Below are positions 1 to 64,000 of a DNA stretch of 64,000 bases, one piece after another. The notes beneath the pieces are model-generated. The model was not told the origin of the DNA. It ran no database searches and saw only the letters and a program-made list of their open reading frames with translations. Location: the NCBI GenBank assembly GCA_039815145.1, contig JBCBZW010000012.1:1-64000 (forward strand), in the 5' to 3' direction. Positions within the stretch are counted from its first letter, which is position 1. Each line of letters starts with the position of its first letter. Position numbers and translations under genes: made by a program. Source of the DNA: Pseudomonadota bacterium (GTDB lineage Bacteria; Pseudomonadota; Gammaproteobacteria; Steroidobacterales; JBCBZW01).

Positions 1-67
1 CAGCAGCGCATCCGGCCCGAAGCCAATCGCGGCGCGCGGTAGGCACGCGCAGCGACCGGAGCAGGAC

Positions 68-1504
68 TTACACCAGGGCGTGCAGCAGACTATCGATCGA
101 CGCCTTCGCATCCCCATAGAACATCCGCGTGTTCTCCTTGAAGAACAACGGATTCTCAATCCCCGAGTACCCCGTCCCGCGCCCACGCTTACACACGAAC
201 ACGTTACGAGACTTCCAAACCTCCAACACCGGCATCCCCGCAATAGGGCTACCCGGATCATCCTGTGCTGCAGGGTTCACAATGTCGTTCGCACCAATCA
301 CGATCACCACATCATTGGTGGGGAAATCATCGTTGATCTCCTCCATCTCCAACACGATGTCGTAAGGCACTTTGGCCTCCGCGAGCAGCACGTTCATGTG
401 CCCCGGCAAGCGCCCGGCCACCGGGTGAATCGCAAAGCGCACCGTCTTGCCTTGCTCGCGCAGCTTGCGCGTGAGCTCGGACACCGACCCCTGCGCCTGC
501 GCCACCGCCATGCCGTAGCCCGGCACGATGATCACGCTGTCCGCATCGGTGAGCGCCGAAGCAACCGCGTCCGCATCGGCAGCAATCATCTCGCCCTCCA
601 CGGCCTGCGCGGAGGTGGTCTCACCGCCCCAACCGCCGAGGATCACGCTCACGAAGGAGCGGTTCATGCCCTTACACATGATGTAGGACAGGATCGCACC
701 GGAGGAGCCCACGAGTGCCCCCGTCACGATCAGCAGGTCATTGCCCAGGGTGAAGCCGATAGCCGCCGCGGCCCACCCCGAGTAGGAGTTGAGCATCGAC
801 ACCACCACCGGCATGTCCGCGCCACCGATCGCCATGATCAGGTGCCAGCCGATGGCGCCGGAGATCACGGTGACCGCCAGCATGGTCCACAGTCCGGCGC
901 CCTGCAGGTACAGGAAGCCGAGGACGAGGCAGGTGATCAGTGCCAGAGCATTGATCTGATGGCGCCCCGGCAACGTCAGCGCCGACGAGCTGATCTTCCC
1001 CGCCAACTTGCCGTACGCGACGATCGAGCCGGTGAAGGTGATCGCACCGATAAGAATGCCGAGGAACAGCTCCACCTTGAGGATGCTGAGCTCCACGCCG
1101 GTCTTCTTGGCGATCGTGGCCGCAAAGCCCGCCAGCTCGGCGACGGTGCCCGCTTCCTTCGCCGCCAGCGCAGCGTTCATCTCGAGATCGGCGTTGATGC
1201 CGATGAACACCGCCGCCAGGCCGACGAGGCTGTGGAAGCCCGCGACCAGCTCCGGCATCTGCGTCATCTGCACGCGGTTGGCGACGATCCAACCGCCGAC
1301 GCCGCCGAGGGCGATCATCAGGGTGATGGTGCCGTAGGAGCCGACGCCCGGCGTGCCGACGGTGGCGCCCACGGCCAGCACCATGCCGATGATGCCGTAC
1401 CAGATCGCGCGCTTGGCCTTCTCCATGTTGGAGAGACCGCCGAGGGCGAGGATGAAGAGAATCGCGGCGACAACGTAGGCCGCGGTGACCAAACCAGTAC
1501 TCAT
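68..1504 (-). CDS. pntB: NAD(P) transhydrogenase subunit beta
   Basis: This is the beta subunit of the proton-translocating nicotinamide nucleotide transhydrogenase of the inner membrane, which uses the proton gradient to reduce NADP+ with NADH. The 478 residues fit the family (E. coli PntB has about 460). The N-terminal 260 or so residues are strings of hydrophobic helices rich in Gly and Ala. The last 180 form the NADP-binding domain III, with the typical [15 protein letters not shown] stretch and the [11 protein letters not shown] segment. The ATG lies 10 nt after the pntA stop, so the two genes form one operon read right to left. The first 67 bases of the window, downstream of this gene, hold nothing I recognise. 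Confidence 0.96.
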
Positions 1505-1514
1505 CCCTGACCCC

Positions 1515-3086
1515 TCAACTGCGCTGGAACATGGCGAGCATGCGACGGGTGACCAAGAACCCGCCGAAGATGTTCACCGATGCCATCAAGATTGCTAACG
1601 CCGCCATGACCACCACGGCGCTGGTCCCGGACGCCACCTGCAGGAGCGCGCCGACGATGATGATCGAAGAGATGGCGTTGGTGATGGCCATCAACGGGGT
1701 GTGCAGGGCGTGGGCCACGCCCCAGATCACGTGGAAGCCCACGAACACGGAGAGCACGAACACGATGAAGTGCTGCATGAAGCTGGCCGGCGCCACGCTG
1801 CCCACCAGCAGGGCGGCCGCGCCGCCGATGCCGAGCATCCAGCCCGTACGGTTGAGGGACTTCTTGAGCTCCTCCGCCTCGCGCGCGGCCTTCTCCTCGG
1901 GCGTCTCCTCGACCACCTTGGCCTTGGGCTGGGCCGCGATCGCCGCGATCTTCGGCGGCGGTGGCGGCCAGGTGACCTCGCCCTCGTGGCACACGGTGGC
2001 GCCGCGGATCACGTCGTCCTCCATGTTGATGACCGGGTTACCGTCCTTCTCCGGCGTCAGGTCATCGAGCATGTGGCGGATGTTGGTGCTGTAGAGGTTG
2101 GACGACTGGGTGGCCATGCGGCTGGGGAAGTCCGTATAGCCGACGATGGTCACGCCGTTGTCGGTCACGAACTTCTCGTCCTTCCGCGTCAGGGCGCAGT
2201 TGCCGCCGCGCTCGGCCGCAAGGTCCACGATCACCGAGCCGGGCTTCATCGCCGCGACCATGTCCTCGGTCCACAGCTCCGGCGCCGGGCGGTTGGGGAT
2301 CAGGGCCGTGGTGATGACGATGTCCACCTCCGGCGCCAGCTCGCGGAACTTCTCCAGCTGCTTCTCGCGGAACTCGGGGCTGGACGGTGCGGCGTAACCG
2401 CCGGTGGCGGCGCCGTCCTGCTGGGCCTCTTCGAAGTCGAGGAAGACGAACTCGGCGCCCATGGATTCGATCTGCTCGGCCACTTCCGGGCGCACGTCGA
2501 AGGCCATGGTGATGGCGCCGAGGGCGACGGACGTACCGATAGCGGCGAGACCGGCAACGCCGGCGCCCACCACCAGCACCTTGGCCGGGGTGACCTTACC
2601 GGCGGCGGTCATCTGGCCCATGAAGAAGCGGCCGAAGTTGTTGCCGGCCTCGACCACCGCGCGGTAGCCGGCGATGTTGGCCATGGAGGACAGGGCGTCC
2701 ATCTTCTGCGCGCGGCTGATGCGCGGGACCATGTCCATGGCGATCGCCGTCATGCCCTTCGCATTCAGGCGCTCCAGGAGCGCCTCGTTGGCGGCGGGCC
2801 AAACGAAGGAGATGAGGGTCTTGCCGTCGGGCGCGGCGTCGAGTTCGTCGAGCGACGGCTCGCGCACCTTGACGATGACGTCGGCGCTGGACCAGAGGTC
2901 CGCGGCGGAGGCCACCACCTCGACGCCCGCGGCCTGGTAGGCCTCATCCGTGATCGATGCCGCCACGCCGGCGCCGGCCTGCACTACGCACTCGTAGCCT
3001 AGCTTGCGCAGCCGACCGGCACTCTCCGGCGTCAGCGCGACGCGCGCCTCGCCAGATGCGGTCTCCTTCAGGGCCCCTACCTTCAT
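1515..3086 (-). CDS. pntA: NAD(P) transhydrogenase subunit alpha
   Basis: This is the alpha subunit of the same transhydrogenase. It carries the NAD(H)-binding domain I and the first membrane helices of domain II. At 523 residues it is the undivided E. coli-type alpha chain, not the split PntAA/PntAB form. The N-terminus [18 protein letters not shown] is typical of the alanine dehydrogenase/PNT family. The Rossmann segment [17 protein letters not shown] lies near residue 170. A Lys/Glu-rich linker near residue 395 leads into about four hydrophobic helices. A clear AGGAG lies about 9 nt before the ATG. It is the first gene of the pntAB operon. Confidence 0.96.
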
Positions 3087-3350
3087 CTATACGCTCCTCA
3101 CAACCTCATCATCGGCCGGGCTGCCACAGCAGGCCGTTGTATTCGCTATTGATCTGGACGATCCCGCGGGCAAGCGGGACACCGGCGCTAGCATGCGCCG
3201 CACCATCTACGGCGGGCTCGCATCGTCGCATAGAAATCCATTGCGGTCAGGGGGCTGGCCCGGGAGCGATCGCAAGGAGCACTCTCAACAAAAGATTTGC
3301 CGCTCAGCCGTGCGCGGTGTGTGGGGAGTCGGCTCGTCGCTGGCGCCGAC
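3087..3350. other. Intergenic region upstream of pntAB
   Basis: This 264-bp gap lies between the pntA start and the stop of the histidine kinase gene, both on the minus strand. It must hold the pntAB promoter unless transcription reads through from the two-component genes. Apart from the pntA Shine-Dalgarno I see no convincing promoter boxes, RNA gene or terminator. Confidence 0.4.
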
Positions 3351-4517
3351 CTAGCGCTGCGCGTCGAGGGGCAGGTTGATCGTCAGCCTGGCACCGCCCT
3401 CTGGCTGGTTGGATGCCCGGATCGCGCCGCCGTGAGCGGCGATGATGCGATGGGCGACCTGCAGGCCGAGGCCTGCCGAATCGCGCCTTTGGGGATCGGC
3501 GCCGATACCGTCGAGCGCGACCTCGCCATCTTGCCCGGGCAAACCTGGGCCGTCGTCCTCCACCAGGATGCGCACCTCGCCGTCGCGGGCAGACACCGAG
3601 AGTCGCACCGCCGAGGCCGCGTGCTGCAGCGAATTCATGGTGATGTTCTCGACCGCACGAATGAGGCGTCGCCCATCCGCCCACAGCTCAATCGACTCCG
3701 CTGGGCATGTGTACTCCAGGCGCACGCCGCGATGGTCTGCGATCGGTTGAAGCTCCTGCGTTACCAGACGCAACAGCTCCCCGGGCGGAACGCTCTCGAG
3801 CGCTAACGCCGCATCGATGTCCAATCTGGCCATCTCGAGCAGATCTTCCGCCAGGTCTCGAACACGACGCGTGTCGAGCTCCGCGGCGTCGAGTAGGGGT
3901 CCTAGCCCTTCGGCGAGGCGTTCGGGCGGCGCATCGAGCAGAGATCGCGCTCGGTTGAACACGCCCGTAAGCGCCATCAACGGTGTTCGCAGATCGTGGG
4001 AGACGTGACTCACCCACTCGCCCCTGACCCGGTCGCGATCGCGGATCTGCTCGATCAGCTCGGCGATTCGATGACGCATAGCATTCATGCCGTCGGCCAG
4101 CAGGCGGATCTCATCGCGTCCACCCACCTCGAAAGGCCCGGGGATGCTCGTTTCATCGTCCAACGGCTGAGTGACCTGATTCGTTAGCTTTCGCAAACGC
4201 CGAGTTGCCAGCAGCGACACCAGGACGGCGAACACCGATGCGCTCAGACCGAAGTAGATCAAGGCAGCCATGACGTAGACGGGATCGGTCAACACAGCAA
4301 GGGCGGAGAAGCGCTCAGGCTTCTCCACAGGCTTGCCCTCGAGGTAATCCGCATAGTCACGCACATGCTCCGGGTTGCCCCACTCCGAGATACGCGGGGA
4401 GAGCGAGTCCCAGACCGGCGTGAGCATCGTGTCGCCTGCCAGAAAGACAAAAAAGACGACGACGCCAATCCGAACGCCAAGTTGGTTCCTTAGAGGAAGC
4501 TGCGACCTAGTTTGCAT
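3351..4517 (-). CDS. Two-component sensor histidine kinase
   Basis: This is a membrane sensor kinase of 388 residues. One helix lies at about residues 13-31, a short periplasmic loop follows, and a second helix lies at about 80-103. A HAMP-like linker leads to the H-box SHVSHDLRTPL, with the phosphoacceptor His near residue 174. The N-box (ITMNSLQHA) and G-box (EDDGPGLPG) of the ATPase domain follow. The ATG at 4517 overlaps the end of the response regulator gene by 11 bp, which indicates translational coupling. An in-frame extension upstream of this ATG would only re-read the regulator and was discarded. The periplasmic loop is only about 50 residues and gives no hint of the signal. Confidence 0.9.
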   Translation of the reverse strand: MQTRSQLPLRNQLGVRIGVVVFFVFLAGDTMLTPVWDSLSPRISEWGNPEHVRDYADYLEGKPVEKPERFSALAVLTDPVYVMAALIYFGLSASVFAVLVSLLATRRLRKLTNQVTQPLDDETSIPGPFEVGGRDEIRLLADGMNAMRHRIAELIEQIRDRDRVRGEWVSHVSHDLRTPLMALTGVFNRARSLLDAPPERLAEGLGPLLDAAELDTRRVRDLAEDLLEMARLDIDAALALESVPPGELLRLVTQELQPIADHRGVRLEYTCPAESIELWADGRRLIRAVENITMNSLQHAASAVRLSVSARDGEVRILVEDDGPGLPGQDGEVALDGIGADPQRRDSAGLGLQVAHRIIAAHGGAIRASNQPEGGARLTINLPLDAQR

Positions 4518-5193
4518 CTCGCATCCGGTAGCCGACCCCGTAGATCGTCTTGATCCAGTGGGGGTCGTTTGTATTGTGCTCGATCCGCGCGCGAAGGCGC
4601 CGCACGCAGAGATCGACGGTTCTCGTGGTACCCATGAAATCCTCGCCCCACACATGACGCAGGAGCTGATCGCGTGTCCAGGCACGGCCTGGGTGCTGCA
4701 GCAAGAAGTACAGCAAGTCGAACTCTCGGCGGCGCAATTCGAACACTTCGGCGCCCGCGCCCGCTGTGTAGTTCGATGGATCCGCCCACAGCCCGTCCAG
4801 CTCTAGTCGCTCTGCCGCCGGGGCTGGATTCGCTCGGCGCAACGCGGCGCGCACGCGCGCCGTGAGCTCTGCCGGATCGCAGGGCTTTACGATGTAGTCC
4901 GCCGCTCCAAGGTCTAGTCCACGAACGATCTGGCTCACAGCATCGCGCGCAGTGAGGATCACGATGGGCATCGAGGGGTGTTGCGCCGTCAAGCGCTTGC
5001 ACAACGTGAGGCCATCGCCATCGGGCAGGCCAAGATCGAGCAGGACTAGATCGAAGGGCCGTTCAATCGCCTTCGCCGCGTCGCGTAGGGAGCCGGCGAG
5101 TTCGGTGATGAAGCCCGCTTCGCGCAGCAAGCGAGCGAGTTCTTCGCGTATGCGCGCCTCATCCTCTACCACCAATACTGTGTTTGGTCCCAT
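4507..5193 (-). CDS. OmpR-family response regulator
   Basis: This 228-residue regulator has a receiver domain and a C-terminal winged helix. The receiver has the acidic pair ED at residues 10-11, the phosphoacceptor Asp53 in LLDLGLPDG, Thr81 and Lys103 in IVKP. The C-terminal domain carries FELRRREFDLLYFLLQHPG and RTVDLCVRRLRARIE, typical of OmpR/PhoB proteins. The ATG at 5193 begins immediately before the first beta strand (MGPNTVLVVEDE). Residues upstream in the same frame do not fit the family. It is the partner of the overlapping kinase. The target genes cannot be read from the sequence. Confidence 0.93.
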   Translation of the reverse strand: MGPNTVLVVEDEARIREELARLLREAGFITELAGSLRDAAKAIERPFDLVLLDLGLPDGDGLTLCKRLTAQHPSMPIVILTARDAVSQIVRGLDLGAADYIVKPCDPAELTARVRAALRRANPAPAAERLELDGLWADPSNYTAGAGAEVFELRRREFDLLYFLLQHPGRAWTRDQLLRHVWGEDFMGTTRTVDLCVRRLRARIEHNTNDPHWIKTIYGVGYRMRDAN

Positions 5194-5357
5194 CCCCAAG
5201 CGTCGTCTCCCTCGAATCACGGTGAGCGTAGCAGCTGCCCGCGAGGTACGCGCCGTAGGAAATTCTGAGGACACATTGTTCTGTTACGTTGCCCCCGTCG
5301 CCTCCCGTGCGCGCCGCGCTCGGGCCGTATACCAGAAGAATAGCCAAGGAGCAGACG

Positions 5358-6800
5358 ATGGGGTCGATCACCCACCAGGGCCGACGTAGCTTTTTGAAGT
5401 CCACCGGGACGGTAGCGGCGGTGGCACCATGGCTACCCACCTTCGCTAGCCCGAGTGACCCCGACGTGGTCATCGTCGGCGCCGGCGCGGCCGGCCTCGC
5501 GGCCGCGCGCACGTTGGCACACTTGGGCAAAAGCTTCGTGGTTCTCGAGGCGGCCGATCGCATCGGCGGGCGCGCCTACACAGACACCAACACCTTTGGC
5601 GTTCCTTACGACCCGGGCGCCCATTGGCTGCACAACGGCAACCGCAATCCTTTCAACGCCTACGCTCGCCAACGGGGCTTCGATCTGTACCTGCCTAACT
5701 CTGATCTTGCGCTGTACGTCGGCGACCAACCGGCGGGCGCCGCCGACTGGCTACAGTTCACCGCATCGCTCAACCAAACCTCCTTCGCCATCGAGGAAGC
5801 GGGGCAAGCCGGACTCGACGTGAGCATCGACTCTATCGCGCCACAGGTGAACAGCTGGGACCCGACGACGGAGTTCCTCCTCGCCCAAGTGTCGGGGGCT
5901 CAGTTCGAAGACCTCTCTACCCAGGAAGCGGTGAGTTTCGCGGGTGGTCGGGATTGGTTATGTGCGCAGGGCTACGGCGCCGTACTTGCTGACTACGGCG
6001 CCAGCGTACCCGTTGAGCTGCAGCGCTCGGTCGAGCGCATCGACTGGTCCGGCACCGGCGTTGAAGTGCACACCTCGGATGGGGTGATTCGCGCAGGCGC
6101 AGTGCTAGTTACCGTGTCCACTAACGTGCTCGCAAGCGGCGCGATCGAATTCACCCCTGCCCTACCGGTCGATTTGGAGGAGGCCATCTCGCGGATCGGG
6201 ATGTCGGCGTACATCCGCGTCGGGTTGCAGTTCTCGGAGAATGTCTTCGGCACTGGGCCTGACAGCTTCGCTTACTACAAGACGGATACGGGGAACGCCG
6301 TGAGCATTCTCGCCAACCAAGGAGGTGGCCCGGTCTCCACGGCAGACCTCGGCGGGGACAACGCCCGTGCCATGGCGCAGGCGTCGGACGAGGCGATCAT
6401 CGACTACGCCCTCGGGGAGCTCGAGGCCATCTACGGCAGCAGCGTGCGGGATCGACTGATCAAGGCTCACGTGGCGAACTGGGAGCAGTATCCACTGGCC
6501 CAGGGGGCTTGGTCCCAGGTGCAACCTGGTTTCTATTCGGCACGGCAGGCCTTCCGTGAGCAAGCCGCGATCGGCAATCGTGTGTTCTTTGCCGGCGAGG
6601 CGCTGCATCCCGATATGTTCGCGACTGTGGCGGGCGCTGGGATCACAGGGCGCTATGCGGCGCTTCAGATCGCAAATGCGCGCGCCGGCGGGCGCTTCGA
6701 ACCGCTTCCCTCAACGCCATCGGAAGGCGCATCGCGTATCCTGAGCACAGCGAAGGAGCGCCTACGAGGGTCTGCCCAAGCCAACTCAGGGCTGCGTTGA
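5358..6800 (+). CDS. Tat-exported FAD-dependent amine oxidase
   Basis: This is a flavin-containing amine oxidase/desaturase-type protein of 480 residues. Its N-terminus has a twin-arginine signal, GRRSFLKS at residues 8-15, then a hydrophobic stretch ending at FAS, so it is probably exported folded with bound FAD. The dinucleotide motif VVIVGAGAAGLAAAR follows at about residue 37. A GG doublet motif (DRIGGRAYT) and a C-terminal FAD-contact segment (FFAGEALHPDMFATVAGA) complete the fold. The ATG at 5358 follows AAGGAG with good spacing. It stands alone, divergent from the two-component genes. The substrate is unknown; monoamines or polyamines are the usual ones for this family. Confidence 0.88.
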   Translation: MGSITHQGRRSFLKSTGTVAAVAPWLPTFASPSDPDVVIVGAGAAGLAAARTLAHLGKSFVVLEAADRIGGRAYTDTNTFGVPYDPGAHWLHNGNRNPFNAYARQRGFDLYLPNSDLALYVGDQPAGAADWLQFTASLNQTSFAIEEAGQAGLDVSIDSIAPQVNSWDPTTEFLLAQVSGAQFEDLSTQEAVSFAGGRDWLCAQGYGAVLADYGASVPVELQRSVERIDWSGTGVEVHTSDGVIRAGAVLVTVSTNVLASGAIEFTPALPVDLEEAISRIGMSAYIRVGLQFSENVFGTGPDSFAYYKTDTGNAVSILANQGGGPVSTADLGGDNARAMAQASDEAIIDYALGELEAIYGSSVRDRLIKAHVANWEQYPLAQGAWSQVQPGFYSARQAFREQAAIGNRVFFAGEALHPDMFATVAGAGITGRYAALQIANARAGGRFEPLPSTPSEGASRILSTAKERLRGSAQANSGLR

Positions 6801-6926
6801 CGAAAAACAGCGCCACTACCTAAGCCGTAGTTGCGCCGTGTAGCGCCAACAGCTGTCGGCGTTGGAGATAACCTACTCGTTCGGCACCCAATGATCGACG
6901 GACGCTGAGCTGAGTCCGGCGCTATC

Positions 6927-6946
6927 GGGAGGGCGGTTGCCCTCCC
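6927..6946. terminator. Hairpin between convergent genes
   Basis: A perfect 8-bp stem, GGGAGGGC with GCCCTCCC, and a GGTT loop lie between the stops of the convergent amine oxidase and transporter genes. There is no T-run on either side, so it may be a weak bidirectional terminator or only an mRNA 3'-end structure. Confidence 0.45.
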
Positions 6947-6962
6947 GTCAGCCAAGTCGCCG

Positions 6963-8312
6963 CTAGGTTGGCAACGACCCGAGGGAACCGCTCGCCGACG
7001 GCGACGCACTCGCTGCCGACACCTCGCGCGTCCCCTCCCCCTCCATCCGCCCGTAGCGCCTCCCCAGGTCGACCCCAACCCACGCCCACAGCGCCGCCAC
7101 CGCACTGCCAATCAACGCGATCGCCCCCAGGCTCAGTGCCAGCCCCTCACTCAGCAACGCAAACGCGCTGCCACTGATGGCATCGCCACCGCGATACACC
7201 ACCACATCCAGCACCGGCTTGGCCTTGAACCGCTGATCGGCACTCACCTGGGTGAACAGCATCTCGCGTGCGGGACGCGTCACCGCGTAGTTACCCACCC
7301 GCCGCGCCACGTCTGCCGCCAGGAGCAGGACGATCAGCGGTGCGAAGGCGAGCGCCGCCATCGCCACCACCAATGTGACCGGTAGGCAGGCCAAGGTCAC
7401 CGCCATGCCGCAGCGGCGCACCAATCGGCCCGTCACGAGCAGTGCGCACGCGAACGTGAGCGTGTTCACCAACCAGCTGATGCCGCCCAGAATCTGGGTG
7501 CGCTCCACTCGCGTGAACTCGGCGAGCAGGTTCTTCTGAATGAAATACATGAAGGAGCCGATGAACACGTAGAGCAGGATGAACAGCGCGATCGCCAACA
7601 GGTAGCGGTTGCGCAGCACATCGTGAAAGCCGCTCCACCAGCGCCCCTCGAGCTTGCCCTGCAGCTGCTCGGCGCTGAGCGCGTGCTGGGCGTTGTCCAA
7701 ATGCGTGAGCTTCAGGTGCTGCAGGCGCAGGATGATCGGCACGACAGCGAACAGCCCACTGGCGGCGATCAGGAGCAAGGTCTCGAGTCCCACCGCCTGG
7801 GCGAAGAGCGCGGGTAAGGCCGGGCCTACGATCGCCCCGGCGCTGGCGCCCGCACCGATGGTGGCGAATAAGCGCTTTGACTGGTCCTGGGTGAAGGTGT
7901 CGGCCATGAAGGACCAGAACACCGACACGTTGAAGAGACTGAAGGCGGAGACCCACATGTAGAAGGCCTTCTCCAGCAAGGTGGGATCGCTGACCGCTGG
8001 CGTGATCAGGCGGAACGCCATGAAGCTGATCGCGAACACGGCGTAGACGCCGGGCACCACGCGCTTCAGGGGCACTCGAGACACGGCGAAGCTGTAGAGC
8101 GCCACCAGGCCTGTGCTCAGAAAGAACTGCAGGTTCCACAACAGACTCACTTCCGCGTCGCTCCAGTCGCTGGCCATCGCATCGCGCACCGGGCGCAGCA
8201 CGAAGTAGGCCGCCATGAGCAGGAAGACGAGCAGGAAGGACAGGACGGTCGCCTGGCGCTCGTTGGGGCGAATCAAGGTGATGCCCTCGAACCAACCGCG
8301 GGCCTGGCTCAC
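6963..8312 (-). CDS. MFS / ATP:ADP-antiporter-like membrane transporter
   Basis: This is a polytopic inner-membrane protein of 449 residues with about 11-12 hydrophobic helices. The segment AAYFVLRPVRDAMA in the first helix and the overall layout match the bacterial NTP/NDP-exchange-like branch of the major facilitator superfamily. Substrate specificity cannot be read from the sequence, and in free-living bacteria most such proteins have no assigned substrate. It starts with GTG, overlapping the TGA of the upstream SDR gene as GTGA, so the two are translationally coupled. An alternative reading is a general MFS transporter. Confidence 0.75.
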   Translation of the reverse strand: MSQARGWFEGITLIRPNERQATVLSFLLVFLLMAAYFVLRPVRDAMASDWSDAEVSLLWNLQFFLSTGLVALYSFAVSRVPLKRVVPGVYAVFAISFMAFRLITPAVSDPTLLEKAFYMWVSAFSLFNVSVFWSFMADTFTQDQSKRLFATIGAGASAGAIVGPALPALFAQAVGLETLLLIAASGLFAVVPIILRLQHLKLTHLDNAQHALSAEQLQGKLEGRWWSGFHDVLRNRYLLAIALFILLYVFIGSFMYFIQKNLLAEFTRVERTQILGGISWLVNTLTFACALLVTGRLVRRCGMAVTLACLPVTLVVAMAALAFAPLIVLLLAADVARRVGNYAVTRPAREMLFTQVSADQRFKAKPVLDVVVYRGGDAISGSAFALLSEGLALSLGAIALIGSAVAALWAWVGVDLGRRYGRMEGEGTREVSAASASPSASGSLGSLPT

Positions 8313-9271
8313 CGACTCACCGCCTTGGCGTCCAGGAGATCATCGAGGATGGCGACGAGCTCATCACGGCTCTTGGCAAAGCGGTGATCGCCATTGAGCT
8401 CCAGCACCTTGGCAAGCGACCGGGAGATCGCCAGCGTAGCCTCGCGCTCGTTAGGCACGACGAGGTAGCGCATCTTCGGATCCTGCGCCGTGAGGAAATG
8501 CAGTACCGCGTCGGCCACGGGCTGTGGGTCGGCATGATGCGAACGATCCTGCTGGGCGAAGGAGGCGAAGCGGGCGATCTCCTCGCGGAACGCGGACGTG
8601 CGCTCCCCCCGATCCAACTGCTCCAGGCGCCGGTGCATGTTCTTCATGATGTTGGAGCGGAAGTTGCCGGGCTCGACGATGCTCACCTCCACATCGAACT
8701 TGGCCATCTCGCCCGCCAGGGCGTCCGTGTAGGCCTCCATCGCGTGCTTGGACATGCCGTAGGGGCCGAACAGGGTGGCGGAGAACAACCCGGCGACGGA
8801 ACCGGTGGTGGTGATGCGTCCTTCGCTCTCGATGATGAGCGGCGCGAACGCCTTGGTGACGCGGTAGGGGCCCATCACGTTGACGTCCATGATGAACTGC
8901 ATGTCGTCTTCGCTCACCTCGATCAGGGGATCGAAGAGGAACACGCCGGCGTTATTGACCAGGCCGTACAGGCCACGGCCGCGCGCACGAATGGTGGCGA
9001 CGGCGGCATCGATCTCGTCCTGGCGGGTAACGTCCAGGCGGATACCCTCCATGTTCGGGTGGGCACTCAGGGCGTCGATGTCGCGGGCCTTGCGCGCGCC
9101 CGCGTAGACGTAGAAGCCCTCGTCGGCCAGGGTGGTGGCGATGCGGTGGCCGAGACCCGAGCTCGCACCGGTGACGAGCACGGCCCGTGGCGAAGGGGCG
9201 TTATGGTCATCGGCGTACGCGCTGGAAGCACCAAGGGCGAGCAAGGTCATTAGGGCAACGAGTCGTCTCAC
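8309..9271 (-). CDS. Short-chain dehydrogenase/reductase with signal peptide
   Basis: This is a classical SDR of 320 residues. The Rossmann motif VLVTGASSGLG lies near residue 31, NNAGV near residue 110, and the catalytic segment has GSVAG followed by YGMSK. Unusually, the chain begins with an apparent secretion signal, RRLVALMTLLALGASSAYA, ahead of the Rossmann fold. The GTG at 9271 was chosen because it opens this signal and follows GGAG by about 8 nt. An ATG at 9250 would shorten the signal. A start further upstream would add about 58 residues without family character. It overlaps the downstream transporter gene by 4 bp. Confidence 0.85.
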   Translation of the reverse strand: MRRLVALMTLLALGASSAYADDHNAPSPRAVLVTGASSGLGHRIATTLADEGFYVYAGARKARDIDALSAHPNMEGIRLDVTRQDEIDAAVATIRARGRGLYGLVNNAGVFLFDPLIEVSEDDMQFIMDVNVMGPYRVTKAFAPLIIESEGRITTTGSVAGLFSATLFGPYGMSKHAMEAYTDALAGEMAKFDVEVSIVEPGNFRSNIMKNMHRRLEQLDRGERTSAFREEIARFASFAQQDRSHHADPQPVADAVLHFLTAQDPKMRYLVVPNEREATLAISRSLAKVLELNGDHRFAKSRDELVAILDDLLDAKAVSR

Positions 9272-9338
9272 GGGGGTTCTCCGGGATAGGGTGTGAGCGC
9301 CACACGCTAGCCGGCGACCGGGATCGATCGACCCTTCC

Positions 9339-9403
9339 TCGACCAATGCGAGGAAACTATCGACGAGGAATTTGGTCGACGAGGGTGGGGCGTTGGTCGA
9401 CGA
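9339..9403. promoter_or_regulatory. Candidate LytTR operator (direct repeats)
   Basis: Two identical 11-mers, TTGGTCGACGA, start at 9372 and 9393, exactly 21 bp or two helical turns apart. An inverted copy of the core, TCGACCAA, sits at 9339. LytTR-family regulators are known to bind paired direct repeats with about this spacing. The repeats lie between the divergent SDR gene and the LytS/LytR-type pair, about 105-135 bp before the kinase start, so autoregulation is plausible. This is an inference from geometry, not from a known consensus. Confidence 0.5.
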
Positions 9404-9506
9404 CAAGGCCCGCTCCGCCGACGCCACCCCGACTTCCGCCGACACCCGTCCCCGCGACCGGGGACGCTGGGCTACGATCGACTACCCCACCACCCCCTGG
9501 GTCACG

Positions 9507-10622
9507 ATGACGCCAACAAGCAGTTCGCCCCCCTTCTCCCAGAGATCCGCAGTGCTGATAGCCGGCCTGTTCTGGGCGGTGGTGGTGCTCGTCAATCTGG
9601 GGCCGGACTGGCAGCGCTTTGCCACGGCCCGCGAGGCGCTGGAGGTGATCGGCCTCACCACAGTGCTGCAAATGGCGGTGGCCGCCGTCACCATCGCTTA
9701 CCTCGTGCCGCGGTGGCTCGATAAGGGCGCCACTGGCCGCTTCCTGCTACTGCTGCTGCTCGCCGTGCTATGCGCAGCAGAGGTAAACATCCTCGTCAGC
9801 TACTTCTATCTGGAGCCCACCCACACGGAGGGCTACGGCGCCCGCTACCAGGAGATCCTCGGCGACCTCACCCTCGTCGAACGTCTCGGATTCTCCTGGG
9901 TCAGCCGCTACATCCTGCTCTCGAAGCTGCCCCACCTCGTGCTGCCGGCGGCCGTACTCATCGCCGTGCGCTACTACCGGCGCCAGCAGTCCCTCCTGCA
10001 GCTGCGCGAGCAGCAGCAGGCGGCTGAGCTGAATGCGCTGAAGAGCCAGCTGAACCCCCACTTCATCTTCAACACGCTCAACAACATCTACGCCCTCGCC
10101 CTCAAGCGCTCCACGCTGACCGCGGAAGCGGTGGCGCGGCTGTCGAGCATCCTCGACTACGTGTTGTACCGAGGCAGCGAGCGCGTCGTCTCCCTGCGCG
10201 ATGAGGTGGCGATGATCGAGGCCTACATCGCCCTCGAGCAGCTGCGCTTTGGCGATCGGCTCACGGTGCACTTCTCCCAGCACGCCTCGCCCGACCACCA
10301 GGTGCCGCCCCTGCTGTTCCTGACCCTGCTGGAGAACGCCTTCAAGCACGGCGTGGCCACGTCCCTCGATGCGGCGGTGATCGAGATCAGCCTCGTGGAG
10401 GAGGCGGGTGCGCTACGCTTTGCGATCAGCAACAGCCGCCCGCCCGCGTCCGCCCCGGCTCGACGCGACGCTGGTGAACAAGCCATCGGGCTTCGCAATC
10501 TGCAGCGCCAGCTCGCCCTGCAGTGCCCGGACACGCACGAACTCACCCTGGTGGACGGCGACGACCGCTACACCGCCACCCTGACGCTGACGGACACATG
10601 CCCAATCGATACCGCTGCCTGA
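9507..10622 (+). CDS. LytS/YpdA-type sensor histidine kinase
   Basis: This membrane sensor kinase of about 371 residues belongs to the His_kinase group that pairs with LytTR regulators. Four hydrophobic helices span about residues 15-155. A Gln-rich cytoplasmic coil (QQSLLQLREQQQ) leads to the motif LNPHFIFNTLNNI with the phosphoacceptor His near residue 185. The ATPase part contains PPLLFLTLLENAFKHG. The ATG at 9507 directly precedes the first helix. Its Shine-Dalgarno is weak, and a TTG at 9372 is open in frame but would add about 45 polar residues and read through the repeat region. The response regulator starts inside its last 25 bp. Confidence 0.85.
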   Translation: MTPTSSSPPFSQRSAVLIAGLFWAVVVLVNLGPDWQRFATAREALEVIGLTTVLQMAVAAVTIAYLVPRWLDKGATGRFLLLLLLAVLCAAEVNILVSYFYLEPTHTEGYGARYQEILGDLTLVERLGFSWVSRYILLSKLPHLVLPAAVLIAVRYYRRQQSLLQLREQQQAAELNALKSQLNPHFIFNTLNNIYALALKRSTLTAEAVARLSSILDYVLYRGSERVVSLRDEVAMIEAYIALEQLRFGDRLTVHFSQHASPDHQVPPLLFLTLLENAFKHGVATSLDAAVIEISLVEEAGALRFAISNSRPPASAPARRDAGEQAIGLRNLQRQLALQCPDTHELTLVDGDDRYTATLTLTDTCPIDTAA

Positions 10623-11317
10623 TCGTCGACGACGAGGCCCTCGGCCGCGAACTCATCAGCACGCACCTGGAGCAGTTCCCCCAGTTCGAGGTGGTGGCAT
10701 CGTGCGCGAGCGCGGTGGAGGCGAGTCGCGTGCTGGCCGAGGAATCCGTGGACCTGCTGTTCCTCGACATCGAGATGCCGGTGATGAAGGGCACGGACTT
10801 CTACCAGGGGCTGCGCGAGCGCCCCGCGGTGATCTTCACCACGGCCTATCGCGACTATGCGGTGGAAGGTTTTGAGTTGGAGGCCGTCGACTACCTGCTG
10901 AAACCGATCGTCTTCGCACGGTTCTTCACGGCCATCCAGCGGTTCCTTGCCTCACGGGAGGGAGCGAATCTCGCGGAAGATGCCACCCCAACGGCCGGCG
11001 ACGCGGCTGGCGGCACCATCTTCGTGCGCAAAGACCGCAAGCACCTGCGCTTATGGCTGGACGAGATCCTCTACGTGCACAGCGCGAAGGACTATCTCGA
11101 GGTGTACACCAAGACCCAGATGCACATGATCAAGGGCACGATGAACGCCTTCTCGACCAAGCTCGGGTCCGCGTTCCTGCGCATTCACCGTTCTTACCTG
11201 GTGAACCACCGGCACATCACGGCGATCACGGCGCACGACGTGGAGGTGGGGAGTGTCGAGCTGCCGATCAGCGATCAGTACCGTGCTGCCGTCATGGCGG
11301 TGATAGAAGCACGGTAG
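10598..11317 (+). CDS. LytTR-family response regulator
   Basis: This is a 239-residue regulator with an N-terminal receiver (acidic DDE at 11-13, phosphoacceptor Asp57 in FLDIEMP, Lys102 in LLKP) and a C-terminal LytTR DNA-binding domain from about residue 130. The LytTR part has the typical EILYVHSAKDYLEVYT and FLRIHRSYLVNH segments. It begins at an ATG 25 bp before the kinase stop, so the pair is translationally coupled. It is the likely reader of the paired repeats upstream of the kinase gene. Confidence 0.93.
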   Translation: MPNRYRCLIVDDEALGRELISTHLEQFPQFEVVASCASAVEASRVLAEESVDLLFLDIEMPVMKGTDFYQGLRERPAVIFTTAYRDYAVEGFELEAVDYLLKPIVFARFFTAIQRFLASREGANLAEDATPTAGDAAGGTIFVRKDRKHLRLWLDEILYVHSAKDYLEVYTKTQMHMIKGTMNAFSTKLGSAFLRIHRSYLVNHRHITAITAHDVEVGSVELPISDQYRAAVMAVIEAR

Positions 11318-11325
11318 ACCGCCGC

Positions 11326-11865
11326 CTAGGTAAGGCGCTGGAACTCCCCCTGCCAGGCCAGGTTCTTCGGCGGCTGGGTGCTGCGCAAGGCCAAGGAACG
11401 CTCATCGATGGCCCGTTGGGTGGCGAGCACGCCGTCGAGGTGATCGACCTCATGCTGGAGCAGCGCGGCGTAGTCGCCGGTCAGCCACACGCGATGTTCC
11501 CGCCACTCGGCGTCCCGATAGGTCAGTCGACACGCCTTGGGCATCCGCACGCGCACCAGCAGGTTGGGGAAGCTCATGCAGTCTTCCCAGTACTCCATCT
11601 GATCGTGATCGTGATCGTCCAGCACCGGGTTGTAGAAGGTCTGCGGCGCATCGCCCCCCACCCTCATGGCGACGATGCGCCACGGCACGCCAATCTGCGG
11701 GGCGGCGATGGCACGCCCCCAGCCGTGCTCGGCCTGAAAGGCGCGCATCGTGTCGTGGAGATCTTGCACCTGCGCGGATAGCCGCGGCACGTCGCCCGCG
11801 GTGAGCGCTTGGCAGGGTTCGAACAAGCTCGGGGTACCGAGCTGAAGGATCGGTTGCACTGACAT
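11326..11865 (-). CDS. def: Peptide deformylase (divergent)
   Basis: This is an iron/zinc-dependent deformylase that would remove the formyl group from nascent N-terminal Met. All three family motifs are visible in 179 residues. Motif 1 is GRAIAAPQIG (the usual form is GxGLAAPQ), motif 2 is EDCMS with Cys96 (usually EGCLS), and motif 3 is QHEVDH with metal-binding His138, His142 and catalytic Glu139. The metal ligands are intact, but motifs 1 and 2 are off-consensus and no fmt lies next to it, so it is probably a secondary paralogue. The ATG at 11865 was chosen by length; another ATG at 11883 is possible. Confidence 0.85.
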   Translation of the reverse strand: MSVQPILQLGTPSLFEPCQALTAGDVPRLSAQVQDLHDTMRAFQAEHGWGRAIAAPQIGVPWRIVAMRVGGDAPQTFYNPVLDDHDHDQMEYWEDCMSFPNLLVRVRMPKACRLTYRDAEWREHRVWLTGDYAALLQHEVDHLDGVLATQRAIDERSLALRSTQPPKNLAWQGEFQRLT

Positions 11866-11923
11866 ACGCTGACGATAGCGCATCGCTCGGCTCGAATGGA
11901 GCACGTCACCATCGATCGCAAAG

Positions 11924-11949
11924 TGCGAGGGGACAGATGCCCCCTCGCA
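11924..11949 (-). terminator. Terminator-like hairpin after the GDPD gene
   Basis: A perfect 9-bp stem, TGCGAGGGG with CCCCTCGCA, and an 8-nt loop lie 21 bp beyond the stop of the minus-strand GDPD gene. A short run of T (CTTTG) follows on that strand. Confidence 0.5.
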
Positions 11950-11969
11950 TTCAACCGGTCGCCTAGCGA

Positions 11970-13238
11970 TCAGTCCTGCAGCTGCGGGATCGCCTTGCAG
12001 TTGGCGTAGAAAGTGGTGGTTGCAGGCCAGTCGTCGAACAGACCGAAGATGCCCACCTGCTGCACCAGCACGTCCAGCGTGCGCAGGATGTCGCCGTCGT
12101 TCTGGAGCGCATCCACCGTGGTGTTGTAGTAGAAGGCACCGCCCGAGGGGATGATGTCCTCGTTCACGCGGCCCGAACGCTCGATGGTCCAGCCGATCAG
12201 CTTCAGGCCCGCCTCGCGAGCGCGGCGCGCGTACTCCGACGGCAGGATCTCATCCGCCTCCGCATCCACGGTGACCATCGCCGGCATCGGCGGGGCCAGG
12301 ATGTTGACGCCCTGGTCCACGAGGTCCGTGAACTCCTTGAGCGCCGGCGGGTTGCTGACCAGATCCACCGGGTCACGGCCCTCGAGGTACACGGCCTGCT
12401 CACCGAAGTCCGGCGTGTTCTGCACCCAGTACAGCACGTCCGGCAGGTTGAAGGATTGCACCCACACGTCCTCGGCGGGCACGTTGGCGGCGCGATACTC
12501 GTCGATCACCTTCTGGCGAATGACATCGTAAGGCAGGAAGCCCTTGTCCTCGTCGTAGGTCTTGAGCTCCGGCGTCATCTTGCGGCCGAGGGACTGGAAC
12601 AGCGCGATGCTCTCGGCGTGGGAGAGGAGCGTGCCGCCGGTGGCGTAGAGATCCGTGCGGAAGTCGGCGGTGCCGCCGAGGTACTCTTCCGCCGTGGTGG
12701 CACGCGAGTCCGCGGCATCCATCTTGCCGACCAGAGACTTGTATTCCTGCAGGCTGATGTCGCTCGTGCAGCAGCGCGCCGTGGCGCCCTGCACCAGCTC
12801 GCCGTTCTCATCGAACTGGGCCGGCTGGAAGGGCGCTTCGCACTTGGCGGCGAGGTTCGTGACCAGGATGTTGGTGGTGGTGTGCAGGTCACACTCGGAG
12901 TGGCGGCAGACCAGCTCGCCGTCGTTGGTCACGGCGATGTCGCACTCGAGGATGCCGGCGCCCATGCGAGCGGCCGCGAGGTAAGACTCCTTCGTGTGCT
13001 CGGGGAACTGCAGCGGGGCGCCGCGGTGGCCGATGGAGAAGTCGCTCGGGAAGTAGCGCGCACGACGTTGGGCGCAGCGGGCGAGCTCTTCCTTGAGCGG
13101 ACCGTCCTCGAGTTGATCCAGGAGGTAGAACGGACGCGGACCGAGCTGCGCCGTGCGCGGCAGCACCTCGTCGGCAAACGAAGCACTGGCGCCGAGGGTG
13201 ATGCAAAGGGTGGTGACGGCTAACAAAAGCGATCGCAT
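11970..13238 (-). CDS. Exported glycerophosphodiester phosphodiesterase
   Basis: This is a GDPD/PLC-like enzyme that hydrolyses glycerophosphodiesters to glycerol-3-phosphate and an alcohol. The 422 residues begin with a signal peptide (RSLLLAVTTLCITLGASASFA). The catalytic core shows GHRGA with His71, PEHT with Glu80, LECD with Glu98 and Asp100, and CRHSECDL with His113. Several Cys in the mature part (for example ARCCTS) suggest disulphides outside the cytoplasm. It resembles periplasmic GlpQ in role, but is longer and stands alone without glpT. The promoter should lie in the 147-bp gap upstream, where no boxes stand out. Confidence 0.9.
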   Translation of the reverse strand: MRSLLLAVTTLCITLGASASFADEVLPRTAQLGPRPFYLLDQLEDGPLKEELARCAQRRARYFPSDFSIGHRGAPLQFPEHTKESYLAAARMGAGILECDIAVTNDGELVCRHSECDLHTTTNILVTNLAAKCEAPFQPAQFDENGELVQGATARCCTSDISLQEYKSLVGKMDAADSRATTAEEYLGGTADFRTDLYATGGTLLSHAESIALFQSLGRKMTPELKTYDEDKGFLPYDVIRQKVIDEYRAANVPAEDVWVQSFNLPDVLYWVQNTPDFGEQAVYLEGRDPVDLVSNPPALKEFTDLVDQGVNILAPPMPAMVTVDAEADEILPSEYARRAREAGLKLIGWTIERSGRVNEDIIPSGGAFYYNTTVDALQNDGDILRTLDVLVQQVGIFGLFDDWPATTTFYANCKAIPQLQD

Positions 13239-13385
13239 GAGGTGAAGCTCCCTTAATGGCCATTCGCGAAATGCGATGGCGAGTGTAGGAGCCGAAAAGC
13301 GACGCGCTGGTGAACCTTATGTGAAGTTAGTGAGACTGTCCGTGGTCACTCCCGTGACAGGCGCGCGGGCCCGAGGGCACCGCGA

Positions 13386-14909
13386 TCACCCGACCCCCGC
13401 AAAGCGAATACCGGCGAGACCTGCCACCTCCCGCTTCCAGCTGGTGATATCCCGGGCGCTGAAGCTGGAGAGCTTGTCGTGGCCACAGGCACGGGCAAGC
13501 ACCTGCATGAGCGCGGTGCTGGCACTGAAGAACCGGGCCAGACGTTCCGCCCCCACCTGCACGTCGAGGCGCTTGCGCAGCTCAGGCTTCTGAGTGGCGA
13601 TGCCCACCGGACAGTTGTTGGAGTTGCACATGCGCGCCGCGACACACCCCACCGCCTGCATGGCGGAGTTACTGACCGCCACCGCATCCGCGCCCAGGGC
13701 CATCGCCTTGGCAAAGTCCTCAGCCACTCGCAGCCCACCGGTGATCACCAGCGTGACCTCAGACCCGGCCCGCGCGTCCAGATGACGACGCGCCCGTGCC
13801 AGGGCGGGAATCGTGGGCACGGAGATGTGGTCGCGGAAGATTAGGGGGGCCGCGCCCGTGCCGCCACCGCGGCCATCCAGGATGATGTAGTCGGCGCTCG
13901 CCGCCAGGGCGAAGTCGATATCGTCCTCGATGTGGTTGGCCGAGAGCTTGAAGCCGATGGGAATGCCGCCGGTGCGCTCGCGCACTTGATCGGCCAGGCG
14001 CTTGAAGTCGGCCGGCGTGCTCAACTCGGCGAAGGTGGCCGGCGAGATCGCTGCCTGCCCCGGCGCGAGGCCGCGCACCTCGGCGATCTTGCCCAGCACC
14101 TTATCGCCTGGCAGGTGGCCACCGGTCCCGGTCTTCGCCCCCTGCCCGCCCTTGAAATGAAAGGCCTGCACGTTGTCCACGCGATCGAGTGACCAGCCGA
14201 ACTGGGCGGAGGCGAGCTCGTAGAAGTAGCGTCCGTTCTCCGCCTGCTCCTCGGGCAGCATGCCCCCTTCACCGGAGCAGATCCCGGTACCGGCCAGCTG
14301 CGCGCCACGGGCGAGGGCGATCTTCGCCTCCTCCGAGAGCGCGCCGTAGCTCATGTCGGACACGAACAGGGGAATGTCCAGCTGCAGGGGCTTCGCGGCG
14401 CGCGGCCCGATCGTCACCGACGTGTCGACCGCCACCTCATCAAGAAGCGGCTTGCGCGCCATCTGCGCGGGTAGCACCTGAATGTCATCCCATTCGGGCA
14501 GCTGCCGGCGCGGTACGCCCATGGCACCCATCTCGCCGTGATGACCGAGCTTGCTGAGGCCATCGCGCGCCAACGCGTGGATGCGGGCAACGGTCGGCTC
14601 CTCCGGCGTCACCTTCGCTTGCGGTATGTCGCTCTCGGGCGCCGGAGCCGGATCGCCGGCACGCTTGTCGCCAAGGCGCGCATGGGAGCCATCGCAGAAC
14701 GGGGCATTCGCGCTCGCCTTACACTGGCAAAGCGCCACCGATCCGTCCTGCTCGGCCGTGAACTTCAGCGGCGCGATGCCCGTCCCCGCATGAGAGCCGT
14801 CGCAAAAGGGTTGGGTCTTGGAGAAGCCACAGCGGCACCAGTAGTAGTCCTTCCCCTTCTCGACGGTAACGGACGCAGGCGTCTTGGCGGCGATAATCGG
14901 CGTAGTCAT
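13386..14909 (-). CDS. CDGSH iron-sulphur / glutamate-synthase-domain fusion
   Basis: This 507-residue protein joins two CDGSH 2Fe-2S modules to the FMN-binding domain of glutamate synthase. Module 1 has Cys25, Cys27, Cys36 and His40 (CRCGFSKTQPFCDGSH). Module 2 has Cys61, Cys63, Cys72 and His76. From about residue 130 the chain is a GltS TIM-barrel, with FVSDMSYGALSEEAK, GTGICSGEGGMLPEE and GGGTGAAPL. It lacks the amidotransferase and most other parts of real glutamate synthase, so glutamate synthesis is unlikely. It looks like a flavin oxidoreductase with its own iron-sulphur input. It overlaps the upstream reductase gene by 4 bp (ATGA). Confidence 0.85.
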   Translation of the reverse strand: MTTPIIAAKTPASVTVEKGKDYYWCRCGFSKTQPFCDGSHAGTGIAPLKFTAEQDGSVALCQCKASANAPFCDGSHARLGDKRAGDPAPAPESDIPQAKVTPEEPTVARIHALARDGLSKLGHHGEMGAMGVPRRQLPEWDDIQVLPAQMARKPLLDEVAVDTSVTIGPRAAKPLQLDIPLFVSDMSYGALSEEAKIALARGAQLAGTGICSGEGGMLPEEQAENGRYFYELASAQFGWSLDRVDNVQAFHFKGGQGAKTGTGGHLPGDKVLGKIAEVRGLAPGQAAISPATFAELSTPADFKRLADQVRERTGGIPIGFKLSANHIEDDIDFALAASADYIILDGRGGGTGAAPLIFRDHISVPTIPALARARRHLDARAGSEVTLVITGGLRVAEDFAKAMALGADAVAVSNSAMQAVGCVAARMCNSNNCPVGIATQKPELRKRLDVQVGAERLARFFSASTALMQVLARACGHDKLSSFSARDITSWKREVAGLAGIRFAGVG

Positions 14910-15904
14910 CGTTCGGTCAACTCCTGCGATAGGTGCTCACGACCGTGGGGAGCCTCCAGATCCAACACGGGGCCTACGGGCACCACGCGAGTAGGATTGA
15001 TGGTCTCGTGGCTGGCGTAGTAGTGCTTCTTGATGTAGGGGATATCCACCGTCTGCGCCACGCCCGGGTGCTGGTAGAGGTCTCGCACGTAGGCCGACAG
15101 ATTTGGGTAGTCGGCGATGCGCCGCAGGTTGCACTTGAAGTGACCGACGTACACGGGGTCGAAGCGAAGCAAGGTGGTGAACAGGCGCCAGTCCGCTTCA
15201 GTCACCTGAGCGCCGACCAGATAGCGTTGCGACGCGAGGCGGGCGTCGAGCCAATCGAGGGACTCGAACAGCGGCCCTAGCGCCTCCTCGTAGGCTTGTT
15301 GCGTCGTGGCGAAGCCTGCCTTGTAAACGCCGTTGTTGACCGTGTCGTAGATGCGTTCGTTGAGGGTGTCGATCTCGGCTCGGTGGGCCTTGGGGTAGTA
15401 GTCGCCCGGGGTCGCACCCAGTGCGTCGAAGGCCTCGTTGAACATGCGGATGATCTCCGCCGATTCGTTGGAGACGATCGTGCCCTGGGCCTTATCCCAG
15501 AGCACCGGCACGGTGACGCGCCCCGAGTAGTGGGGATCTGCCGCGGTGTAGACCTGGTGCATGAATTCAGCGCCGTGGATGTGATCCGCCGTGGCCCCAT
15601 CACCCGGGGCAAGGGTCCAGCCGTCCTGGCCCATGAACCAATGCACCACCGACACGCTGATCATGTCCTCGAGCCCCTTCAGGGCGCGAAAGATCAACGC
15701 CCGATGGGCCCACGGGCAGGCCAGGGAGACGTAGAGGTGGTAGCGCCCTGCCTCGGCCTTGAAACCACCCTCGCCGGTGGGTCCGGGGGCGCCATCGGCG
15801 GTCACCCAGTGCCGAAAGGCGGAGGCCTTGCGCACGAAGCGGCCACCGCTCGAGGCCGTGTCATACCATTTGTCGACCCAGCGGCCGTCCTGCAGCAATC
15901 CCAT
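14906..15904 (-). CDS. yqjG: Glutathionyl-hydroquinone reductase (Xi-class GST)
   Basis: This is an Xi-class glutathione transferase that removes glutathione from glutathionyl-hydroquinones. Its 332 residues begin with the long N-terminal extension of the ECM4/YqjG family. The catalytic Cys63 lies in ACPWAHRALI, the CPWA signature. The helical C-terminal domain has SQRYLVGAQVTEADWRLF. It is the first gene of a two-gene operon with the CDGSH/GltS fusion and is divergent from a LysR regulator 126 bp away. This suggests inducible handling of quinones or other electrophiles. Confidence 0.92.
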   Translation of the reverse strand: MGLLQDGRWVDKWYDTASSGGRFVRKASAFRHWVTADGAPGPTGEGGFKAEAGRYHLYVSLACPWAHRALIFRALKGLEDMISVSVVHWFMGQDGWTLAPGDGATADHIHGAEFMHQVYTAADPHYSGRVTVPVLWDKAQGTIVSNESAEIIRMFNEAFDALGATPGDYYPKAHRAEIDTLNERIYDTVNNGVYKAGFATTQQAYEEALGPLFESLDWLDARLASQRYLVGAQVTEADWRLFTTLLRFDPVYVGHFKCNLRRIADYPNLSAYVRDLYQHPGVAQTVDIPYIKKHYYASHETINPTRVVPVGPVLDLEAPHGREHLSQELTER

Positions 15905-16030
15905 CTCGTGGTCTCTCCTGAAGGCCCAGCGGCGGGGCCGTAAATCGTTGCGCAGGGAGTGTAGGGGTTGCCCTATTTCGCATAAAGAACGAGATTTAGG
16001 CCCTGATGTTCACAAAAAAAGAACGCCATA
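15905..16030. promoter_or_regulatory. Divergent control region, reductase operon / LysR gene
   Basis: This short, locally AT-rich gap lies between the yqjG-like gene and the LysR gene, the usual place for a LysR operator. The pentamer AGAAC and its complement GTTC(A) recur as inverted pairs: GAAC at 15987-15990, GTTC at 16008-16011 and GAAC at 16021-16024. No certain -35/-10 pair is visible. Confidence 0.3.
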
Positions 16031-16930
16031 ATGGGTCAACTGGAAGATCTTCGCCTTTTCGTGTCCGTCGTCGAGAACGGCAGCATCTCGCGCGCCGCTG
16101 AGGATCTCTACGTGGCCAAGTCCGCGGTCAGTCGCCGACTCGGCCAGTTGGAGGAGCGCTACGGCGCGCGCTTGATCGAGCGTCAACCACGCCTTTGGAA
16201 GGTCACCGCTGCCGGCGAGGAGCTTTACCAGCGCGCGACGAACCTGGTCACCGACGCCGACGATCTGGATGCCGACTTCAAGCATGCCGGCTACATGCTG
16301 CGGGGGCCGCTCTCCATCACGGTAGCCCGCGAGTTTGGTCTCTCCTACTTGAGGCCCACGCTCTTCGCCTTCGCCAAGGAGCACCCGGAGATCGATCTAA
16401 CCCTCGACTTCGATGATCGAACGGTGGACCTCGACAGCGAGAACTACGACCTCGCCGTGCGCATCACCGCGAGCCATCTGAGCGGATTGAAGCGACGCCG
16501 CCTGGGCGTAATGCGCCATGGGTTGTTCGCTAGCCGCTCCTACGCCGAACGAGTCGCGCTGCCGGAGGACCCGAAGGCGCTGAGCGAGCACCCGCTCCTG
16601 CACTACGGCTCAGCCAAGCGCGCCCGCTGGGAGTATCTCCTCGAGGGCAAGAAACGCTCGATCACCTTTCGGCCGGCGCTCAACTCGAACAACGGGACCT
16701 TCCTCGTCGACGCCGCCCTGGAGGACCTCGGCATCATCCACCTGCCCTACTTCATCGTGTCCGATGCGTTGCGCGACGGTACGTTGGTGCCCGTGCTGCC
16801 GGCGCTCACCTTCGAGGAGTTCGGCATCTACGTCGTGCACAGCGAGAAGCGACGCCTCAACAAGCGCATGCGCACGCTCATGGATTACCTGGAAGCGAGA
16901 TGCGCCTCGCTAGCCGATCAGTACACCTGA
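16031..16930 (+). CDS. LysR-family transcriptional regulator
   Basis: This is a 299-residue LysR regulator. The N-terminal helix-turn-helix reads LRLFVSVVENGSISRAAEDL followed by VAKSAVSRRLGQLEE. An effector-binding domain from about residue 90 starts with PLSITVAREFG. Divergent placement next to the glutathionyl-hydroquinone reductase operon suggests it controls that operon. Its 3' end faces the dadA-like gene with an 18-bp gap. Confidence 0.93.
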   Translation: MGQLEDLRLFVSVVENGSISRAAEDLYVAKSAVSRRLGQLEERYGARLIERQPRLWKVTAAGEELYQRATNLVTDADDLDADFKHAGYMLRGPLSITVAREFGLSYLRPTLFAFAKEHPEIDLTLDFDDRTVDLDSENYDLAVRITASHLSGLKRRRLGVMRHGLFASRSYAERVALPEDPKALSEHPLLHYGSAKRARWEYLLEGKKRSITFRPALNSNNGTFLVDAALEDLGIIHLPYFIVSDALRDGTLVPVLPALTFEEFGIYVVHSEKRRLNKRMRTLMDYLEARCASLADQYT

Positions 16931-16948
16931 CCGACGAGGACTCGGGGC

Positions 16949-18217
16949 TCAGCCCAACCGGCTGGGGGTGTAATCGCTGGCAGACACGACCGGGGGCCGC
17001 CCCAGCATCACATCCGCCAACAGGCGCGCCGACCCCGCCGCCAAGGTCCATCCCGTGTGGCCGTGGCCCGTGTTTAGGTAGAGACCCTCGACGGCGCTGG
17101 CGCCGATCAGTGGTACGCCGTCGGGACACATCGGGCGCAGGCCCGTCCAGCCGTTCGGATCTGCGCCGTTCAAGGCCGCGACGTACTCGGGGTAGAGCTG
17201 GCCGAGCAGGCGCTGCAGGTTGGTCACGCGGGTGGGGGTGATGCGCCGATCGAAGCCGGTGAACTCCGCCGTGCCCGCCACGCGAATGCGATCCTCCCCC
17301 ACGGGCACCACGGCCAGGTGCAGGAACGAGTCCGAGGCCGGCACGTTAGGCGCCATGCCGGAATCGCCCCTCGGCAAGGTGAGCGAGTACCCCTTCACGG
17401 GGCGCACGGGCAACTTCATACCTAACATCGCCGCTAGAGGTGTGGAGTAGCTGCCCGCCGCCAGCACCACCCGGTCCGCACGCAACTCCTCCCCATCGGC
17501 GAGGCGCACGCCGCGCACTCGCCCGCCCTCGCGGAGGAAGTCGGTGACCGTCTCCTCGAAGCGAAAGCGCACGCCGTGTTCGGCGAGGTGGGCGTGCAGG
17601 CCCGCGCAGAAGGCGAAGGGGTCGCCGCTCTCATCGCCGGGCGCGAAGGTCGCGCCCACCAGGCGATCTGCGACGGGCGCGAGCGCCGGATCCATCGCCA
17701 CCGCCTGCTGCGGGTCGAGCACGTCCGTGCCGAGGCCGTGGCGGCCCAGCTCTTCGTACCAGCGCAAGGCTGCGTCGAAGGTGGGCTGCTCTCGGTAGAG
17801 GGCCAGGGAGCCACGCTGGTAGTAGGCGTACTCCACCCCCGTCTGCTCGCGCACCACGCGCATGCAGTCGATGCTGTGCTGGGCCAGGCGCACGTTGCGC
17901 AGGGCGTTGGCGAGGTGTCGCTCAGGCGTGGAGTTGCGCAGGAAGCCGATGCCCCAACCGATCAGGGCGGGCAGCGCCTTCAGACGCAGGAGCACCGCCG
18001 CGTCTTCGCGGCCGAGGTTGCGGAACAGCACCTTCAAGATGCCGGGCGAGTTCCACGGCTCCACCAGAGACGGGTGGAGCAAGGATCCGTTGGCGCGACT
18101 GGTCTCGCTGCCGGGCGCTGGACAGCGTTCGACCACGAGCACCTCTTCGCCCTCGGCGTGCAGGGCTTGGGCCGTGGTCATGCCGACCAGGCCCGCGCCG
18201 ATGATCAGTGTGCTCAT
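16949..18217 (-). CDS. dadA: D-amino acid dehydrogenase-like FAD oxidoreductase
   Basis: This is a DAO-family flavoprotein of 422 residues, close to the usual DadA length. The N-terminal dinucleotide motif LIIGAGLVGMTTAQ starts at residue 4. The middle has a substrate-domain LADGEELRADRVVLAAGSY stretch. The C-terminus has GLRPMCPDGVPLIG and the FAD-contact NTGHGHTGWTLAAGSA. DadA oxidises D-amino acids to 2-oxo acids and feeds electrons to the respiratory chain. No racemase (dadX) lies next to it, so a related role such as proline or sarcosine oxidation cannot be excluded. Confidence 0.85.
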   Translation of the reverse strand: MSTLIIGAGLVGMTTAQALHAEGEEVLVVERCPAPGSETSRANGSLLHPSLVEPWNSPGILKVLFRNLGREDAAVLLRLKALPALIGWGIGFLRNSTPERHLANALRNVRLAQHSIDCMRVVREQTGVEYAYYQRGSLALYREQPTFDAALRWYEELGRHGLGTDVLDPQQAVAMDPALAPVADRLVGATFAPGDESGDPFAFCAGLHAHLAEHGVRFRFEETVTDFLREGGRVRGVRLADGEELRADRVVLAAGSYSTPLAAMLGMKLPVRPVKGYSLTLPRGDSGMAPNVPASDSFLHLAVVPVGEDRIRVAGTAEFTGFDRRITPTRVTNLQRLLGQLYPEYVAALNGADPNGWTGLRPMCPDGVPLIGASAVEGLYLNTGHGHTGWTLAAGSARLLADVMLGRPPVVSASDYTPSRLG

Positions 18218-18282
18218 ACGCTCGCGGATCCGCCTCTTGGTGGGCGCTATCCTCGCAGGTGCATTGCCTCGCGTGAAGCGTG

Positions 18283-18299
18283 ACCGGCGCTTCGCCGGT
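18283..18299 (-). terminator. Hairpin after the PQQ dehydrogenase gene
   Basis: The short palindrome ACCGGCG-CTT-CGCCGGT lies 37 bp downstream of the stop of the PQQ dehydrogenase gene, on the way to dadA. There is no T-run. Confidence 0.3.
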
Positions 18300-18335
18300 G
18301 GCTCGGCCGCTTCGCCAGGGCTGTGAACGATTTCA

Positions 18336-20324
18336 TCAGCGCGCCGTCGCCTCCCGGTGCACTCGCGGCAGGGCGAAGGCCAGGAGGTAGTCGCCCCTGC
18401 CCTCCCCGTCCACCCGCGTACCGCCCGCGGCGATCACCACGTACTGACGCCCCCCGAAGGCGTAGGACATGGGCGTGGCGTAGGGCTGCGCCGGCAGGGT
18501 CGTCGACCACACCTCCTGCCCCGTCGCCGCCTCGAAGGCGGCCAGTCCGTAGTTGTGAGGCGTCGCCAGGAACACGAGCCCACCGCCAACGGCCACCGGC
18601 CCGCCGGCGGCGAGGTAACCCCACTTGGCGACGGCTGCCGCTGGATCGACGCCAGGCGCTCGACTCACGGGCGTTTCCCAGCGCACCTCGCCGGTGGACG
18701 GATCCAACGCGACCAACGTCGACCACGGCCCGCGTTGGCAGGGCAGGCCCGTCTGCCGATCGTAGACGTCGTAGCGCGCCATGCCGTAGGGCGTACCGGC
18801 CTGGGCCGTGAACTGCGCGGGAACGCCGCCCATCTCCCCCTTGCGCGCGGCCGCACGGAACTGCGCCCGGGGAATCAGCCGCACCACGGTGGGGATGCGG
18901 TTGATGGCGACGAAGGCCAGGCCGTCGGACGGGGCGTAGGCCATCGACCCCCAATTGGCACCGCCGAAGTTGCCGGGGTAGAGGAGCGCGCCCCGGTCGA
19001 CGCTCGGCGGGGTAAAGATGCCCCTGTAGTCGACGCCATCGAGCTGACGATCGCAGCGCTCGCGATGCCCGTCATCCGATGCCCAGCGAACGAATTCATC
19101 AGGCGTTGTGGGATGCAGGCGGAGCGCCGGGAAGGGCTGCGTCTTGGCGGCCTCCTCGCCCGGTGCGCTGGACGCGGGCACGGGTCGCTCCTGGATCTCG
19201 TGCAGCGCCTCCCCAGTCTCGCGATCGAAGACGAAAACGAAGCCCATCTTGGTGGCGAGGACGACGGCGGCGACCGCCTCCCCCTCGTGGGTCACGTCGA
19301 TGAGCATCGGCTGGGACGCGAGGTCGTAGTCCCACAGGTCGTGGTGCACGAGCTGCCGCGCCCACACGAGCTCGCCGGTGCTTGCGCGCAAAGCAACGAG
19401 GGAGTTGGCGTACTTGCCGTCGCCCAGACGGGCGCCGCCGTAGAAGTCCGGCGAGGGCGAGGTGGTGGGCAGGAAGACGAGGTCGCGATCAGGGTCGGCA
19501 GCCATGGCGGACCACACGTTCGCCGCCCCCGTATCGCCGGCAGTCCCCGCCACCCAGCTCTGCGCGCCCGGGGCGTCCTCAGAACGCGGCAGGGGATCGA
19601 AGGCCCAGCGTTGGCGACCGCTGCGCACGTCGAAGGCGCGCACGGTGCCGCGATCCAGACGCACCCCGCCGTTGTCGCCCACGGAGGACCCGACCACCAC
19701 CACGTCGCCCACCACCGTGGGCGGCGTCGTCACCGAGTACTCGCCGCGACGGTAGTTGGCGACACCTCGCGACAGGTCGACCTCGCCCTTGGCGCCGAAG
19801 TCCTGGCACGGTGTGCCGGTGTCGCCGTCGAGGGCGATCAAGCGCGCGTCGAGGGTGCCGAGGAAGATGCGCGTGCTGCAGTGGCTCGCCGCGTCCGTGA
19901 CGGGCGTCGCCGGCGCCTGCCAGGCACTCACGCCTCGCGAGGTGTACATCTCCGAGAAGCGCACCTCGAAGTTCACTTCCGGGTCGTACTGCCACAGCGC
20001 CTCGCCGCTCGCCGGATCGAGAGCGACGACGCGGTTGAAGCCCGTGCTGATCACGAGCTTGCCGTCCACCAACACGGGGGTGGCCTTGAAGTGGGAGGCC
20101 GGGTCGACGCCCTCACCCGTGGCATCCCCCGTGCGAAAGCGCCAGGCCTCGGCCAGGTGAGTGACGTTGGCGGGCGTGATCTGGGAGACATCCGCGTAGC
20201 GCGTGCCCGCGGCGGTGCCTCCGTATTGCGGCCAGGGAGAGGCTGCGAAGGGAGGGCCCTCGGCCGCAGTCAGCGAGGTCGCCAGCCACAGCAGCGGCAA
20301 GGTCGTCCAAGCGCGATTGTCCAT
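18336..20324 (-). CDS. PQQ-dependent dehydrogenase (exported quinoprotein)
   Basis: This is a beta-propeller quinoprotein of 662 residues with a cleavable signal (TTLPLLWLATSLTAAEG) and no N-terminal membrane domain. It is therefore periplasmic, unlike membrane-bound glucose dehydrogenase. Propeller repeats are seen as VVALDPASGEALWQYDP, LIALDGDTGT, LVALRASTGELVWARQ, LVALDPSTGEVRWETP and AFEAATGQEVW. The opening WPQYGGTAAGTRYA is typical of glucose/polyol-type enzymes. No haem motif (CxxCH) is present. The ATG at 20324 is placed at the signal peptide; the open frame further upstream has no protein character. PQQ synthesis genes are not in the window. The substrate is unknown. Confidence 0.87.
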   Translation of the reverse strand: MDNRAWTTLPLLWLATSLTAAEGPPFAASPWPQYGGTAAGTRYADVSQITPANVTHLAEAWRFRTGDATGEGVDPASHFKATPVLVDGKLVISTGFNRVVALDPASGEALWQYDPEVNFEVRFSEMYTSRGVSAWQAPATPVTDAASHCSTRIFLGTLDARLIALDGDTGTPCQDFGAKGEVDLSRGVANYRRGEYSVTTPPTVVGDVVVVGSSVGDNGGVRLDRGTVRAFDVRSGRQRWAFDPLPRSEDAPGAQSWVAGTAGDTGAANVWSAMAADPDRDLVFLPTTSPSPDFYGGARLGDGKYANSLVALRASTGELVWARQLVHHDLWDYDLASQPMLIDVTHEGEAVAAVVLATKMGFVFVFDRETGEALHEIQERPVPASSAPGEEAAKTQPFPALRLHPTTPDEFVRWASDDGHRERCDRQLDGVDYRGIFTPPSVDRGALLYPGNFGGANWGSMAYAPSDGLAFVAINRIPTVVRLIPRAQFRAAARKGEMGGVPAQFTAQAGTPYGMARYDVYDRQTGLPCQRGPWSTLVALDPSTGEVRWETPVSRAPGVDPAAAVAKWGYLAAGGPVAVGGGLVFLATPHNYGLAAFEAATGQEVWSTTLPAQPYATPMSYAFGGRQYVVIAAGGTRVDGEGRGDYLLAFALPRVHREATAR

Positions 20325-20503
20325 GCGTCGATCCTGAGTGTTCCAACACGAGGCGCAGAGCCTAAGCGCCCGATTCGGATCCCCACAGGGCTTTGTGACG
20401 AACGCCGCAATGATGATGCGAAGGGATGAGGGGATGAGCGGAAAATTTGCTGGGAAATCAGCATCTGGCCCGTATAGAGGCCGGCGATAGCACGGTCCAA
20501 ATT

Positions 20504-20545
20504 CGTACTTGCGCGCCACTTTCTCGGTTGGTCAGCAAGCGTACG
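20504..20545. promoter_or_regulatory. Possible operator of the toxin-antitoxin pair
   Basis: CGTACTTGC at 20504-20512 and GCAAGCGTACG at 20535-20545 form an imperfect inverted repeat (two extra bases in the right arm) about 45-85 bp before the antitoxin gene. This would suit autoregulation, but the match is modest. Confidence 0.3.
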
Positions 20546-20588
20546 TCCCCGGTAAACTGCGAGTTCACCGTTTCGGAGGGCCCAGCGC

Positions 20589-20819
20589 ATGGGACTATCT
20601 TTGAGCGAGCTTCGGCAAGAAATTCAAGCTCTTAAGCCTGAGGAGCGCGAGGAGCTTCTGCGCGGACTCATCGAAGATCTCGAGGGCCGTCCAGACGCGG
20701 ATGTCGCCGAGGCCTGGGAGACCGAGATCAAGCAGCGAATCGCCGACATCGACGCAGGCCGCGTGGAGATGGTACCCGGCGAGGTGGCTCTTAAACGGCT
20801 TCGCTCGGAGGTGGGCTGA
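20589..20819 (+). CDS. Antitoxin of the addiction-module-component family
   Basis: This 76-residue acidic, helical protein matches the putative addiction module component family that pairs with ParE/RelE toxins. The motif LKPEEREELLRGLIEDLE and the tail of ERRLAEI type (here IADIDAGRVEMVPGEVAL) are characteristic. A GGAGGGC Shine-Dalgarno precedes the ATG. Its TGA overlaps the presumed first codon of the toxin. Such antitoxins neutralise the toxin by direct binding and often repress the operon. Confidence 0.85.
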   Translation: MGLSLSELRQEIQALKPEEREELLRGLIEDLEGRPDADVAEAWETEIKQRIADIDAGRVEMVPGEVALKRLRSEVG

Positions 20820-21109
20820 TCCGCTTCGAGTTTCACCCGGACGCCGACGCAGAGCTTCGAGCGGCGGCGGCGGAGTATGAAACCGAGCAAGCAGGCCTTG
20901 GCAAGCAGTTCCGGGAAGAGTTCGAGAGGGTGCTCGGGCTTGCCCTAGACAACCCAGAGCTTGGTACCCCTAGCGCTTTTCGAGTGCGCCGCCTCGCTCT
21001 GCGACGCTTCCCCTACCTGTTGGTGTACGAAGCGACCGAAGGGGGTCTGCGAATCGTGGCTGTGGCCCACGGCAAGCGAAAACCCGGGTACTGGTCAAGC
21101 AGAACCTGA
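20816..21109 (+). CDS. ParE/RelE-family toxin, apparent CTG start
   Basis: This 97-residue ParE/RelE-like toxin ends in the hallmark core RRFPYLLVYEATEGGLRIVAVAHGKRKPGYW. The family normally starts M-(I/K)-x-F-x-FHPxA. Here the N-terminus reads IRFEFHPDADAEL and the codon in the Met position is CTG at 20816, forming CTGA with the antitoxin stop where ATGA is expected. A GGAGGT Shine-Dalgarno sits at 20807-20812. No ATG, GTG or TTG lies in frame before the conserved region. Either CTG is used as a weak start, keeping toxin levels low, or the start codon has been lost and the toxin is decaying. Its 3' end overlaps the convergent LytTR gene by 15 bp. Confidence 0.8.
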   Translation: MIRFEFHPDADAELRAAAAEYETEQAGLGKQFREEFERVLGLALDNPELGTPSAFRVRRLALRRFPYLLVYEATEGGLRIVAVAHGKRKPGYWSSRT

Positions 21110-21964
21110 CATCGCCGGCAGGGCTTCGCGCAGCTGCGCCGACAACCGCCGACTCACGGCGATGCGCTCCCCCGAGCGCAGTTCGAGGACGCCGCCACCG
21201 CCCGCATCACTGCGCCAATGCGCCACCTGGTCGAGGTTGACGATGGCGGAGCGATGCACGCGCAGGAAGGCCGCCCCTTCGAGGCGCGCTTCGAGGGCCT
21301 TCAGGGTGGAGCGCATCATGAAGTTGCCCTCCCCCGTGTGCAGGATGACGTAATTGCCAGCGGCCTCGATCCAATGCACGGCGCCGTGGGCGAGCTGCGT
21401 ATCCCGTCCGCGACGGGTGACGCGGAAGACCGCCTCCTCCACCGCCGCCCCCGACTCCTTCGGGGACACGTAGTTCGCCTCGCCCTCCGCGCGCTCGCGG
21501 AACACCCGGTAAGCGTTGACGATGAAGAGGATGGCGCCGTAGGTCATGAGGTCCTTACGCCATTCGTACACCAACTCCAGCGCCAGCTGGCCGCCACCGA
21601 AATCGTAGAAGCTGCCCGCGAACGCGTAAGCCAGCTTACGCAGGCCCACCATCAGCCCCACATGCAGCAGGGAGAACGGCACGGTCGCCAGCAGATGTAC
21701 GCCCAGATGCCGCCGCCAGCGCTCCGCCGTGAAGGGATAGCGCCGCTCCAGCAGGAGCACCAGGGGCAGCAACACCAAAGTGCTGATGCCACTCGAGAAC
21801 TCCCACACGAAGGGCTCCCACACGCCTACCTGGCGGCCGATGCGATGGAACTCGATGAGCACGGAGGTGGCGCCGACCGCGTTCGAGAGCGCGAGGTAAG
21901 CGATCCAGAGGCCGGCTTCGCGCCGGCGCCGATAGGCGGCTTGCATCAGGGTGCTGAGCGGCAC
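21095..21964 (-). CDS. Membrane-anchored LytTR transcriptional regulator
   Basis: This 289-residue protein has an N-terminal membrane part with four hydrophobic helices (for example GISTLVLLPLVLLL and YGAILFIVNAYRVF) and a C-terminal LytTR domain. The LytTR part shows AVHWIEAAGNYVILHTG and FLRVHRSAIVNLDQV. There is no receiver domain, so it would act as a one-component membrane regulator. The GTG at 21964 follows GAGG at about 5 nt and was preferred; an ATG at 21946 is possible. An extension to 22075 would run through the divergent promoter region. Confidence 0.85.
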   Translation of the reverse strand: MPLSTLMQAAYRRRREAGLWIAYLALSNAVGATSVLIEFHRIGRQVGVWEPFVWEFSSGISTLVLLPLVLLLERRYPFTAERWRRHLGVHLLATVPFSLLHVGLMVGLRKLAYAFAGSFYDFGGGQLALELVYEWRKDLMTYGAILFIVNAYRVFRERAEGEANYVSPKESGAAVEEAVFRVTRRGRDTQLAHGAVHWIEAAGNYVILHTGEGNFMMRSTLKALEARLEGAAFLRVHRSAIVNLDQVAHWRSDAGGGGVLELRSGERIAVSRRLSAQLREALPAMSGSA

Positions 21965-22068
21965 GAGACCTCGCCTGCTTGGAACTCGATGATCGATGAG
22001 GCGCTTAGGATCGGCGGCCTTGGCCTCAAACGCAACGCGCAAAGCGTCGCAGTGCGCCGTTCGTTGCC

Positions 22069-22097
22069 TTGACAAGCACCAAGAGAATTCGTAAGGT
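22069..22097 (+). promoter_or_regulatory. Sigma-70 promoter of the leader transcript
   Basis: A perfect -35 box TTGACA at 22069-22074, a 17-bp spacer, and a weaker -10 TAAGGT at 22092-22097 give a predicted start near 22104. It lies between the divergent LytTR gene and the leader/attenuator before the gene at 22312. Confidence 0.55.
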
Positions 22098-22132
22098 CCC
22101 GCGCCTCATCCACCGGCCGCCTGGAGGGCGCC

Positions 22133-22174
22133 ATGTTCGATCTTCAACGCTGCGTCAAGAGAGCATTCCCTTGA
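22133..22174 (+). CDS. Possible leader peptide (13 codons)
   Basis: A very short frame, MFDLQRCVKRAFP, has a strong GGAGGG Shine-Dalgarno five nt before its ATG. It sits about 30 nt into the predicted transcript and about 70 nt before a strong intrinsic terminator. It has no run of one amino acid, so it is not a classical amino-acid-operon leader. It could also be chance within a small RNA. Confidence 0.4.
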   Translation: MFDLQRCVKRAFP

Positions 22175-22246
22175 TTGCACCTGCGGACGAGACAACACGC
22201 TAGCAGAGCGGCTGCCAGGCCATCGGTGCGAAAGCGCCTCGCTATA

Positions 22247-22268
22247 CCCGGCAGTTGCCGGGTTTTTT
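22247..22268 (+). terminator. Intrinsic terminator / attenuator
   Basis: A perfect 7-bp stem, CCCGGCA with TGCCGGG, and a 2-nt loop are followed by six T. It is the only textbook intrinsic terminator I see in this GC-rich window. It lies 44 bp before the ATG at 22312. Upstream, CTGCCAGG (22212-22219) can pair with the left arm CCCGGCAG in seven of eight positions, a possible anti-terminator. No complete coding gene ends here, so it ends either a leader or a small RNA of about 165 nt. Confidence 0.75.
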
Positions 22269-22311
22269 GTGCCCGTTTTTCGTGGACGGGCCCCACAGCG
22301 AAGGCACCCTC

Positions 22312-23208
22312 ATGGACCTGGATATCGTGGAGGAGATCATCGCGTGCCTGCCCGATGATCGTACGCTGTTTCATTACTACCCCCAGCGTTATGCGCTGGT
22401 GTTGCTATCGCATTTGATCGGCGAGCGAACGCCTGTGAGCGATCTGCGCCGGCGCGCCTATCGCAAGCTTCTCGAGCAGCCGGCCGTGAAGGCGGCGATG
22501 GCGATGCGCGGAGACGGCCACGTCGACCCCGATACGTTCCGCGCCTACTGGCCCGCCGAGCGACCGCACGGCTTCGTGCTGACGCTCGGCACGTGGGGCG
22601 AGCGGGGGCACCACTCGTGGTACCAAACCACGCGCGGCGGCTACAACCTCGTGGTGCAGCTGAACATCAACGCTGGCGACATGGCCTGCCTGAAGCGCTT
22701 CACGGACGATCCGACGTGGTTCAACTGCTGGGGACATCCCTCGCGACGCCCCCACCAGCGCCACTATCGGGAGACCCTGGCGTGGGCACGCCTGGACGTG
22801 GACTTCGACACCAACGAGGCGCTCATCGAGGAGGTGCAAAGCGATTTCGTTCGCGACTTACAGCGCTACGTAAGCCGAGACGACGAGCCCGCGCCGCCCC
22901 TCGCCCGGCTCCTGAGGGAACTGCGCGGCCTGTGGCAGGAAGCGATGCTCACGGCGACGATCGACTTCGTGTGGCGCGAACTCGGCATCGACCACGTGTA
23001 CTACCACGAGTTCGAGACCGGCAACTGGCTGAAGGACCTGCGCTACAGCCAGCCGCCCCGCTCGCTATACGATCGCTTGCCGCGACGCTTCTGCATGACG
23101 CTCACCGGCGACGCGCCGCGAATGCTGCGCGAGCATCGCGCCTGCGCCAAGCGCCTGCGACGCCTGCCGGATGCGAAGTTCTTCCAGCTCTCGCGAGCGG
23201 CAGCTTAA
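22312..23208 (+). CDS. Uncharacterised protein with IEEVQSD motif
   Basis: This is a 298-residue cytoplasmic protein without signal or membrane helices. I do not recognise a named family. The middle, RETLAWARLD then LIEEVQSDF, and the later WQEAMLTATIDF then GIDHVYYHEFETGNW, recall a domain buried in very large phage and integrative-element proteins. Those have an IEEIQSDW motif followed by W-x-E-L-A and a GYDxIxW stretch. If right, this is a free-standing chromosomal version. The ATG at 22312 follows GAAGG; the frame further upstream crosses the terminator. Its stop overlaps the convergent cphA-like gene by 4 bp. The function is unknown. Confidence 0.75.
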   Translation: MDLDIVEEIIACLPDDRTLFHYYPQRYALVLLSHLIGERTPVSDLRRRAYRKLLEQPAVKAAMAMRGDGHVDPDTFRAYWPAERPHGFVLTLGTWGERGHHSWYQTTRGGYNLVVQLNINAGDMACLKRFTDDPTWFNCWGHPSRRPHQRHYRETLAWARLDVDFDTNEALIEEVQSDFVRDLQRYVSRDDEPAPPLARLLRELRGLWQEAMLTATIDFVWRELGIDHVYYHEFETGNWLKDLRYSQPPRSLYDRLPRRFCMTLTGDAPRMLREHRACAKRLRRLPDAKFFQLSRAAA

Positions 23209-24902
23209 GGACCGGGTGCGGCGCGGCTGCGCAACTCCTCCAGCAGGGCAGTCTGTTCGCCCAGCCCGAGCATGATCACCAGATCACCGGGCTGGGCCCA
23301 GGCGAGGGCATCGCGCAGGGATGCCACCTCGGTCTGGTGGTAGGCGAGTTGCTCAGTGCTGGCGCCGACGTCGAGGAGCGCTTGGCTAATGATCTGATTC
23401 ACCTCGCCCGGCGCTCGCCCGCGACGGTAGTCGGGCAGCTCGGACACCACCACCCGTTCGAGGCCGATGCGCCACGCGGCGTGGGCCAGGGCGCGGATAT
23501 CCTGATCGGGGCGATCCCCCGCCTGGCAGAAGCAGAGGGCGCGGCGCTTCGCCGTGCGTGCCTGGGCGATGTCGAAGATCGCCTGCATCGCATCGACGTT
23601 GTGGGCGAAGTCGAGGAGCACTTCCACGCCGTCGTCCACCGTGAAGAGATTGCAGCGTCCGGGGTTGTGATCGGCGGTGAAGTGTCGCAGCCCGGACTCC
23701 ACGGCTAACGTGTCCAGTCCCAGCGCCTTGCCCATGGCGATGGCGGCCAGGGCGTTGGCCACGTTGTGCCTGGCGGCGCCGCCGAGGGTGATCGGCACAT
23801 CGTCGACGTCGATGATCTCGCTCTCCGCCTCCCCTTCCGCGAAGCACAAGGTCTTGCCGTTGCGCGCGTAGGCTGCGCTACCGCCGGCGGCCAGGTGCAT
23901 GTGGATGAATGGCGTGTCGCCGAAGAGCGTGAACCACGTGATCGGCGAGGCGGGTGGGTGAGAAGCGGCACGCGCCACCAGGCGGGCGTCATCAGCGTTC
24001 AACACCGCATGACCCGCGGCGTCGAGGGCGTGAGTAACCACCCACTTCACCGCCAGCAATTCATCGACGCTGCGCGAGCCGAAGTCGCCGAGGTGGTCCT
24101 CGCCGATATTGGTGATCAGCGCCGCATCAGCGCGCTGCACGCCTAAGCCACGGCGTAGCAAGCCGCCGCGCGCGGTCTCCAGCACCGCGATGTCGACCTC
24201 GCGTTGGCGGGCGATCGCGCGGGCGCCACCGGGACCCGCGTAGTCGCCGCGATCGATGATCTGGTCGTCGACGCCGATCCAATCGGTCGAGCTGAGCCCC
24301 GCCTTCAGGCCCGCCGCGCGGATCATCTGCGTGAGCAAGCGCACCGTGGTGGTCTTGCCGTTGGTGCCGGTGACCAGCCCGACGGGGATGTCGAAGGTGT
24401 TCTCCGGAACCTCCGTAGGCAGGTCGGTCACCGGCCAGGTGTGGGAGCCCCGACCGATCCCCGCGGAGACTTCGTCGTCGTCGCTGAAGAACGCGACGCC
24501 GCGCGCGCCGGCCGCGTCGCGCAGGGTGAGCAGGGCCGGATTGCGCTCTTCCTCGATGACCTGCCGCAGGCGCGCGACGGCATCCTCAGTCGCCTCCTCC
24601 AGGGTCGTGCCCGCGTAGCGCTCCAGCAGCAGCGCCACCGAGTGCTCGATCAGGTCCACGGCGGCGTAGAGCGCATCGATCGGCGCCGACACGGCCAGGC
24701 ACAGCCCACCCATCACCTGGTAGGTGGTCGCCCGCTCCGCGGTCCACCCCACGGCGTTGAGGACTTCGCGGGCGATGGCCCGCCAAGCCCCGGCGATCGC
24801 CTCGGCGTCTTCGCCCTCGTCGAGGCAGAGGTTGGCCGTGGCACCCGGGTGCGCCCAGACCAGGTTCTTGCCGGTGAGCCGTCGCGCGTCGAGCAGTTCC
24901 AT
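23205..24902 (-). CDS. CphA-like Mur ligase lacking the ATP-grasp domain
   Basis: This 565-residue protein is related to the C-terminal half of cyanophycin synthetase. An N-terminal region of about 160 residues is followed by the Mur ligase P-loop VGLVTGTNGKTTTVRLL, ETARGGLLRRGLG, NADDARLVA and the ligase C-terminal motif LLDFAHNVDAMQAIFD. The ATP-grasp domain that adds Asp in full CphA is absent. It follows cphA by 61 bp on the same strand. Secondary cphA-type genes beside cphA are known in non-cyanobacterial genomes. Its role may be Arg addition, primer use or regulation, which cannot be decided here. Confidence 0.82.
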   Translation of the reverse strand: MELLDARRLTGKNLVWAHPGATANLCLDEGEDAEAIAGAWRAIAREVLNAVGWTAERATTYQVMGGLCLAVSAPIDALYAAVDLIEHSVALLLERYAGTTLEEATEDAVARLRQVIEEERNPALLTLRDAAGARGVAFFSDDDEVSAGIGRGSHTWPVTDLPTEVPENTFDIPVGLVTGTNGKTTTVRLLTQMIRAAGLKAGLSSTDWIGVDDQIIDRGDYAGPGGARAIARQREVDIAVLETARGGLLRRGLGVQRADAALITNIGEDHLGDFGSRSVDELLAVKWVVTHALDAAGHAVLNADDARLVARAASHPPASPITWFTLFGDTPFIHMHLAAGGSAAYARNGKTLCFAEGEAESEIIDVDDVPITLGGAARHNVANALAAIAMGKALGLDTLAVESGLRHFTADHNPGRCNLFTVDDGVEVLLDFAHNVDAMQAIFDIAQARTAKRRALCFCQAGDRPDQDIRALAHAAWRIGLERVVVSELPDYRRGRAPGEVNQIISQALLDVGASTEQLAYHQTEVASLRDALAWAQPGDLVIMLGLGEQTALLEELRSRAAPGP

Positions 24903-24963
24903 GAGGGATCAGCCTTTTAGCGATGATGGGCCTGGCGATATGGTCGCGACCGGAGGCCGCTCA

Positions 24964-27765
24964 TCAGTCGCTGTCCTCGTCCTGCACGGCCGCCAGGCGC
25001 ACGCCGCGCTCGTCGCGGATCACTTCCACTTCGGCGTCCATCTCGAAGCCCGGCGACTTCGGCAGGGAACGACGCGCAGGCTCGTCCGTGGCCGGTTTGC
25101 TCGCCTCGCGCTTGGCCACGCTGTCGAAGTAGATGATCTGCTTCCAGCAACGCTTGATGTTGTCACCCAACACCAGCACCAGGTCGCCGGCACTCGCCAC
25201 GCTCATGCCGCGCAGGGTCGCCTCCTGCTCGTCGGGCACGATCTCGATCGTGTCCTCGGCGACGCCCTCTTCGATCAGGGTCGCCTTGAGCATCTTCGGC
25301 ACCTCGTCCGGCTCACGGCCGCGAGGGTTGTCGTCTGACTTACAGATGTAGCGATCGAATCCCTTAGCGGCCGCGCGTGCCACGCTGATGATGTCCTCAT
25401 CGCGCCGGTCGCCCGGCGCGGCCAGGACCAGGATGCGCTTACCGCTCACGTCGAGCTGCTGCACCAGATCGCAGATGGCGCCGACCGCCGCCTCATTGTG
25501 GGCGTAGTCGAGGATCACCTTGAACTCGTGCTCGTCGAACACGTTCATGCGCCCCGGCGCCTGGAAGAAGGACGAGCCGAAGGTGCGCAGACCCTGGCGG
25601 ATGTCGTCGAGGGCCACGTTCATGTTGTAGGCCATGGCGGCGGCGAACATCGCATTTTGCACGTTGTGCATGGCGCGGCCTTCCATCGTGGCCGGGATCA
25701 GGTGGGTCCACAGGAGCGGGATGTGATTCTCCTGATCGTAGAGGGTGATCATGTGGCCGTTGATGCCCTCCTCCAGGGCCACCGCCTGGCCGCCGGCGCG
25801 GATGTGCTCCTTCACCAGCGGATGCTGCGGGTTCATCGTGGCGTAGCAGATGCGCTTGGCTTGCGTGTGATCCGCCATGGCGAGGCAGTTCGGATCATCC
25901 GCGTTCAGCACCACCGCGTCGCGCGCCACCTCGATGGGGATGCGCTTGATCTCCGCCAGCTGCTCGATCGTGTCGATGCCCTTCATGCCTAAGTGATCGC
26001 CGGAGACGTTGAGGCAGCAGGAGACGTTGCACTCGCTGTAGCCCATACCGCCGCGCAGGAGGCCGCCGCGGGCCGTCTCCATCACGGCGACGTCGATGGT
26101 GGGGTCGCGCAGCACCATCTGGGCGGACACGGGGCCCGTCATGTCGCCGGTCACGCTGAGCTGACCGTTGATGTACACGCCGTCCGTGGAGGTCATGCCC
26201 ACCGTGTGGCCCGCGAACTTGAGCACGTGGGCGAGCATGCGCGAGGTGGTGGTCTTGCCGTTGGTGCCGGTGACCGACGCGATGGGGATACGCGCCGGCG
26301 TGCCCGGCGGGAACAGCATGTCGATGACGGGGCCCGCGACGTCGCGCGCCTTACCTTCACTCGGCGCCACGTGCATGCGGAAGCCAGGACCTGCATTGAC
26401 CTCGCAGATGGCCCCGCCCACCTCGCGATAGGACTGGGTGATGTCCGTGGTGAGGAAGTCGACACCGCCGACGTCCAGGCCGACGGCGAGGATGGTCTTG
26501 ATCGCCATCTCGCGGTTGTCGGGGTGGATCACGTCCGTCACGTCGATGGCCGTGCCGCCGGTGGAGAGATTGGCGGTGGTACGCAGGTAGACGGTCTCAC
26601 CCGCCGGCGGCACCGTATCCGCCGTGTAACCCAACTCTTTCAGCAGGCGCTCAGCCTGGTGGTCGAACTCCAGGCGCGTGAGCACCTTCTCGTGGCCGAC
26701 GCCCCGGCGCGGGTCTTCGTTGACGATGTCCACGAGTTGGCGAATCGTGTGCTCGCCATCGCCCACCACGTGACCCGGCACACGCTTGGCCGCTGCCACC
26801 AGCTCGCCGTTCACCACAAGCAAGCGGTGATCGAGCCCTTGGATGAAGCTCTCGACCAGGATGTGGCGGCCGTGCTCGGCGGCCTTCTCGAAGGCCACCT
26901 CCACATCTTCCGGCGTAAAGAGATTGGTGGAGACGCCGCGCCCGTGGTTGGCCGAGAGCGGCTTGACCACCACCGGGTAGCCGATGCGCTCGGCGGCACG
27001 CACGGCACGGGCCGCGGACTGCACGGTGAACTGCTGCGGCACCGGCAAGCCGAGGTCGCGCAGGATGGCGTTGGTCTCTTCCTTGTCCGAGGCCAGCTCC
27101 ACGGCGATGTTGCTGGTGCGGCCCGTGCACGTGGCCTGAATGCGTTCCTGGTAACGCCCGTGACCGAACTGCACCAGGCTGTAGCGGTTGAGGCGAATCC
27201 AGGGGATGCCGCGTTCCTCCGCCGCCTCGACCAAAGACGCCGTGGACGGCCCCAGGGCTCGGCGCTGGGCGAAGCGGATGAAGTCGTCGCGCTCCTCATC
27301 GAAGTTCCAGTCCTCACCGGGCGCATCGCTCGGCTTCACCTCGGCGGGCAGCAGGTAGTGCAACAGGTTCAGGGCCAGGCGGCTGGACTCCCGCCCCACG
27401 TCGCGGTCCTTGTACTGGAACACCATGGTGTAGTGACCCGGCTGGTTCGGCACGGAGCGGGTGCGCCCGAAGGTCACGGACTGCCCCGCCACCGACTGCA
27501 GCTCCAGCGCCACGTGCTCCATCACGTGGCCGAGCCAGGTGCCCTCGTCCTCGCGCAGACGACGCACGAAGCCCCCTGGCTCGCGGTAGGAACACCCGTG
27601 CTCATCAAGGCCCGGCAAGGCCTTCAGCAAGCCGTCCACGAAGGTGGGCCCGAGGCGTCCGGTCGGCCATTCCTCGAGCTCGCCCAGATCGAGCACGTGA
27701 CGGATCACGGGGAAGTGGGCGTACTGGTTCGGGCCGACGTAGACGTTGGTGGAGAGAATCCGCAT
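24964..27765 (-). CDS. cphA: Cyanophycin synthetase
   Basis: This enzyme builds cyanophycin, a poly-Asp chain with Arg on each side chain, using two ATP-dependent ligase sites. The 933 residues show the N-terminal domain, an ATP-grasp domain at about 220-480 (YPVVVKPLSANHGRGVST, HILVESFIQGLDHRLLVVNGELVAAAKR) and a Mur ligase domain from about 495 (VTGTNGKTTTSRML, ETARGGLLRGG, NADDPNCLA, ILDYAHNEAAVGAI). A Lys/Glu-rich tail of about 50 residues follows the ligase domain. Length and motifs match complete CphA, so it should be active. A CphA-like gene follows, and the degrading genes cphB and iadA lie 8 kb away. Confidence 0.95.
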   Translation of the reverse strand: MRILSTNVYVGPNQYAHFPVIRHVLDLGELEEWPTGRLGPTFVDGLLKALPGLDEHGCSYREPGGFVRRLREDEGTWLGHVMEHVALELQSVAGQSVTFGRTRSVPNQPGHYTMVFQYKDRDVGRESSRLALNLLHYLLPAEVKPSDAPGEDWNFDEERDDFIRFAQRRALGPSTASLVEAAEERGIPWIRLNRYSLVQFGHGRYQERIQATCTGRTSNIAVELASDKEETNAILRDLGLPVPQQFTVQSAARAVRAAERIGYPVVVKPLSANHGRGVSTNLFTPEDVEVAFEKAAEHGRHILVESFIQGLDHRLLVVNGELVAAAKRVPGHVVGDGEHTIRQLVDIVNEDPRRGVGHEKVLTRLEFDHQAERLLKELGYTADTVPPAGETVYLRTTANLSTGGTAIDVTDVIHPDNREMAIKTILAVGLDVGGVDFLTTDITQSYREVGGAICEVNAGPGFRMHVAPSEGKARDVAGPVIDMLFPPGTPARIPIASVTGTNGKTTTSRMLAHVLKFAGHTVGMTSTDGVYINGQLSVTGDMTGPVSAQMVLRDPTIDVAVMETARGGLLRGGMGYSECNVSCCLNVSGDHLGMKGIDTIEQLAEIKRIPIEVARDAVVLNADDPNCLAMADHTQAKRICYATMNPQHPLVKEHIRAGGQAVALEEGINGHMITLYDQENHIPLLWTHLIPATMEGRAMHNVQNAMFAAAMAYNMNVALDDIRQGLRTFGSSFFQAPGRMNVFDEHEFKVILDYAHNEAAVGAICDLVQQLDVSGKRILVLAAPGDRRDEDIISVARAAAKGFDRYICKSDDNPRGREPDEVPKMLKATLIEEGVAEDTIEIVPDEQEATLRGMSVASAGDLVLVLGDNIKRCWKQIIYFDSVAKREASKPATDEPARRSLPKSPGFEMDAEVEVIRDERGVRLAAVQDEDSD

Positions 27766-27855
27766 GGGTACCTTCCATTGGTGAGCCGGGACTTCGAGCT
27801 CACCATGATAGGCGCGGGAGACGGCGAGGATGCAAGGGGCCGGCCGGACGCCAGC

Positions 27856-28311
27856 CTAGAACACCACGCTACGGCATTCGGCGGGCACGAACTTGATGTT
27901 CTGCTCCGAGGTGTTGCCGTCCTGGCCGCACTGCCAGCGCACCGCACTGCCGCTCGGCACAGGTCGCAGGCCGAGTTCCAGCTGCCCGCCGATGCCGAGG
28001 GCGGCCTCGTCGAACTCGATCTCGATACGCTGGTCGGGATGCCAGTCGATGGACTCGATGTAGGGGCTCTCGCTCTCGGCGCGAAGGCCAGCGCCCTCGT
28101 TGTCGCCGCCGGGGGGGAGCTCGGCGAAGACGGAGTAGTACTCGCCGATGACGTTCTTGGCCGAGGCGGCGGCCAGCACGCCGTCGGTGACCTTGGCCCG
28201 CACGGCGTAGTCCAGGTAAGCGGGGATCGCGATGGACGCGAGGATGCCGACGATCGCCACCACGATCATCAACTCCAATAAGGTAAACCCGGCTTCTGGT
28301 GTCGAACGCAT
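27856..28311 (-). CDS. Type IV pilin-like protein
   Basis: This 151-residue prepilin has a short leader ending in Gly before the cleavage/methylation site, EAG then FTLLELMIVVAIVGILA, with the conserved Glu at mature position 5. The C-terminal part has two Cys (WQCGQ and PAECR) that could form the D-loop disulphide of type IVa pilins. The ATG at 28311 gives a leader of normal length; an upstream in-frame start would lengthen it by 10 residues. No assembly genes are near, so it is an orphan major or minor pilin. A perfect CRP/Vfr-type site lies 77-92 bp upstream. Confidence 0.88.
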   Translation of the reverse strand: MRSTPEAGFTLLELMIVVAIVGILASIAIPAYLDYAVRAKVTDGVLAAASAKNVIGEYYSVFAELPPGGDNEGAGLRAESESPYIESIDWHPDQRIEIEFDEAALGIGGQLELGLRPVPSGSAVRWQCGQDGNTSEQNIKFVPAECRSVVF

Positions 28312-28387
28312 AAGCAAGACGGTAGCACCGGGATGGGACACGCCACACTAGCCCCTACGGGGGTTTGGCCTGACCAAAACGCCAAAC

Positions 28388-28403
28388 TGTGAAGCACGTC
28401 ACA
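28388..28403. promoter_or_regulatory. CRP/Vfr-type binding site
   Basis: TGTGA-AGCACG-TCACA is an exact match to the CRP half-site consensus TGTGA-N6-TCACA, with AAAC and GTTT flanks extending the symmetry. It lies in the gap between the pilin gene (minus) and a small exported-protein gene (plus), 77-92 bp from the pilin ATG, a position suited to class I/II activation. Confidence 0.65.
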
Positions 28404-28506
28404 AGTTTGACCCGGCGGCATCGGGCGTGGCGCAACCGGTAGCGGTGGATACCGGCGCGAGGCCACCGATGGCGCCTGAACGGCAAACTATGCTGAAATC
28501 TTGGCC

Positions 28507-28809
28507 ATGTGGTGCAGCACAACACATCGCAGGACGCGCTGGCTGGCGGTTGCCGCATTCCTTTGTGCCCTGGCGCTCTCGGTGGGCCACGCGTCCACCC
28601 ACGGCGCCCTTGACCACGATCACGACGGCTCCATGTGCGTCATCGGCGCGTGGGACGATGACGTCGAGCACTCTCCCCTCGGCCCCCGACGCACAGCCAC
28701 GCGCTGCCGCCTGAACCCCACCCACAGGGCGAGCCTCCCGCGCGACGGCAGGCCGCACCCCCTGTCCCGCGTCGTCTCGCCACCCCCCACCGGCCCGCCC
28801 GGCATCTAG
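28507..28809 (+). CDS. Small His/Asp-rich exported protein
   Basis: This is a 100-residue predicted protein. A positively charged start (THRRTRW) and a hydrophobic stretch (LAVAAFLCALALSVGHA) look like a signal peptide. HGALDHDHDGSMCVIGAW then resembles a metal-binding patch. Short exported proteins with HxxxH/DHDHD and a Cys are common beside metal or antibiotic ABC exporters (DUF2946-like), which fits the ABC genes that follow 133 bp later. The Pro/Arg-rich C-terminal half shows little protein character, so the true end or even the reality of the gene is uncertain. Confidence 0.45.
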   Translation: MWCSTTHRRTRWLAVAAFLCALALSVGHASTHGALDHDHDGSMCVIGAWDDDVEHSPLGPRRTATRCRLNPTHRASLPRDGRPHPLSRVVSPPPTGPPGI

Positions 28810-28942
28810 CGCTCCCCACGCGCGCCGGAGCCACGGCTCGTGCCGGGGGCGATGCATGCGCGTTCCCTGCGAAATTCCAAGATCACCTTGCTGGCCGACG
28901 GCACGACGCCCGGTCCCCGTTCTCCCCGTTCAGGAATTGAAG

Positions 28943-29689
28943 ATGCCCTCATCCCCAGCCCCCGGCCCCGCGGACCCCGCCCTGCGCGCCCGGCAACTCA
29001 CCGTCGAGCGCGGCGGCCACCTGGCCCTCGAAGGCCTCGATCTGGACGTCGCCCCCGGGGAGGTGTTTGCCCTGCTTGGCGGCAATGGCGCCGGCAAGAC
29101 CACCACACTGCTCACCTTCCTCGGCTTCTGCGCGCCGCAGGGCGGCGAAGCCTGGGTCAAGGGCGTGTCCGTCGCCGACGACCCGGACGCCGTACGGCGC
29201 CTCGCGGCGTATCTGCCAGAGACCGCCTCGCTCTACCCGCACCTCGATGCGTACGAGAACCTACGCTACTTCTTAGCTATCGCCGGTGTGAAACCGAGCG
29301 CACAGACCATCGATACCGCCCTGGATCGGGTACGCCTGGACGCCGCGGCCCGCTCGCGGCGCCTGGACGGTTACTCCAAGGGCATGCGTCAGAAGGTGGC
29401 GATCGCCCTCGCCATCCTCCGCGAAACCCCGGTGCTGCTACTCGATGAGCCCACCTCCGGCCTCGATCCGGTGGCCATCGACGAATTCAACGCCCTCATC
29501 GGCCAGCTCTCCGCCGGTGGCACCACCGTGTTCATGGTCACCCACGATGTGTACGGCGCGTGTCAGGTGGCCAAGCGCATCGGCTTGCTGCAGAAGGGAC
29601 AGCTCGTGGGCACCTTTAGGGCGACGGACGAGGAAGCGATCTCCGTCGACGCCGTGCACGAGGCGTTCGCCGCGGGAGCCGCCTCATGA
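28943..29689 (+). CDS. ABC transporter ATP-binding protein
   Basis: This is a 248-residue ABC ATPase with Walker A LLGGNGAGKTTT, Q-loop near FLGFCAPQGGEAW, signature YSKGMRQKVAIA and Walker B VLLLDEPTSGLDP. The signature YSKGM is typical of ABC-2 exporters. The ATG at 28943 follows TTGAAG and places the first beta strand normally. Its stop overlaps the first permease as ATGA. With the two permeases it forms one exporter; the substrate is unknown. Confidence 0.95.
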   Translation: MPSSPAPGPADPALRARQLTVERGGHLALEGLDLDVAPGEVFALLGGNGAGKTTTLLTFLGFCAPQGGEAWVKGVSVADDPDAVRRLAAYLPETASLYPHLDAYENLRYFLAIAGVKPSAQTIDTALDRVRLDAAARSRRLDGYSKGMRQKVAIALAILRETPVLLLDEPTSGLDPVAIDEFNALIGQLSAGGTTVFMVTHDVYGACQVAKRIGLLQKGQLVGTFRATDEEAISVDAVHEAFAAGAAS

Positions 29690-31125
29690 TGGCCGCAGCC
29701 CGCCTCATCGCGCGCGACGAATGGCGCTATTGGCAACGCTCGAAGCTGCTGCGGGCAGCCGCGGTCCTGAGTCTCATCCTCCTCGTGAGCGCCATCGCCG
29801 TCACCTATGATCGCGTGCAGGCCCAGGCCGCCCAGCGCAGCGAGCTGCAAGCGGCGGCCGAGACCGCGTTCACCACGCAGCCGGATCGCCACCCCCACCG
29901 GATGGTGCACTACGGCCACTACGTGTTCCGCGCGCCGCCACCGCTGGCGGTGATCGACCCGGGCGTCGATCGCGTTACCGGCACCGCCCTCTTCCTGGAA
30001 GGCCATCGGCAGAACTCCGCCGCCTTCCCACCGGCTCACGCGGACGCCCGCTCGGGAGCCCTCGGCCACCTAACCCCAGCGTTCGTCTACCAGATCATCC
30101 TGCCCCTGCTGCTGGTGCTGATGGCCCACGGCGCCCTGACCCGCGAACGGGAGGGCGGCACGGGCATCGCCCTGGTGAGCAGCGGCGTCTCGGCCTCGAC
30201 CCTGTGGGCGGGCAAGGCACTGGCGCTGCTCAGCGCCGTCGGCTTGCTGCTGGTCCCGCTCCTGCTGGTGTCCCTTGGCGCGGCCCTCGCCGGCGAATCG
30301 CTGCCCCTGGTCGGCGTCTACTTCCTGGCCTATGCGCTCTACCTCTCGATCTGGGCCCTGGGCACCCTCGCCCTCTCCGCCGCGGTGACGCGCAGCGCGG
30401 TCAGCCTGGCGCTCGCCCTCGGCGCCTGGGCGCTGGTGACCTTGGTGCTGCCGCCGACCACGTCCTCGCTCGTGCGCGCCACGCTGCCGACGGCGAGTCG
30501 CCTGGCGGATGATGTGGCCCTCGCCCAAGAGCTGCGATCGCTCGGCGATGGCCACAACGAAAACGACCCCGCCTTCTCCCGCCTGCGCGCCAACCTGCTC
30601 GAGGAGTACGAGGTCGAGCGCGTCGAGGACTTGCCCGTCAACTTCCGGGGTGTGGTGGCGCAATCCGCCGAGGCCGATTTGACCGAGCTCATGAATCGCT
30701 ACGCCGACCAACGTCATGCCTACGAGCAACGTCAGGCAAGGCGCCTCAGCACCTTCGGGCTCCTGTCGCCGCAGCTGGCCCTGCGCCAGTTCTCCCGCGT
30801 GGGCGCCGGTACGGATCTCGCCACTCACCATCGCTTCCTGCAAGAGGGCGAAGCCGCGCGCTTCGCGCTGGTTCAGCAGCTGAACGGCCTGCACGCGAAC
30901 GAGCTGCGCTACACCGACGACATCAACCGCAGCCGCAACGCGGCCGCCGAGCGGCGCTCGCGCATCAGCGCGCACCACTGGCGTGATCTCGAGAGCTTTC
31001 ACTTCGAGGTGGCGAGCGCCCCGGCACGACTCGCGAGCGCCGCCCCGTCACTGTTGGCGCTGATCCTGTGGGGCGCCCTCACCGCCTTCGCCAGCCTGAC
31101 CGTCACGAGGCGCTCCTATGGGTGA
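29686..31125 (+). CDS. ABC-2 family permease (DUF3526-type), first copy
   Basis: This 479-residue permease has one N-terminal helix (LRAAAVLSLILLVSAIAV), a large extracytoplasmic loop, then a cluster of about five helices in residues 125-265. Another loop with charged coiled segments and a last helix near the C-terminus follow. The layout with a big soluble insert fits the DUF3526 group of ABC-2 permeases. It overlaps its neighbours on both sides (4 bp and 8 bp), so the exporter genes form a tight operon. Confidence 0.85.
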   Translation: MMAAARLIARDEWRYWQRSKLLRAAAVLSLILLVSAIAVTYDRVQAQAAQRSELQAAAETAFTTQPDRHPHRMVHYGHYVFRAPPPLAVIDPGVDRVTGTALFLEGHRQNSAAFPPAHADARSGALGHLTPAFVYQIILPLLLVLMAHGALTREREGGTGIALVSSGVSASTLWAGKALALLSAVGLLLVPLLLVSLGAALAGESLPLVGVYFLAYALYLSIWALGTLALSAAVTRSAVSLALALGAWALVTLVLPPTTSSLVRATLPTASRLADDVALAQELRSLGDGHNENDPAFSRLRANLLEEYEVERVEDLPVNFRGVVAQSAEADLTELMNRYADQRHAYEQRQARRLSTFGLLSPQLALRQFSRVGAGTDLATHHRFLQEGEAARFALVQQLNGLHANELRYTDDINRSRNAAAERRSRISAHHWRDLESFHFEVASAPARLASAAPSLLALILWGALTAFASLTVTRRSYG

Positions 31126-32377
31126 TCTACGACGCGAACTGTGGTGGCTGGGCCGCGACGGCGCCGCCCTCGTCATCCTCGCCCTGGCAGCGCTGCTCGC
31201 GGTCCTCGCGGTGACCCTGGGTACGCAGGAGGTGCAACTGCAACGCGAGCACATCGCGGCCCTGCGCAGCGACGATGCGCGCGAACGGGCCGCCTCGCTG
31301 GAGGCCCACGCGGAGGATCCGGGGAGCGTCGCGTACTACAGCTTCCACCTCACCTACTCGCCACCGTCTCCCCTCGCCTTCGCCGCCCTCGGCACGAGGG
31401 CCACGCACCCCTGGCAACACCGGGTGCGCATGCTGGCCATCGAGGGGCAGATCTACGAGACGGACCCCGGCAATCCGGAGCTCGTGGAAACGGGACGCCT
31501 GGACTACGCCTTCGTCGCCGCCATCGTGTTACCGCTGCTGGTGATCGGACTGCTGCACGACCTCTTCGCGCGCGAGCGACGCCATGGCCGACTGGAGTGG
31601 TTACTCGCCACCGCCCGGGATGGCCTCGGCGTGTTTCGCCGGCGCGCGCTGGTGCGCGCGGGGCTGCTGTGGATCGCCCTCGGCGTTCCCCTGGTCGGCG
31701 GCGCCGTGATCAATGGCACCCCCCTGACACCCACGTTGGGTGTGCTCGGATGGGTCGGCGTGCACATCGCGTTCTGGGCGCTCGTCTGCTGGTTCGTGGC
31801 GCGACGGGTCGACCCCGCCGCCACCGTGGCCACGGTGCTCGTGGGCCTCTGGGCGCTGACCGTGATCTGCCTGCCGCCGGTGGGGGCTTTGATCGGCGAG
31901 CGCGCCGTGAGCGTGCCGAGCGGCGGCGCCTTGCTCCTCGCCCAACGCGAGAAGGTGAACGACGCCTGGGATCTGCCGAAGGACGCCACCATGACGCCCT
32001 TCCTCGAGCAACACCCCGAGTGGACCGACTTCGCTCAGGTGGAGCGGCCCTTCGAATGGAAGTGGTACTACGCGTTTCAGCAGGTAGGTGACCAGGCGGT
32101 GGCGGACGACTCCCAGGCCCTGCGCACGGCCCTGCGCAAGCGAGACCGCATCATGGCGGGGATCGCCCTGCTCTCACCGCCCCTGCTGGTCGAGCGGGGC
32201 CTCGAACGCCTGGCGCTGACCAACGTCGACGGCTACCTGCGCTACGAGCTGTGCGTGCGAGACTTCCATGCCGACCTGCGCGAACACTACTACCCCGCGC
32301 TGTTCCGCGAGGCCCCGCGAGGCCCTACGCCGAACTACACCCCTTGCGACACCCTGCCCCAGGAGCCGCCCGCGTGA
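31118..32377 (+). CDS. ABC-2 family permease (DUF3526-type), second copy
   Basis: This 419-residue permease has the same plan as its upstream neighbour: an N-terminal helix (ALVILALAALLAVLAVTL), an outer loop with YYSFHLTYSPPSPLAF, a group of helices from about residue 125, a second loop and a C-terminal soluble tail. The YxxHxTxxPPSPLA-like segment is a feature I associate with this permease group. It probably forms a heterodimer with the first permease. Its TGA overlaps the GTG of the exported M14-family enzyme. Confidence 0.87.
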   Translation: MGDLRRELWWLGRDGAALVILALAALLAVLAVTLGTQEVQLQREHIAALRSDDARERAASLEAHAEDPGSVAYYSFHLTYSPPSPLAFAALGTRATHPWQHRVRMLAIEGQIYETDPGNPELVETGRLDYAFVAAIVLPLLVIGLLHDLFARERRHGRLEWLLATARDGLGVFRRRALVRAGLLWIALGVPLVGGAVINGTPLTPTLGVLGWVGVHIAFWALVCWFVARRVDPAATVATVLVGLWALTVICLPPVGALIGERAVSVPSGGALLLAQREKVNDAWDLPKDATMTPFLEQHPEWTDFAQVERPFEWKWYYAFQQVGDQAVADDSQALRTALRKRDRIMAGIALLSPPLLVERGLERLALTNVDGYLRYELCVRDFHADLREHYYPALFREAPRGPTPNYTPCDTLPQEPPA

Positions 32378-33435
32378 TCCGTCGCCAGCGCCTGTTGGTC
32401 CTGCTGACTGCAGCCCTTGGAATGCTCTCGAGTGCCGTGGCGAGCCCCAACGCCGACCTGCTCGCGAACGCCCTGGCCCGCCACGGTGAACGCACCACCC
32501 TCACGCTCACGGTGGATGCGGGCAGCATCGCCACCACCATCCCCATCACGGTGGTGGCAGGCAGTCGGCCAGGGAAGACGCTCCTCGCCCTCGCCGGCGT
32601 GCACGGCTCCGAGTACTCGCCCATCATCGCCACCCAGCGCCTCGCCCCTCGCCTCGACCCAACGCAGCTGCAAGGTGCGGTGATCTTCGTGCACACGGCC
32701 AACGTGCCGGCGTACTTCGGTCGCACCATCTACTCGAGCCCGGCGGACGGCAAGAACCTCAACCGCGTCTTCCCAGGACGCGCCGACGGCACACTCACCG
32801 AACGCATCGCCCACACCCTGACCAGCGTCGTCTACCCCCACGCCGACGCCGCCCTCGACCTGCACTCGGGCGACGGCAACGAGCAGCTGCGGCCCTCGTG
32901 GGTGGGTTACTACGCCAAGTCCGGCACGGCGCAGACCATCGCCGCCTCGCGCGCCATGGCCCTCGCCTTCGGCCTGCCGAGCATCGTGGAGTTCCAGTCC
33001 ACCTTTAGCGGGCCGGAGGAGGCGATCTGGGGTGGATCGGCCGCCGTGATGCAGGGCATCCCCTCCATCGACGTGGAGGCGGGCGGCATGGGCATCATCG
33101 ACGAAGTCGCCATCGCACAGATCGAAGACGGGCTACTGCGCGTGATGGACCACCTCGGCATCCTGCCGGCTGACCTCGATCCGCCGCCACCCGCGCGCTT
33201 CATCCGCGAGCGCGGATCTATCAGCGCTCCCGCCGAGGGAGCGTGGGTGGCGCTGATCGACGCTGGGACACCGGTAACCGAAGGCGAACTGATCGGTTAC
33301 CTGACGAATTTGCATGGCGAGCGGATCTTCGAAGCGCGGGCGCCGATGGCCGGCACGCTGCTGATTCGCTTGGAAGCGCCCCCGGTCTTACGTGGGGAAA
33401 CACTAGCGGTGATCGGCCGCTACGAGGCTCCCTGA
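32374..33435 (+). CDS. Exported M14-family succinylglutamate desuccinylase/aspartoacylase-like enzyme
   Basis: This is a zinc hydrolase of 353 residues with a signal peptide (RRQRLLVLLTAALGMLSSAVAS). The zinc site is visible as GVHGSE (His77, Glu80) and ALDLHSG (His164). An Arg in NLNRVFPG near 131 fits substrate binding and EAGG near 230 the catalytic Glu region. The C-terminal part is a biotinyl-like barrel (GAWVALIDAGTPVTEGELIGYL). It starts with GTG overlapping the permease TGA and is preceded by AGGAG. Coupling to an ABC exporter suggests it works on the exported or imported compound in the periplasm. Confidence 0.85.
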   Translation: MIRRQRLLVLLTAALGMLSSAVASPNADLLANALARHGERTTLTLTVDAGSIATTIPITVVAGSRPGKTLLALAGVHGSEYSPIIATQRLAPRLDPTQLQGAVIFVHTANVPAYFGRTIYSSPADGKNLNRVFPGRADGTLTERIAHTLTSVVYPHADAALDLHSGDGNEQLRPSWVGYYAKSGTAQTIAASRAMALAFGLPSIVEFQSTFSGPEEAIWGGSAAVMQGIPSIDVEAGGMGIIDEVAIAQIEDGLLRVMDHLGILPADLDPPPPARFIRERGSISAPAEGAWVALIDAGTPVTEGELIGYLTNLHGERIFEARAPMAGTLLIRLEAPPVLRGETLAVIGRYEAP

Positions 33436-33470
33436 GCCGCGAGAACTCCTCGCATGGATCGGACTGGAGA

Positions 33471-34175
33471 CTAGCGCCAGCTGTCCGCGCCCAGCCCACT
33501 CGCTCCCCGGCGCGCGGGCATTACGGTCATGTTGAGCGCCAGACTCACGCGCGTTCCCTCTCCACGATAGGGCTGCACCTTGTGGAACAACCACGAAGGG
33601 AACGCGATCAACATCCCAGCGCGCGGTCGCACACTCGAGAACCAATGCTGCGGACGCCCGGATGAGGCCAGAGGCACGAGCTCGCTCGAAAACATGCGGT
33701 TCATCGGGAATCGCGGGTCTTGAAACACGATCTCGCCGCCGAGCGCAGGATCGTCGGCACTGGCGTAGCCATCCGCCACGTAGTAAACGGCAGACCAGAA
33801 GGCCTGCGGGTGCACGTGCCAATTGTTGGAGGCGCCCTCGCGATTGACGTTGGCCCACATGTCGGCGGTCCATTCGAAGCGAGGCGTGTCCGCCGGCTTG
33901 AGATCGGTGGAGTAGCGATTGCAAGCGCCCAGCGCGAACTGCGCCACCTGCACGGCACTCTCGCCGCCCCAGCGCCCACTCAGCATATCGGGTGCGGACT
34001 GCCACCCCCGGACATTGGAGTGTTCGACGCCGGCATCCCCACCCATTCGATCGAGCACGGTTTGGAGCAGCTTCGCGTTGAGTGCCTCGGCGTTGGGCAG
34101 CTGCGCCGTGAGCATCGTGGTTTCGAACAAACCAGTGGCCTGGACGTGCTTCGCGCCCGCTTCGATAGGATCCAA
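33471..34175 (-). CDS. Putative 2OG-Fe(II) oxygenase
   Basis: This 234-residue protein resembles the putative 2OG-Fe(II) oxygenase group often found in marine proteobacteria. MWANVNREGASNNWHVHP provides candidate iron ligands His120/His122. WSAVYYV follows, and the C-terminal FPSWLFHKVQPY with His198 and GTRVSLALN with Arg209 complete the double-stranded beta-helix pattern. The start is a TTG at 34175 with GGAG seven nt upstream; no better start lies in frame. The substrate is unknown. It is convergent with the M14-family gene. Confidence 0.8.
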   Translation of the reverse strand: MDPIEAGAKHVQATGLFETTMLTAQLPNAEALNAKLLQTVLDRMGGDAGVEHSNVRGWQSAPDMLSGRWGGESAVQVAQFALGACNRYSTDLKPADTPRFEWTADMWANVNREGASNNWHVHPQAFWSAVYYVADGYASADDPALGGEIVFQDPRFPMNRMFSSELVPLASSGRPQHWFSSVRPRAGMLIAFPSWLFHKVQPYRGEGTRVSLALNMTVMPARRGASGLGADSWR

Positions 34176-34335
34176 GGCGATCTCCGGAGGACTCGCCCGA
34201 TCCGGACGCCCGATCGATCATACGAGAAAGGCAATCGCGGCGCTTACCGACATCTTGGGAAACCGCCTGAGCGGGAGCTAGACCGATCGGTCGCGATAGA
34301 TTGCGCGGCACCCGATGACGCGATAACGCCGCGCG

Positions 34336-35523
34336 CTACGCATTTAGCGCGGGGCGCTCGGCGGAGGATTCCCCGAGTACGGTCGGAATGACCATCGTCT
34401 GATTGCGACCGGCCTGCTTGGCGCGGTAGAGGGCTTGATCCGCAAGCTCCAGCAGCATCGACATGGACGCGTGCTCATCCCCAGGCGCCGCGGTTGCCGC
34501 GCCAACGCTCATCGTCACATGCTGGCTCAAGGGTGAGGCCGGATGGGTGAGCTTCTCGTCTTCGAGCCCCTGGCGAATGCGCTCGGCGACCGTCTTCAGG
34601 TGCGTATCGCTCTGCACCTCGCGCAGCAGCACGACGAACTCCTCACCCCCCAGACGCGCGGGAACGCCTTCGCCCCGCCGGTGCAGATCCTTCAACACGT
34701 TGGCCACCTGCTGCAGGCATTCGTCACCGGCCTGATGGCCCAGGGTGTCGTTGTAGGCTTTGAAGTGATCGACGTCGCCGATCAGCACGCCCACCCGACG
34801 ATCGCGCCGCTCGGCCGCGACCCACGCCGACTCCAGTTCGTCCTCGAAGCGACGGCGGTTGTAGAGGCCCGTGAGGGGATCGCGTTCGGCCAGGCGACGC
34901 AACTCGTTGGCCAGCTCCTCATTGCGCAGGCGCGAGCGAACGGCGTCCACGAGCGTGGTGTTGACCACCCGCGAGCACATGAAGATGAATCCGAAGAACA
35001 CCGTCCACAGGGCGAGGGTGCCCGCCCACTGACCGGACGCGAGGTCCACGGTGCTCAAGGTGGCGACGGCGAACGGCGCCACGAAGGCCGCGAACATGCT
35101 GCGCCAGGCCGCCATGGAGCCCAGGGAAGCCCCGGCCATACCCGTCACCGACAGCACGGCGTAGATGTGCATGGATGCCTCGTCCAGGCTCAGCGCGCCG
35201 TGGATGAGGGGCGTCCAGGCGATGCCGTGCAGCGCCACACAACCGGTAAACAACCACCGATAGGTGGACGGCGCTAAGCGCTCCGGCGAGCGCAGGTAGA
35301 GTCCGTAGATCCAGAAGCGAGCGACGAACGCCAGCGCGAAGAGCGCCCCCCAGGCGATCAGCACGGCGCCCGGCAGGGCCTCGCGATACAGGTACAGATC
35401 GATCAGGAACACCAGCAGCGCGCCCACGCTGGCGGTGGGCGTGTGCTTGAACATGATCTGCAGCAGTCGGCGCTCGAGCTCGTCTGCGGGGATCGCGTTG
35501 TCGTGGTCAGCCGTAGCCATCAT
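34336..35523 (-). CDS. Membrane diguanylate cyclase (GGEEF)
   Basis: This 395-residue protein has an N-terminal sensory membrane part of six or so helices (residues 30-190) and a C-terminal GGDEF domain. The active-site motif is GGEEF at about 292-296. DPLTGLYNRRRF and IGDVDHFKAYNDTLGHQAGD are classical, so c-di-GMP synthesis is expected. The inhibitory RxxD site before the motif is absent (GEGV), so product inhibition may be lost. It stands alone. Confidence 0.93.
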   Translation of the reverse strand: MMATADHDNAIPADELERRLLQIMFKHTPTASVGALLVFLIDLYLYREALPGAVLIAWGALFALAFVARFWIYGLYLRSPERLAPSTYRWLFTGCVALHGIAWTPLIHGALSLDEASMHIYAVLSVTGMAGASLGSMAAWRSMFAAFVAPFAVATLSTVDLASGQWAGTLALWTVFFGFIFMCSRVVNTTLVDAVRSRLRNEELANELRRLAERDPLTGLYNRRRFEDELESAWVAAERRDRRVGVLIGDVDHFKAYNDTLGHQAGDECLQQVANVLKDLHRRGEGVPARLGGEEFVVLLREVQSDTHLKTVAERIRQGLEDEKLTHPASPLSQHVTMSVGAATAAPGDEHASMSMLLELADQALYRAKQAGRNQTMVIPTVLGESSAERPALNA

Positions 35524-35695
35524 GACCCGGTATCACGGTTGCGGCGGTGTATTCCCCAAGGTACGCAAGCCCGTGGCTCTCACCCGGACGCACGACTCGT
35601 TTCCACACCCTGGCGCATCGCCTTCCCGCGCGAACCGCGAACTGGCGCACGGTTCGTTGCGCAACACGCCCCAGCCGGCGCTCCCGCGCCTATCG

Positions 35696-36517
35696 CTACT
35701 GCGGATGCGCCTCGCGCGTGGAAATATCGAAACGTCCGCCGTGCACCAGGATGTGCAGACGCACGTTGATCAGGCTCACGGGCTCGCCGCGTCGCGCACT
35801 GTCCATGGAGGAGTGGCTGAGCTCGGTGGGATCGACGATCGTGATGCCCCCGCTGCCGACCACTTCCAGCGAATCGCCGGGACGGATGAACGCCGCCGTG
35901 TCCTCGTCGAGCCCGATGCCCACCACGAAGGGGTTGTAGGCCAGGGCGGTGAGCAGGCGGCCCAGGCGATCGCGCTGGCGGAAGTGCTGGTCGATCATGA
36001 AGGCATTGGTGAGGCCGAGGCCCGGCGCCAGGGTGACCATGTCGGGCATGGGCGTCGAGCCCTCGTAGCCGCCGGCGATCATGTGCTCGGGCATGAAGGC
36101 GGCGCCGGCCGAGGTGCCCGCCACGTGCATGCCCTCGGCGTTGCGGCGGCGGATGAGGCGCGCCACTTCCGTGCCGCCCAGGGTCGTCGACAGGCGCAGC
36201 TGGTTGCCGCCGGTCATGAACACGCCGTCGGCGCGCTGGATGTATTCGAGATCTTCCCCATCGGTGCATTCGGCGCGGGTCTCGAACTTGAGCACCTGCG
36301 CGTGGGGAATGCCTAAGCGGCGGAATAGCTTCTCGTAGTTACGCCCCGTGTCTTCGAGTTCCGAGGCCGTGGGGATGATGGCGATGCGCGCATTGCCGCC
36401 GCCGCACTCCTCCACGAAACGGTCCAGGATCTTCGGGTCCTGCAGCTTTTCCTCCGCGCCGCCGATCGGAATGATCAGGCCGCGCTCGGTGTTCTCTACG
36501 CTCTTCGCCGGGGGCAT
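35696..36517 (-). CDS. cphB: Cyanophycinase
   Basis: This is a serine-type exopeptidase of the S51 family that cuts cyanophycin into beta-Asp-Arg dipeptides. The 273 residues show the N-terminal LIIPIGGAEEK, the GGNQ motif near residue 103 and the nucleophile Ser136 in GTSAGA. GLDEDTAAF follows. There is no signal peptide, so it acts in the cytoplasm, as expected for mobilising stored granules. It follows iadA by 21 bp on the same strand. The two would be co-transcribed and complete cyanophycin breakdown. Confidence 0.93.
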   Translation of the reverse strand: MPPAKSVENTERGLIIPIGGAEEKLQDPKILDRFVEECGGGNARIAIIPTASELEDTGRNYEKLFRRLGIPHAQVLKFETRAECTDGEDLEYIQRADGVFMTGGNQLRLSTTLGGTEVARLIRRRNAEGMHVAGTSAGAAFMPEHMIAGGYEGSTPMPDMVTLAPGLGLTNAFMIDQHFRQRDRLGRLLTALAYNPFVVGIGLDEDTAAFIRPGDSLEVVGSGGITIVDPTELSHSSMDSARRGEPVSLINVRLHILVHGGRFDISTREAHPQ

Positions 36518-36538
36518 CGGTGTCGCAAGTCCTCGTTG

Positions 36539-37744
36539 CTATCGCTGTTCGAAGGGGCCGCGGATGAGCTGCTCGCCGTGGCGGCGGTGCCAGGTGCCAC
36601 CCAGCATCACCGCGTCGATATCGTACTGCGCATCGAGCACCACCAGGTCCGCATCCGCGCCCGGTGCAATCACGCCCTTGCCGGGCAGGCGCAGCAGGCG
36701 CGCCGGGTTGGCGGTGAAGGCTGCCACCGTTCGCTGCAGGTCCGCGCCGTGCTGCAGCAGGGCCTTGAGCGTGCCGGCCAGGGTCGCGGGGGTGCCGATA
36801 TCCATGTGGGTGAGCACGCCCTCGTCGTCGAACTGGGGCAGGCAGCCGCCGCCGTCAGAACTGATGGTGATGCGATCGGGCGGCGCATCGCTCGCGAGGT
36901 AGCGCTCCATCGCCTCCACGGCGCCGTAGCCGGCTTCGCCATCGGCGAGCTCGTAGGCCGTGATGTCGACGTAGCAGCCGCTGCGGGCCAGGGTCAGGGC
37001 CTCTTCGAAGAGCGCCACCTGACGATTGATATGCGTCGGATTGAACACCCGCGGCGGCAGCTCGCTCATCGCCAAGGCCTCGCGCACCAGGGCGAGGCCG
37101 CGCGGACCATCGCCGAGGTGGAGGTGGCAGATGCCCGCCTTGCCGGTGATGAGCCCTGCGACGTGGCAGTCGCTGGCGATGCGCAGCAGCTCCTCCACCG
37201 TCGGCTGGCTCGAGCGGTGATCGCTCAGGGCGAGTTCGCCCACGCCGAGGATCGGATCGATGTTGACGATGTCGCCGCGCACGCTGCCCGTGAGGGTGAC
37301 GGGCGGCACGTGGTAGCCGCCCGTGTAGCACCAGGCGCCCAAGCCGAGTTCGCGCAGGCCGCGAGCGGCCGCCACCAGGGATTGGGTGTCGCGGGTGGTG
37401 TCGTCCGTGCCGAGCAGGCCCACGGCGGAGGTCACCCCCGCAGAGGTGTAGTGGCTCAGGGCTACCGGCGGCACGCGGCTCGAGAAGCCCGATTCGCCAC
37501 CGCCCCCCGTCATGTGCGTGTGCCCATCGATGAGGCCCGGCAGGGTCAGGGCACCGTCCAGATCCACCACGTCCACTTCCAGCGCGTCGTCCAAACGCGG
37601 CGCGTGGGTGCCGAGCCACAGCACCTTGCCGCCGCCGATCAGGAGCGTGTGCGCGGCGTCGGCAGGCTGCACGGTGGCGAGCCGGGCGTTGAGCAGGAGG
37701 GTCAGCACAGGGCGGGTCAAAGTGCGGTGGCGAGGGGGCATCAT
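36539..37744 (-). CDS. iadA: Isoaspartyl dipeptidase (beta-aspartyl-dipeptidase)
   Basis: This is an amidohydrolase-fold dipeptidase of 401 residues. The metal site is shown by GLIDGHTHMTGGGGESG (His75, His77), the bridging-Lys segment LITGKAGICHLHLGDG, the NPTHINR region and SSDGGG with the catalytic Asp. IadA splits beta-aspartyl dipeptides, the product of cyanophycinase, into Asp and Arg. The N-terminal start is not certain: the ATG pair at 37744 lacks a strong Shine-Dalgarno, and a GTG at 37708 would begin right before the first strand. Confidence 0.92.
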   Translation of the reverse strand: MMPPRHRTLTRPVLTLLLNARLATVQPADAAHTLLIGGGKVLWLGTHAPRLDDALEVDVVDLDGALTLPGLIDGHTHMTGGGGESGFSSRVPPVALSHYTSAGVTSAVGLLGTDDTTRDTQSLVAAARGLRELGLGAWCYTGGYHVPPVTLTGSVRGDIVNIDPILGVGELALSDHRSSQPTVEELLRIASDCHVAGLITGKAGICHLHLGDGPRGLALVREALAMSELPPRVFNPTHINRQVALFEEALTLARSGCYVDITAYELADGEAGYGAVEAMERYLASDAPPDRITISSDGGGCLPQFDDEGVLTHMDIGTPATLAGTLKALLQHGADLQRTVAAFTANPARLLRLPGKGVIAPGADADLVVLDAQYDIDAVMLGGTWHRRHGEQLIRGPFEQR

Positions 37745-37854
37745 GGTATCACCGCGGCTCGCCGATTCGCCGCGTGGTCAGCACCTTGCGAGGCGGATGG
37801 CAGCGCCTGTCAGACCAGGTGCGCGGCACAACACCGGCTCGCCGGGGATGGCCG

Positions 37855-37882
37855 TTGACACATAGCCATATGGTTATATATT
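37855..37882 (+). promoter_or_regulatory. ArsR promoter with embedded operator
   Basis: A -35 TTGACA (37855-37860), a 16-bp spacer and a -10 TATATT (37877-37882) form a strong sigma-70 promoter. The spacer holds a near-perfect palindrome, ATAGCCAT-ATGGTTAT (37862-37877, one mismatch), the expected place for the ArsR repressor. The predicted transcription start is only a few nt before the ATG at 37892, so the mRNA would be nearly leaderless. Confidence 0.75.
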
Positions 37883-37891
37883 GTTCGACGC

Positions 37892-38203
37892 ATGGACACC
37901 GTGTTTCGCGCCGTTTCCGATCCCAGCCGCCGCGCCATCCTCGACCTGTTGAGCGAGGGCGAGCGCACGGTCAACGATCTCCTCGCCCACTTCCGCTTCA
38001 GCCAGCCCGCCCTCTCCAAGCACCTCAAGGTGTTGCGTGAGGCCGGCCTGGTCGAGGCCCGCTCCGCCGGCCGCCAACGGCACTACTCGCTGCAAGCCGA
38101 AGGCCTGCGCTCGGTGGCCGACTGGGTGGCGCACTACGAACGCTTCTGGAACGAGCGCCTGGACGCCCTCGGCGCCGTGCTCGACGAGGAAGCCGCGCCA
38201 TGA
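37892..38203 (+). CDS. ArsR-family transcriptional regulator
   Basis: This 103-residue winged-helix regulator has the typical N-terminus FRAVSDPSRRAILDLLSEGERTV and the recognition region FSQPALSKHLKVLREAGLVEAR. It has no Cys metal-binding motif (ELCVCDL type), so it is of the group that partners SRPBCC proteins and does not sense arsenite. It overlaps the SRPBCC gene by 4 bp. There is no Shine-Dalgarno because the promoter -10 box ends 9 nt before the ATG. Confidence 0.93.
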   Translation: MDTVFRAVSDPSRRAILDLLSEGERTVNDLLAHFRFSQPALSKHLKVLREAGLVEARSAGRQRHYSLQAEGLRSVADWVAHYERFWNERLDALGAVLDEEAAP

Positions 38204-38715
38204 GCACGGGAGGAGGCGTATGCCGCGTCGACCGCTTCTACCCGCACCCGCCCGAGGCCGTCTGGCGCGCACTCACTACGCCGGAGCTGCTCGCGCGCTG
38301 GCTGATGCCCAACGACTTTGCGCCGGTGATAGGCCATCGCTTCACCTTCCGCACGGAGCCCGGCCCCGGCTTCGACGGCGTCGTGCACTGCGAAGTGCTC
38401 GAGCTAGACGCCCCCAGCACCCTGGCCTTCTCCTGGCGCGGCGGCCCCCTCGACACGCACGTGCGCTTCACGCTCGCGCCCGAAGGCGACGGCACCCGCC
38501 TGCACATGGAGCACTCCGGCTTCCGCGGCCTCAAGGCGCGCCTCGTGCAACGGATTCTGCAGATCGGCAATCGCACGCTCTACGGCAAGCGACTGCCCGC
38601 CCTGCTCGACGACACCGCCGGCCCCACGCCGACCGATCAGGCCTGCATGGAGAGCGAACAAGGCCTTTGGGTTCGCATCCTGCGCCTATTCTCTAGTGGG
38701 CCGTTTGGTAAATAA
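38200..38715 (+). CDS. SRPBCC/AHSA1-domain protein with MITE-encoded C-terminus
   Basis: This 171-residue SRPBCC (START-like, AHSA1) protein has an N-terminal RFYPHPPEAVWRALTTPELLARWLMP and a middle FSWRGGPLDTHVRFTLAPEGDGTRL, typical of those paired with ArsR regulators. Ligand and function are unknown. The last residues, after LRLFS, and the stop codon TAA are supplied by the left terminal repeat of a MITE. Without the element the frame would read TCT-AGG-AGA-CGA-TGA and stop on a TGA that overlaps the ATG of the next gene, so the original C-terminus was probably three residues different in length and sequence. Confidence 0.88.
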   Translation: MSTGGGVCRVDRFYPHPPEAVWRALTTPELLARWLMPNDFAPVIGHRFTFRTEPGPGFDGVVHCEVLELDAPSTLAFSWRGGPLDTHVRFTLAPEGDGTRLHMEHSGFRGLKARLVQRILQIGNRTLYGKRLPALLDDTAGPTPTDQACMESEQGLWVRILRLFSSGPFGK

Positions 38716-38857
38716 GGTAGCGCTCAGCGAGCGGGACTGGCGTCAGGGCAAGGCGGGCGAGCGCAGGCATAGCAGCGCTATGGCTGCGCTTGACCAACAC
38801 CGCCATGGCGTCAGTCCCGCTCGCTGAGCGCTACCTTATTTACCAAACGGCCCACTA
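38694..38857. mobile_element. 160-bp MITE with TA duplications
   Basis: The element spans 38696-38855 and is bounded by TA on both sides. Its terminal inverted repeats are perfect for 44 bp, starting GTGGGCCGTTTGGTAAATAA; with the flanking CTA/TAG symmetry the arms are 47 bp (38693-38739 and 38812-38858). The central part carries a smaller inverted repeat, GCGCAG-G-CATAGC with GCTATG-G-CTGCGC. There is no coding capacity. TA duplication and long terminal repeats fit a MITE mobilised by an IS630/Tc1-type transposase, though no such transposase is in the window. The whole unit can fold into one long hairpin. Confidence 0.9.
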
Positions 38858-38864
38858 GGAGACG

Positions 38865-39170
38865 ATGATGAGTGAGACGACCGAGGAACGCGTCATGACC
38901 CTGCACCCCCAAGGCAAGCAGGGGGTGAACATCGAAAAGACCAAGTACGACGGCATGCGCGCGGCACTGCTGCGGGTCATCCCCAAGGACGACGAGGGCG
39001 TCGCCTTCGGTGATCTCAAGACCCTGGTGGAGCCTCACCTCGATCGGCAGGTGTTCACCGCCGACGTGTCCCGAGGCTGGTACGTCACCACGGTGAAGCA
39101 AGATCTGGAGGCGCGCGGCGAGATCGTTCAGGTGCCGCGGTCACGCCCGCAGCGGTTGCGTCGCAGCTGA
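38865..39170 (+). CDS. Small uncharacterised protein (DUF6958-like)
   Basis: This is a 101-residue soluble protein with pattern MTLHPQGKQGVNIEKTKYDGMRAAL and WYVTTVKQDLEARGEIVQVP, resembling a small family with a winged-helix-like shape that I recall as DUF6958. Its function is not known. AGGAGA lies just before the ATGATG start. Before the MITE inserted it would have been the third gene of the ArsR-SRPBCC operon with an ATGA overlap; it is now separated by 149 bp. Confidence 0.75.
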   Translation: MMSETTEERVMTLHPQGKQGVNIEKTKYDGMRAALLRVIPKDDEGVAFGDLKTLVEPHLDRQVFTADVSRGWYVTTVKQDLEARGEIVQVPRSRPQRLRRS

Positions 39171-39189
39171 CCGGTGGAGAGCCCACCGG
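39171..39189. terminator. Hairpin between convergent genes
   Basis: CCGGTGG and CCACCGG form a 7-bp stem with a 5-nt loop immediately after the stop of the small gene, facing the end of the DUF3300 gene. There is no T-run. Confidence 0.4.
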
Positions 39190-39224
39190 GTCGACGTGAT
39201 CCCGGCGAGCGGTGGTGGGTATGC

Positions 39225-40823
39225 CTACTGGCGTTGCTTGTGCCTGGTCGACTGCGAGCTGGTCGAGCGCTTGGGCTGAGCCCGACTACTGCTACTGCTC
39301 GACGAACGCGGCTTAGCGCGCGGCGCGGACCGGCTCGAGGAGGACGAGGCCTTCGGCTTCGAGCGTGAGGAAGAGGACGCGCTGGCGCTGCGACTCGACG
39401 ACGCACTACGGCTCGACGACGCACTACGGCTCGACGACGCACTGCGACTCGACGACGCACTACGACGGGACGACGACCGCGCCTCCTCCCGCGTCGACCG
39501 CTGCGGCCGCGCATCACGCTCCACCGCCGTCGACCGCGACGACGTCAGCGTCGACGACGCCCGCTGCGGCTTCACCTCACGCGGCACCCGCACGGTCTGC
39601 GGCTTCGACTCACGCGTCGTTGACGACCGCGCAGACCGCGAGCTCGCCGTGGCCGACGCGGTCCGCGGCACCGTGCGCAAGCGCGGGACGTCCGGATCAC
39701 GCTCACCGCGCACGCTGAAGCGCTCCACGCCACCATCACGCGTATCGCTGTCGTAGCGGCGGGTATTCACGGTGCGCGCCGGCGTGGGTGCACGGGTCGG
39801 CGAAATCGCCCGCGACGGCGGCGGCACCGCATCGCGCACCTCACGACTGCGGTCACGGCCGCGCGGACGATCCCCGTAGCGCGGCCCCGGCCGCCAACGG
39901 TTGGCGCCCGGATTCACGATCACCGGCTGTACCACCACCGGCGCGGCCACGATCGGCGTGCGGTAGAAGGGCGACGCGTAGCGGTAGCCGTAGAACGGGT
40001 GGGTGAGGTGATAGCGATCATGCACGAACAGGCTCGATGCGCCCCAGCCGATACTGAACCAGCTGGTCACGCCCCAGAAACGTGACGATGAGAAACGATA
40101 GCTCGCGGGGTATGGGTAGTAGTAGATCGGGCACGGCCGCGGGTAGTAGCGGAACACGCGCGTGGGCTGGCGCTGATACACCACCACCTGGTTCGGCTCG
40201 TAGTCGGGCACGTAGAGCACCTCATCATCCACCGGCTCCACCGTGATGATGTCGTCCTCCACGTTCACCAGCTGGTGCTGATCCGAGCGCAGGTTACCGG
40301 CGTCGTAGGCGCGCAGGCGGAACTGCTCCACGGCGTCCAGCACGTCCTCGCGCTGGTGCACCACGGCGTCACCCAAACGCCAGGTGGCGTCGAGGTCCTG
40401 GTCCATCAGCTCGATCACGTCGGGGTAGTTCAGCAGCGCCACGATGGCGTCGTCCCAGTGCGCAGGCACGTCGGCCTGTGCGCCGAGGTCCACGTTTTCC
40501 AGGAAGCGCTTCGCCTCCACCAATTGTAACGGGTAGGTGGACGCGGGAAGGACGATCGCGAGGAGATCGTCGGGGTACAGGGCGTAGGGGCCGACCAGCG
40601 TCTCCAGCTCGGCGAAGGAATAGCCGCGGACGGCGCGATCGTTCGCGTCCTGGCGGTCCGAAGGCACGCGCGCGTCGGCATCCACCCAGACGGTATCGAC
40701 CTCGTCGCCGTAGGTCGGCGGCGGATGATCGACGATCACCTCCTGGGCGAGGACGGGGCTCAGGGTCGCGAGGGCGCCCAAGCACACGGCCGTGGCCTCG
40801 CGTAAACGTTGAGGTATCTGCAT
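39225..40823 (-). CDS. DUF3300 protein with Ser/Arg-rich repeat tail
   Basis: This exported protein of 532 residues has a signal peptide ending LSPVLAQ. The DUF3300 domain follows at about residues 65-225 (LVGPYALYPDDLLAIVLPASTYPLQLVEA and LLNYPDVIELM). A Tyr/Pro-rich middle (RYYPRPCPIYYYPYP) and a long basic, Ser-rich tail with tandem RSASSS hexapeptides complete it. The domain is known from exported proteins of unknown role. The tail, with many Arg/Lys and Ser, could bind nucleic acid or anionic surface polymers. Confidence 0.85.
   Translation of the reverse strand: MQIPQRLREATAVCLGALATLSPVLAQEVIVDHPPPTYGDEVDTVWVDADARVPSDRQDANDRAVRGYSFAELETLVGPYALYPDDLLAIVLPASTYPLQLVEAKRFLENVDLGAQADVPAHWDDAIVALLNYPDVIELMDQDLDATWRLGDAVVHQREDVLDAVEQFRLRAYDAGNLRSDQHQLVNVEDDIITVEPVDDEVLYVPDYEPNQVVVYQRQPTRVFRYYPRPCPIYYYPYPASYRFSSSRFWGVTSWFSIGWGASSLFVHDRYHLTHPFYGYRYASPFYRTPIVAAPVVVQPVIVNPGANRWRPGPRYGDRPRGRDRSREVRDAVPPPSRAISPTRAPTPARTVNTRRYDSDTRDGGVERFSVRGERDPDVPRLRTVPRTASATASSRSARSSTTRESKPQTVRVPREVKPQRASSTLTSSRSTAVERDARPQRSTREEARSSSRRSASSSRSASSSRSASSSRSASSSRSASASSSSRSKPKASSSSSRSAPRAKPRSSSSSSSRAQPKRSTSSQSTRHKQRQ
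39394..39465. repeat. 18-bp tandem repeat in the DUF3300 gene
   Basis: Four copies of an 18-bp unit, CTCGACGACGCACTACGG with two or fewer changes in the last two copies, run head to tail. On the coding strand they encode RSASSS hexapeptides. Copy-number change by slippage would stay in frame. Confidence 0.9.
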
Positions 40824-41005
40824 TTGCCCTCCCTTGCGGGGCAGTCGGGGTAGCTTGGGGACAGCATAGGCGCGTGATTCTGAACACCGCCTGAACTGGC
40901 GGTCACCTGCCCCTGAACGGTTCGGTCCTGGGGCGTCGGATACGCCGAGATAGGCGATAATTCACGCCGAAACCACCCATCTATCGCACATTTCGGGAGA
41001 TCTCG

Positions 41006-42781
41006 ATGCGTTTTACGGCCCTCGCCGCGCCCGCTCTCGCCGCCTGCCTGAGCACCGCCGCCGCCCTCGCCGACGACGACGTGATGGCGGGCGCCTGGGA
41101 CGCCGCCACGGCGGCGCCCGTCCTCGAGAAGACGCTCTACCTGCACCTGGACTACGACGCCGCCGGCTACACGGAAGCCGAGCGCGCCGCCGCCCAGCAA
41201 CTCATCGAGGCGGGCCATCGCTTGCATACCCTGTACCTGGAGCAACGTCACCCGCAGGGCCGTGCCGCGGAAGCGGCGGTGGCGAGCGAGGGGACGCCCG
41301 CCTATCTGCGCGACCTGTTCCGCGTCATGAAGGGCCCCATCGCCACTACCTTAAGCAACGAGCGCCAGCCCTTCCTGGCCGTGTCCGCGGAGGCCAAGGG
41401 CAAGAACGTCTACAGCCAAGGCCTCGATCGCGCCACGCTCGACAGCTACTTCGAGGCCAACCCGGGCGAACGGGACGACCTACTCCACCTGCGCGCCGTG
41501 GTGCAGGCCGCCACCCCGGAGAACCGGCAGGCAGCCCTCGATACCCTCGACCGCTACCCGGCGCTCGACACGCTCCACCCCGGCCTGCGCCTCACCGTGC
41601 AGACCGCCGAGAACTACTTCCCCCTGCCCTACTCGGTGGCCTACGCAAAGGACATCTTCTACGTCTACCAACGCCTGCACGCCGCCGCGTCCCTGATCGC
41701 CGCGGAGGACCCGGCCTTCGCCCGCTACCTGCGCCTTCGCGCCCGCGATCTGCTCGCCGACGACTACGACGGCGGCGACGCCTCGTGGGTGACGGGCGAC
41801 TTCAAGGGCAACCTCAACGCCCAGATCGGCGCCTACGAGACCTACGACGACGCCCTCTACGGCGTGAAGAGCTTCTTCTCCCTCTCCCTCCTGCAGCGCG
41901 ATCGCGCCAAGAGCGACGAGCTAGCAGAAGCGATCGGTGACATCCAGGCGATCGAGAACGCCCTGCCCTACGACGCCCACAAGCAGGTGCGATCCAGAAT
42001 CCCCGTCGGCGTCTACCGCGTGGTCGCCGACTTCGGCCAGTCCCGCGGCACCAACACGGCCACGATCCTGCCCAACGAAGGCCACCTCTCGCGCCAATAC
42101 GGGCGCACGATCCTGATCCGCGCCAACATCCTGCGCAATGAGCAGCTCTTCGCCGAATCGCGCAAGGCCTTCCTCGCCGCCACCGCGCCGGCCCACCACG
42201 ACGACCTCGACATCGACGGCAACTTCTACCGCACCCTCTGGCACGAGATCGGCCACTACCTAGGGCCCGACCAGACCCGCGGCGGCGGCGATATCGACGC
42301 CGCTCTGCAGGATGCGGCCGACCTCTTCGAGGAGATGAAGTCCGACCTAGTGTCCCTCTTCGCCGCCCCTCGCCTCGCCGAGACCGGCTACCACTCCCCG
42401 CAACGCCTGCGCTCGATCTACGCCGGCGGCATCCGCCGCGTGCTGCAGAAGAACCGGCCACGGCGGGATCAGGCCTACGGCACGATGCAGCTCATCCAAT
42501 GGAACTGGTTCCTCGATCAGGGCCTGCTGCGCTTCGAGGACGGACAGCTCGCCATCGACTACGCGCGCTACCCGCAAGCCGTCTCGTCGCTGCTCGAAGA
42601 GGTGCTCGCCATCCAGTACGTGGGCGATCGCGACGCGGCCAACGCCTTCGTCGACCGCTGGACCGCCTGGGACGAGGAACTCCACGGCGTGATCGCCGAG
42701 CGTATGCGCGCCGCCGAGGGCGCCCGCTTCCGCCTGGTCACCTACGGCGCCCTCGGTGAGACACCGCGATCGTCGAAGTAA
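41006..42781 (+). CDS. Exported M49-like zinc peptidase (DPP III-related)
   Basis: This 591-residue protein has a signal peptide (MRFTALAAPALAACLSTAAALA). The zinc motif is LWHEIGHYLG (HEIGH, about 413-417), and the second motif is EEMKSD (about 442-447), equivalent to the EECKAD of dipeptidyl peptidase III. Typical DPP III has a six-residue HExxxH; here the motif has five residues, as reported for Caldithrix abyssi DPP III. NFYRTLWHEIGH and the middle LPNEGHLSRQYGRT support the family. Export is unusual, as most DPP III enzymes are cytosolic. The reaction would be removal of dipeptides from short peptides. Confidence 0.83.
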   Translation: MRFTALAAPALAACLSTAAALADDDVMAGAWDAATAAPVLEKTLYLHLDYDAAGYTEAERAAAQQLIEAGHRLHTLYLEQRHPQGRAAEAAVASEGTPAYLRDLFRVMKGPIATTLSNERQPFLAVSAEAKGKNVYSQGLDRATLDSYFEANPGERDDLLHLRAVVQAATPENRQAALDTLDRYPALDTLHPGLRLTVQTAENYFPLPYSVAYAKDIFYVYQRLHAAASLIAAEDPAFARYLRLRARDLLADDYDGGDASWVTGDFKGNLNAQIGAYETYDDALYGVKSFFSLSLLQRDRAKSDELAEAIGDIQAIENALPYDAHKQVRSRIPVGVYRVVADFGQSRGTNTATILPNEGHLSRQYGRTILIRANILRNEQLFAESRKAFLAATAPAHHDDLDIDGNFYRTLWHEIGHYLGPDQTRGGGDIDAALQDAADLFEEMKSDLVSLFAAPRLAETGYHSPQRLRSIYAGGIRRVLQKNRPRRDQAYGTMQLIQWNWFLDQGLLRFEDGQLAIDYARYPQAVSSLLEEVLAIQYVGDRDAANAFVDRWTAWDEELHGVIAERMRAAEGARFRLVTYGALGETPRSSK

Positions 42782-42872
42782 AGGTCGTTGCAACCGTGGT
42801 CAATGGCGAAAGTCGCCTTGCCTCAAGGCTTGCGCCCTGACCCCAGCGAGCCTTCGTGTACACTCCGCCGCT

Positions 42873-44036
42873 ATGCAGCAGACACGTCAACGAGTCCATC
42901 GCGCACGCCGCTCATGGGCCCTGAACGCCTTCCCGTTGCGTGCGATCGGCGCAGCGGTGGTGGGCGTGATGTGGGTGACCGGTGCGTCGGCACAGCCGGG
43001 GAGCGGCGCAGCGACACCCGTCATCGCGGCCGACGTGGAGCGCGCACCGACCGCCGCTGAGGTGCCCCTCACGGGCACGGTGCTGGCCCGTCGCGTCTCG
43101 CAGATCTCCGCCGAGCTGGCCGGCTACGTCGCCTCCCTCGCCGTCGACGTCGGCGACGAAGTGGCCGCCGGCGATGCGATCGCCCAGCTCGACGCCACGA
43201 TTGCCCTGACCAATCTGCAGGCCGCCCAAGCCACGGTCGCCCAGTCTGAAACGGCCCTTGCCGATGCCGAACGGCGCCGCGATGAAGCGCGCGAGTTGCT
43301 GGCTAAGAGCAACGTGGCCGAGAGCCAGTACGAGTCCCTCGTCGCCGAGGTGGACCAGGCCGGCGCCGTCCTCGCCCGCAACCAGGCGGCCCTCGCCCTG
43401 CGCGAAGCGCTGCTCTCGCGCCATCGCATCGCGGCGCCCTTTGCCGGCGTGGTCGCCACGCGCAGCACGGAGGCCGGCGAGTGGCTGCAGCCGGGCGCGA
43501 CGGTGGTGGAGCTGCAGGAGTTGGACGTGGTGCGGGTCCGCGTGGACGTACCGCAGGCCCTGTACCCGCGCGTGGCCGTCGGCACCAACGCCGAAGTCAC
43601 CTTCGACGCCTACCCGAACGAGCCCTGGCGTGCCGCCGTGAGCATTCGCGTGCCGGTGGCGAGCGCGTCCAGCCGCGCCTTCCCGGTGCTGCTCGAACTC
43701 GACAACCGGGACCGTCGCCTCACGCCGGGCATGTCCGCCCGCGTGTCCCTGCAGGTCACCGGTGAGCGCCGCGGCGAAACCCTCGCCGTGCCCCGCGACG
43801 CCGTCGCCCGCGGGCCGGACGGCGTGACGCGCGTGTGGGTCATCCGCGGGGGCAACAACGGCAATCGCACGGTGGAGCCGGTGGCCGTGCGCTTAGGGCG
43901 CAGCTTCGACGCGCTGGTGGAGATCGTCGGCGGGGATCCCCTGCAGGCCGGCGAGCAGGTGGTGATCCGCGGCAACGAGACCCTGCGCGCGGGGCAGTCC
44001 GTGCGCCTCGTCAACACGCCGTCGGGCAGCAGCTAG
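42873..44036 (+). CDS. RND efflux periplasmic adaptor subunit
   Basis: This is a membrane fusion protein of 387 residues. The N-terminal helix/signal (IGAAVVGVMWVTGASAQ) is followed by a lipoyl half (VASLAVDVGDEVAAGDAIAQLD), an alpha-hairpin (residues 110-170) and a second lipoyl half (RIAAPFAGVVATRSTEAGEWLQPG). The beta-barrel and membrane-proximal domains then follow. It links the RND pump to an outer-membrane channel not encoded here. The ATG at 42873 was chosen at the positively charged signal start. The RND gene follows 43 bp later. Confidence 0.93.
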   Translation: MQQTRQRVHRARRSWALNAFPLRAIGAAVVGVMWVTGASAQPGSGAATPVIAADVERAPTAAEVPLTGTVLARRVSQISAELAGYVASLAVDVGDEVAAGDAIAQLDATIALTNLQAAQATVAQSETALADAERRRDEARELLAKSNVAESQYESLVAEVDQAGAVLARNQAALALREALLSRHRIAAPFAGVVATRSTEAGEWLQPGATVVELQELDVVRVRVDVPQALYPRVAVGTNAEVTFDAYPNEPWRAAVSIRVPVASASSRAFPVLLELDNRDRRLTPGMSARVSLQVTGERRGETLAVPRDAVARGPDGVTRVWVIRGGNNGNRTVEPVAVRLGRSFDALVEIVGGDPLQAGEQVVIRGNETLRAGQSVRLVNTPSGSS

Positions 44037-44079
44037 CACAGCTAATCGTTCGACTAACCGGCCAGGAGGGTCGCCGCTC

Positions 44080-47000
44080 GTGTTCCAGTTTCTCCTGCGC
44101 AACCCCATCCTGGTGGCGGTCGGCACACTCCTCGCCTGCCTGTTCGGTGTGCTCGCCCTGGTGCGGGTGCCGATCCAGCTGATCCCCGACCTCGACGTGC
44201 GCGTCATCTCCATCGTCACCGGCTGGCCCGGCGCGACGCCCCAGGACGTGGAGCGCGAGATCCTCATCGAGCAGGAGGACTACCTGCGCGGCATCACGGG
44301 CATCGAGCGCATGATCTCCCGCGCCTCCATGGGCCGCGCCGAGATCGAACTCGAACTCGCCCGCGGCACGGACCTCAACGAGGCCCTGATCCAGGTCAAC
44401 AACAGCCTCTCCCAGGTGCCGTCTTACCCCGAGAACGTGGACGAGCCGCGCATCGTCGCCGACGCCTACTCCAACAGCCCCTTCATCTTCGTCGGCATCA
44501 CCACCCTGCCGGGCAACCCCTTCGGCCTCGACCTCTACTCCATGCGCGACTACCTCGACGACAACGTGCGCCCGCGCCTGGAGCGCGTGGCCGGCGTCGC
44601 CGAGGCCGAGCTGCGCGGCGGCGCCGAGCGCCAGATCCACATCCGCGTCGATCCCGCCCGCCTGGCCGAGCGCGGCATCAGCCTCGCCGCCCTGCGCACG
44701 GCAATCCGCAACCGCAACCGCGACACCTCCGGCGGCGACCTCGACGCCGGCAAGGCACGCTACCTGATCCGCACGATAGGTCGCTTCGAGACCCTGAACG
44801 ACATCGAGGACATGATCGTCGCCCAGCGCAACGGCGCCCCGGTCTACCTGCGCGACGTGGCCACCGTCTCCCTCGACCAGTCCGAGCTGCGCTACGTCAA
44901 CCGCGTCGACACCCTGCCCGTGCTCAGCATGGCCGTGCGCCGCATCCCCGGCGCCAACGTGGTGGGCGTGCGCAACGCCGTGCGCGACCAGCTCGAGCGC
45001 CTCAACGAGGGCTACCTCGGCAGCATCGGCCTGCAGGCGCGCATCGTCACCGAGGATGCGCGCTACGTGGAGGACGCGGTGGTGAACGTGCGCAGCAACC
45101 TCGCCCTCGGCGGCGTGCTGGCGACGCTCGTGTTGTTCGTCTTCCTGCGCTCGATCGGCGCGACGCTGGTCGGCGCCATCGGCATCCCCGTGTGTACCCT
45201 GGCCGCCTTCATCGGTCTGCTGCTCACAGGCCGCACGGTGAACGTGATCTCTCTGGCCGGCGTGGCCTTCGCCATCGGCATGACCCTCGACAACTCCATC
45301 GTGGTGCTGGAGAACATCGCCCGCCACCTGTCGCGGGGGCAGGATCGCCTGCAGGCCGTGCTGGAGGGGGTGAGCGAGGTGTGGCGCGCCGTCCTCGCCT
45401 CCACCCTCACCACGGTGTTCGTGTTCCTGCCGGTGCTGTTCATCCGCGAGGAGGCGGGGCAGCTCTACTCGGACATTGCCGTCGCCATCTCCAGCTCCAT
45501 CCTCATGTCGATGCTGGTGGCCATCGCCGTCGTGCCGTCCGCCGCCAAGGCGCTCAGCTTCCGCCCGACGCAAGCGCCCGACGATGCGGGCGAAGGGCGC
45601 ACGAAGGGGCTCACGGCCATGGTGTTGGCCAACGCGCGCTGGGTCGCCGACCGCCCCATGCGTCAGCTAACGCTGGTGATCGCCCTGCTTGCCACCACCG
45701 GCGCGGTGCTCGCCTTCCTCACGCCCCAGGCCGAGTACCTGCCCGAGGGCGAGGAGAAGAAGGCCTTCGCGCGCCTCTTCCCGCCGCCCGGCACCAACCT
45801 CGAAGAGATCCGCGCGGTGATGGACGAGATCGGCGATGAGCTCAAACCGCACCTGGGCCGCGACCCCGGCGAGTTCGATCGCGGCGAGATGGACTACCCG
45901 GCGATGGACTACATGTTCCAGTTCGCCCGCCAGACCGGCGTCACCTTCGTCATCGAAACCACCCGCCGCCAGGACATGGGCGCCCTGATCGAGAAGCTCA
46001 CGGCGCGCTTCGAGCAGGTGCCGGGCATGAACGGCTTCGTCAGCCGCGGCTCGATCTTCGCCGGCAACGAGGGCGGCACGCGCAGCATCAACGTCGACAT
46101 CACGGGCCCCGATCTCGCCGGCCTCTACGACGCGGCCCTCGCCTTGTTCAACGGCGCCAAGAATGAGTTCCGCCAGCCACAGGTGCGCGCCGAACCCTCA
46201 GGGCTCACGCTGGGCCAACCGGTGCTGGAAGTGCACCCGGACTGGACCCGCGCCGCGGAGCTCGGCTTCAGCGCGCCCGAACTCGGCTACGCCGTGTGGG
46301 CGCTCACGGACGGCGCCTTCGTCGACGAGTTCTTCCTCGACGACGACAAGATCGACATGTACCTCTACGGCACCCAGGGCACGGTGCGCCAACCCCAGGA
46401 CCTCGCCGACATCCTCGTGTTCGCCCCCGTGGGCGCCGTGGTGCCCTTGAACGCCATCGCCCAGGTGCGCGAGACGCGCAGCACCGACGTGATCCGCCGC
46501 GTGGACGGCTTCCGCACGGTCACGGTGTCGATCGTGCCGCCGCGGGAGGTGCCGCTGGAGGGTGCCGTCGCGCGCGTAGAGGAAAAGCTGATCCCCGCCT
46601 TGCGGGCCGAAGGGCTCATCGCCAGCAACGTGGACATGCGCCTCTCCGGCGCCAGCGATCGCCTCGCCGCCACCCAGCGTGCCCTCGCCAGCAACTTCGC
46701 CATCTCCGCCCTGATCGCCTACCTGCTGCTGGTGGCTATCCTGCGCCACTGGGGCTTCCCCCTGGTGATCATGCTGGTGGTGCCGATCGGCATCTCCGGC
46801 GGCATCGTCGGGCTCTGGCTATTGAATCAATTCGGTGCCGCGCTGCCGCTCGTGGGGCTGGAGGGCTTCGCTCAGCCCTTCGACATGATCACCATGCTCG
46901 GCTTCCTGATCCTCATGGGCACGGTGGTCAACAACCCCATCCTCATCGTGGAGAAGACCATGAGCGGGGTGCAATCGGGGCTCGCGCCACGCCAAGCGAT

Positions 47001-47301
47001 CCTCGAGGCCACGCACTCGCGCCTGCGCGCCGTGATGATGTCGACGATCACCACCGTGATCGGCATCTCACCGCTGGTGTTCATCCCCGGCGCCGGTTCG
47101 GAGCTCTACCGCGGCGTGGGCGCCGTGGTGCTCTTCGGCCTGCTGTCCTCGGCCGTGATCACGCTGTTCTTCCTGCCCGCGGTGCTCGGGCTCGTGTACG
47201 GCGTCGCGGGTCGCTTGCGCCCCGCCGCGGCGGGGGCGGCGGTGCCTAGCCCAGGTAGCGGCGCCGCCTGGTCGCCGGCAGATCCGCCAGCGAAACACTG
47301 A
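44080..47301 (+). CDS. RND-family efflux transporter, inner-membrane pump
   Basis: This is a proton-driven efflux pump of 1073 residues with 12 membrane helices and two large periplasmic loops. The first helix region ILVAVGTLLACLFGVLALVRVPIQLIPDLD, the periplasmic GWPGATPQDVEREI and the helix-4 segment GVAFAIGMTLDNSIVVLENI are typical of the AcrB/MdtBC superfamily. The GTG start is supported by AGGAGGG at 44064-44070. Drug specificity cannot be told. Its last 56 bp overlap the convergent acyltransferase gene. Confidence 0.95.
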   Translation: MFQFLLRNPILVAVGTLLACLFGVLALVRVPIQLIPDLDVRVISIVTGWPGATPQDVEREILIEQEDYLRGITGIERMISRASMGRAEIELELARGTDLNEALIQVNNSLSQVPSYPENVDEPRIVADAYSNSPFIFVGITTLPGNPFGLDLYSMRDYLDDNVRPRLERVAGVAEAELRGGAERQIHIRVDPARLAERGISLAALRTAIRNRNRDTSGGDLDAGKARYLIRTIGRFETLNDIEDMIVAQRNGAPVYLRDVATVSLDQSELRYVNRVDTLPVLSMAVRRIPGANVVGVRNAVRDQLERLNEGYLGSIGLQARIVTEDARYVEDAVVNVRSNLALGGVLATLVLFVFLRSIGATLVGAIGIPVCTLAAFIGLLLTGRTVNVISLAGVAFAIGMTLDNSIVVLENIARHLSRGQDRLQAVLEGVSEVWRAVLASTLTTVFVFLPVLFIREEAGQLYSDIAVAISSSILMSMLVAIAVVPSAAKALSFRPTQAPDDAGEGRTKGLTAMVLANARWVADRPMRQLTLVIALLATTGAVLAFLTPQAEYLPEGEEKKAFARLFPPPGTNLEEIRAVMDEIGDELKPHLGRDPGEFDRGEMDYPAMDYMFQFARQTGVTFVIETTRRQDMGALIEKLTARFEQVPGMNGFVSRGSIFAGNEGGTRSINVDITGPDLAGLYDAALALFNGAKNEFRQPQVRAEPSGLTLGQPVLEVHPDWTRAAELGFSAPELGYAVWALTDGAFVDEFFLDDDKIDMYLYGTQGTVRQPQDLADILVFAPVGAVVPLNAIAQVRETRSTDVIRRVDGFRTVTVSIVPPREVPLEGAVARVEEKLIPALRAEGLIASNVDMRLSGASDRLAATQRALASNFAISALIAYLLLVAILRHWGFPLVIMLVVPIGISGGIVGLWLLNQFGAALPLVGLEGFAQPFDMITMLGFLILMGTVVNNPILIVEKTMSGVQSGLAPRQAILEATHSRLRAVMMSTITTVIGISPLVFIPGAGSELYRGVGAVVLFGLLSSAVITLFFLPAVLGLVYGVAGRLRPAAAGAAVPSPGSGAAWSPADPPAKH

Positions 47302-48958
47302 GCAGCAGGCCCGGTGTCGCCGCGAAGGTCTCGTCCACGGCCACGGCGTGGAAGCGGGCATTCAGGGCCACGTAGTGGCGCAGCAGCACCGGCACGCCCT
47401 TGCCGTCCGGTTCGCGGGCGGCGATGAGGGCGTTCAGCGTGGTGAGGTCCAGCGGGTGCTCGCGGCGGAACTGATGCCATTCCGGCGGCAGCACGTTCGC
47501 CAGGGGCACGCGAGCGGACACCCCCTCCGGCGCATCGATCAGCACATCACACATCATGGCGATCGAGACCGGATCGTACCGACGGGTCAGTGACACCGTG
47601 CCGTACATGAGCTCGTAGCGAGGGTGGGCCTTGAGGTAGCCGCCGATGCCACGCCAGAGCAGGTCCAGCGCGTAGCGACTGCGCTGGAACTCGGGCACCA
47701 CGAAGGAGCGGCCGAGTTCGATCGCCGGTGCCCGCGAGGCGATGAAGGTGTCATCGAAGGCAAATACGCGACTTAGGTACGTCCCGCCGTCCGCAGCCAG
47801 GGTCTCGCGGCAAGCGATACGATAGGCGCCGACCAGGGCCTGGGCCTTCGTGTTCCAGCAGAACAGATGCGTCACGCGGTCATCGAAGTGATCCGTATCG
47901 ACCGGCTCACCGCTGCCCTCGTCTTCGATGCGATAGGTGCGCTCGCGCTCACGGGTGATCTGCGCCACCAGCGTCGGCAGCTGCGCCGCGCGGCCGTAGG
48001 CGACGATGCAATCGTGCGCCTTCAGCAGACGCTGGTCGGCCGGCAGCGCGGCGATCTCCCGCTCGATCGCGGTCGGCGATTGTCCAGGTGCCAAAGGCGC
48101 TTCCTTTACCGCTGCAGGCCCAGGGCAGCTTGGCGCGGCGAGGGCCGCGCTCTCCACCTGCAGGTAATGCGTGAGCCCGGCGCCGTCGAGGCGATCGAGG
48201 TCGCGCGCTGCGATCGGCTGGCCCGCGCGCAGCTCGATGGTCTGCCCGGCCTTGTTCATCAACTCCCGTGCGAGCATCAGCAGGCGGAAGCGATACCAGA
48301 GGCTGCCGAGGCCGTAGAAGAGCCGGCTGTTCTTGCCCATGAAGCGCATGGGCAGCACCTGCGCATCGGTACGGCGCGCCAGACGGCCCAGGGCGGTGTT
48401 CCACGAACTGTCCGCGATGTAGCCAAGTTCTGGTTGGTAGAAGGAGGTGCGACCGGCCGGAAATATGAGCAGCAGGCCACCGTCGTTGAGGTGATCGAGG
48501 CAGGCGCGCAGACCCTTGCGGTTGGCGGGATCGCCGGGCGCGAGGGGGTTCACGTAGATGGAGAGGGGCGCGAGCTCGGAGAACACGCGCAGCGCCGTGT
48601 TCGCCATGATCTTCACGTCCGGGCGCAGGGCCGTGAGCAGTCGCACCAGCACCAGCCCCTCGATGCCGCCGTGGGGATGGTTGGAGGCCACGATCACCGG
48701 GCCCTCGCGCGGCACGCGCTGAGCGAGCCCATCGCCGCCCTCGATCGTCACGCCGAGCGCATCGAGGGCCCGATCCGCAAAGGTGGTGGGCGACAAGCCG
48801 TAGAGGCGATGATCCTGACAGAAGCGGTCGATGGCCTGGATACCCAACAGGCGATCCAGCACCGGCGCGAAGGTGCTCAGGCGTCGACCGAGCTGCGTCG
48901 AACGGTTGGCCACGGTGCGCACGGAGATGCGCTGGGGCAGATGGGCGTTGGCGCTCAT
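47246..48958 (-). CDS. olsF: Bifunctional PlsC/GNAT acyltransferase (OlsF-like)
   Basis: This 570-residue fusion has an N-terminal PlsC-type O-acyltransferase with VIVASNHPHGGIEGLVL (His94, Glu100) and LLIFPAGRTSFY near residue 165. The C-terminal half is a GNAT domain of the OlsB/hemolysin type (LFCWNTKAQALVGAYRIA, IELGRSFVVPEFQRS). The order and size match OlsF of Serratia, which makes ornithine lipid by N-acylating ornithine and then O-acylating the product. Ornithine lipids replace phospholipids under phosphate limitation. Its ATG overlaps the stop of a small membrane-protein gene by 4 bp. Confidence 0.85.
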   Translation of the reverse strand: MSANAHLPQRISVRTVANRSTQLGRRLSTFAPVLDRLLGIQAIDRFCQDHRLYGLSPTTFADRALDALGVTIEGGDGLAQRVPREGPVIVASNHPHGGIEGLVLVRLLTALRPDVKIMANTALRVFSELAPLSIYVNPLAPGDPANRKGLRACLDHLNDGGLLLIFPAGRTSFYQPELGYIADSSWNTALGRLARRTDAQVLPMRFMGKNSRLFYGLGSLWYRFRLLMLARELMNKAGQTIELRAGQPIAARDLDRLDGAGLTHYLQVESAALAAPSCPGPAAVKEAPLAPGQSPTAIEREIAALPADQRLLKAHDCIVAYGRAAQLPTLVAQITRERERTYRIEDEGSGEPVDTDHFDDRVTHLFCWNTKAQALVGAYRIACRETLAADGGTYLSRVFAFDDTFIASRAPAIELGRSFVVPEFQRSRYALDLLWRGIGGYLKAHPRYELMYGTVSLTRRYDPVSIAMMCDVLIDAPEGVSARVPLANVLPPEWHQFRREHPLDLTTLNALIAAREPDGKGVPVLLRHYVALNARFHAVAVDETFAATPGLLLSVSLADLPATRRRRYLG

Positions 48959-49377
48959 GACATCTCACCCGCCGCCGCCGTCTCTTCGCACTCGCGGTCG
49001 CCGCGAGACAGGGCCATGGCGTAGGCCACCGCGTAGGCGGAGCCGAAGATCCAACTCGGCAACACCGTCAGCCAGAGTTCGGCGGTGCCGGCGAGCAGGT
49101 GGATGCCCACGGAAGAGACGACGAGCAAGACCACGCTCCCAATCACGCAGCGGGCGAAGCGCACGCGCCGCGGCTGGCGCCCGCGGTAGAGCAGCTCCAC
49201 CACGGAGGTGAGCGCGAGCGTCACCGACGCGCTGTAGGCCCCCTGCGTGAGGGCGGCCATCAGCTGAGCGCTGGGGGAGTGCATGCGGTTCGCCCACCAG
49301 GCCCAGGCGGCGTAGAAAGTGAAGGCGACGGCGGCCGCGACGAGCGAGCGCACAATGGGGGAGTGCTGCAACTGCAC
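48955..49377 (-). CDS. Small membrane protein upstream of the OlsF-like gene
   Basis: This is a predicted inner-membrane protein of about 140 residues with four hydrophobic helices (for example IVRSLVAAAVAFTFYAAWAWWA and FARCVIGSVVLLVVSSVGIHLLA). No family is recognised. Its stop overlaps the ATG of the bifunctional acyltransferase, so the two are coupled and it may act with lipid synthesis. The start is uncertain: the GTG at 49377 precedes the first helix, but the frame stays open to 49512 and would add 45 polar residues. Confidence 0.65.
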   Translation of the reverse strand: MQLQHSPIVRSLVAAAVAFTFYAAWAWWANRMHSPSAQLMAALTQGAYSASVTLALTSVVELLYRGRQPRRVRFARCVIGSVVLLVVSSVGIHLLAGTAELWLTVLPSWIFGSAYAVAYAMALSRGDRECEETAAAGEMS

Positions 49378-49710
49378 GATGTTCGATTCACACCTTGGCG
49401 GCTGGCGAAGCGTGGCGCGGCGGCTGGCCGCTGCGGACACTAGCCCGACACGCATTGGATCGCTACCCCCTGGAGTCGTTCCAAGCACGTGGCATTCACG
49501 TTTCCTCGGCAAACGGTGAACTCTCGAAGGCCGTGGGGGTACCTACGAGGGGCGGCCGTGCCCACACGACTTGTCAGGCCCGTGGGGCGACGTAACATCG
49601 GATTATCGCGTTAGCTCCAGCGAGGCGTGGCGCGGTTTGCGCAGACCACGCGTGAGGGAGCCTGCCAGCCCCCAGCGCTGTAGCTCAAAGGACCCGAAGG
49701 ATCACCCGGC
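49378..49710. other. Intergenic region before the TIR operon
   Basis: This 333-bp gap lies between the divergent membrane-protein gene and the TIR gene. Part of it may be coding if the membrane protein starts at 49512. I see no RNA gene, no clear promoter boxes and no terminator; the promoter of the TIR operon must lie here. Confidence 0.35.
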
Positions 49711-50586
49711 GTGAGCACCCCGACCGACGAGGCCCCCCGCCCCGACATCTTCCTGAGCTACAAGCGCGAGGAACGCCGCGAGGCCGGTCGCGTGGCGCAG
49801 GCGCTCGAGCAGGTGGGCTGGGACGTGTGGTGGGACCCGGAGCTGCGCGGCGGCGAGCGCTTCGACGACGTGATCGGCAACGCGCTCGCGCGCAGCCGCT
49901 GCGTGGTGGTGCTGTGGTCGCGGGCGGCGGTCGAGTCGCGCTACATCCGCGATGAGGCGTCCTTCGGCCTCAAGGAGCGCAAGCTCGTGCCCCTGTGCCT
50001 CGATGATTGCGAGCTGCCGTTTCGGTTTCAGGGCTTGCACACGCTCGATTTCTCGCGCTGGTCCGGCAAGGCGGACGCGCCCGAGTTCACTCTCCTGCGA
50101 CGCGACCTCGAGGATCGTATCGGCGCGCCTGGTAGCGGCGGGGCGCACACCCAGGACCCACAGGTAGTGGACCCTCCACCACCCAAACGCCACCTAGCGT
50201 TGATCATCGCCGGCGCGAGTGCCGCACTGCTGGCCGTGGTCATCGCCTGGGTGGGCATCGGCGGCGATACGCCGACGGGCGAATGCGTCCTACGTCTTAC
50301 GGTCTCCGTCGACGGTCCGCGCACCTCACCGCGCGAGCTAGAGCCACGCGCACTGGAGGTAACCAATGATGCGGATCGTGTCCGCCCCCTATCCCTGCAG
50401 CGTGACCCACAGACCAGTGCCCGGGTGGCCACCACCAGCTTCGACCGACGCAAGCTGACCACGTGGCGCGTCGTTTTGAGGTGGCATGACGGCACCCAAT
50501 CTCAGTTTCCAGTACGCACAGGCTGCGAGAGCGGCGAGGAAGTCTCCGACGATGGACTGGCAAGACTACGCATCACCACGCTCTAG
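49711..50586 (+). CDS. TIR-domain protein with membrane anchor
   Basis: This is a 291-residue protein with an N-terminal TIR domain at about residues 12-135, one membrane helix at about 161-183 (HLALIIAGASAALLAVVIAW) and an outer domain of about 105 residues. The TIR box is IFLSYKREERREA. VVVLWSRAAVESRYIRDEA carries the conserved Ser and Glu82, the presumed catalytic Glu of NAD-cleaving bacterial TIRs. The start is GTG. It is the first gene of a three-gene operon (35-bp overlap with the next). Bacterial TIR domains act in antiphage NAD depletion or in signalling. Confidence 0.87.
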   Translation: MSTPTDEAPRPDIFLSYKREERREAGRVAQALEQVGWDVWWDPELRGGERFDDVIGNALARSRCVVVLWSRAAVESRYIRDEASFGLKERKLVPLCLDDCELPFRFQGLHTLDFSRWSGKADAPEFTLLRRDLEDRIGAPGSGGAHTQDPQVVDPPPPKRHLALIIAGASAALLAVVIAWVGIGGDTPTGECVLRLTVSVDGPRTSPRELEPRALEVTNDADRVRPLSLQRDPQTSARVATTSFDRRKLTTWRVVLRWHDGTQSQFPVRTGCESGEEVSDDGLARLRITTL

Positions 50587-51487
50587 GCGCGTGCCGCCGC
50601 TAGGGAGGTTGCTCGCCACGTGCGCGTTCCTAGGCCCCTGGTTCAGCGCCCACGCCGTCGAAGCCCTGCTCGCCGGCGACCTCACCAACGCGGCCACCGG
50701 CCAACCCGTGGTGGGCGCCACGCTCACGGTGAGCTTCGAAGACGAACGTTGGCAGGTGGCCAGCGACGAGCAAGGCCAGTTCAGCGCAAACCTAGACTTG
50801 CCCGGCGGACAACGCCTGCACATCGTGCAGATCAGCGCCGAGCACCCGAACTTCGCAGCCAAGACGCTGGAAGTGGCGATCGTGGACGGCGCGCCGGAAG
50901 AGCCGATCACGCGCCTGGACCTGTTCCCCGCCGCGCTCGCCGAGTGCTTGCTGAAGAAGGATAACCTGGTGGTGGTGGGCTTTTTTCGCTCGCCCCTCGG
51001 CGAGGACATCCCGGACCTCCCGGACCGCCTCGCGGAGGCGCTGCAGTTCGATCTGCTCACGGTAATGCAGCAACTGCACCTGCCGCCCGCCCTGCAACCC
51101 GTCTTCGCTCCTTGCCGCGATGCCAAGCCGCGGGTGGTCACCCAGGCCGGCACCCTGGCGCGTGCGCTGCGGGCCCATGCGGTGGTGCACGGAGACGTTA
51201 GCCGCAGCACTGGCGACTTCCTGGTCCGCTCCCACGTGAGCGACGCCTACGATATCGCGTCGCCCCCCATCACCACGCAGAACCCGGCGGTCGATCTGGC
51301 GAACCCCAGCGCCGCGCAATTGAACCCCCAGACCTACGGTGCGGTGCTCATGGCGGTGGCCGCCGGCATCGCCAACCGACGTGACTGCCCCGGCGCCCGC
51401 ACGGTGATCGCCGCGGCCGAAGCCCTCGGTGAAGACGTGTCCGCCCTGAGCACCCTGATGGAAGGCAACTGCGGGGCGAGCGAATGA
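50552..51487 (+). CDS. Exported carboxypeptidase-regulatory-like protein
   Basis: This is a 311-residue protein. After an N-terminal hydrophobic stretch (LGRLLATCAFLGPWFSAHA) comes a carboxypeptidase regulatory-like beta domain (LAGDLTNAATGQPVVGATLTV, residues 37-110). A second domain then follows with VVVGFFRSPLGEDIPDLPDRLAEALQFDLL and ALRAHAVVHGDVSRS. The second domain recalls the nucleotide-free TolB/FlgO-like folds seen in some exported signalling proteins, but this is weak. The ATG at 50552 lies inside the TIR gene; a GTG at 50591, right after its stop, is an alternative. It overlaps the pseudo-caspase gene by 4 bp. Confidence 0.7.
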   Translation: MDWQDYASPRSRRVPPLGRLLATCAFLGPWFSAHAVEALLAGDLTNAATGQPVVGATLTVSFEDERWQVASDEQGQFSANLDLPGGQRLHIVQISAEHPNFAAKTLEVAIVDGAPEEPITRLDLFPAALAECLLKKDNLVVVGFFRSPLGEDIPDLPDRLAEALQFDLLTVMQQLHLPPALQPVFAPCRDAKPRVVTQAGTLARALRAHAVVHGDVSRSTGDFLVRSHVSDAYDIASPPITTQNPAVDLANPSAAQLNPQTYGAVLMAVAAGIANRRDCPGARTVIAAAEALGEDVSALSTLMEGNCGASE

Positions 51488-53580
51488 ACATCCTGCGGAA
51501 TCTGTCACCACCCCGTCTGACCTGCACAGTCGTGGCGTTCGTGATGGTAACCCTGTTGACCGCCTTGCCCAGTCACGCCATCGGCGACGTCTCTCTGGAG
51601 GAGGAGCTCAGCCGCCTCGAGGAGATTCGATCGCTGATCGCGGACATCGAAGCCGCGCATAGCGATGAAGACCTGAGCGAGCTGCAACGACGCCTGGACA
51701 AGTTGGATCGACAGCTCGACCGCGCGGGCAACAGCACGTCGCGCCGCCAAACACGCCAGCTAGCCAATGCGGATGTGGCACTGGATGCGCTCGCCGCCGA
51801 TGCCCGCGCCTTGAAGGACGAACTTACCCTCTACTTCCCGCAGGCACGCAACCGCGTCGCCGTGTTCACCCTCGATGACCCTGACGGCCTGGGCGTGGGC
51901 GACGACCTGAGCTACCTGCTCTCTCGCGAGCTCTTGTTCACGGCACGCGCGCGGTCCTTCGCCGTGGTCAACTTCCAGCAGGGCGTGGCCCCCGCTCGCT
52001 CCGGCGACCTCGGGTATTTCGATAAGGTCGAGCGGCTCACGCGTGATCAGGACTACTCGATCGCGCTGTGGGGTCGGTTGGTCCGCGCGCGCGATGGCGT
52101 GCGCCTCAGCCTATTCGCCCAGGCCTTTCCCACCCTCGATGAGCGCGTGCGCTTCGCACACCGCGTCGACATGCCGACATCGCGCGGCAACCAATGGCTC
52201 ACGGCTGAGCTGACGCACGATCGCTTCAAGCTCCTCGACGTGGTCTTGCCCCACTCCTTCGTCGACCGCCTGCCCGCCCTCGCCGAGGAGGTCCGCACCC
52301 TCCGCGCCAGGGCCAATCTCAGCGCCCGACGCGTCGGCCGACTCACCGGGGACGCCCCCCACTACATCGCCGAGGCGGCGGGCGATTGGGTGCGCATGCA
52401 GGAGCGCGGCGGCGACAGCGGTTGGACCTCGGTGCGCGCACCGTGCCGCGGTGAGTGCGACGTGCTCCTAGACGCCATGACCTTTGCCAACGAGGTGGTG
52501 GCCGCTGGGGCGGGGCTCGCGCCGCGCGCACCGGCGCCGTCCCTGAGCACGGACACCAAGATCGTGTTCGAAGAACTCTCCGCGCTGCACGCCCTCTCGC
52601 GGGAGGACTACGCCACCGCGCGAACTTACGCGGCGAACAACGACGCGCCGGCGAGCCAGACCGCCGGCCTTACCAACATGGCCACGATCGCTCAGCTCGC
52701 CGAGCGCCTGCGCACCGACAGCACGGTGGATACGCCGACCCTGATCGCGCAAGCGGATACTTTAGCTAAGCTGCGCACCTACGCGCCCGAGGCGAGCCGC
52801 AATCTGCGGGTGCTCGCCGATGCCGTGCCGCCGAGCGTTGGCGACCCCCAGTCGGTGACGTGGAAGGCGACCACCGAACGTCAGGCTTTCCTCGCCCAAC
52901 GCAAGTGGGCCCTGGTGATCGGGGTCGGCGACTACGCCCACGCCGGTCCGCGTAAGCACTCGGAGGAGGATGCGCGACGCGTCGCCCAGGTGCTCCAGGA
53001 CAGCGGCTACCGCACCGATCTGCTGATCAACCCCTCGCGACGCGAAGTCACCGCCGGGGTGCGCGCCCACGCCAGCGACGCGGAGGTAGTGGTGTTCGCC
53101 ACGGGCTACGTGCGCATGGTGGATGATGCGCCCTCGCTGTTGCTGCCCTCCTACGATCCCTCCAGCGTCCGTGCTGCCGATGCCGTTCCCCTCGCCACCC
53201 TGATCACCGGCAACGGCCATCGCACCCTGGTCGTGGCCCCGCCGCTGGGGCCGACCCTGCGCGAGCGCCTGCCCCTCGATCAAGGCGACCTCCTGGTGAA
53301 CGTCACCCCCCTCGACGCCCCGCGGGTCTCCATCGGGGCCGGCCCCTTCGCTTACTTCCTGAGCCGCAGCCTGCGCGCCCAGGGCAATCGCGGCGGCGGC
53401 CACGACGGCCTGGTGACCCTGCAGGACCTCGCCGAGCAGATGAACGCCGACGCGTCTCGCCTGGGGGTGCCCCTCGAGGCCATGGCGCTGGTGGGCAACG
53501 GCCGCGCCTCGACGGCGACGGGACTACTCGCTACCCCTCGCAACGTTCGCACCCGCGCCACGGGGGCGGCCAGCGACTAG
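51484..53580 (+). CDS. Exported caspase-like protein, catalytic dyad missing
   Basis: This 698-residue protein has a signal peptide (VVAFVMVTLLTALPSHA) and a coiled segment at about 35-110. A FlgO/TolB-like domain lies at about 120-225 (RVAVFTLDDPDGLGVGDDLSYLLSRELL). A helical middle is followed by a C-terminal peptidase C14 (caspase) fold from about residue 475. The fold is shown by WALVIGVGDYAHA, EEDARRVAQVLQDSGYRTDLL, LLLPSYDPS and the p10-like GPFAYFLSRSLRAQG with HDGLVTLQDLAEQM. The usual SGHG (His) is replaced by ATGYVR near 540, and the DACR (Cys) strand by VVAPPLG near 582, so protease activity is unlikely. Confidence 0.8.
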   Translation: MNILRNLSPPRLTCTVVAFVMVTLLTALPSHAIGDVSLEEELSRLEEIRSLIADIEAAHSDEDLSELQRRLDKLDRQLDRAGNSTSRRQTRQLANADVALDALAADARALKDELTLYFPQARNRVAVFTLDDPDGLGVGDDLSYLLSRELLFTARARSFAVVNFQQGVAPARSGDLGYFDKVERLTRDQDYSIALWGRLVRARDGVRLSLFAQAFPTLDERVRFAHRVDMPTSRGNQWLTAELTHDRFKLLDVVLPHSFVDRLPALAEEVRTLRARANLSARRVGRLTGDAPHYIAEAAGDWVRMQERGGDSGWTSVRAPCRGECDVLLDAMTFANEVVAAGAGLAPRAPAPSLSTDTKIVFEELSALHALSREDYATARTYAANNDAPASQTAGLTNMATIAQLAERLRTDSTVDTPTLIAQADTLAKLRTYAPEASRNLRVLADAVPPSVGDPQSVTWKATTERQAFLAQRKWALVIGVGDYAHAGPRKHSEEDARRVAQVLQDSGYRTDLLINPSRREVTAGVRAHASDAEVVVFATGYVRMVDDAPSLLLPSYDPSSVRAADAVPLATLITGNGHRTLVVAPPLGPTLRERLPLDQGDLLVNVTPLDAPRVSIGAGPFAYFLSRSLRAQGNRGGGHDGLVTLQDLAEQMNADASRLGVPLEAMALVGNGRASTATGLLATPRNVRTRATGAASD

Positions 53581-53601
53581 GGAACGAGACTATCGAGTGC
53601 T

Positions 53602-54165
53602 CTAGGCGCCTGTGGCGAGAAGTGCCTTCGCTGCCGACAGTGCTCGCCGCTCCCGCATCCACCGCCAGAGATCGAAGGCGATGGCCGGCGCCAGCCACCA
53701 GGGCAACCCGTGCAGGGAGGCCTGGCGACCGCCAGGCAGCGGTATCGACACCGAGGCGGCCCACCACATTAGCCCTGTCAGGAGCAGGTAGACGCCGAGG
53801 TTGAGCACGATCGTGTAGTGACGTAGACGTATCGCCCGATACTGGGCTTGCAAGTATGCGCGGGGCGTAGCGAGGGCATCGCGGTGCAGGCGGAGGAGCG
53901 CCGGGTCGGCTACCACCGTCGCTAGCGTCGCTACCAGAGCCAAACCCGCGAGGAAGGCAAAGCTCACCCAGCTGAATGCCACCACCGTAGCGTAGGCCCA
54001 CAGGGCATAGATCAGAGCGGTGGACACCTTCGACAGCCACCAGTGGGCATATCGCCAGCGATCGAGCATGGCGAAGCGCCGGGCAAGACCCCCCACATCG
54101 TGCCCCTCCATCGGCTCACCGCGAGCGTGCCAACGATCCGCGAGCGGTTGCCATTCCTCCATCAT
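53602..54165 (-). CDS. Membrane protein coupled to ECF sigma factor
   Basis: This 187-residue protein has a cytoplasmic N-terminus of about 50 charged residues (MMEEWQPLADRW, LARRFAMLDRW) and four hydrophobic helices. Its ATG overlaps the TGA of the sigma factor gene, so it is a candidate membrane anti-sigma factor, with the N-terminal segment binding sigma. No zinc-binding anti-sigma motif (HxxxCxxC) is present. The family is not recognised. Confidence 0.7.
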   Translation of the reverse strand: MMEEWQPLADRWHARGEPMEGHDVGGLARRFAMLDRWRYAHWWLSKVSTALIYALWAYATVVAFSWVSFAFLAGLALVATLATVVADPALLRLHRDALATPRAYLQAQYRAIRLRHYTIVLNLGVYLLLTGLMWWAASVSIPLPGGRQASLHGLPWWLAPAIAFDLWRWMRERRALSAAKALLATGA

Positions 54166-54668
54166 TTTCCAGTGCTCTCCACGCAACGGGTGAGCTGCAG
54201 GCGGGAGCGGCGCAGTTTGACGGTCACCGTGTTCGCACGCTCGCCCAAGGCGTTGGCGATCTCCGTGTTGCCCAATCCCTCCAAGGCCAGCACGGCCACT
54301 CGCTGGAGCGTCGGCGCGAGACGCGCCAGGCACCGTTGCAGCAGCGATCGACGTTGATCAGCATCCACTTGCTCCAGCGCGGACGGCGCTTCATCGGCGA
54401 GACGCTCCAGCGCCTCGTCCCCACTGCCTTTGGGCTGTCGGGCAGCCACGCACACGTGGGTGGCTGCCCGGTTCTGGGCGATGCGCGCGACGTAGGCTCT
54501 CAGGGTGTTCGGATCCTGCAACTTCGCGAGCGCACGCCAGACCGCCAGCAGGATGTCCTGCTCCAGCTGTTCCGCCAGAAAATCGTCCCGTTCGTAGGCA
54601 CGGGCGATCCCCCTGATGAGCGGGAGGTGATCAGCGCACACGCGCTCGAAAAGCTGTTCTTGCGTCAT
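54162..54668 (-). CDS. ECF-type sigma factor
   Basis: This 168-residue extracytoplasmic-function sigma factor has a region 2 around LIRGIARAYERDDFLAEQLEQDILLAVWRAL and TLRAYVARIAQNRAATHV, and a region 4 helix-turn-helix LEGLGNTEIANALGERANTVTVKLRRSR. The ATG at 54668 gives the normal start (MTQEQLFERV); a long in-frame extension upstream re-reads the DUF805 gene in another frame and was discarded. It lies between a DUF805 protein gene and an overlapping membrane-protein gene. Confidence 0.88.
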   Translation of the reverse strand: MTQEQLFERVCADHLPLIRGIARAYERDDFLAEQLEQDILLAVWRALAKLQDPNTLRAYVARIAQNRAATHVCVAARQPKGSGDEALERLADEAPSALEQVDADQRRSLLQRCLARLAPTLQRVAVLALEGLGNTEIANALGERANTVTVKLRRSRLQLTRCVESTGK

Positions 54669-54703
54669 GTTCTTCAGCGACTGTGCAGCGGCCGGGGATG
54701 GCC

Positions 54704-55144
54704 CTAGACCATCGAAGGCCGTCGGTGGGCTGAGTGCGAGGTCGGGGGCAGCCCCAGCGCCGCCACGGTCAAGGGAAGCAGAGGGAGCAGGATGAGGGAC
54801 CCGGCCCATGCAGGGGAACGCCCCATGTCTCGCAATCGCTTCGTGGCGACGATCCACGTCGGGTACAGCCACAGGAGCGTCGCGATGGCCAGGGCCGACT
54901 GGCGCAACGGAGGACCGCCATGCGCCAAGGCCGTGGCGAGGAGATAGGCGTGGACCCCGTACACGAGCCAAGAGGCGAACCAATAGCGGGCGCGAGAGAG
55001 GGTTCCATTAGGGGAGAACAGATCGGCAAAGAATGCTCGCGAGGACAGGGGCTCTGCGGTGCAGCGTTCGATCAGGTAGTGGCCGATGCCAAGCCCGGCG
55101 GCGGTGGTGACACAGACATAGGTGGCCAAGGACTGTAATTCCAT
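54704..55144 (-). CDS. DUF805-like membrane protein
   Basis: This is a 146-residue inner-membrane protein with helices at about 5-22, 50-70, 78-95 and 110-130. The motifs GTLSRARYWFASWLVYG and TWIVATKRLRDMGRSPAWAG match DUF805, a family without known function. The ATG at 55144 has AGGAGA at good distance. It is the first gene of the operon with the ECF sigma factor (35-bp gap). Confidence 0.75.
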   Translation of the reverse strand: MELQSLATYVCVTTAAGLGIGHYLIERCTAEPLSSRAFFADLFSPNGTLSRARYWFASWLVYGVHAYLLATALAHGGPPLRQSALAIATLLWLYPTWIVATKRLRDMGRSPAWAGSLILLPLLPLTVAALGLPPTSHSAHRRPSMV

Positions 55145-55549
55145 GGGAGGGCTTCTCCTGCAGGTGGTGGGTGGAAAGCAGACTTGCCTTGCAGTCCACG
55201 ACCCTGTGGAAAAAGTGACAAGGGATTTTGCTATCGGCGACCAACACAAGAGTCAGGGCGTGCCTTCTGAACGCCAGATCAACAATAGAACAATGATCCA
55301 ATTGATATTTAAAGAATATTTTTATACTAGATAATATTATTTAGTTTTGCTTCTCTACTACTGCCAGATCACCTACTGCCAGATCACCGAACCTCCGAGC
55401 AACGTTTGCCTTCCAGCCGTAGGCACGACGACTCCGGCTGCGGCGGTGGACAGGGTCCAAATAGCACCCATCCAACGCCTGCGGCACACTTGCCGCGATA
55501 TTGATCGCACACGTCGCCTGCGCTTCGATTCCCCCCAGGGAGGGTCACC
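55145..55549. other. AT-rich divergent intergenic region
   Basis: This 405-bp gap separates the DUF805/ECF operon (minus) from the TPR protein gene (plus). Positions 55280-55345 are strikingly AT-rich compared with the rest of the window, with TTTAAAG, AATATTTTTATAC and AATATTATTTAG. Several -10-like boxes occur on both strands, for example TATACT at 55323-55328 with TTGATA at 55302-55307. A 15-bp tandem repeat follows. No gene is visible. Confidence 0.5.
55359..55388. repeat. 15-bp tandem direct repeat
   Basis: Two exact copies of TACTGCCAGATCACC stand head to tail (55359-55373 and 55374-55388), next to the AT-rich patch. They could be a regulator site or a slippage product. Confidence 0.85.
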
Positions 55550-57388
55550 ATGCACACCCACTCACCCCTCGGCGCGACATTGACCCGCGCCATCGCCGCT
55601 TTCCTCTCACTGATCGCCGCCGAGAGCCTGGCCCACGATGCCTCGGCCAGCCATACGGCCACCAGCGCGCCGCTCATCGACCGCGCCGGCGAGACGATCC
55701 CGGCCCACCTCATCGCGGCCGTCTGCGGCATGCCGGGTCGTACCGGGGACCAGGGCTTCGAGCGCCGCCTCGAACTGGCCGAGTTCCTCCTCGCCAAGGC
55801 CGAGCGAGCCGAAAGCGACCCAGCGCCCGCCCGCACGCCACTGCTCGAGGGCATGGGCGCCTACCATCGCGAGATCACCACCGACCAACCCCTCGCCCAA
55901 CGCTACTTCGACCAAGGCCTGCTCCTCACCTACGCCTTCAATCACCCCGAAGCCGTCGCCTCCTTCCGCGAGGCGCGGCGTATCGATCCCGGGTGCGCCC
56001 TGTGCTGGTGGGGCGAGGCCTACGCCCTCGGCCCGAACATCAACGCCGCCATGGATCCCGAGGCCGCCACGCCAGCCATCGAGGCCCTGGCCCACGCCCA
56101 GGCAGCCGCGGACGGCGCCACCCCGGTCGAACGCGCCCTCATCGCGGCCATGAGCAGCCGCTACGACGACTCACCGCAAGCCGATCAGGGCGAACTCAAC
56201 CAACGCTTCGCCAGGGCCATGGAGGAGGTCGCCGAACGCTTCCCCAAAGACGCCGACGTCCTCGCCATCTACGCCGATGCCCTGATGAACACCCAGCCCT
56301 GGGACTACTGGGAAGCCGACGGCAGAACCCTGCACCCCTCCCTCGAGGCGCTGGTGCCGACCCTCGAAGCCTCCCTCGCCCTCGACCCCGACAACCCGAT
56401 GGCGATCCACCTCTACATCCACGCGGTGGAGGCCTCGAACCGCCCCGAGCTCGCCGCCCCCCACGCGGACAAGCTGGTGACGGCAGCACCGGGAGCCGGC
56501 CACCTCGTGCACATGCCCTCGCACCTCTACATTCGCTTAGGTCGCTTCCGCGACTCGATCAAGGTCAACCGCCTGGCGATGGTGGCCGATGAGGCCTACC
56601 TGGCGCAGAAGGACGAGGACACGCCCTACCGCTACACCTACTACCCCCACAACGTGCACTTCGTGCTCGAGTCGGCACGCCTGATCGGGGATCGTGCGAG
56701 CGCGTTGGCCGCGGCGGAGAAACTGGGCGGCCTCACCGACCTCGAGATGTCCCTCACCCTGCCCTGGGTGCAGCTGATGGACGCGGCACCGTACTTCGCC
56801 CACGCCCAATTCAGCGCGCCTGAGGACGTCCTCGCGTTGGCACCGCCGAACGAGTCGCTCGTATACGTGACCGGTGCCTGGCACTACGCGCGCGCCCACG
56901 CGCTCACCGCCCTGGGACGTCGGGATGAGGCACGCGCCGAAGTCGCGTCCATTCGCGAGATCGCACGGATGCACGATTGGGAGACCCTGCTCCCCGACAC
57001 GCCGGGGGAGGCCCTGCTCAACCTCGCCGCGTATGTGATCGAGGGCCGCCTAATGCGTACGACAGGCAACCCAGAAGGAGCGATCGATGCCTACAGCAAA
57101 GCCGTCGCCCTGCAGGACGAACTGCCCTACCTGGAGCCGGCGATGTGGTACTACCCCGTGCGCCAGTCGCTCGGCGCGGCGTTGGTGGAGGCGCAGCGAC
57201 CTGAGGAGGCGGTGGAGGTGTTCAAACGAGCGCTCGCACGAGACCCTGAGCAAGCCCTGATGCTCTTCGGTCTGGCCGAAGCCCTCGCGGCCGCCGGCAT
57301 GACCGGAGAAAGCGCGAGGGTCACCACACGCTTCGCGCAACGGTGGGCGGGATCCACGGACAACACGCCGGTCCTCGCCGACTTGTAG
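55550..57388 (+). CDS. Exported TPR-repeat protein
   Basis: This 612-residue protein has an N-terminal signal-like stretch (IAAFLSLIAAESLAH) and tetratricopeptide repeats through most of its length. The first part is well conserved in a family of unknown function: YHREITTDQPLAQRYFDQGLLLTYAFNHPEAVASFREA, then the CxxCWW segment PGCALCWWGEAYALGPNIN. The two close Cys could bind metal or form a disulphide. C-terminal TPRs include AIDAYSKAVALQ and AVEVFKRALARDPEQA. A GGGAGGG Shine-Dalgarno supports the ATG. Confidence 0.85.
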   Translation: MHTHSPLGATLTRAIAAFLSLIAAESLAHDASASHTATSAPLIDRAGETIPAHLIAAVCGMPGRTGDQGFERRLELAEFLLAKAERAESDPAPARTPLLEGMGAYHREITTDQPLAQRYFDQGLLLTYAFNHPEAVASFREARRIDPGCALCWWGEAYALGPNINAAMDPEAATPAIEALAHAQAAADGATPVERALIAAMSSRYDDSPQADQGELNQRFARAMEEVAERFPKDADVLAIYADALMNTQPWDYWEADGRTLHPSLEALVPTLEASLALDPDNPMAIHLYIHAVEASNRPELAAPHADKLVTAAPGAGHLVHMPSHLYIRLGRFRDSIKVNRLAMVADEAYLAQKDEDTPYRYTYYPHNVHFVLESARLIGDRASALAAAEKLGGLTDLEMSLTLPWVQLMDAAPYFAHAQFSAPEDVLALAPPNESLVYVTGAWHYARAHALTALGRRDEARAEVASIREIARMHDWETLLPDTPGEALLNLAAYVIEGRLMRTTGNPEGAIDAYSKAVALQDELPYLEPAMWYYPVRQSLGAALVEAQRPEEAVEVFKRALARDPEQALMLFGLAEALAAAGMTGESARVTTRFAQRWAGSTDNTPVLADL

Positions 57389-57415
57389 CCGCAGGGGAGC
57401 GCCGGGTTCCGCCTC

Positions 57416-59053
57416 CTAGCGGCCGCCCGCCGGGCACCCCGCCAACGGTGGCTCCACGGCCCACGGTTCGCCGATCCCCGGCGCTTCCAGGAACCACTCG
57501 ATGTCCGCCCCCGCCGCGGCCAGCAGACCGTTGTTACGCGCAACGTTCCCGCCGAGGCTTCGATCGAACGCGTAGATCCCCTGGGCGAGCGGTGGCGCCG
57601 ACCCATCCCCAGCACGGCGCGCGATCACGCAATTGTTTTCCAAGGTCACGTCCTGGTACTCGCCGAAGAGCAGGAACGCCGATCGAAAGCCATCGTTGAT
57701 GACGGGCGGCCCGATACCGATATCGATCAGCCGGTTGCCACGGATTGTCGCGCCTTGCGGCAGGTACGAACCGATGTAGATACCCGTTGCCGGCGCGCGC
57801 AGGATCAGGTTGTCCTCGATGGCGAGGCCACGGATGGGCAGCGTAGGCTCGGCGAAGGGCGCCAGCAGGATACCGGCCGCGTTTTCGTCGTAGGGGCGCA
57901 CGGTGTTGGCGAAGTTGGTGTAGACGATCGTATTGCGCGCCAGCGTGAGGTTTTCGATCACCCCGTCAGCTCGCGCTTCCAGCTCGATCCCCTTGGGGGC
58001 CTGGCCGAAGGGGTCCTGGGTGGCCCGCCAGCCGTCGACATCGATCGTAATCAAGTTGTCACTGATCTCGCAGTCACGCAGGGTCGGCTCACCCGGTGGG
58101 TTCGGCGGGACCTCGTTGGCCCACACGCGGATCCCATCGGACACGCGGAGGAATCGATTACGTGAGACGCGCTGCGTATCGCCGCCCAACGCTGAAATGC
58201 CGGTGGCGTTCATCCCCGTCGTAAAGGCCTCGACGCGATTGTCGAAGACGAACTGACGCGGTCCATGGGTCTCGATCGCCGCGCGCACGCCGAAGGCACC
58301 GACCCCGACCGAGGTGAAGGTGTTGCGCAGAATCTGCGCACCCGCGGTGTCCGTGAAGACGCTCGAGTGATCCCAATCCGGCACCGTACGATTCAGGGTC
58401 CCGATCCCTTCGAAGCGGTTGTCCTGCACGACCACGTTGGCCACGTCCACGCCGTTCAGCACGACGATGTTCACCGTTTGCCAATCGATGAAGCGGTTGT
58501 TCTCGATCACGATGTTGCGCCCCACGTACGCGCGGATACCGTGACGGCGATTGAGGAGGACATCGTCGAAGGTGGCATCACCGTCGGTCACCGGGTTGTT
58601 CGCACCGTTACCATCGAAGGTGAGGTTGGCGATGCGCAGATCGGAGACATCGGTGGTGAAGATCTCTCCCGCCAGCAGCGCTTCGAAGTCACCTTGCGCA
58701 TCTGCCAGGTGCAGGATCGCCGCGGCCGGATCTTCCACCTGGCCGCGCAGGGCGAAGCCGCCGCAGCGCAGGCGGAGAATCACCCATGGCACCTCCGGCG
58801 GCGGTTGAGCTGGCTTCTCCAATTGGTAGCGTCCTGGCGGGAACACCACCTCGAGGGCGTCCCCCGGTTGCTCGTCGAGACGGACGCACGCCTCATCCAG
58901 CGCGCGTTGGATGGCCGCCCGATCGTCCAAACCGTCATCCGGTACGGCGCCGAAGCGGGTGACATCCAGGGTGGTGGTAGCGTTGGCGACAGTGCACACG
59001 GCACCCATTGCGGCCGTAAGGACGCCGCTGGCAACGGTCAGAAGTCTCCCCAC
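57416..59053 (-). CDS. Exported right-handed beta-helix protein (pectate-lyase-3-like)
   Basis: This 545-residue protein has a signal peptide (LLTVASGVLTAAMGAVCTVANA), then the opening of a pectate-lyase superfamily domain, LDVTRFGAVPDDGLDDRAAIQRALDEA. A long series of beta-helix coils with N-N-x-F/I-like rungs follows (IVIENNRFIDW, VVVQDNRFEGIG, ILRNTFTS, VTLENNCVIARR). Such proteins bind or cut acidic polysaccharides; no clear lyase residues can be named. The GTG at 59053 is supported by AAGGAGG; frames further upstream lack protein character. It is convergent with the TPR gene (27-bp gap). Confidence 0.83.
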   Translation of the reverse strand: MGRLLTVASGVLTAAMGAVCTVANATTTLDVTRFGAVPDDGLDDRAAIQRALDEACVRLDEQPGDALEVVFPPGRYQLEKPAQPPPEVPWVILRLRCGGFALRGQVEDPAAAILHLADAQGDFEALLAGEIFTTDVSDLRIANLTFDGNGANNPVTDGDATFDDVLLNRRHGIRAYVGRNIVIENNRFIDWQTVNIVVLNGVDVANVVVQDNRFEGIGTLNRTVPDWDHSSVFTDTAGAQILRNTFTSVGVGAFGVRAAIETHGPRQFVFDNRVEAFTTGMNATGISALGGDTQRVSRNRFLRVSDGIRVWANEVPPNPPGEPTLRDCEISDNLITIDVDGWRATQDPFGQAPKGIELEARADGVIENLTLARNTIVYTNFANTVRPYDENAAGILLAPFAEPTLPIRGLAIEDNLILRAPATGIYIGSYLPQGATIRGNRLIDIGIGPPVINDGFRSAFLLFGEYQDVTLENNCVIARRAGDGSAPPLAQGIYAFDRSLGGNVARNNGLLAAAGADIEWFLEAPGIGEPWAVEPPLAGCPAGGR

Positions 59054-59165
59054 GAATCTCCCCTCCTTGGGCGATGTCAGTGGTTCGCTTCTAGCGCACT
59101 GCACTCCCGAGGCACAACATGGCCCCGAAACCCGACACCGAAGGCGAGTACCGCTTCGGCGTGCC

Positions 59166-60377
59166 CTAGCGCTCGGCCGCCACCAGCGCAGTCGGTGGCA
59201 CCGCAGCTGTGGACGCATCGCTCAAGGAAGAGTGGGCAGCCCAGGGCAAGGCGCCGGCGAGGCCAGCCATCGCCAACAGTACCCCTACGGTCGGAAACCG
59301 GCGCCGACTCGCTCGAGGAGATCGGCGCGGGTTCGCCTCGACGAAGGCCTCGAGGAACTGAGTGACCGTGGGGGTGCGCGAGGCGCGATCGAAGCGCAGG
59401 GTCCGCTCCAGCGCCGCCCACTCGCGACGGTTGAGCTGCGCCGGCTTCGGCGGACGATGACCTAAGTCACGCGCTTGGTTCGCCGGCATGCGACCGAAGG
59501 GATGGGTGCCGGTCAGGGCTTCGTAGGCGACACAACCGAGGGCGTAGACGTCGTCACGCGGATCGGGCGTCTTGTGTTCGAGCATTTCCGGGCTGGCGTA
59601 GGCGGGGGTCATGGCGCCCAGGGCCTGGGGATCGAAGCGCGTGTGCTCCTGGGCCGCGGCGTCCGGTTGGTAGGCGCGGGCGATGCCGAAGTCGATCACT
59701 TTGGCATCCCCGGTGCGCGTCACGAACACGTTGCTGGGTTTGAAGTCCGCGTGAAGGATGCCGTTGGCATGAGCGTAGGCGAGGGCCTCGCCGGCCTGGC
59801 GCACCAGTCGTCGCGCCAGCGTGGGCGCGAGGCCGCCGGGGCCGGAGGCGTCGATGCGCTTGCGCAGCGACACGCCTTCGAGCAGTTCCATGGTGGCGAA
59901 CACGGTGTCACCGTCGCGATCGAAATCGTTCACCCGCACGATGTGCCGGTGCGTAAGCGCCTGAGAGCGCTGCACTTCTCGCTCCAGGGCAACGGTCGCC
60001 GCCTCGACGCCGATCTCCGCCACGGTGATCACCTTCACGGCCACGTAGGGCGAGCGCGAGTGGGCCTCGAGCTTGCGCTTGTCGAGGGCCTTGAACACCC
60101 GCCCCATGCCGCCGCGCCCGATTTCCGCCTGCAGCACGAAGCGTCCGTTGATCTCATCGCCCACGGCCACGGTCTTCTTGCGGCGCGGGGGCACGGGCAG
60201 GCGAACACAAGCGCTGGCCAACTCGGTGCTGGCGGGGAACACTTGGGTCTGCGTGTACTGATCGTCGACCACAGACAGGGCGAGGGCGGCGGCGGAGGCA
60301 ACCATGATGTCGGGGCTCTTCTCAATGAGGCGGATGGACCTGTGGGCGCGCACTCCCGCGCTATCGCCCACGCTCAT
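59166..60377 (-). CDS. Membrane Ser/Thr protein kinase
   Basis: This is a 403-residue Hanks-type kinase. The Gly loop IGRGGMGRV (about 87-92), VAVKV with Lys115, the catalytic loop ILHADFKPSNV (Asp211, Lys213, Asn216) and IDFGIA (Asp229) are all present, as is ASPEML of the activation region. The His-Arg-Asp motif is HAD, an RD-negative form. A single helix (FPTVGVLLAMAGLAGALPWA) near residue 370 leads to a short outer tail. There is no sensor domain of size. The ATG at 60377 has no Shine-Dalgarno and may be leaderless; an ATG at 60305 is possible. It is divergent from the ECF sigma operon. Confidence 0.9.
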   Translation of the reverse strand: MSVGDSAGVRAHRSIRLIEKSPDIMVASAAALALSVVDDQYTQTQVFPASTELASACVRLPVPPRRKKTVAVGDEINGRFVLQAEIGRGGMGRVFKALDKRKLEAHSRSPYVAVKVITVAEIGVEAATVALEREVQRSQALTHRHIVRVNDFDRDGDTVFATMELLEGVSLRKRIDASGPGGLAPTLARRLVRQAGEALAYAHANGILHADFKPSNVFVTRTGDAKVIDFGIARAYQPDAAAQEHTRFDPQALGAMTPAYASPEMLEHKTPDPRDDVYALGCVAYEALTGTHPFGRMPANQARDLGHRPPKPAQLNRREWAALERTLRFDRASRTPTVTQFLEAFVEANPRRSPRASRRRFPTVGVLLAMAGLAGALPWAAHSSLSDASTAAVPPTALVAAER

Positions 60378-60404
60378 TCGTTATGTCCCGCGCCGCTCGT
60401 CAGC

Positions 60405-60448
60405 GGTTCAAACACCGTTTCGGCGGGCGATGAACGGTCGATTGAACC
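60405..60448. promoter_or_regulatory. Mirrored ECF-type -35 boxes
   Basis: GGTTCAA at 60405-60411 and TTGAACC at 60442-60448 are perfect inverted copies in the 111-bp gap between the kinase and sigma genes. Read outward, each TTGAACC is followed after about 16 bp by a similar block (GTACCTACGA on plus, GGACATAACGA on minus). The geometry fits two divergent ECF promoters, probably used by the adjacent sigma factor. Confidence 0.5.
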
Positions 60449-60488
60449 CTTTTGCGCCGAGCCGGTACCTACGAGCAAAACCAGCAAC

Positions 60489-61115
60489 ATGAGTGGTAGC
60501 GAAGGGATGACCCGGCGAGACGCAGGCGACGACAACCAGTTGATGTCGAGGATCTCCCGCCAGGACAAGGCGGCGCTGCAGGCGCTGTACCTGGCCTACC
60601 ACGGAAAATTGATGCGCTTCGCGCTGCGCGTGGTTCGCCGGCCCGAAGACGCGGAGGAAGTGGTCAATGACGTATTCATGGTGGTCTGGCGCGACGCCGG
60701 CACCTTCGAGGGACGCTCCCGGGTGTCCACCTGGCTCATGGGCATCGCCTACCGGCGGGCACTCAAGCACCTGCGCAAGGAGACGAGTCGCCTTCGCCTC
60801 GTCGCCTCGGGCGGCGGCGAGCGCGACGAGCCGGACCAGTACCTGGAGAGCGCCGAAGACGACGCCCCCCTCCCTGCCGACGCCCTCGAGCAGCAGGAGG
60901 TGGCCGACGTCGCCCTCAAGTCCCTACCCGCCGACCAGCGACTCATGGTGGAGCTCGCCCTGGTCATGGGTCACTCGTATCCGGAGATTGCCGAGATGGC
61001 GGATTGTCCGGTGAACACGGTGAAGACACGCATGTTCCACGCCCGTAAGCGGATGCGCGACGCGCTGAAAGCCACGGGCCTGGGCACCGACCTGGCAGAT
61101 GCCTTGGGAGCCTGA
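60489..61115 (+). CDS. ECF-type sigma factor
   Basis: This 208-residue sigma factor has a region 2 ALYLAYHGKLMRFALRVVRRPEDAEEVVNDVFMVVWRDAGTFEGRSRVSTWLMGIAYRRA-like series (seen in pieces) and a region 4 VMGHSYPEIAEMADCPVNTVKTRMFHARKRM. The ATG at 60489 lies just before the family start; the frame remains open far upstream but there it only mirrors the kinase gene. The anti-sigma gene follows 2 bp later. It probably controls its own operon and the divergent kinase. Confidence 0.92.
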   Translation: MSGSEGMTRRDAGDDNQLMSRISRQDKAALQALYLAYHGKLMRFALRVVRRPEDAEEVVNDVFMVVWRDAGTFEGRSRVSTWLMGIAYRRALKHLRKETSRLRLVASGGGERDEPDQYLESAEDDAPLPADALEQQEVADVALKSLPADQRLMVELALVMGHSYPEIAEMADCPVNTVKTRMFHARKRMRDALKATGLGTDLADALGA

Positions 61116-61117
61116 AG

Positions 61118-61762
61118 ATGAGCAACCCACAAGACGACGACACGAACCGCGCGCGCCTGGCGCCGGACCTGGCAGACGATGCGGGATGGACCCTGCTCGC
61201 CCGCTCCCTGCACACCCGCAGCGACGACGAGGTGGCGCGCAGCCAGGCCGCCGGCATGAGCGCCGAGCACGGGCTCGACAAGCTGATGTCCCGCCTCGAG
61301 GCGCAGGAGGAAGCCGAGGAAGCCCGTTCCTCGACGATCGAGGATCAACCGTCGCCGCGCGAAGGCGCGCCCTGGTGGATCGTGCGAACGCAGGCCGCGG
61401 CCATCGTGGCCCTCGCCGCGTCCCTGGCCGTCGTCGCCCTGTGGCTCCCTGGGCTGCAAGGTCCGACCCTCGGCTACGAGACGTTTTCGGATCCCAAGGC
61501 GCCGGCCCCGGTCACCCAGCTGCGCGTGGTGTTCAGCCCCGAGACGTCCATGACAGAGATGCGTGCGCTGCTGCAGTCGATCGATGCCCAGGTCAGCGCC
61601 GGCCCCACCTCGGGCGGCGCCTTCAGCCTAGCCCTCGCCGAGGTGGACGAGTACACCGTGGCGGCCGCCCTGGCGGACCTGCGGGCGGATGAACGCGTGC
61701 TCTTCGCCGAACCCGTATCCGACGCCCGCGCGAGCGGCGCCGGCTACGATGGGCGGCCCTGA
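61118..61762 (+). CDS. Anti-sigma factor with propeptide-like outer domain
   Basis: This is a 214-residue single-pass membrane protein. A polar N-terminal segment of about 85 residues would bind the sigma factor. A helix (AAAIVALAASLAVVALWLP) near residues 92-112 crosses the membrane. The outer domain has QLRVVFSPETSMTEMRALLQSIDAQVSAGP and LADLRADERVLFAEP, a beta-alpha-beta pattern resembling inhibitor I9/subtilase propeptides. It has no zinc-finger anti-sigma motif. It sits between the sigma factor (2-bp gap) and the subtilase (1-bp gap), so a signal via the protease is plausible. Confidence 0.75.
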   Translation: MSNPQDDDTNRARLAPDLADDAGWTLLARSLHTRSDDEVARSQAAGMSAEHGLDKLMSRLEAQEEAEEARSSTIEDQPSPREGAPWWIVRTQAAAIVALAASLAVVALWLPGLQGPTLGYETFSDPKAPAPVTQLRVVFSPETSMTEMRALLQSIDAQVSAGPTSGGAFSLALAEVDEYTVAAALADLRADERVLFAEPVSDARASGAGYDGRP

Positions 61763-61763
61763 G

Positions 61764-62993
61764 ATGTTCGCCCGCGCACTCATCGCCGGCCTGGCGCTGC
61801 TGTTGATGCAGCCCGCCGCCTTCGCGGGCGCCGTCGCCCCCGAGCCAGCGGCGGACGACGAACGTCGCATGCTGATCACCATCGTCGACCCGCAGCACAA
61901 CCAGCGCGTGGCAATCCCCGGCGAGACCGGCGCCTACGCGGTGCGCCGGGGCTACAGCCCTTCCGGGGTGGTGCAACGGCGCCTGCGCGGCATCGCTCGC
62001 CGCCACGCGTTGGAAGTCATCGACGGCTGGCAGATGGCCTCGCTAGGCGTCTACTGCGCCCTGGTGGAAGCCAAGCCCGAGCCGATGCGCACGCGCCAGC
62101 AGGTGTTGCAGGCCCTGCGCGCCGATCGCCAGGTGGAGTCGGCGCAGCCCCTGAACGCCTTCGAGGTGCGCGGGGCGATGGCGGTCGACGACCCCTACGC
62201 GTCCCTGCAGGCGGCGCACACGGCCATGGACATCGGCAAGGCCCATCGCTGGGCCACGGGCAAGGGCGTGCGCGTCGCCGTCATCGACACGGGCATCGAC
62301 GCCCGCCACAAGGACCTGCGCAAGCGCATCCGCGAGTCGCGCAACTTCGTGCCCGGTGAGCCCGCCGCGGAGATCCACGGCACGGCGGTAGCCGGCGTGA
62401 TCGGCGCCATCGCCGGCAACGGCCTCGGCGGGTACGGCGTGGCCCCCGAAGTGAGCCTGTTCGCCTATCGGGCCTGCTGGGATGCCCCTGGCTCGGGCGG
62501 CAGTGCCGGGCGTTGCGATTCGTTCACCTTAGCGCGAGCCCTGGACCGGGCTATCGACAAGGCGGTGGACGTGGTCAACCTTAGCCTCGCGGGGCCCGCC
62601 GATCCGCTGCTGACGCGGTTGGTGGACGAGGCGCTCGCCAAGGGCATCATCGTGGTGGGCCCGCGCGTGGCCGACGCGCGCGCCGAGTTTCCCGCCACGA
62701 TCGAGGGCGTGATCGCCGTCACCTCCGCGCCCGTGGACGGCGCGATCGCGGCGCCGGGTGCCGACGTGCTCACCACCGTGCCGAGCGACGCCTTCGACTT
62801 CATGCAGGGCGTGTCCTTCGCCACCGCCCACGTGAGCGGCGTGGTGGCATTGCTCCGCGAGCGCCAGCCGGACGCGTCCCCCAACGTGATTTACGAAGCG
62901 CTTAGGTCGAGCGCCAACATGGTGCCGGAGGGGGCGGTGGTCAACGCCTGCCACGCCCTGGATTCGATCGCCGATACGGCGTGCGGCCAGTAG
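61764..62993 (+). CDS. Exported subtilisin-like (S8) serine peptidase
   Basis: This 409-residue S8 protease has a signal peptide (RALIAGLALLLMQPAAFAG). A propeptide-like region of about 100 residues is followed by the catalytic domain with Asp175 in VAVIDTGID, His205 in IHGTAVAGVIGA and Ser351 in GVSFATAHVSG. The oxyanion-hole Asn of the usual AAGN segment is not found; the equivalent place reads GIIVVGPRVADARAEFP. Activity may therefore be weak or specialised. Cys pairs (ACWD, RCDS) suggest a disulphide. It starts 1 bp after the anti-sigma gene, so the three genes are one operon. Confidence 0.87.
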   Translation: MFARALIAGLALLLMQPAAFAGAVAPEPAADDERRMLITIVDPQHNQRVAIPGETGAYAVRRGYSPSGVVQRRLRGIARRHALEVIDGWQMASLGVYCALVEAKPEPMRTRQQVLQALRADRQVESAQPLNAFEVRGAMAVDDPYASLQAAHTAMDIGKAHRWATGKGVRVAVIDTGIDARHKDLRKRIRESRNFVPGEPAAEIHGTAVAGVIGAIAGNGLGGYGVAPEVSLFAYRACWDAPGSGGSAGRCDSFTLARALDRAIDKAVDVVNLSLAGPADPLLTRLVDEALAKGIIVVGPRVADARAEFPATIEGVIAVTSAPVDGAIAAPGADVLTTVPSDAFDFMQGVSFATAHVSGVVALLRERQPDASPNVIYEALRSSANMVPEGAVVNACHALDSIADTACGQ

Positions 62994-63002
62994 GCGAGGT
63001 GC

Positions 63003-63704
63003 TCAGCGCGCGTAGCTGATGCTCAGGACCAGGCGCGTATCGCCACGATCGCCCTGAATGCCGTTCACATCGCCAACGGTGCCTTCGCCCGCCAGCTGCA
63101 CGGCCACGCGCCGGTGCAGCCACTGCACGCCCACGCGCCAAAAGCCGTGATCGTTCCAGACGTCGCGATCGAAGAACTGGGCACCGCCGGTGGCCGTGAG
63201 GCGCCAGTGGTCGGCCAGGGGATAGTGGCCGCTCACCTCCACGGCCCCGCCCGGCTCGTTCTCGCCGAGGGCATCGCGCGTGTAGGTGAGACGTCCCGAG
63301 ATCGACTGGCGGAAGCTCCAGCCGAGGGCGAGTTCGGTGTAGCTGAACTCGAGGGCGTTCGGAAAGTCGTAGCGCACCAGATCGCCGCGCAGGGTCCAGT
63401 TGTCGCCGAGGCTCACGCTGCGACCGAGGTAACTCTCCACCAGCGTGCGACGGGTCTCACCGGGACGCCCCGGCAGATCGATGGTGGCGAACGTGACCCC
63501 TAGGTACGCCGCATCCCCCAGCGGTTGATCCACGCTGACGGCGACGGCCGGGTGTCCCGCGGAACGGCTCAAGCCGCGGTGCTGCAGGCTGGTGGTCGCC
63601 TGCAGCAGGAGCGTTGGCGGCACGGCCATCGCGACCGGCGCAAACAACAACAGCGTGAGCACGCAGAGCGCGCCGCGAGGGCAGGGGAAAGGGGTGGAGC
63701 GCAT
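63003..63704 (-). CDS. Predicted outer-membrane beta-barrel protein (TIGR02001-like)
   Basis: This 233-residue protein has a signal peptide (LCVLTLLLFAPVAMA) followed by alternating amphipathic strands. The opening TTSLQHRGLSRSAGHPAVAVSVDQPLG resembles the conserved start of the TIGR02001 family of exported proteins, where a strand ending in RG-x-S is typical. The C-terminal LVLSISYAR ends in an aromatic-x-basic strand suited to a barrel. It is convergent with the subtilase gene (9-bp gap). The function is unknown. Confidence 0.7.
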   Translation of the reverse strand: MRSTPFPCPRGALCVLTLLLFAPVAMAVPPTLLLQATTSLQHRGLSRSAGHPAVAVSVDQPLGDAAYLGVTFATIDLPGRPGETRRTLVESYLGRSVSLGDNWTLRGDLVRYDFPNALEFSYTELALGWSFRQSISGRLTYTRDALGENEPGGAVEVSGHYPLADHWRLTATGGAQFFDRDVWNDHGFWRVGVQWLHRRVAVQLAGEGTVGDVNGIQGDRGDTRLVLSISYAR

Positions 63705-63812
63705 GCCGTCCTTTGGCGTTCACGAGCTGGCGGGGCGCTCGGATTGTACCCCGCGCGCCGACGCCTGAGCGCTCCATTGATCCGCTTTCCCGCCCCATCG
63801 GTACGACGCGCG

Positions 63813-64000
63813 TCAGGGTGTGCTCGGCGCGGCCTCTTCCGCGGCCAGCTCGTTGGCACGCCGGCGCGCCTCCTGGATCTCCCGATAGGCCGCGTGCGCA
63901 TGCAGGCGCGATCGCGGCTTCGCAAACCGGTGAATCAAGACCATGTTGAGGAAGTGGATGATGCCCAGCACGAGCAGCACGAAGCCCACCCCGGACGCCT
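63813..64000 (-). CDS. Membrane protein, 5' end cut by the window edge
   Basis: The last 62 codons of a minus-strand gene run into the window end. They encode a hydrophobic helix (GVGFVLLVLGIIHFLNMVLI) followed by a charged, Ala/Glu/Arg-rich helical tail (YREIQEARRRANELAAEE) and TGA. The missing part lies to the right. No family can be assigned from this fragment. Confidence 0.7.
   Translation of the reverse strand, partial: ASGVGFVLLVLGIIHFLNMVLIHRFAKPRSRLHAHAAYREIQEARRRANELAAEEAAPSTP

Follow-up and report, generated by a model that had tools for sequence, protein, structure and literature searches.

The 64,000-nt stretch of Steroidobacterales DNA analysed here (the window) carries a three-gene operon with a long palindrome lying across the junction of its second and third genes, which raises the question of whether the palindrome belongs to the operon or was inserted into it, and, if inserted, what it changed and why it came to rest at this position. 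The features concerned are the following.

37892 to 38203, forward strand: gene for an ArsR-family regulator (PF01022, NF033788), sharing an ATGA overlap with the SRPBCC gene
38200 to 38715, forward strand: SRPBCC/AHSA1 gene (PF08327, E 1.3e-19), its last 6 codons and TAA coming from the junction and the terminal repeat
38693 to 38858, forward strand: MITE copy of 166 bp including the CTAG on either side; G38696 to C38855 spans 160 bp
38693 to 38696, no strand: left CTAG target-site copy, from sequence reading and empty-site alignment
38693 to 38739, forward strand: left arm of 47 nt, repeated perfectly in inverse orientation at the right end; it holds the 35-nt terminal inverted repeat and the start of hairpin A
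38812 to 38858, reverse strand: right arm, identical to the left arm in reverse complement, replacing the B-type end of full-length copies
38855 to 38858, no strand: right CTAG target-site copy, from sequence reading and empty-site alignment
38865 to 39170, forward strand: DUF6958 gene (PF22278, E 5.4e-26), ATGA-overlapped with the SRPBCC gene before the insertion

The segment from 38693 to 38858 is a MITE, a palindromic element flanked by CTAG that is non-autonomous and present in multiple copies. It is short, has no transposase gene and ends in terminal inverted repeats, and its junctions read directly as ...CTATTCT-CTAG-TGGGCC... on the left and ...GGCCCA-CTAG-GAGACGATGATG on the right. The 57-nt arms (38693-38749 and 38802-38858) are 95% complementary, and by hand count the outermost 47 nt are perfect from the C of CTAG, or 44 nt from G38696, in agreement with an earlier note on this DNA that had described a 160-bp element with 44-bp perfect terminal repeats. 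The same note had proposed flanking TA duplications; a duplication is indeed present, but the flanks are CTAG, and since CTAG is its own reverse complement, duplication of the 2-bp TA cannot be distinguished from duplication of the 4-bp CTAG. As RNA, the element is predicted to fold with -167 kcal/mol (z = -15; 0 of 200 shuffles were equally good), and this stability, together with related copies in the same genome, argues that the palindrome did not arise by chance.

Further copies, for which the earlier note had suggested a search, were readily found. The window's own genome (G000; 6.0 Mb in 295 contigs) has 11 terminal-repeat ends at up to 3 mismatches and the sole congener examined (G008) has 107 ends, with 0 in the control in both cases, so that the element is dispersed in multiple copies, as a MITE should be. 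The ends in G000 include two 270-bp copies (C61 and C69) and some single ends, and several are cut by contig ends. Within the order, 5 of 296 genomes gave family matches, while a class-wide search matched 3 of 369 genomes, one of them outside the order (G595). Beyond our set for the order, the exact core pattern occurred in 7 stretches of genome contigs, belonging to uncultured Granulosicoccaceae and Woeseiaceae assemblies; neither a viral contig nor a plasmid matched the element, and searching 5 loci returned no Rfam family. Altogether, 46 unique copies of 93-271 bp with both ends were collected from four genomes (3 from G000, 40 from G008, 1 from G108 and 2 from a Granulosicoccaceae assembly), and CTAG is present at nearly all of their ends. 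No copy encloses a transposase, as zero end pairs were spaced 300 to 2500 bp apart.

The state of the operon before the insertion can be read in the congener, where locus L043 holds the same ArsR-SRPBCC-DUF6958 operon without the element (DUF6958 86% identical). The window flanks joined by a single CTAG align to L043 without gaps (TTCTCTAGGAGACGATGATGAG against TTCTCAAGGAGACGACGATGAG), which identifies the target-site duplication from an empty site at one locus, although the congener reads CAAG there. The ancestral CTAG is thus deduced rather than seen, and the window site would have read TCTCTAGGAGACGATG. In the joined flanks the frame runs TTC TCT AGG AGA CGA TGA, with the TGA overlapping the ATG at 38865, and in the congener the SRPBCC protein ends in LRLFSRRRR* and its TGA likewise overlaps the DUF6958 ATG as ATGA. 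Both the pre-insertion frame proposed earlier and the empty site sought in a relative were therefore recovered, and the proposed likeness to the other overlap of the operon is confirmed by the ATGA at 38200-38203 between the ArsR and SRPBCC genes. The claim that the former state is readable with base precision needs some qualification: the reconstruction is right, but in addition to CAAG the congener has a single DUF6958 ATG that aligns with the second window ATG (38868), so that its SRPBCC protein exceeds the reconstructed one by one Arg.

At present the SRPBCC protein ends in LRLFS-SGPFGK*, the element supplying the final codons after LRLFS and the stop codon TAA at 38713-38715, as previously suggested; it measures 171 aa compared to 168 aa for the reconstructed protein, which ends in LRLFSRRR*. 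The ATGA overlap with DUF6958 has given way to a 149-nt gap holding the hairpin, while the AGGAG ribosome-binding sequence is intact. To say that the operon was broken, as the earlier note did, is accordingly correct for the overlap and too strong otherwise, as both genes are intact. We consider it very probable that a MITE inserted at CTAG near the SRPBCC stop codon, with duplication of the target, rewriting of the gene end and replacement of the overlap. In this process, the element would have entered at a CTAG four codons ahead of the stop, duplicating TA or CTAG; reading through the terminal repeat in frame would have replaced RRR-TGA by SGPFGK-TAA, and the former overlap would have become a spacing of 149 nt between the SRPBCC stop and the DUF6958 start. 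Alternatively, the palindrome might be native to the operon, acting as an attenuator or as a processing or mRNA-stability hairpin, and have been lost by the congener. A hairpin between genes of one transcript can modulate their expression, and the predicted fold is very stable. However, the same sequence, again bounded by CTAG on either side, resides at unrelated loci, and the gapless alignment of the congener would demand a precise loss that included one CTAG, leaving a native origin hardly tenable. With the insertion reading, the locus provides a base-precise case of a MITE that rewrites the end of a protein and uncouples two genes that had overlapped as ATGA; a sister species still displays the ancestral state.

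Uncoupling of SRPBCC and DUF6958 translation is firmly predicted, and the loss of translational coupling would possibly lower DUF6958 translation. The predicted cost of opening the DUF6958 start region is 7.8-9.2 kcal/mol with the insertion versus 3.4-3.8 kcal/mol for the joined empty site. A strong burying of the DUF6958 ribosome-binding site is not claimed, because the congener, which lacks the insertion, is already predicted to require 6.1-6.8 kcal/mol. A simple scan of the element for a terminator or a promoter found none.

The copy in the window differs from its relatives in its right half. Full-length copies (270 bp) have a 35-bp terminal repeat on each side and, between the two, hairpin A and then hairpin B, linked by a short CTTCGGGT joint; they are predicted to adopt a three-way fold (-204 kcal/mol, z -12.7). 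In a comparison of ten copies drawn from three genomes, both sides of 20 of the 114 predicted pairs had changed in a way that keeps the pair, for which either selection on structure or copying between arms might account. Two types of end, A and B, occur, and among the 43 copies of the genus only that in the window has type A on both sides. Over the leftmost 124 nt it agrees with C61 at 119 positions and with C69 at 118. Its right 42 nt, in contrast, repeat the left 42 nt of this copy in reverse complement (42/42) and match the true right ends of C61 and C69 at 35/42 and 34/42 positions only; in addition, a T at position 12 is exclusive to its two arms among the 43 genus copies. By sequence reading, the switch between A and B lies at CAGTC, the inverse of which, GACTG, occurs in the left arm. 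The comparison of the arms thus identifies the window copy, at the sequence level, as an unusual fold-back derivative, which was presumably generated by a snap-back template switch or by recombination of sister copies. Homogenisation of arms as a general process was considered and rejected: private changes common to both ends occur in a minority of copies (6 of 43), several of them at one common variable position. As such copies are few, the fold-back in the window is treated as a single event.

Which enzyme moved the family is less certain. Contrary to the expectation of an IS630/Tc1-type transposase in the same genome, a DDE_3 domain (PF13358) was found 0 times in G000. It was likewise not found in four of five further carrier genomes, and the fifth (G006) has one DDE_3 locus (L109), at which no matching ends were found. 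In the sister family, 13 of 107 genomes have a DDE_3 match, and of the five DDE_3 loci there with flanking inverted repeats, four (L145, L146, L147 and L149, not L142) start with CTAGTG. The best of these repeats, that of L149, has 17 of 25 positions in common with the MITE end, or 13 of 21 beyond CTAG (P 4e-4 for a single comparison, uncorrected for the several ends that were compared). Because CTAGTG termini are common to IS630-family elements of the order, an IS630-family transposase is the likely mobiliser, and the element would have moved by cut-and-paste, with the IS630 (Tc1/mariner-like) enzyme supplied in trans. No autonomous element with CTAGTGGGCCGCTTG ends was found in G000, G008, the five carriers or the 107 sister-family genomes, and the source of the trans-acting transposase may have been lost or left unassembled. 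We also observed, in G008:C16 (L044 901-1972), an IS630-type DDE_3 remnant that is split by a MITE copy and has a CTAGTG end, CTAGTGTGCTGAGTTAGAAG.

An origin from the IS5 family, with a 4-bp CTAG duplication, would be an alternative, and PMC3189936 offers a precedent in MITEPsy1 of Pseudomonas syringae, which is tabled there as 'IS5?' and whose target duplication is CTAG or YTAA. MITEPsy1 resembles the present family in being short and in its CTAG duplication and differs from it in its 100-bp length, its terminal repeat GGAAGGTC... and its tabled 'IS5?'. We regard an IS5 origin as unlikely, as the terminal GTG after TA agrees with IS630-family ends of the order and PF13586, the sole IS5-type model tried, matched nothing in G000 or G008, and its matches in G108 and G104 stayed below the cut-off. 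As for an IS630-type mobiliser, the preference of IS630 from Shigella sonnei for TA within CTAG is given in the title of Tenzen & Ohtsubo 1991, as cited in PMC2170065; the target preference is alike, and the difference lies in IS630 being an autonomous element with a transposase gene. A close parallel is RUP of Streptococcus pneumoniae, presented in a review (PMC2229807) as a small palindrome in about 100 copies with TA-containing targets, a MITE mobilised by IS630-Spn1 whose link to the IS630 transposase was drawn from common ends. Our family resembles RUP in being a small palindromic MITE with TA in its target and a probable IS630 link drawn from its ends. Unlike RUP, its autonomous partner was not found, a full-length copy has two inner hairpins and measures 270 bp, and its target is CTAG.

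The CTAG target bears on the question of why the copies lie where they do. Sites were classified on joined empty sites using a home-made codon-score gene caller in place of annotation, and comprised 35 of the 46 two-ended copies: 3 copies belonging to other genera were removed, as were 8 whose flank on one side was shorter than 200 bp. In the two sister genomes, 17 of the 35 sites coincide exactly with a CTAG that contains the TAG stop codon of a gene, 15 are intergenic and 3, including that of the window, are coding but only 14-18 nt from the gene end (the other two genes encode a sulfotransferase and an OmpA-family protein); 0 of 35 are in a gene interior. Of the 17 genes at stop sites, 15 have a Pfam match over the curated cut-off, one has weak TPR matches only and one has none. 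As background, a 400-kb sample of G008 contains 772 CTAG sites (68 stop, 266 intergenic and 438 coding, with 3 of the coding ones in the last 18 nt), against which the avoidance of gene interiors by the MITE is strong (p = 7e-13). Divergent, promoter-bearing gaps are also depleted (1 of 15 MITE sites versus 74 of 216 in the background), as expected from selection against promoter damage. Most of this site spectrum is, in our reading, explained by CTAG specificity and purifying selection, that is, the loss of harmful insertions; a preference for CTAG combined with selection against damage to genes and promoters would leave survivors mainly at gene 3' ends and in gaps.

Relative to intergenic sites, MITE sites at stop codons are also more frequent than the availability of CTAG would give (OR 4.4, p = 1.1e-4), and remain so against a near-gene non-repeat null (OR 4.2, p = 3.4e-4) and in an end-by-end count with single ends (29 of 108 versus 62 of 548 non-coding sides, p = 1e-4). 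One might speculate that stop codons serve as landing pads and that the excess stems from an active preference for translated 3' ends or a usefulness there, which we judge rather improbable. That the hairpin is of use at stop codons, by protecting the 3' end of the mRNA or by termination, and that copies gather there for this reason, appears more doubtful still: the excess and the three-way fold of full-length copies, kept through the compensatory changes described above, would fit such a role, but with the window as sole null (13 stop and 15 intergenic CTAG) there is no stop enrichment (p = 0.8), among sites no more than 50 nt from a gene 3' end the excess (17:3 versus 58:30) is not significant (p = 0.11), the depletion of divergent gaps is already expected from selection, and the element lacks a T-run terminator. 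In a sample of G008 (L110-L129), TAG ends 111 of 301 called genes and CTAG ends 73 of 301. The share of TAG among stop codons in this sample is high against the usual expectation. CTAG is sparse within genes yet ends about a quarter of those in the sample; on the landing-pad reading, an insertion at such a stop would re-create the TAG and leave the protein whole, with a very stable hairpin immediately downstream.

Insertions at gene 3' ends have been described before: according to PMC5896051, QMITE1 and QMITE2 of Coxiella burnetii insert at the 3' ends of functional genes, where they add or change C-terminal codons, and the authors call the reason for this pattern unknown. QMITE1 and QMITE2 have direct repeats of variable sequence there, in contrast to the fixed CTAG target found here, which points to TAG stop codons as a possible reason for 3'-end insertions. 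A CTAG-specific mobiliser would thus be a simple, testable reason for bacterial MITEs to gather at gene 3' ends. In kind the element is ordinary, as IS630-related MITEs (RUP), 3'-end insertions (QMITE) and CTAG duplication (MITEPsy1, IS630) are already in print; the open-licence full texts searched yielded neither this family nor a MITE described at CTAG stop codons.

Several further observations were made alongside. At L074 1501-1688 in G008, one CTAG provides the stop codon of two converging genes and the inserted MITE leaves each of them a TAG; the partner gene converging on the site encodes a glyoxalase. In G006:C5, a lone terminal-repeat-like sequence (L028 1501-1525, 23 of 25 matching) supplies both the C-terminal codons and stop (PPSGPLDE*) of one gene and the AAGGAG ahead of the next. 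The two genes are presumably RnfG-like and RnfE-like, respectively, and the sequence may be either a remnant or a chance match. The genome outside the order, G595, carries a 173-bp CTAG-flanked element with similar ends (L130 1500-1672). Finally, G008 contains a second short repeat family of 165 bp, CTAG-flanked and with ends CTAGTGTCCTGAGTTAGAAGTTCG (also read as CTAGTGTCCTGAGTTAGAAG), which often directly adjoins the first. Copies of it lie at the following positions.

L036, 1334-1498: second-family copy
L092, 136-300: second-family copy
L098, 2022-2186: second-family copy
L103, 2180-2344: second-family copy

What the first reader, a model, noticed from the sequence alone, without database searches (positions are those of the whole stretch)
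49711..53580. TIR / exported regulator / pseudo-caspase operon
Three overlapping genes join a membrane-anchored TIR protein (Glu82 intact), an exported protein with a carboxypeptidase-regulatory-like domain, and an exported protein with a C14 caspase fold. In the last, the catalytic His motif (SGHG) reads ATGYVR and the Cys motif reads VVAPPLG. TIR and caspase-like proteins are both known parts of bacterial immunity and cell-death systems, but there they are cytoplasmic and the caspases usually active. Here two components are outside the membrane and the caspase looks dead, which suggests envelope sensing by outer domains that switch the inner TIR. I know of no described system with this set.
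Basis: partly seen in the sequence, partly recalled or inferred. Interest (0 to 1): 0.75.

Follow-up and report, generated by a model that had tools for sequence, protein, structure and literature searches.

The report
Membrane TIR with exported dead caspase
This bacterium carries a three-gene chromosomal operon that pairs a membrane-anchored immune-type TIR enzyme domain with two secreted partners, one a caspase-shaped protein without its catalytic residues; its sister species keeps the same operon and has two further membrane-TIR operons with intact secreted caspases, which suggests an undescribed way of signalling from the cell envelope to the cytoplasm.

Summary
Three overlapping genes (49711-53580, +) encode a membrane TIR protein with the catalytic-position Glu82, an exported CarboxypepD_reg-like protein, and an exported protein ending in a caspase domain. 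The caspase fold is supported by a profile match to 27 intact bacterial caspases (E 8e-8), an AlphaFold model (pLDDT 80) and Foldseek (MALT1 and caspases on top). The domain is dead: His became Tyr542, Cys became Leu588, and it contains no cysteine in either species. It is not decaying (dN/dS about 0.2). The operon keeps its order and chromosomal position in the only other genome of the genus and family (70/88/74% identity). It was not found in several hundred sampled genomes of the order, class and phylum, nor in plasmids or phages. New here: the congener has two further operons in which a TIR-TM gene precedes an exported WD40-caspase gene with an intact dyad; none of 100 other caspase neighbourhoods shows this. 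The window operon is thus a pseudo-caspase version of a genus-level 'membrane TIR + exported caspase' arrangement. Most likely it senses the envelope and switches the cytosolic TIR; this step is inferred. An anti-phage role is not shown: the locus is core chromosome, not a defence island.

The parts
49696..49701 (+). GAAGGA, likely ribosome-binding site of gene 1
   Evidence: sequence; the stretch AAGGACCCGAAGGATCACCCGG is identical in the congener
49711..50586 (+). gene 1: TIR (aa 12-120, Glu82) - TM (aa 163-181) - outer tail (aa 187-291, Cys192 and Cys272 conserved)
50197..50253 (+). TM helix of gene 1 (Kyte-Doolittle 2.5), N-terminal side inside by weak charge bias
50552..51487 (+). gene 2: signal peptide, CarboxypepD_reg-like (Ig-like) domain aa 41-115, C-terminal domain unique to the genus, four conserved Cys in the mature part
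51484..53580 (+). gene 3: signal peptide (to about aa 32), helical region, genus-specific domain aa 120-235, weak SH3b-like region aa 273-315, helical region, pseudo-caspase aa 473-685
52900..53538 (+). pseudo-caspase domain of gene 3
53107..53109 (+). TAC = Tyr542 at the position of the catalytic His
53245..53247 (+). CTG = Leu588 at the position of the catalytic Cys

Best explanation
The operon encodes an envelope-to-cytoplasm signalling device. The TIR domain lies in the cytoplasm on a single TM helix whose C-terminal tail is in the periplasm. The exported gene 2 protein and the exported pseudo-caspase (gene 3) form the outer part. The caspase domain has lost catalysis and most likely serves as a binding or assembly module. 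A change in the envelope would alter the outer complex, cluster the membrane TIR, and switch on TIR NAD+ cleavage or a cADPR-type product inside. It is the dead-caspase form of a genus-level arrangement in which a membrane TIR gene is followed by a gene for an exported caspase-domain protein. Shown: gene structure, domain identity, caspase fold, loss of the dyad, purifying selection, conserved order, the similar operons. Inferred: topology, complex formation, switching, TIR activity, biological trigger.
For: Overlapping genes in one order and place in both genomes of the family, while flanking blocks come and go. All genes under purifying selection, dead domain included (dN/dS 0.144/0.719). 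Signal peptides on genes 2 and 3, one TM in gene 1, conserved Cys in the predicted outer parts. Glu82 kept. Caspase fold with no catalytic residues. Two further TIR-TM + exported intact caspase operons in the congener; no such adjacency in 100 other caspase neighbourhoods.
Against: Only two genomes carry the trio, and their synteny extends beyond it, so conserved order alone is modest evidence. No measured interaction, topology or activity. The outer domains of the window operon and of the two similar operons show no detectable homology, so they may be convergent arrangements.
Confidence: 0.5

Rival explanations
1. Anti-phage abortive-infection system: the outer proteins recognise phage adsorption or envelope damage and the TIR kills the cell by NAD+ depletion or makes a messenger for another effector, as in Thoeris.
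For: TIR matches models of anti-phage TIR proteins weakly (PADLOC SAVED_TIR 8e-10; NCBIfam ThcB4 30 bits against a cutoff of 220). Type IV Thoeris couples a TIR to a caspase-like protease (PMC12847820).
Against: Core chromosomal locus with efflux, TPR, kinase and sigma-factor neighbours, not a defence island; no copy on plasmids or phages; both species keep it at the same place; caspase is dead and exported.
Confidence: 0.2
2. The exported pseudo-caspase is a regulator of other exported, active caspases of the cell, in the manner of cFLIP with caspase-8, and the TIR gene is a separate output that is merely co-transcribed.
For: Both genomes encode an exported intact caspase (L043, L044). Caspase folds dimerise (established knowledge).
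Against: The dead domain is very diverged from those caspases (tree branch 2.1). Does not explain gene 2 nor the recurrent TIR-caspase pairing.
Confidence: 0.12
3. The TIR is not an enzyme but a scaffold, and the operon is a structural or adhesion-type envelope complex with a cytoplasmic anchor.
For: The Trp four residues before the catalytic Glu, present in AbTIR and in the five other TIRs aligned, is Tyr in both species.
Against: Glu82 and its surroundings are strongly constrained (TIR domain dN 0.072, dS 0.60); Trp to Tyr is a conservative aromatic change.
Confidence: 0.13

Closest known systems
TIR-TM (DUF4384) + exported WD40-caspase operons in the congener G008 (L047, L048; found here, not described as far as I could find)
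   Same: Membrane TIR gene directly upstream of a gene for an exported protein with a C-terminal caspase domain, same strand
   Different: Caspase dyad intact, WD40 repeats, DUF4384-type outer tail (above Pfam cutoff in one), no gene 2; outer domains not detectably homologous to those of the window
Type IV Thoeris (TIR making N7-cADPR that activates a caspase-like protease; PMC12847820 citing Rousset 2025)
   Same: TIR and caspase-fold partners
   Different: There, as described, the TIR product activates a protease that degrades cellular proteins; here the caspase-fold protein is exported and catalytically dead, and the TIR is in the membrane
System 4 of Kaur et al. 2020, EACC1 + caspase (PMC7159879)
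   Same: Two-gene membrane system with a single-TM protein upstream of a caspase protein
   Different: EACC1 is not a TIR; the caspase is N-terminal and predicted active; here it is C-terminal, exported and dead
YS pseudo-orthocaspases (PMC6426788)
   Same: Bacterial caspase homologues with Tyr in place of the catalytic His
   Different: There Cys is Ser; here it is Leu, loops by the active site are shortened, and the domain is C-terminal in an exported protein beside a TIR gene
Exported caspase-family proteins (54 of 321 genomes of the class; N-terminal helix type in PMC3501461)
   Same: Caspase domain C-terminal in a long protein; best full-domain alignment to the window domain
   Different: Dyad intact in all 27 aligned; different N-terminal regions; no TIR gene beside them

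Membership tests
TIR domain (NAD-consuming type) | TIR fold by profile | tested here: met
   TIR_2 E=2e-22, above cutoff; profile matches AbTIR, PdTIR, SARM1 structures
TIR domain (NAD-consuming type) | Catalytic Glu | tested here: met
   Glu82, invariant in seven sequences and aligned with the AbTIR/PdTIR Glu
TIR domain (NAD-consuming type) | NAD+ cleavage | not testable with these tools
   needs an assay
Caspase (C14/orthocaspase) fold | Caspase fold over the whole domain | tested here: met
   hhalign E=7.6e-8 over 180 columns; model pLDDT 80; Foldseek top 50 all caspase family (model alignment contained intact caspases)
Active C14 peptidase | His-Cys dyad | tested here: not met
   Tyr542 and Leu588; no Cys in the domain in either species
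Type IV Thoeris | Active caspase-like effector that responds to the TIR product | tested here: not met
   dead dyad and a predicted signal peptide
YS pseudo-orthocaspase | Tyr and Ser in place of His and Cys | tested here: not met
   Tyr is met, Ser is not (Leu588)
CarboxypepD_reg domain (gene 2) | Pfam gathering score | tested here: not met
   28.3 bits against 32.3, though E=2e-6 and seen in both species
Genus-level membrane TIR + exported caspase operons | TIR-TM gene directly upstream of a gene for an exported caspase-domain protein | tested here: inconclusive
   Membrane TIR and exported caspase-fold protein in one operon are met, but gene 2 lies between them
Genus-level membrane TIR + exported caspase operons | Common descent of the outer domains | tested here: inconclusive
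   no detectable profile similarity; tree placement of the dead caspase unresolved

The most novel reading that the evidence does not exclude
An undescribed class of bacterial receptor in which exported caspase-fold proteins, active or dead, act as the periplasmic sensor or adaptor of a membrane TIR enzyme and so carry envelope damage into TIR signalling in the cytoplasm.
Probability: 0.35. Interest if true: 0.78.

Novelty: new variant of a known kind. Interest (0 to 1): 0.58.

Why it matters
TIR and caspase partners are known together inside bacterial cells. A membrane TIR tied by operon to exported caspase-fold proteins would put the sensing step outside the membrane, as in Toll-like receptors, and would give a setting in which to ask what a pseudo-caspase does. 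The congener's operons with intact caspases are a natural comparison of active and dead versions.

Tried and rejected
1) AlphaFold of the full-length gene 3 product with two sequences: pLDDT 35, unusable. 2) Idea that genes 2 and 3 carry TolB/FlgO-like domains as in TIR-TolB-TPR proteins: looked alike by eye, but hmmsearch and hhalign gave nothing, so dropped. 3) Homology of the outer TIR tail to the DUF4384-type tails, or of gene 3's N-terminal part to that of the exported WD40-caspases: not detected. 4) Wider homologues of genes 2 and 3: none in GTDB contigs by peptide patterns (the second used only two patterns, a weak test), in the order (296 genomes, only the congener; two marginal hits are an overlapping antisense frame and an unrelated gene), in 369 genomes of the class (two marginal hits are to intact caspases), 399 of the phylum, or in plasmids and phages. 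The large searches scored only 2-3 candidates per genome, so distant relatives could be missed. 5) Catalytic dyad elsewhere in the domain: excluded for a Cys protease, since no Cys is present. 6) Tree to find the parent family of the dead domain: long branch, unresolved. 7) A first alignment with few caspases misplaced the Cys region; the larger alignment was used.

Full report
Observation. Gene 1 (49711-50586) starts at a GTG nine bases after GAAGGA. Gene 2 most likely starts at ATG 50552, not at the longer ATG 50486, because a clear ribosome site (GAGGAAG) precedes it and a signal peptide begins there; it overlaps gene 1 by 35 bp. Gene 3 overlaps gene 2 by ATGA. Pfam gives TIR_2 (2e-22), sub-cutoff CarboxypepD_reg (2e-6) and Peptidase_C14 over only the first 63 of 233 positions (5e-8).

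Relatives. The only other genome held for the genus, and for the whole family, (G008) has the same trio in the same order at 70, 88 and 74% identity. The neighbourhood is syntenic: RND efflux genes and an acyltransferase upstream; a TPR protein, Ser/Thr kinase, sigma factor and subtilase downstream. A block at about 53.6-55.4 kb (ECF sigma, DUF805) and a beta-helix protein gene (57.4-59.2 kb) are absent from the matching G008 stretch, so the flanks change while the trio stays whole. dN/dS by NG86: gene 1 0.209/0.75, gene 2 0.075/0.775, gene 3 0.185/0.916, caspase domain 0.144/0.719; four neighbouring genes 0.024-0.128 over 0.45-0.91. All three genes, the dead domain included, are under purifying selection. 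No relative of genes 2 and 3 was found elsewhere, within the limits given under Tried and rejected.

The caspase domain. A class-wide search with a related caspase found such proteins in 54 of 321 genomes. In the alignment with 28 of them (27 with both catalytic positions readable) the window domain follows the family from ALVIG to the C-terminus, but reads FATGYV for YYAGHG and VAPPLG for VADSCY, and has shortened loops on either side of the Cys site. Profile against profile: E 7.6e-8 over 180 columns. AlphaFold with 29 sequences gives pLDDT 80 and pTM 0.80; the 50 PDB matches listed are all MALT1, caspases or a metacaspase. Because the model's alignment contained intact caspases, the fold search is not independent of them; the profile comparison and the Pfam hit are. 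No cysteine exists in residues 326-698 of the window protein or in the matching part of the congener, so a shifted Cys dyad is ruled out. Of 101 other sampled caspase domains with both sites readable, 99 keep H and C, one has Y and one Q at the His site; that sample was seeded with an intact caspase and is biased towards intact ones.

The TIR. Glu82 is invariant among seven TIRs of the genus and order and aligns with the Glu of AbTIR and PdTIR structures. The residue four before it, Trp in those structures and in the other five TIRs aligned, is Tyr in both species. A single TM helix follows the domain, and the tail after it holds two conserved Cys. Topology is inferred from hydropathy and a weak charge bias, not measured.

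In G008 two further loci carry a TIR-TM gene (one with DUF4384 above Pfam's cutoff) followed on the same strand, after about 40 and 100 bp, by a gene for an exported protein of 1425 and 1437 aa with WD40 repeats and a C-terminal caspase domain with intact dyad (FSGHG...DSCHS; YSGHG...DACYS). These two are clearly paralogous (exported proteins 47% identical). I then fetched 80 class-wide and 20 phylum-wide caspase neighbourhoods (about 3-18 kb, as contigs allowed). No TIR gene stood beside a caspase gene in this way; there was one same-strand TIR at 3.9 kb, one opposite-strand at 2.6 kb and one possible fusion. The TIR profile was built from local TIRs and misses remote types: it missed the TIR-like protein at L042. 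So the pairing of a membrane TIR with an exported caspase looks like a speciality of this genus in the data searched, with the window operon as its dead-caspase form. Descent of one from the other is not shown: the outer domains do not match and the tree does not place the dead domain.

Mechanism. I take the operon to be an envelope-to-cytoplasm switch: an outer complex of gene 2 protein, pseudo-caspase and the TIR protein's tail, with the inner TIR as output. Shown are anatomy, conservation and loss of catalysis; complex, switching and NAD+ chemistry are inferred. A phage-defence role is possible, but the core-chromosome position and lack of mobility speak for a resident stress or cell-death function.

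Known ground. Caspase homologues with N-terminal helices that may be signal peptides, and with WD40 repeats, were described in 2012 (PMC3501461). Inactive caspases are frequent in the conflict systems of PMC7159879 (about 70% in the effector position of one system), and that paper's System 4 pairs a single-TM protein with a caspase protein. YS pseudo-orthocaspases are described in PMC6426788, and type IV Thoeris couples a TIR to an active caspase-like protease (PMC12847820). In the searched library I found no description of a membrane TIR with an exported caspase or pseudo-caspase; subscription papers are mostly missing from it.

Noticed in passing
L047 (G008:C55) 3768-9114 and L048 (G008:C6) 4627-10084: Two paralogous operons in the congener: TIR-TM gene followed by an exported WD40-caspase gene with intact dyad. 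L047 is preceded by a sigma-like and a Ser/Thr kinase gene; L048 lies beside a polyketide synthase gene.
   Followed up: partly
L042 (G000:C31) 7993-13220: Two intact caspase genes without signal peptide stand tail to tail with a 983-aa protein that starts with a TIR-like domain (Pfam 9e-5, below cutoff) and has a TM helix.
   Followed up: partly
L043 (G000:C20) 6357-9944 and L044 (G008:C36) 8159-13538: Conserved operon in both species: sigma-like and anti-sigma-like genes, an exported caspase-DUF4384 protein with intact dyad, then (seen in L044) a two-partner-secretion-type outer-membrane protein. Resembles the sigma-metacaspase operons noted for Myxococcus in PMC3501461.
   Followed up: partly
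window 53602-55249 and 57419-59218: An ECF sigma/DUF805 block and a right-handed beta-helix protein gene are present here but absent from the syntenic stretch of the congener.
   Followed up: no
L123 (1-1491 +) and L155 (5805-7583 -): Two other caspase domains of the class with the catalytic His replaced (Tyr and Gln) but Cys kept.
   Followed up: no
L011 (G003:C260): A TIR domain fused to what reads like a CHAT-type caspase-fold domain; judged by eye only.
   Followed up: no
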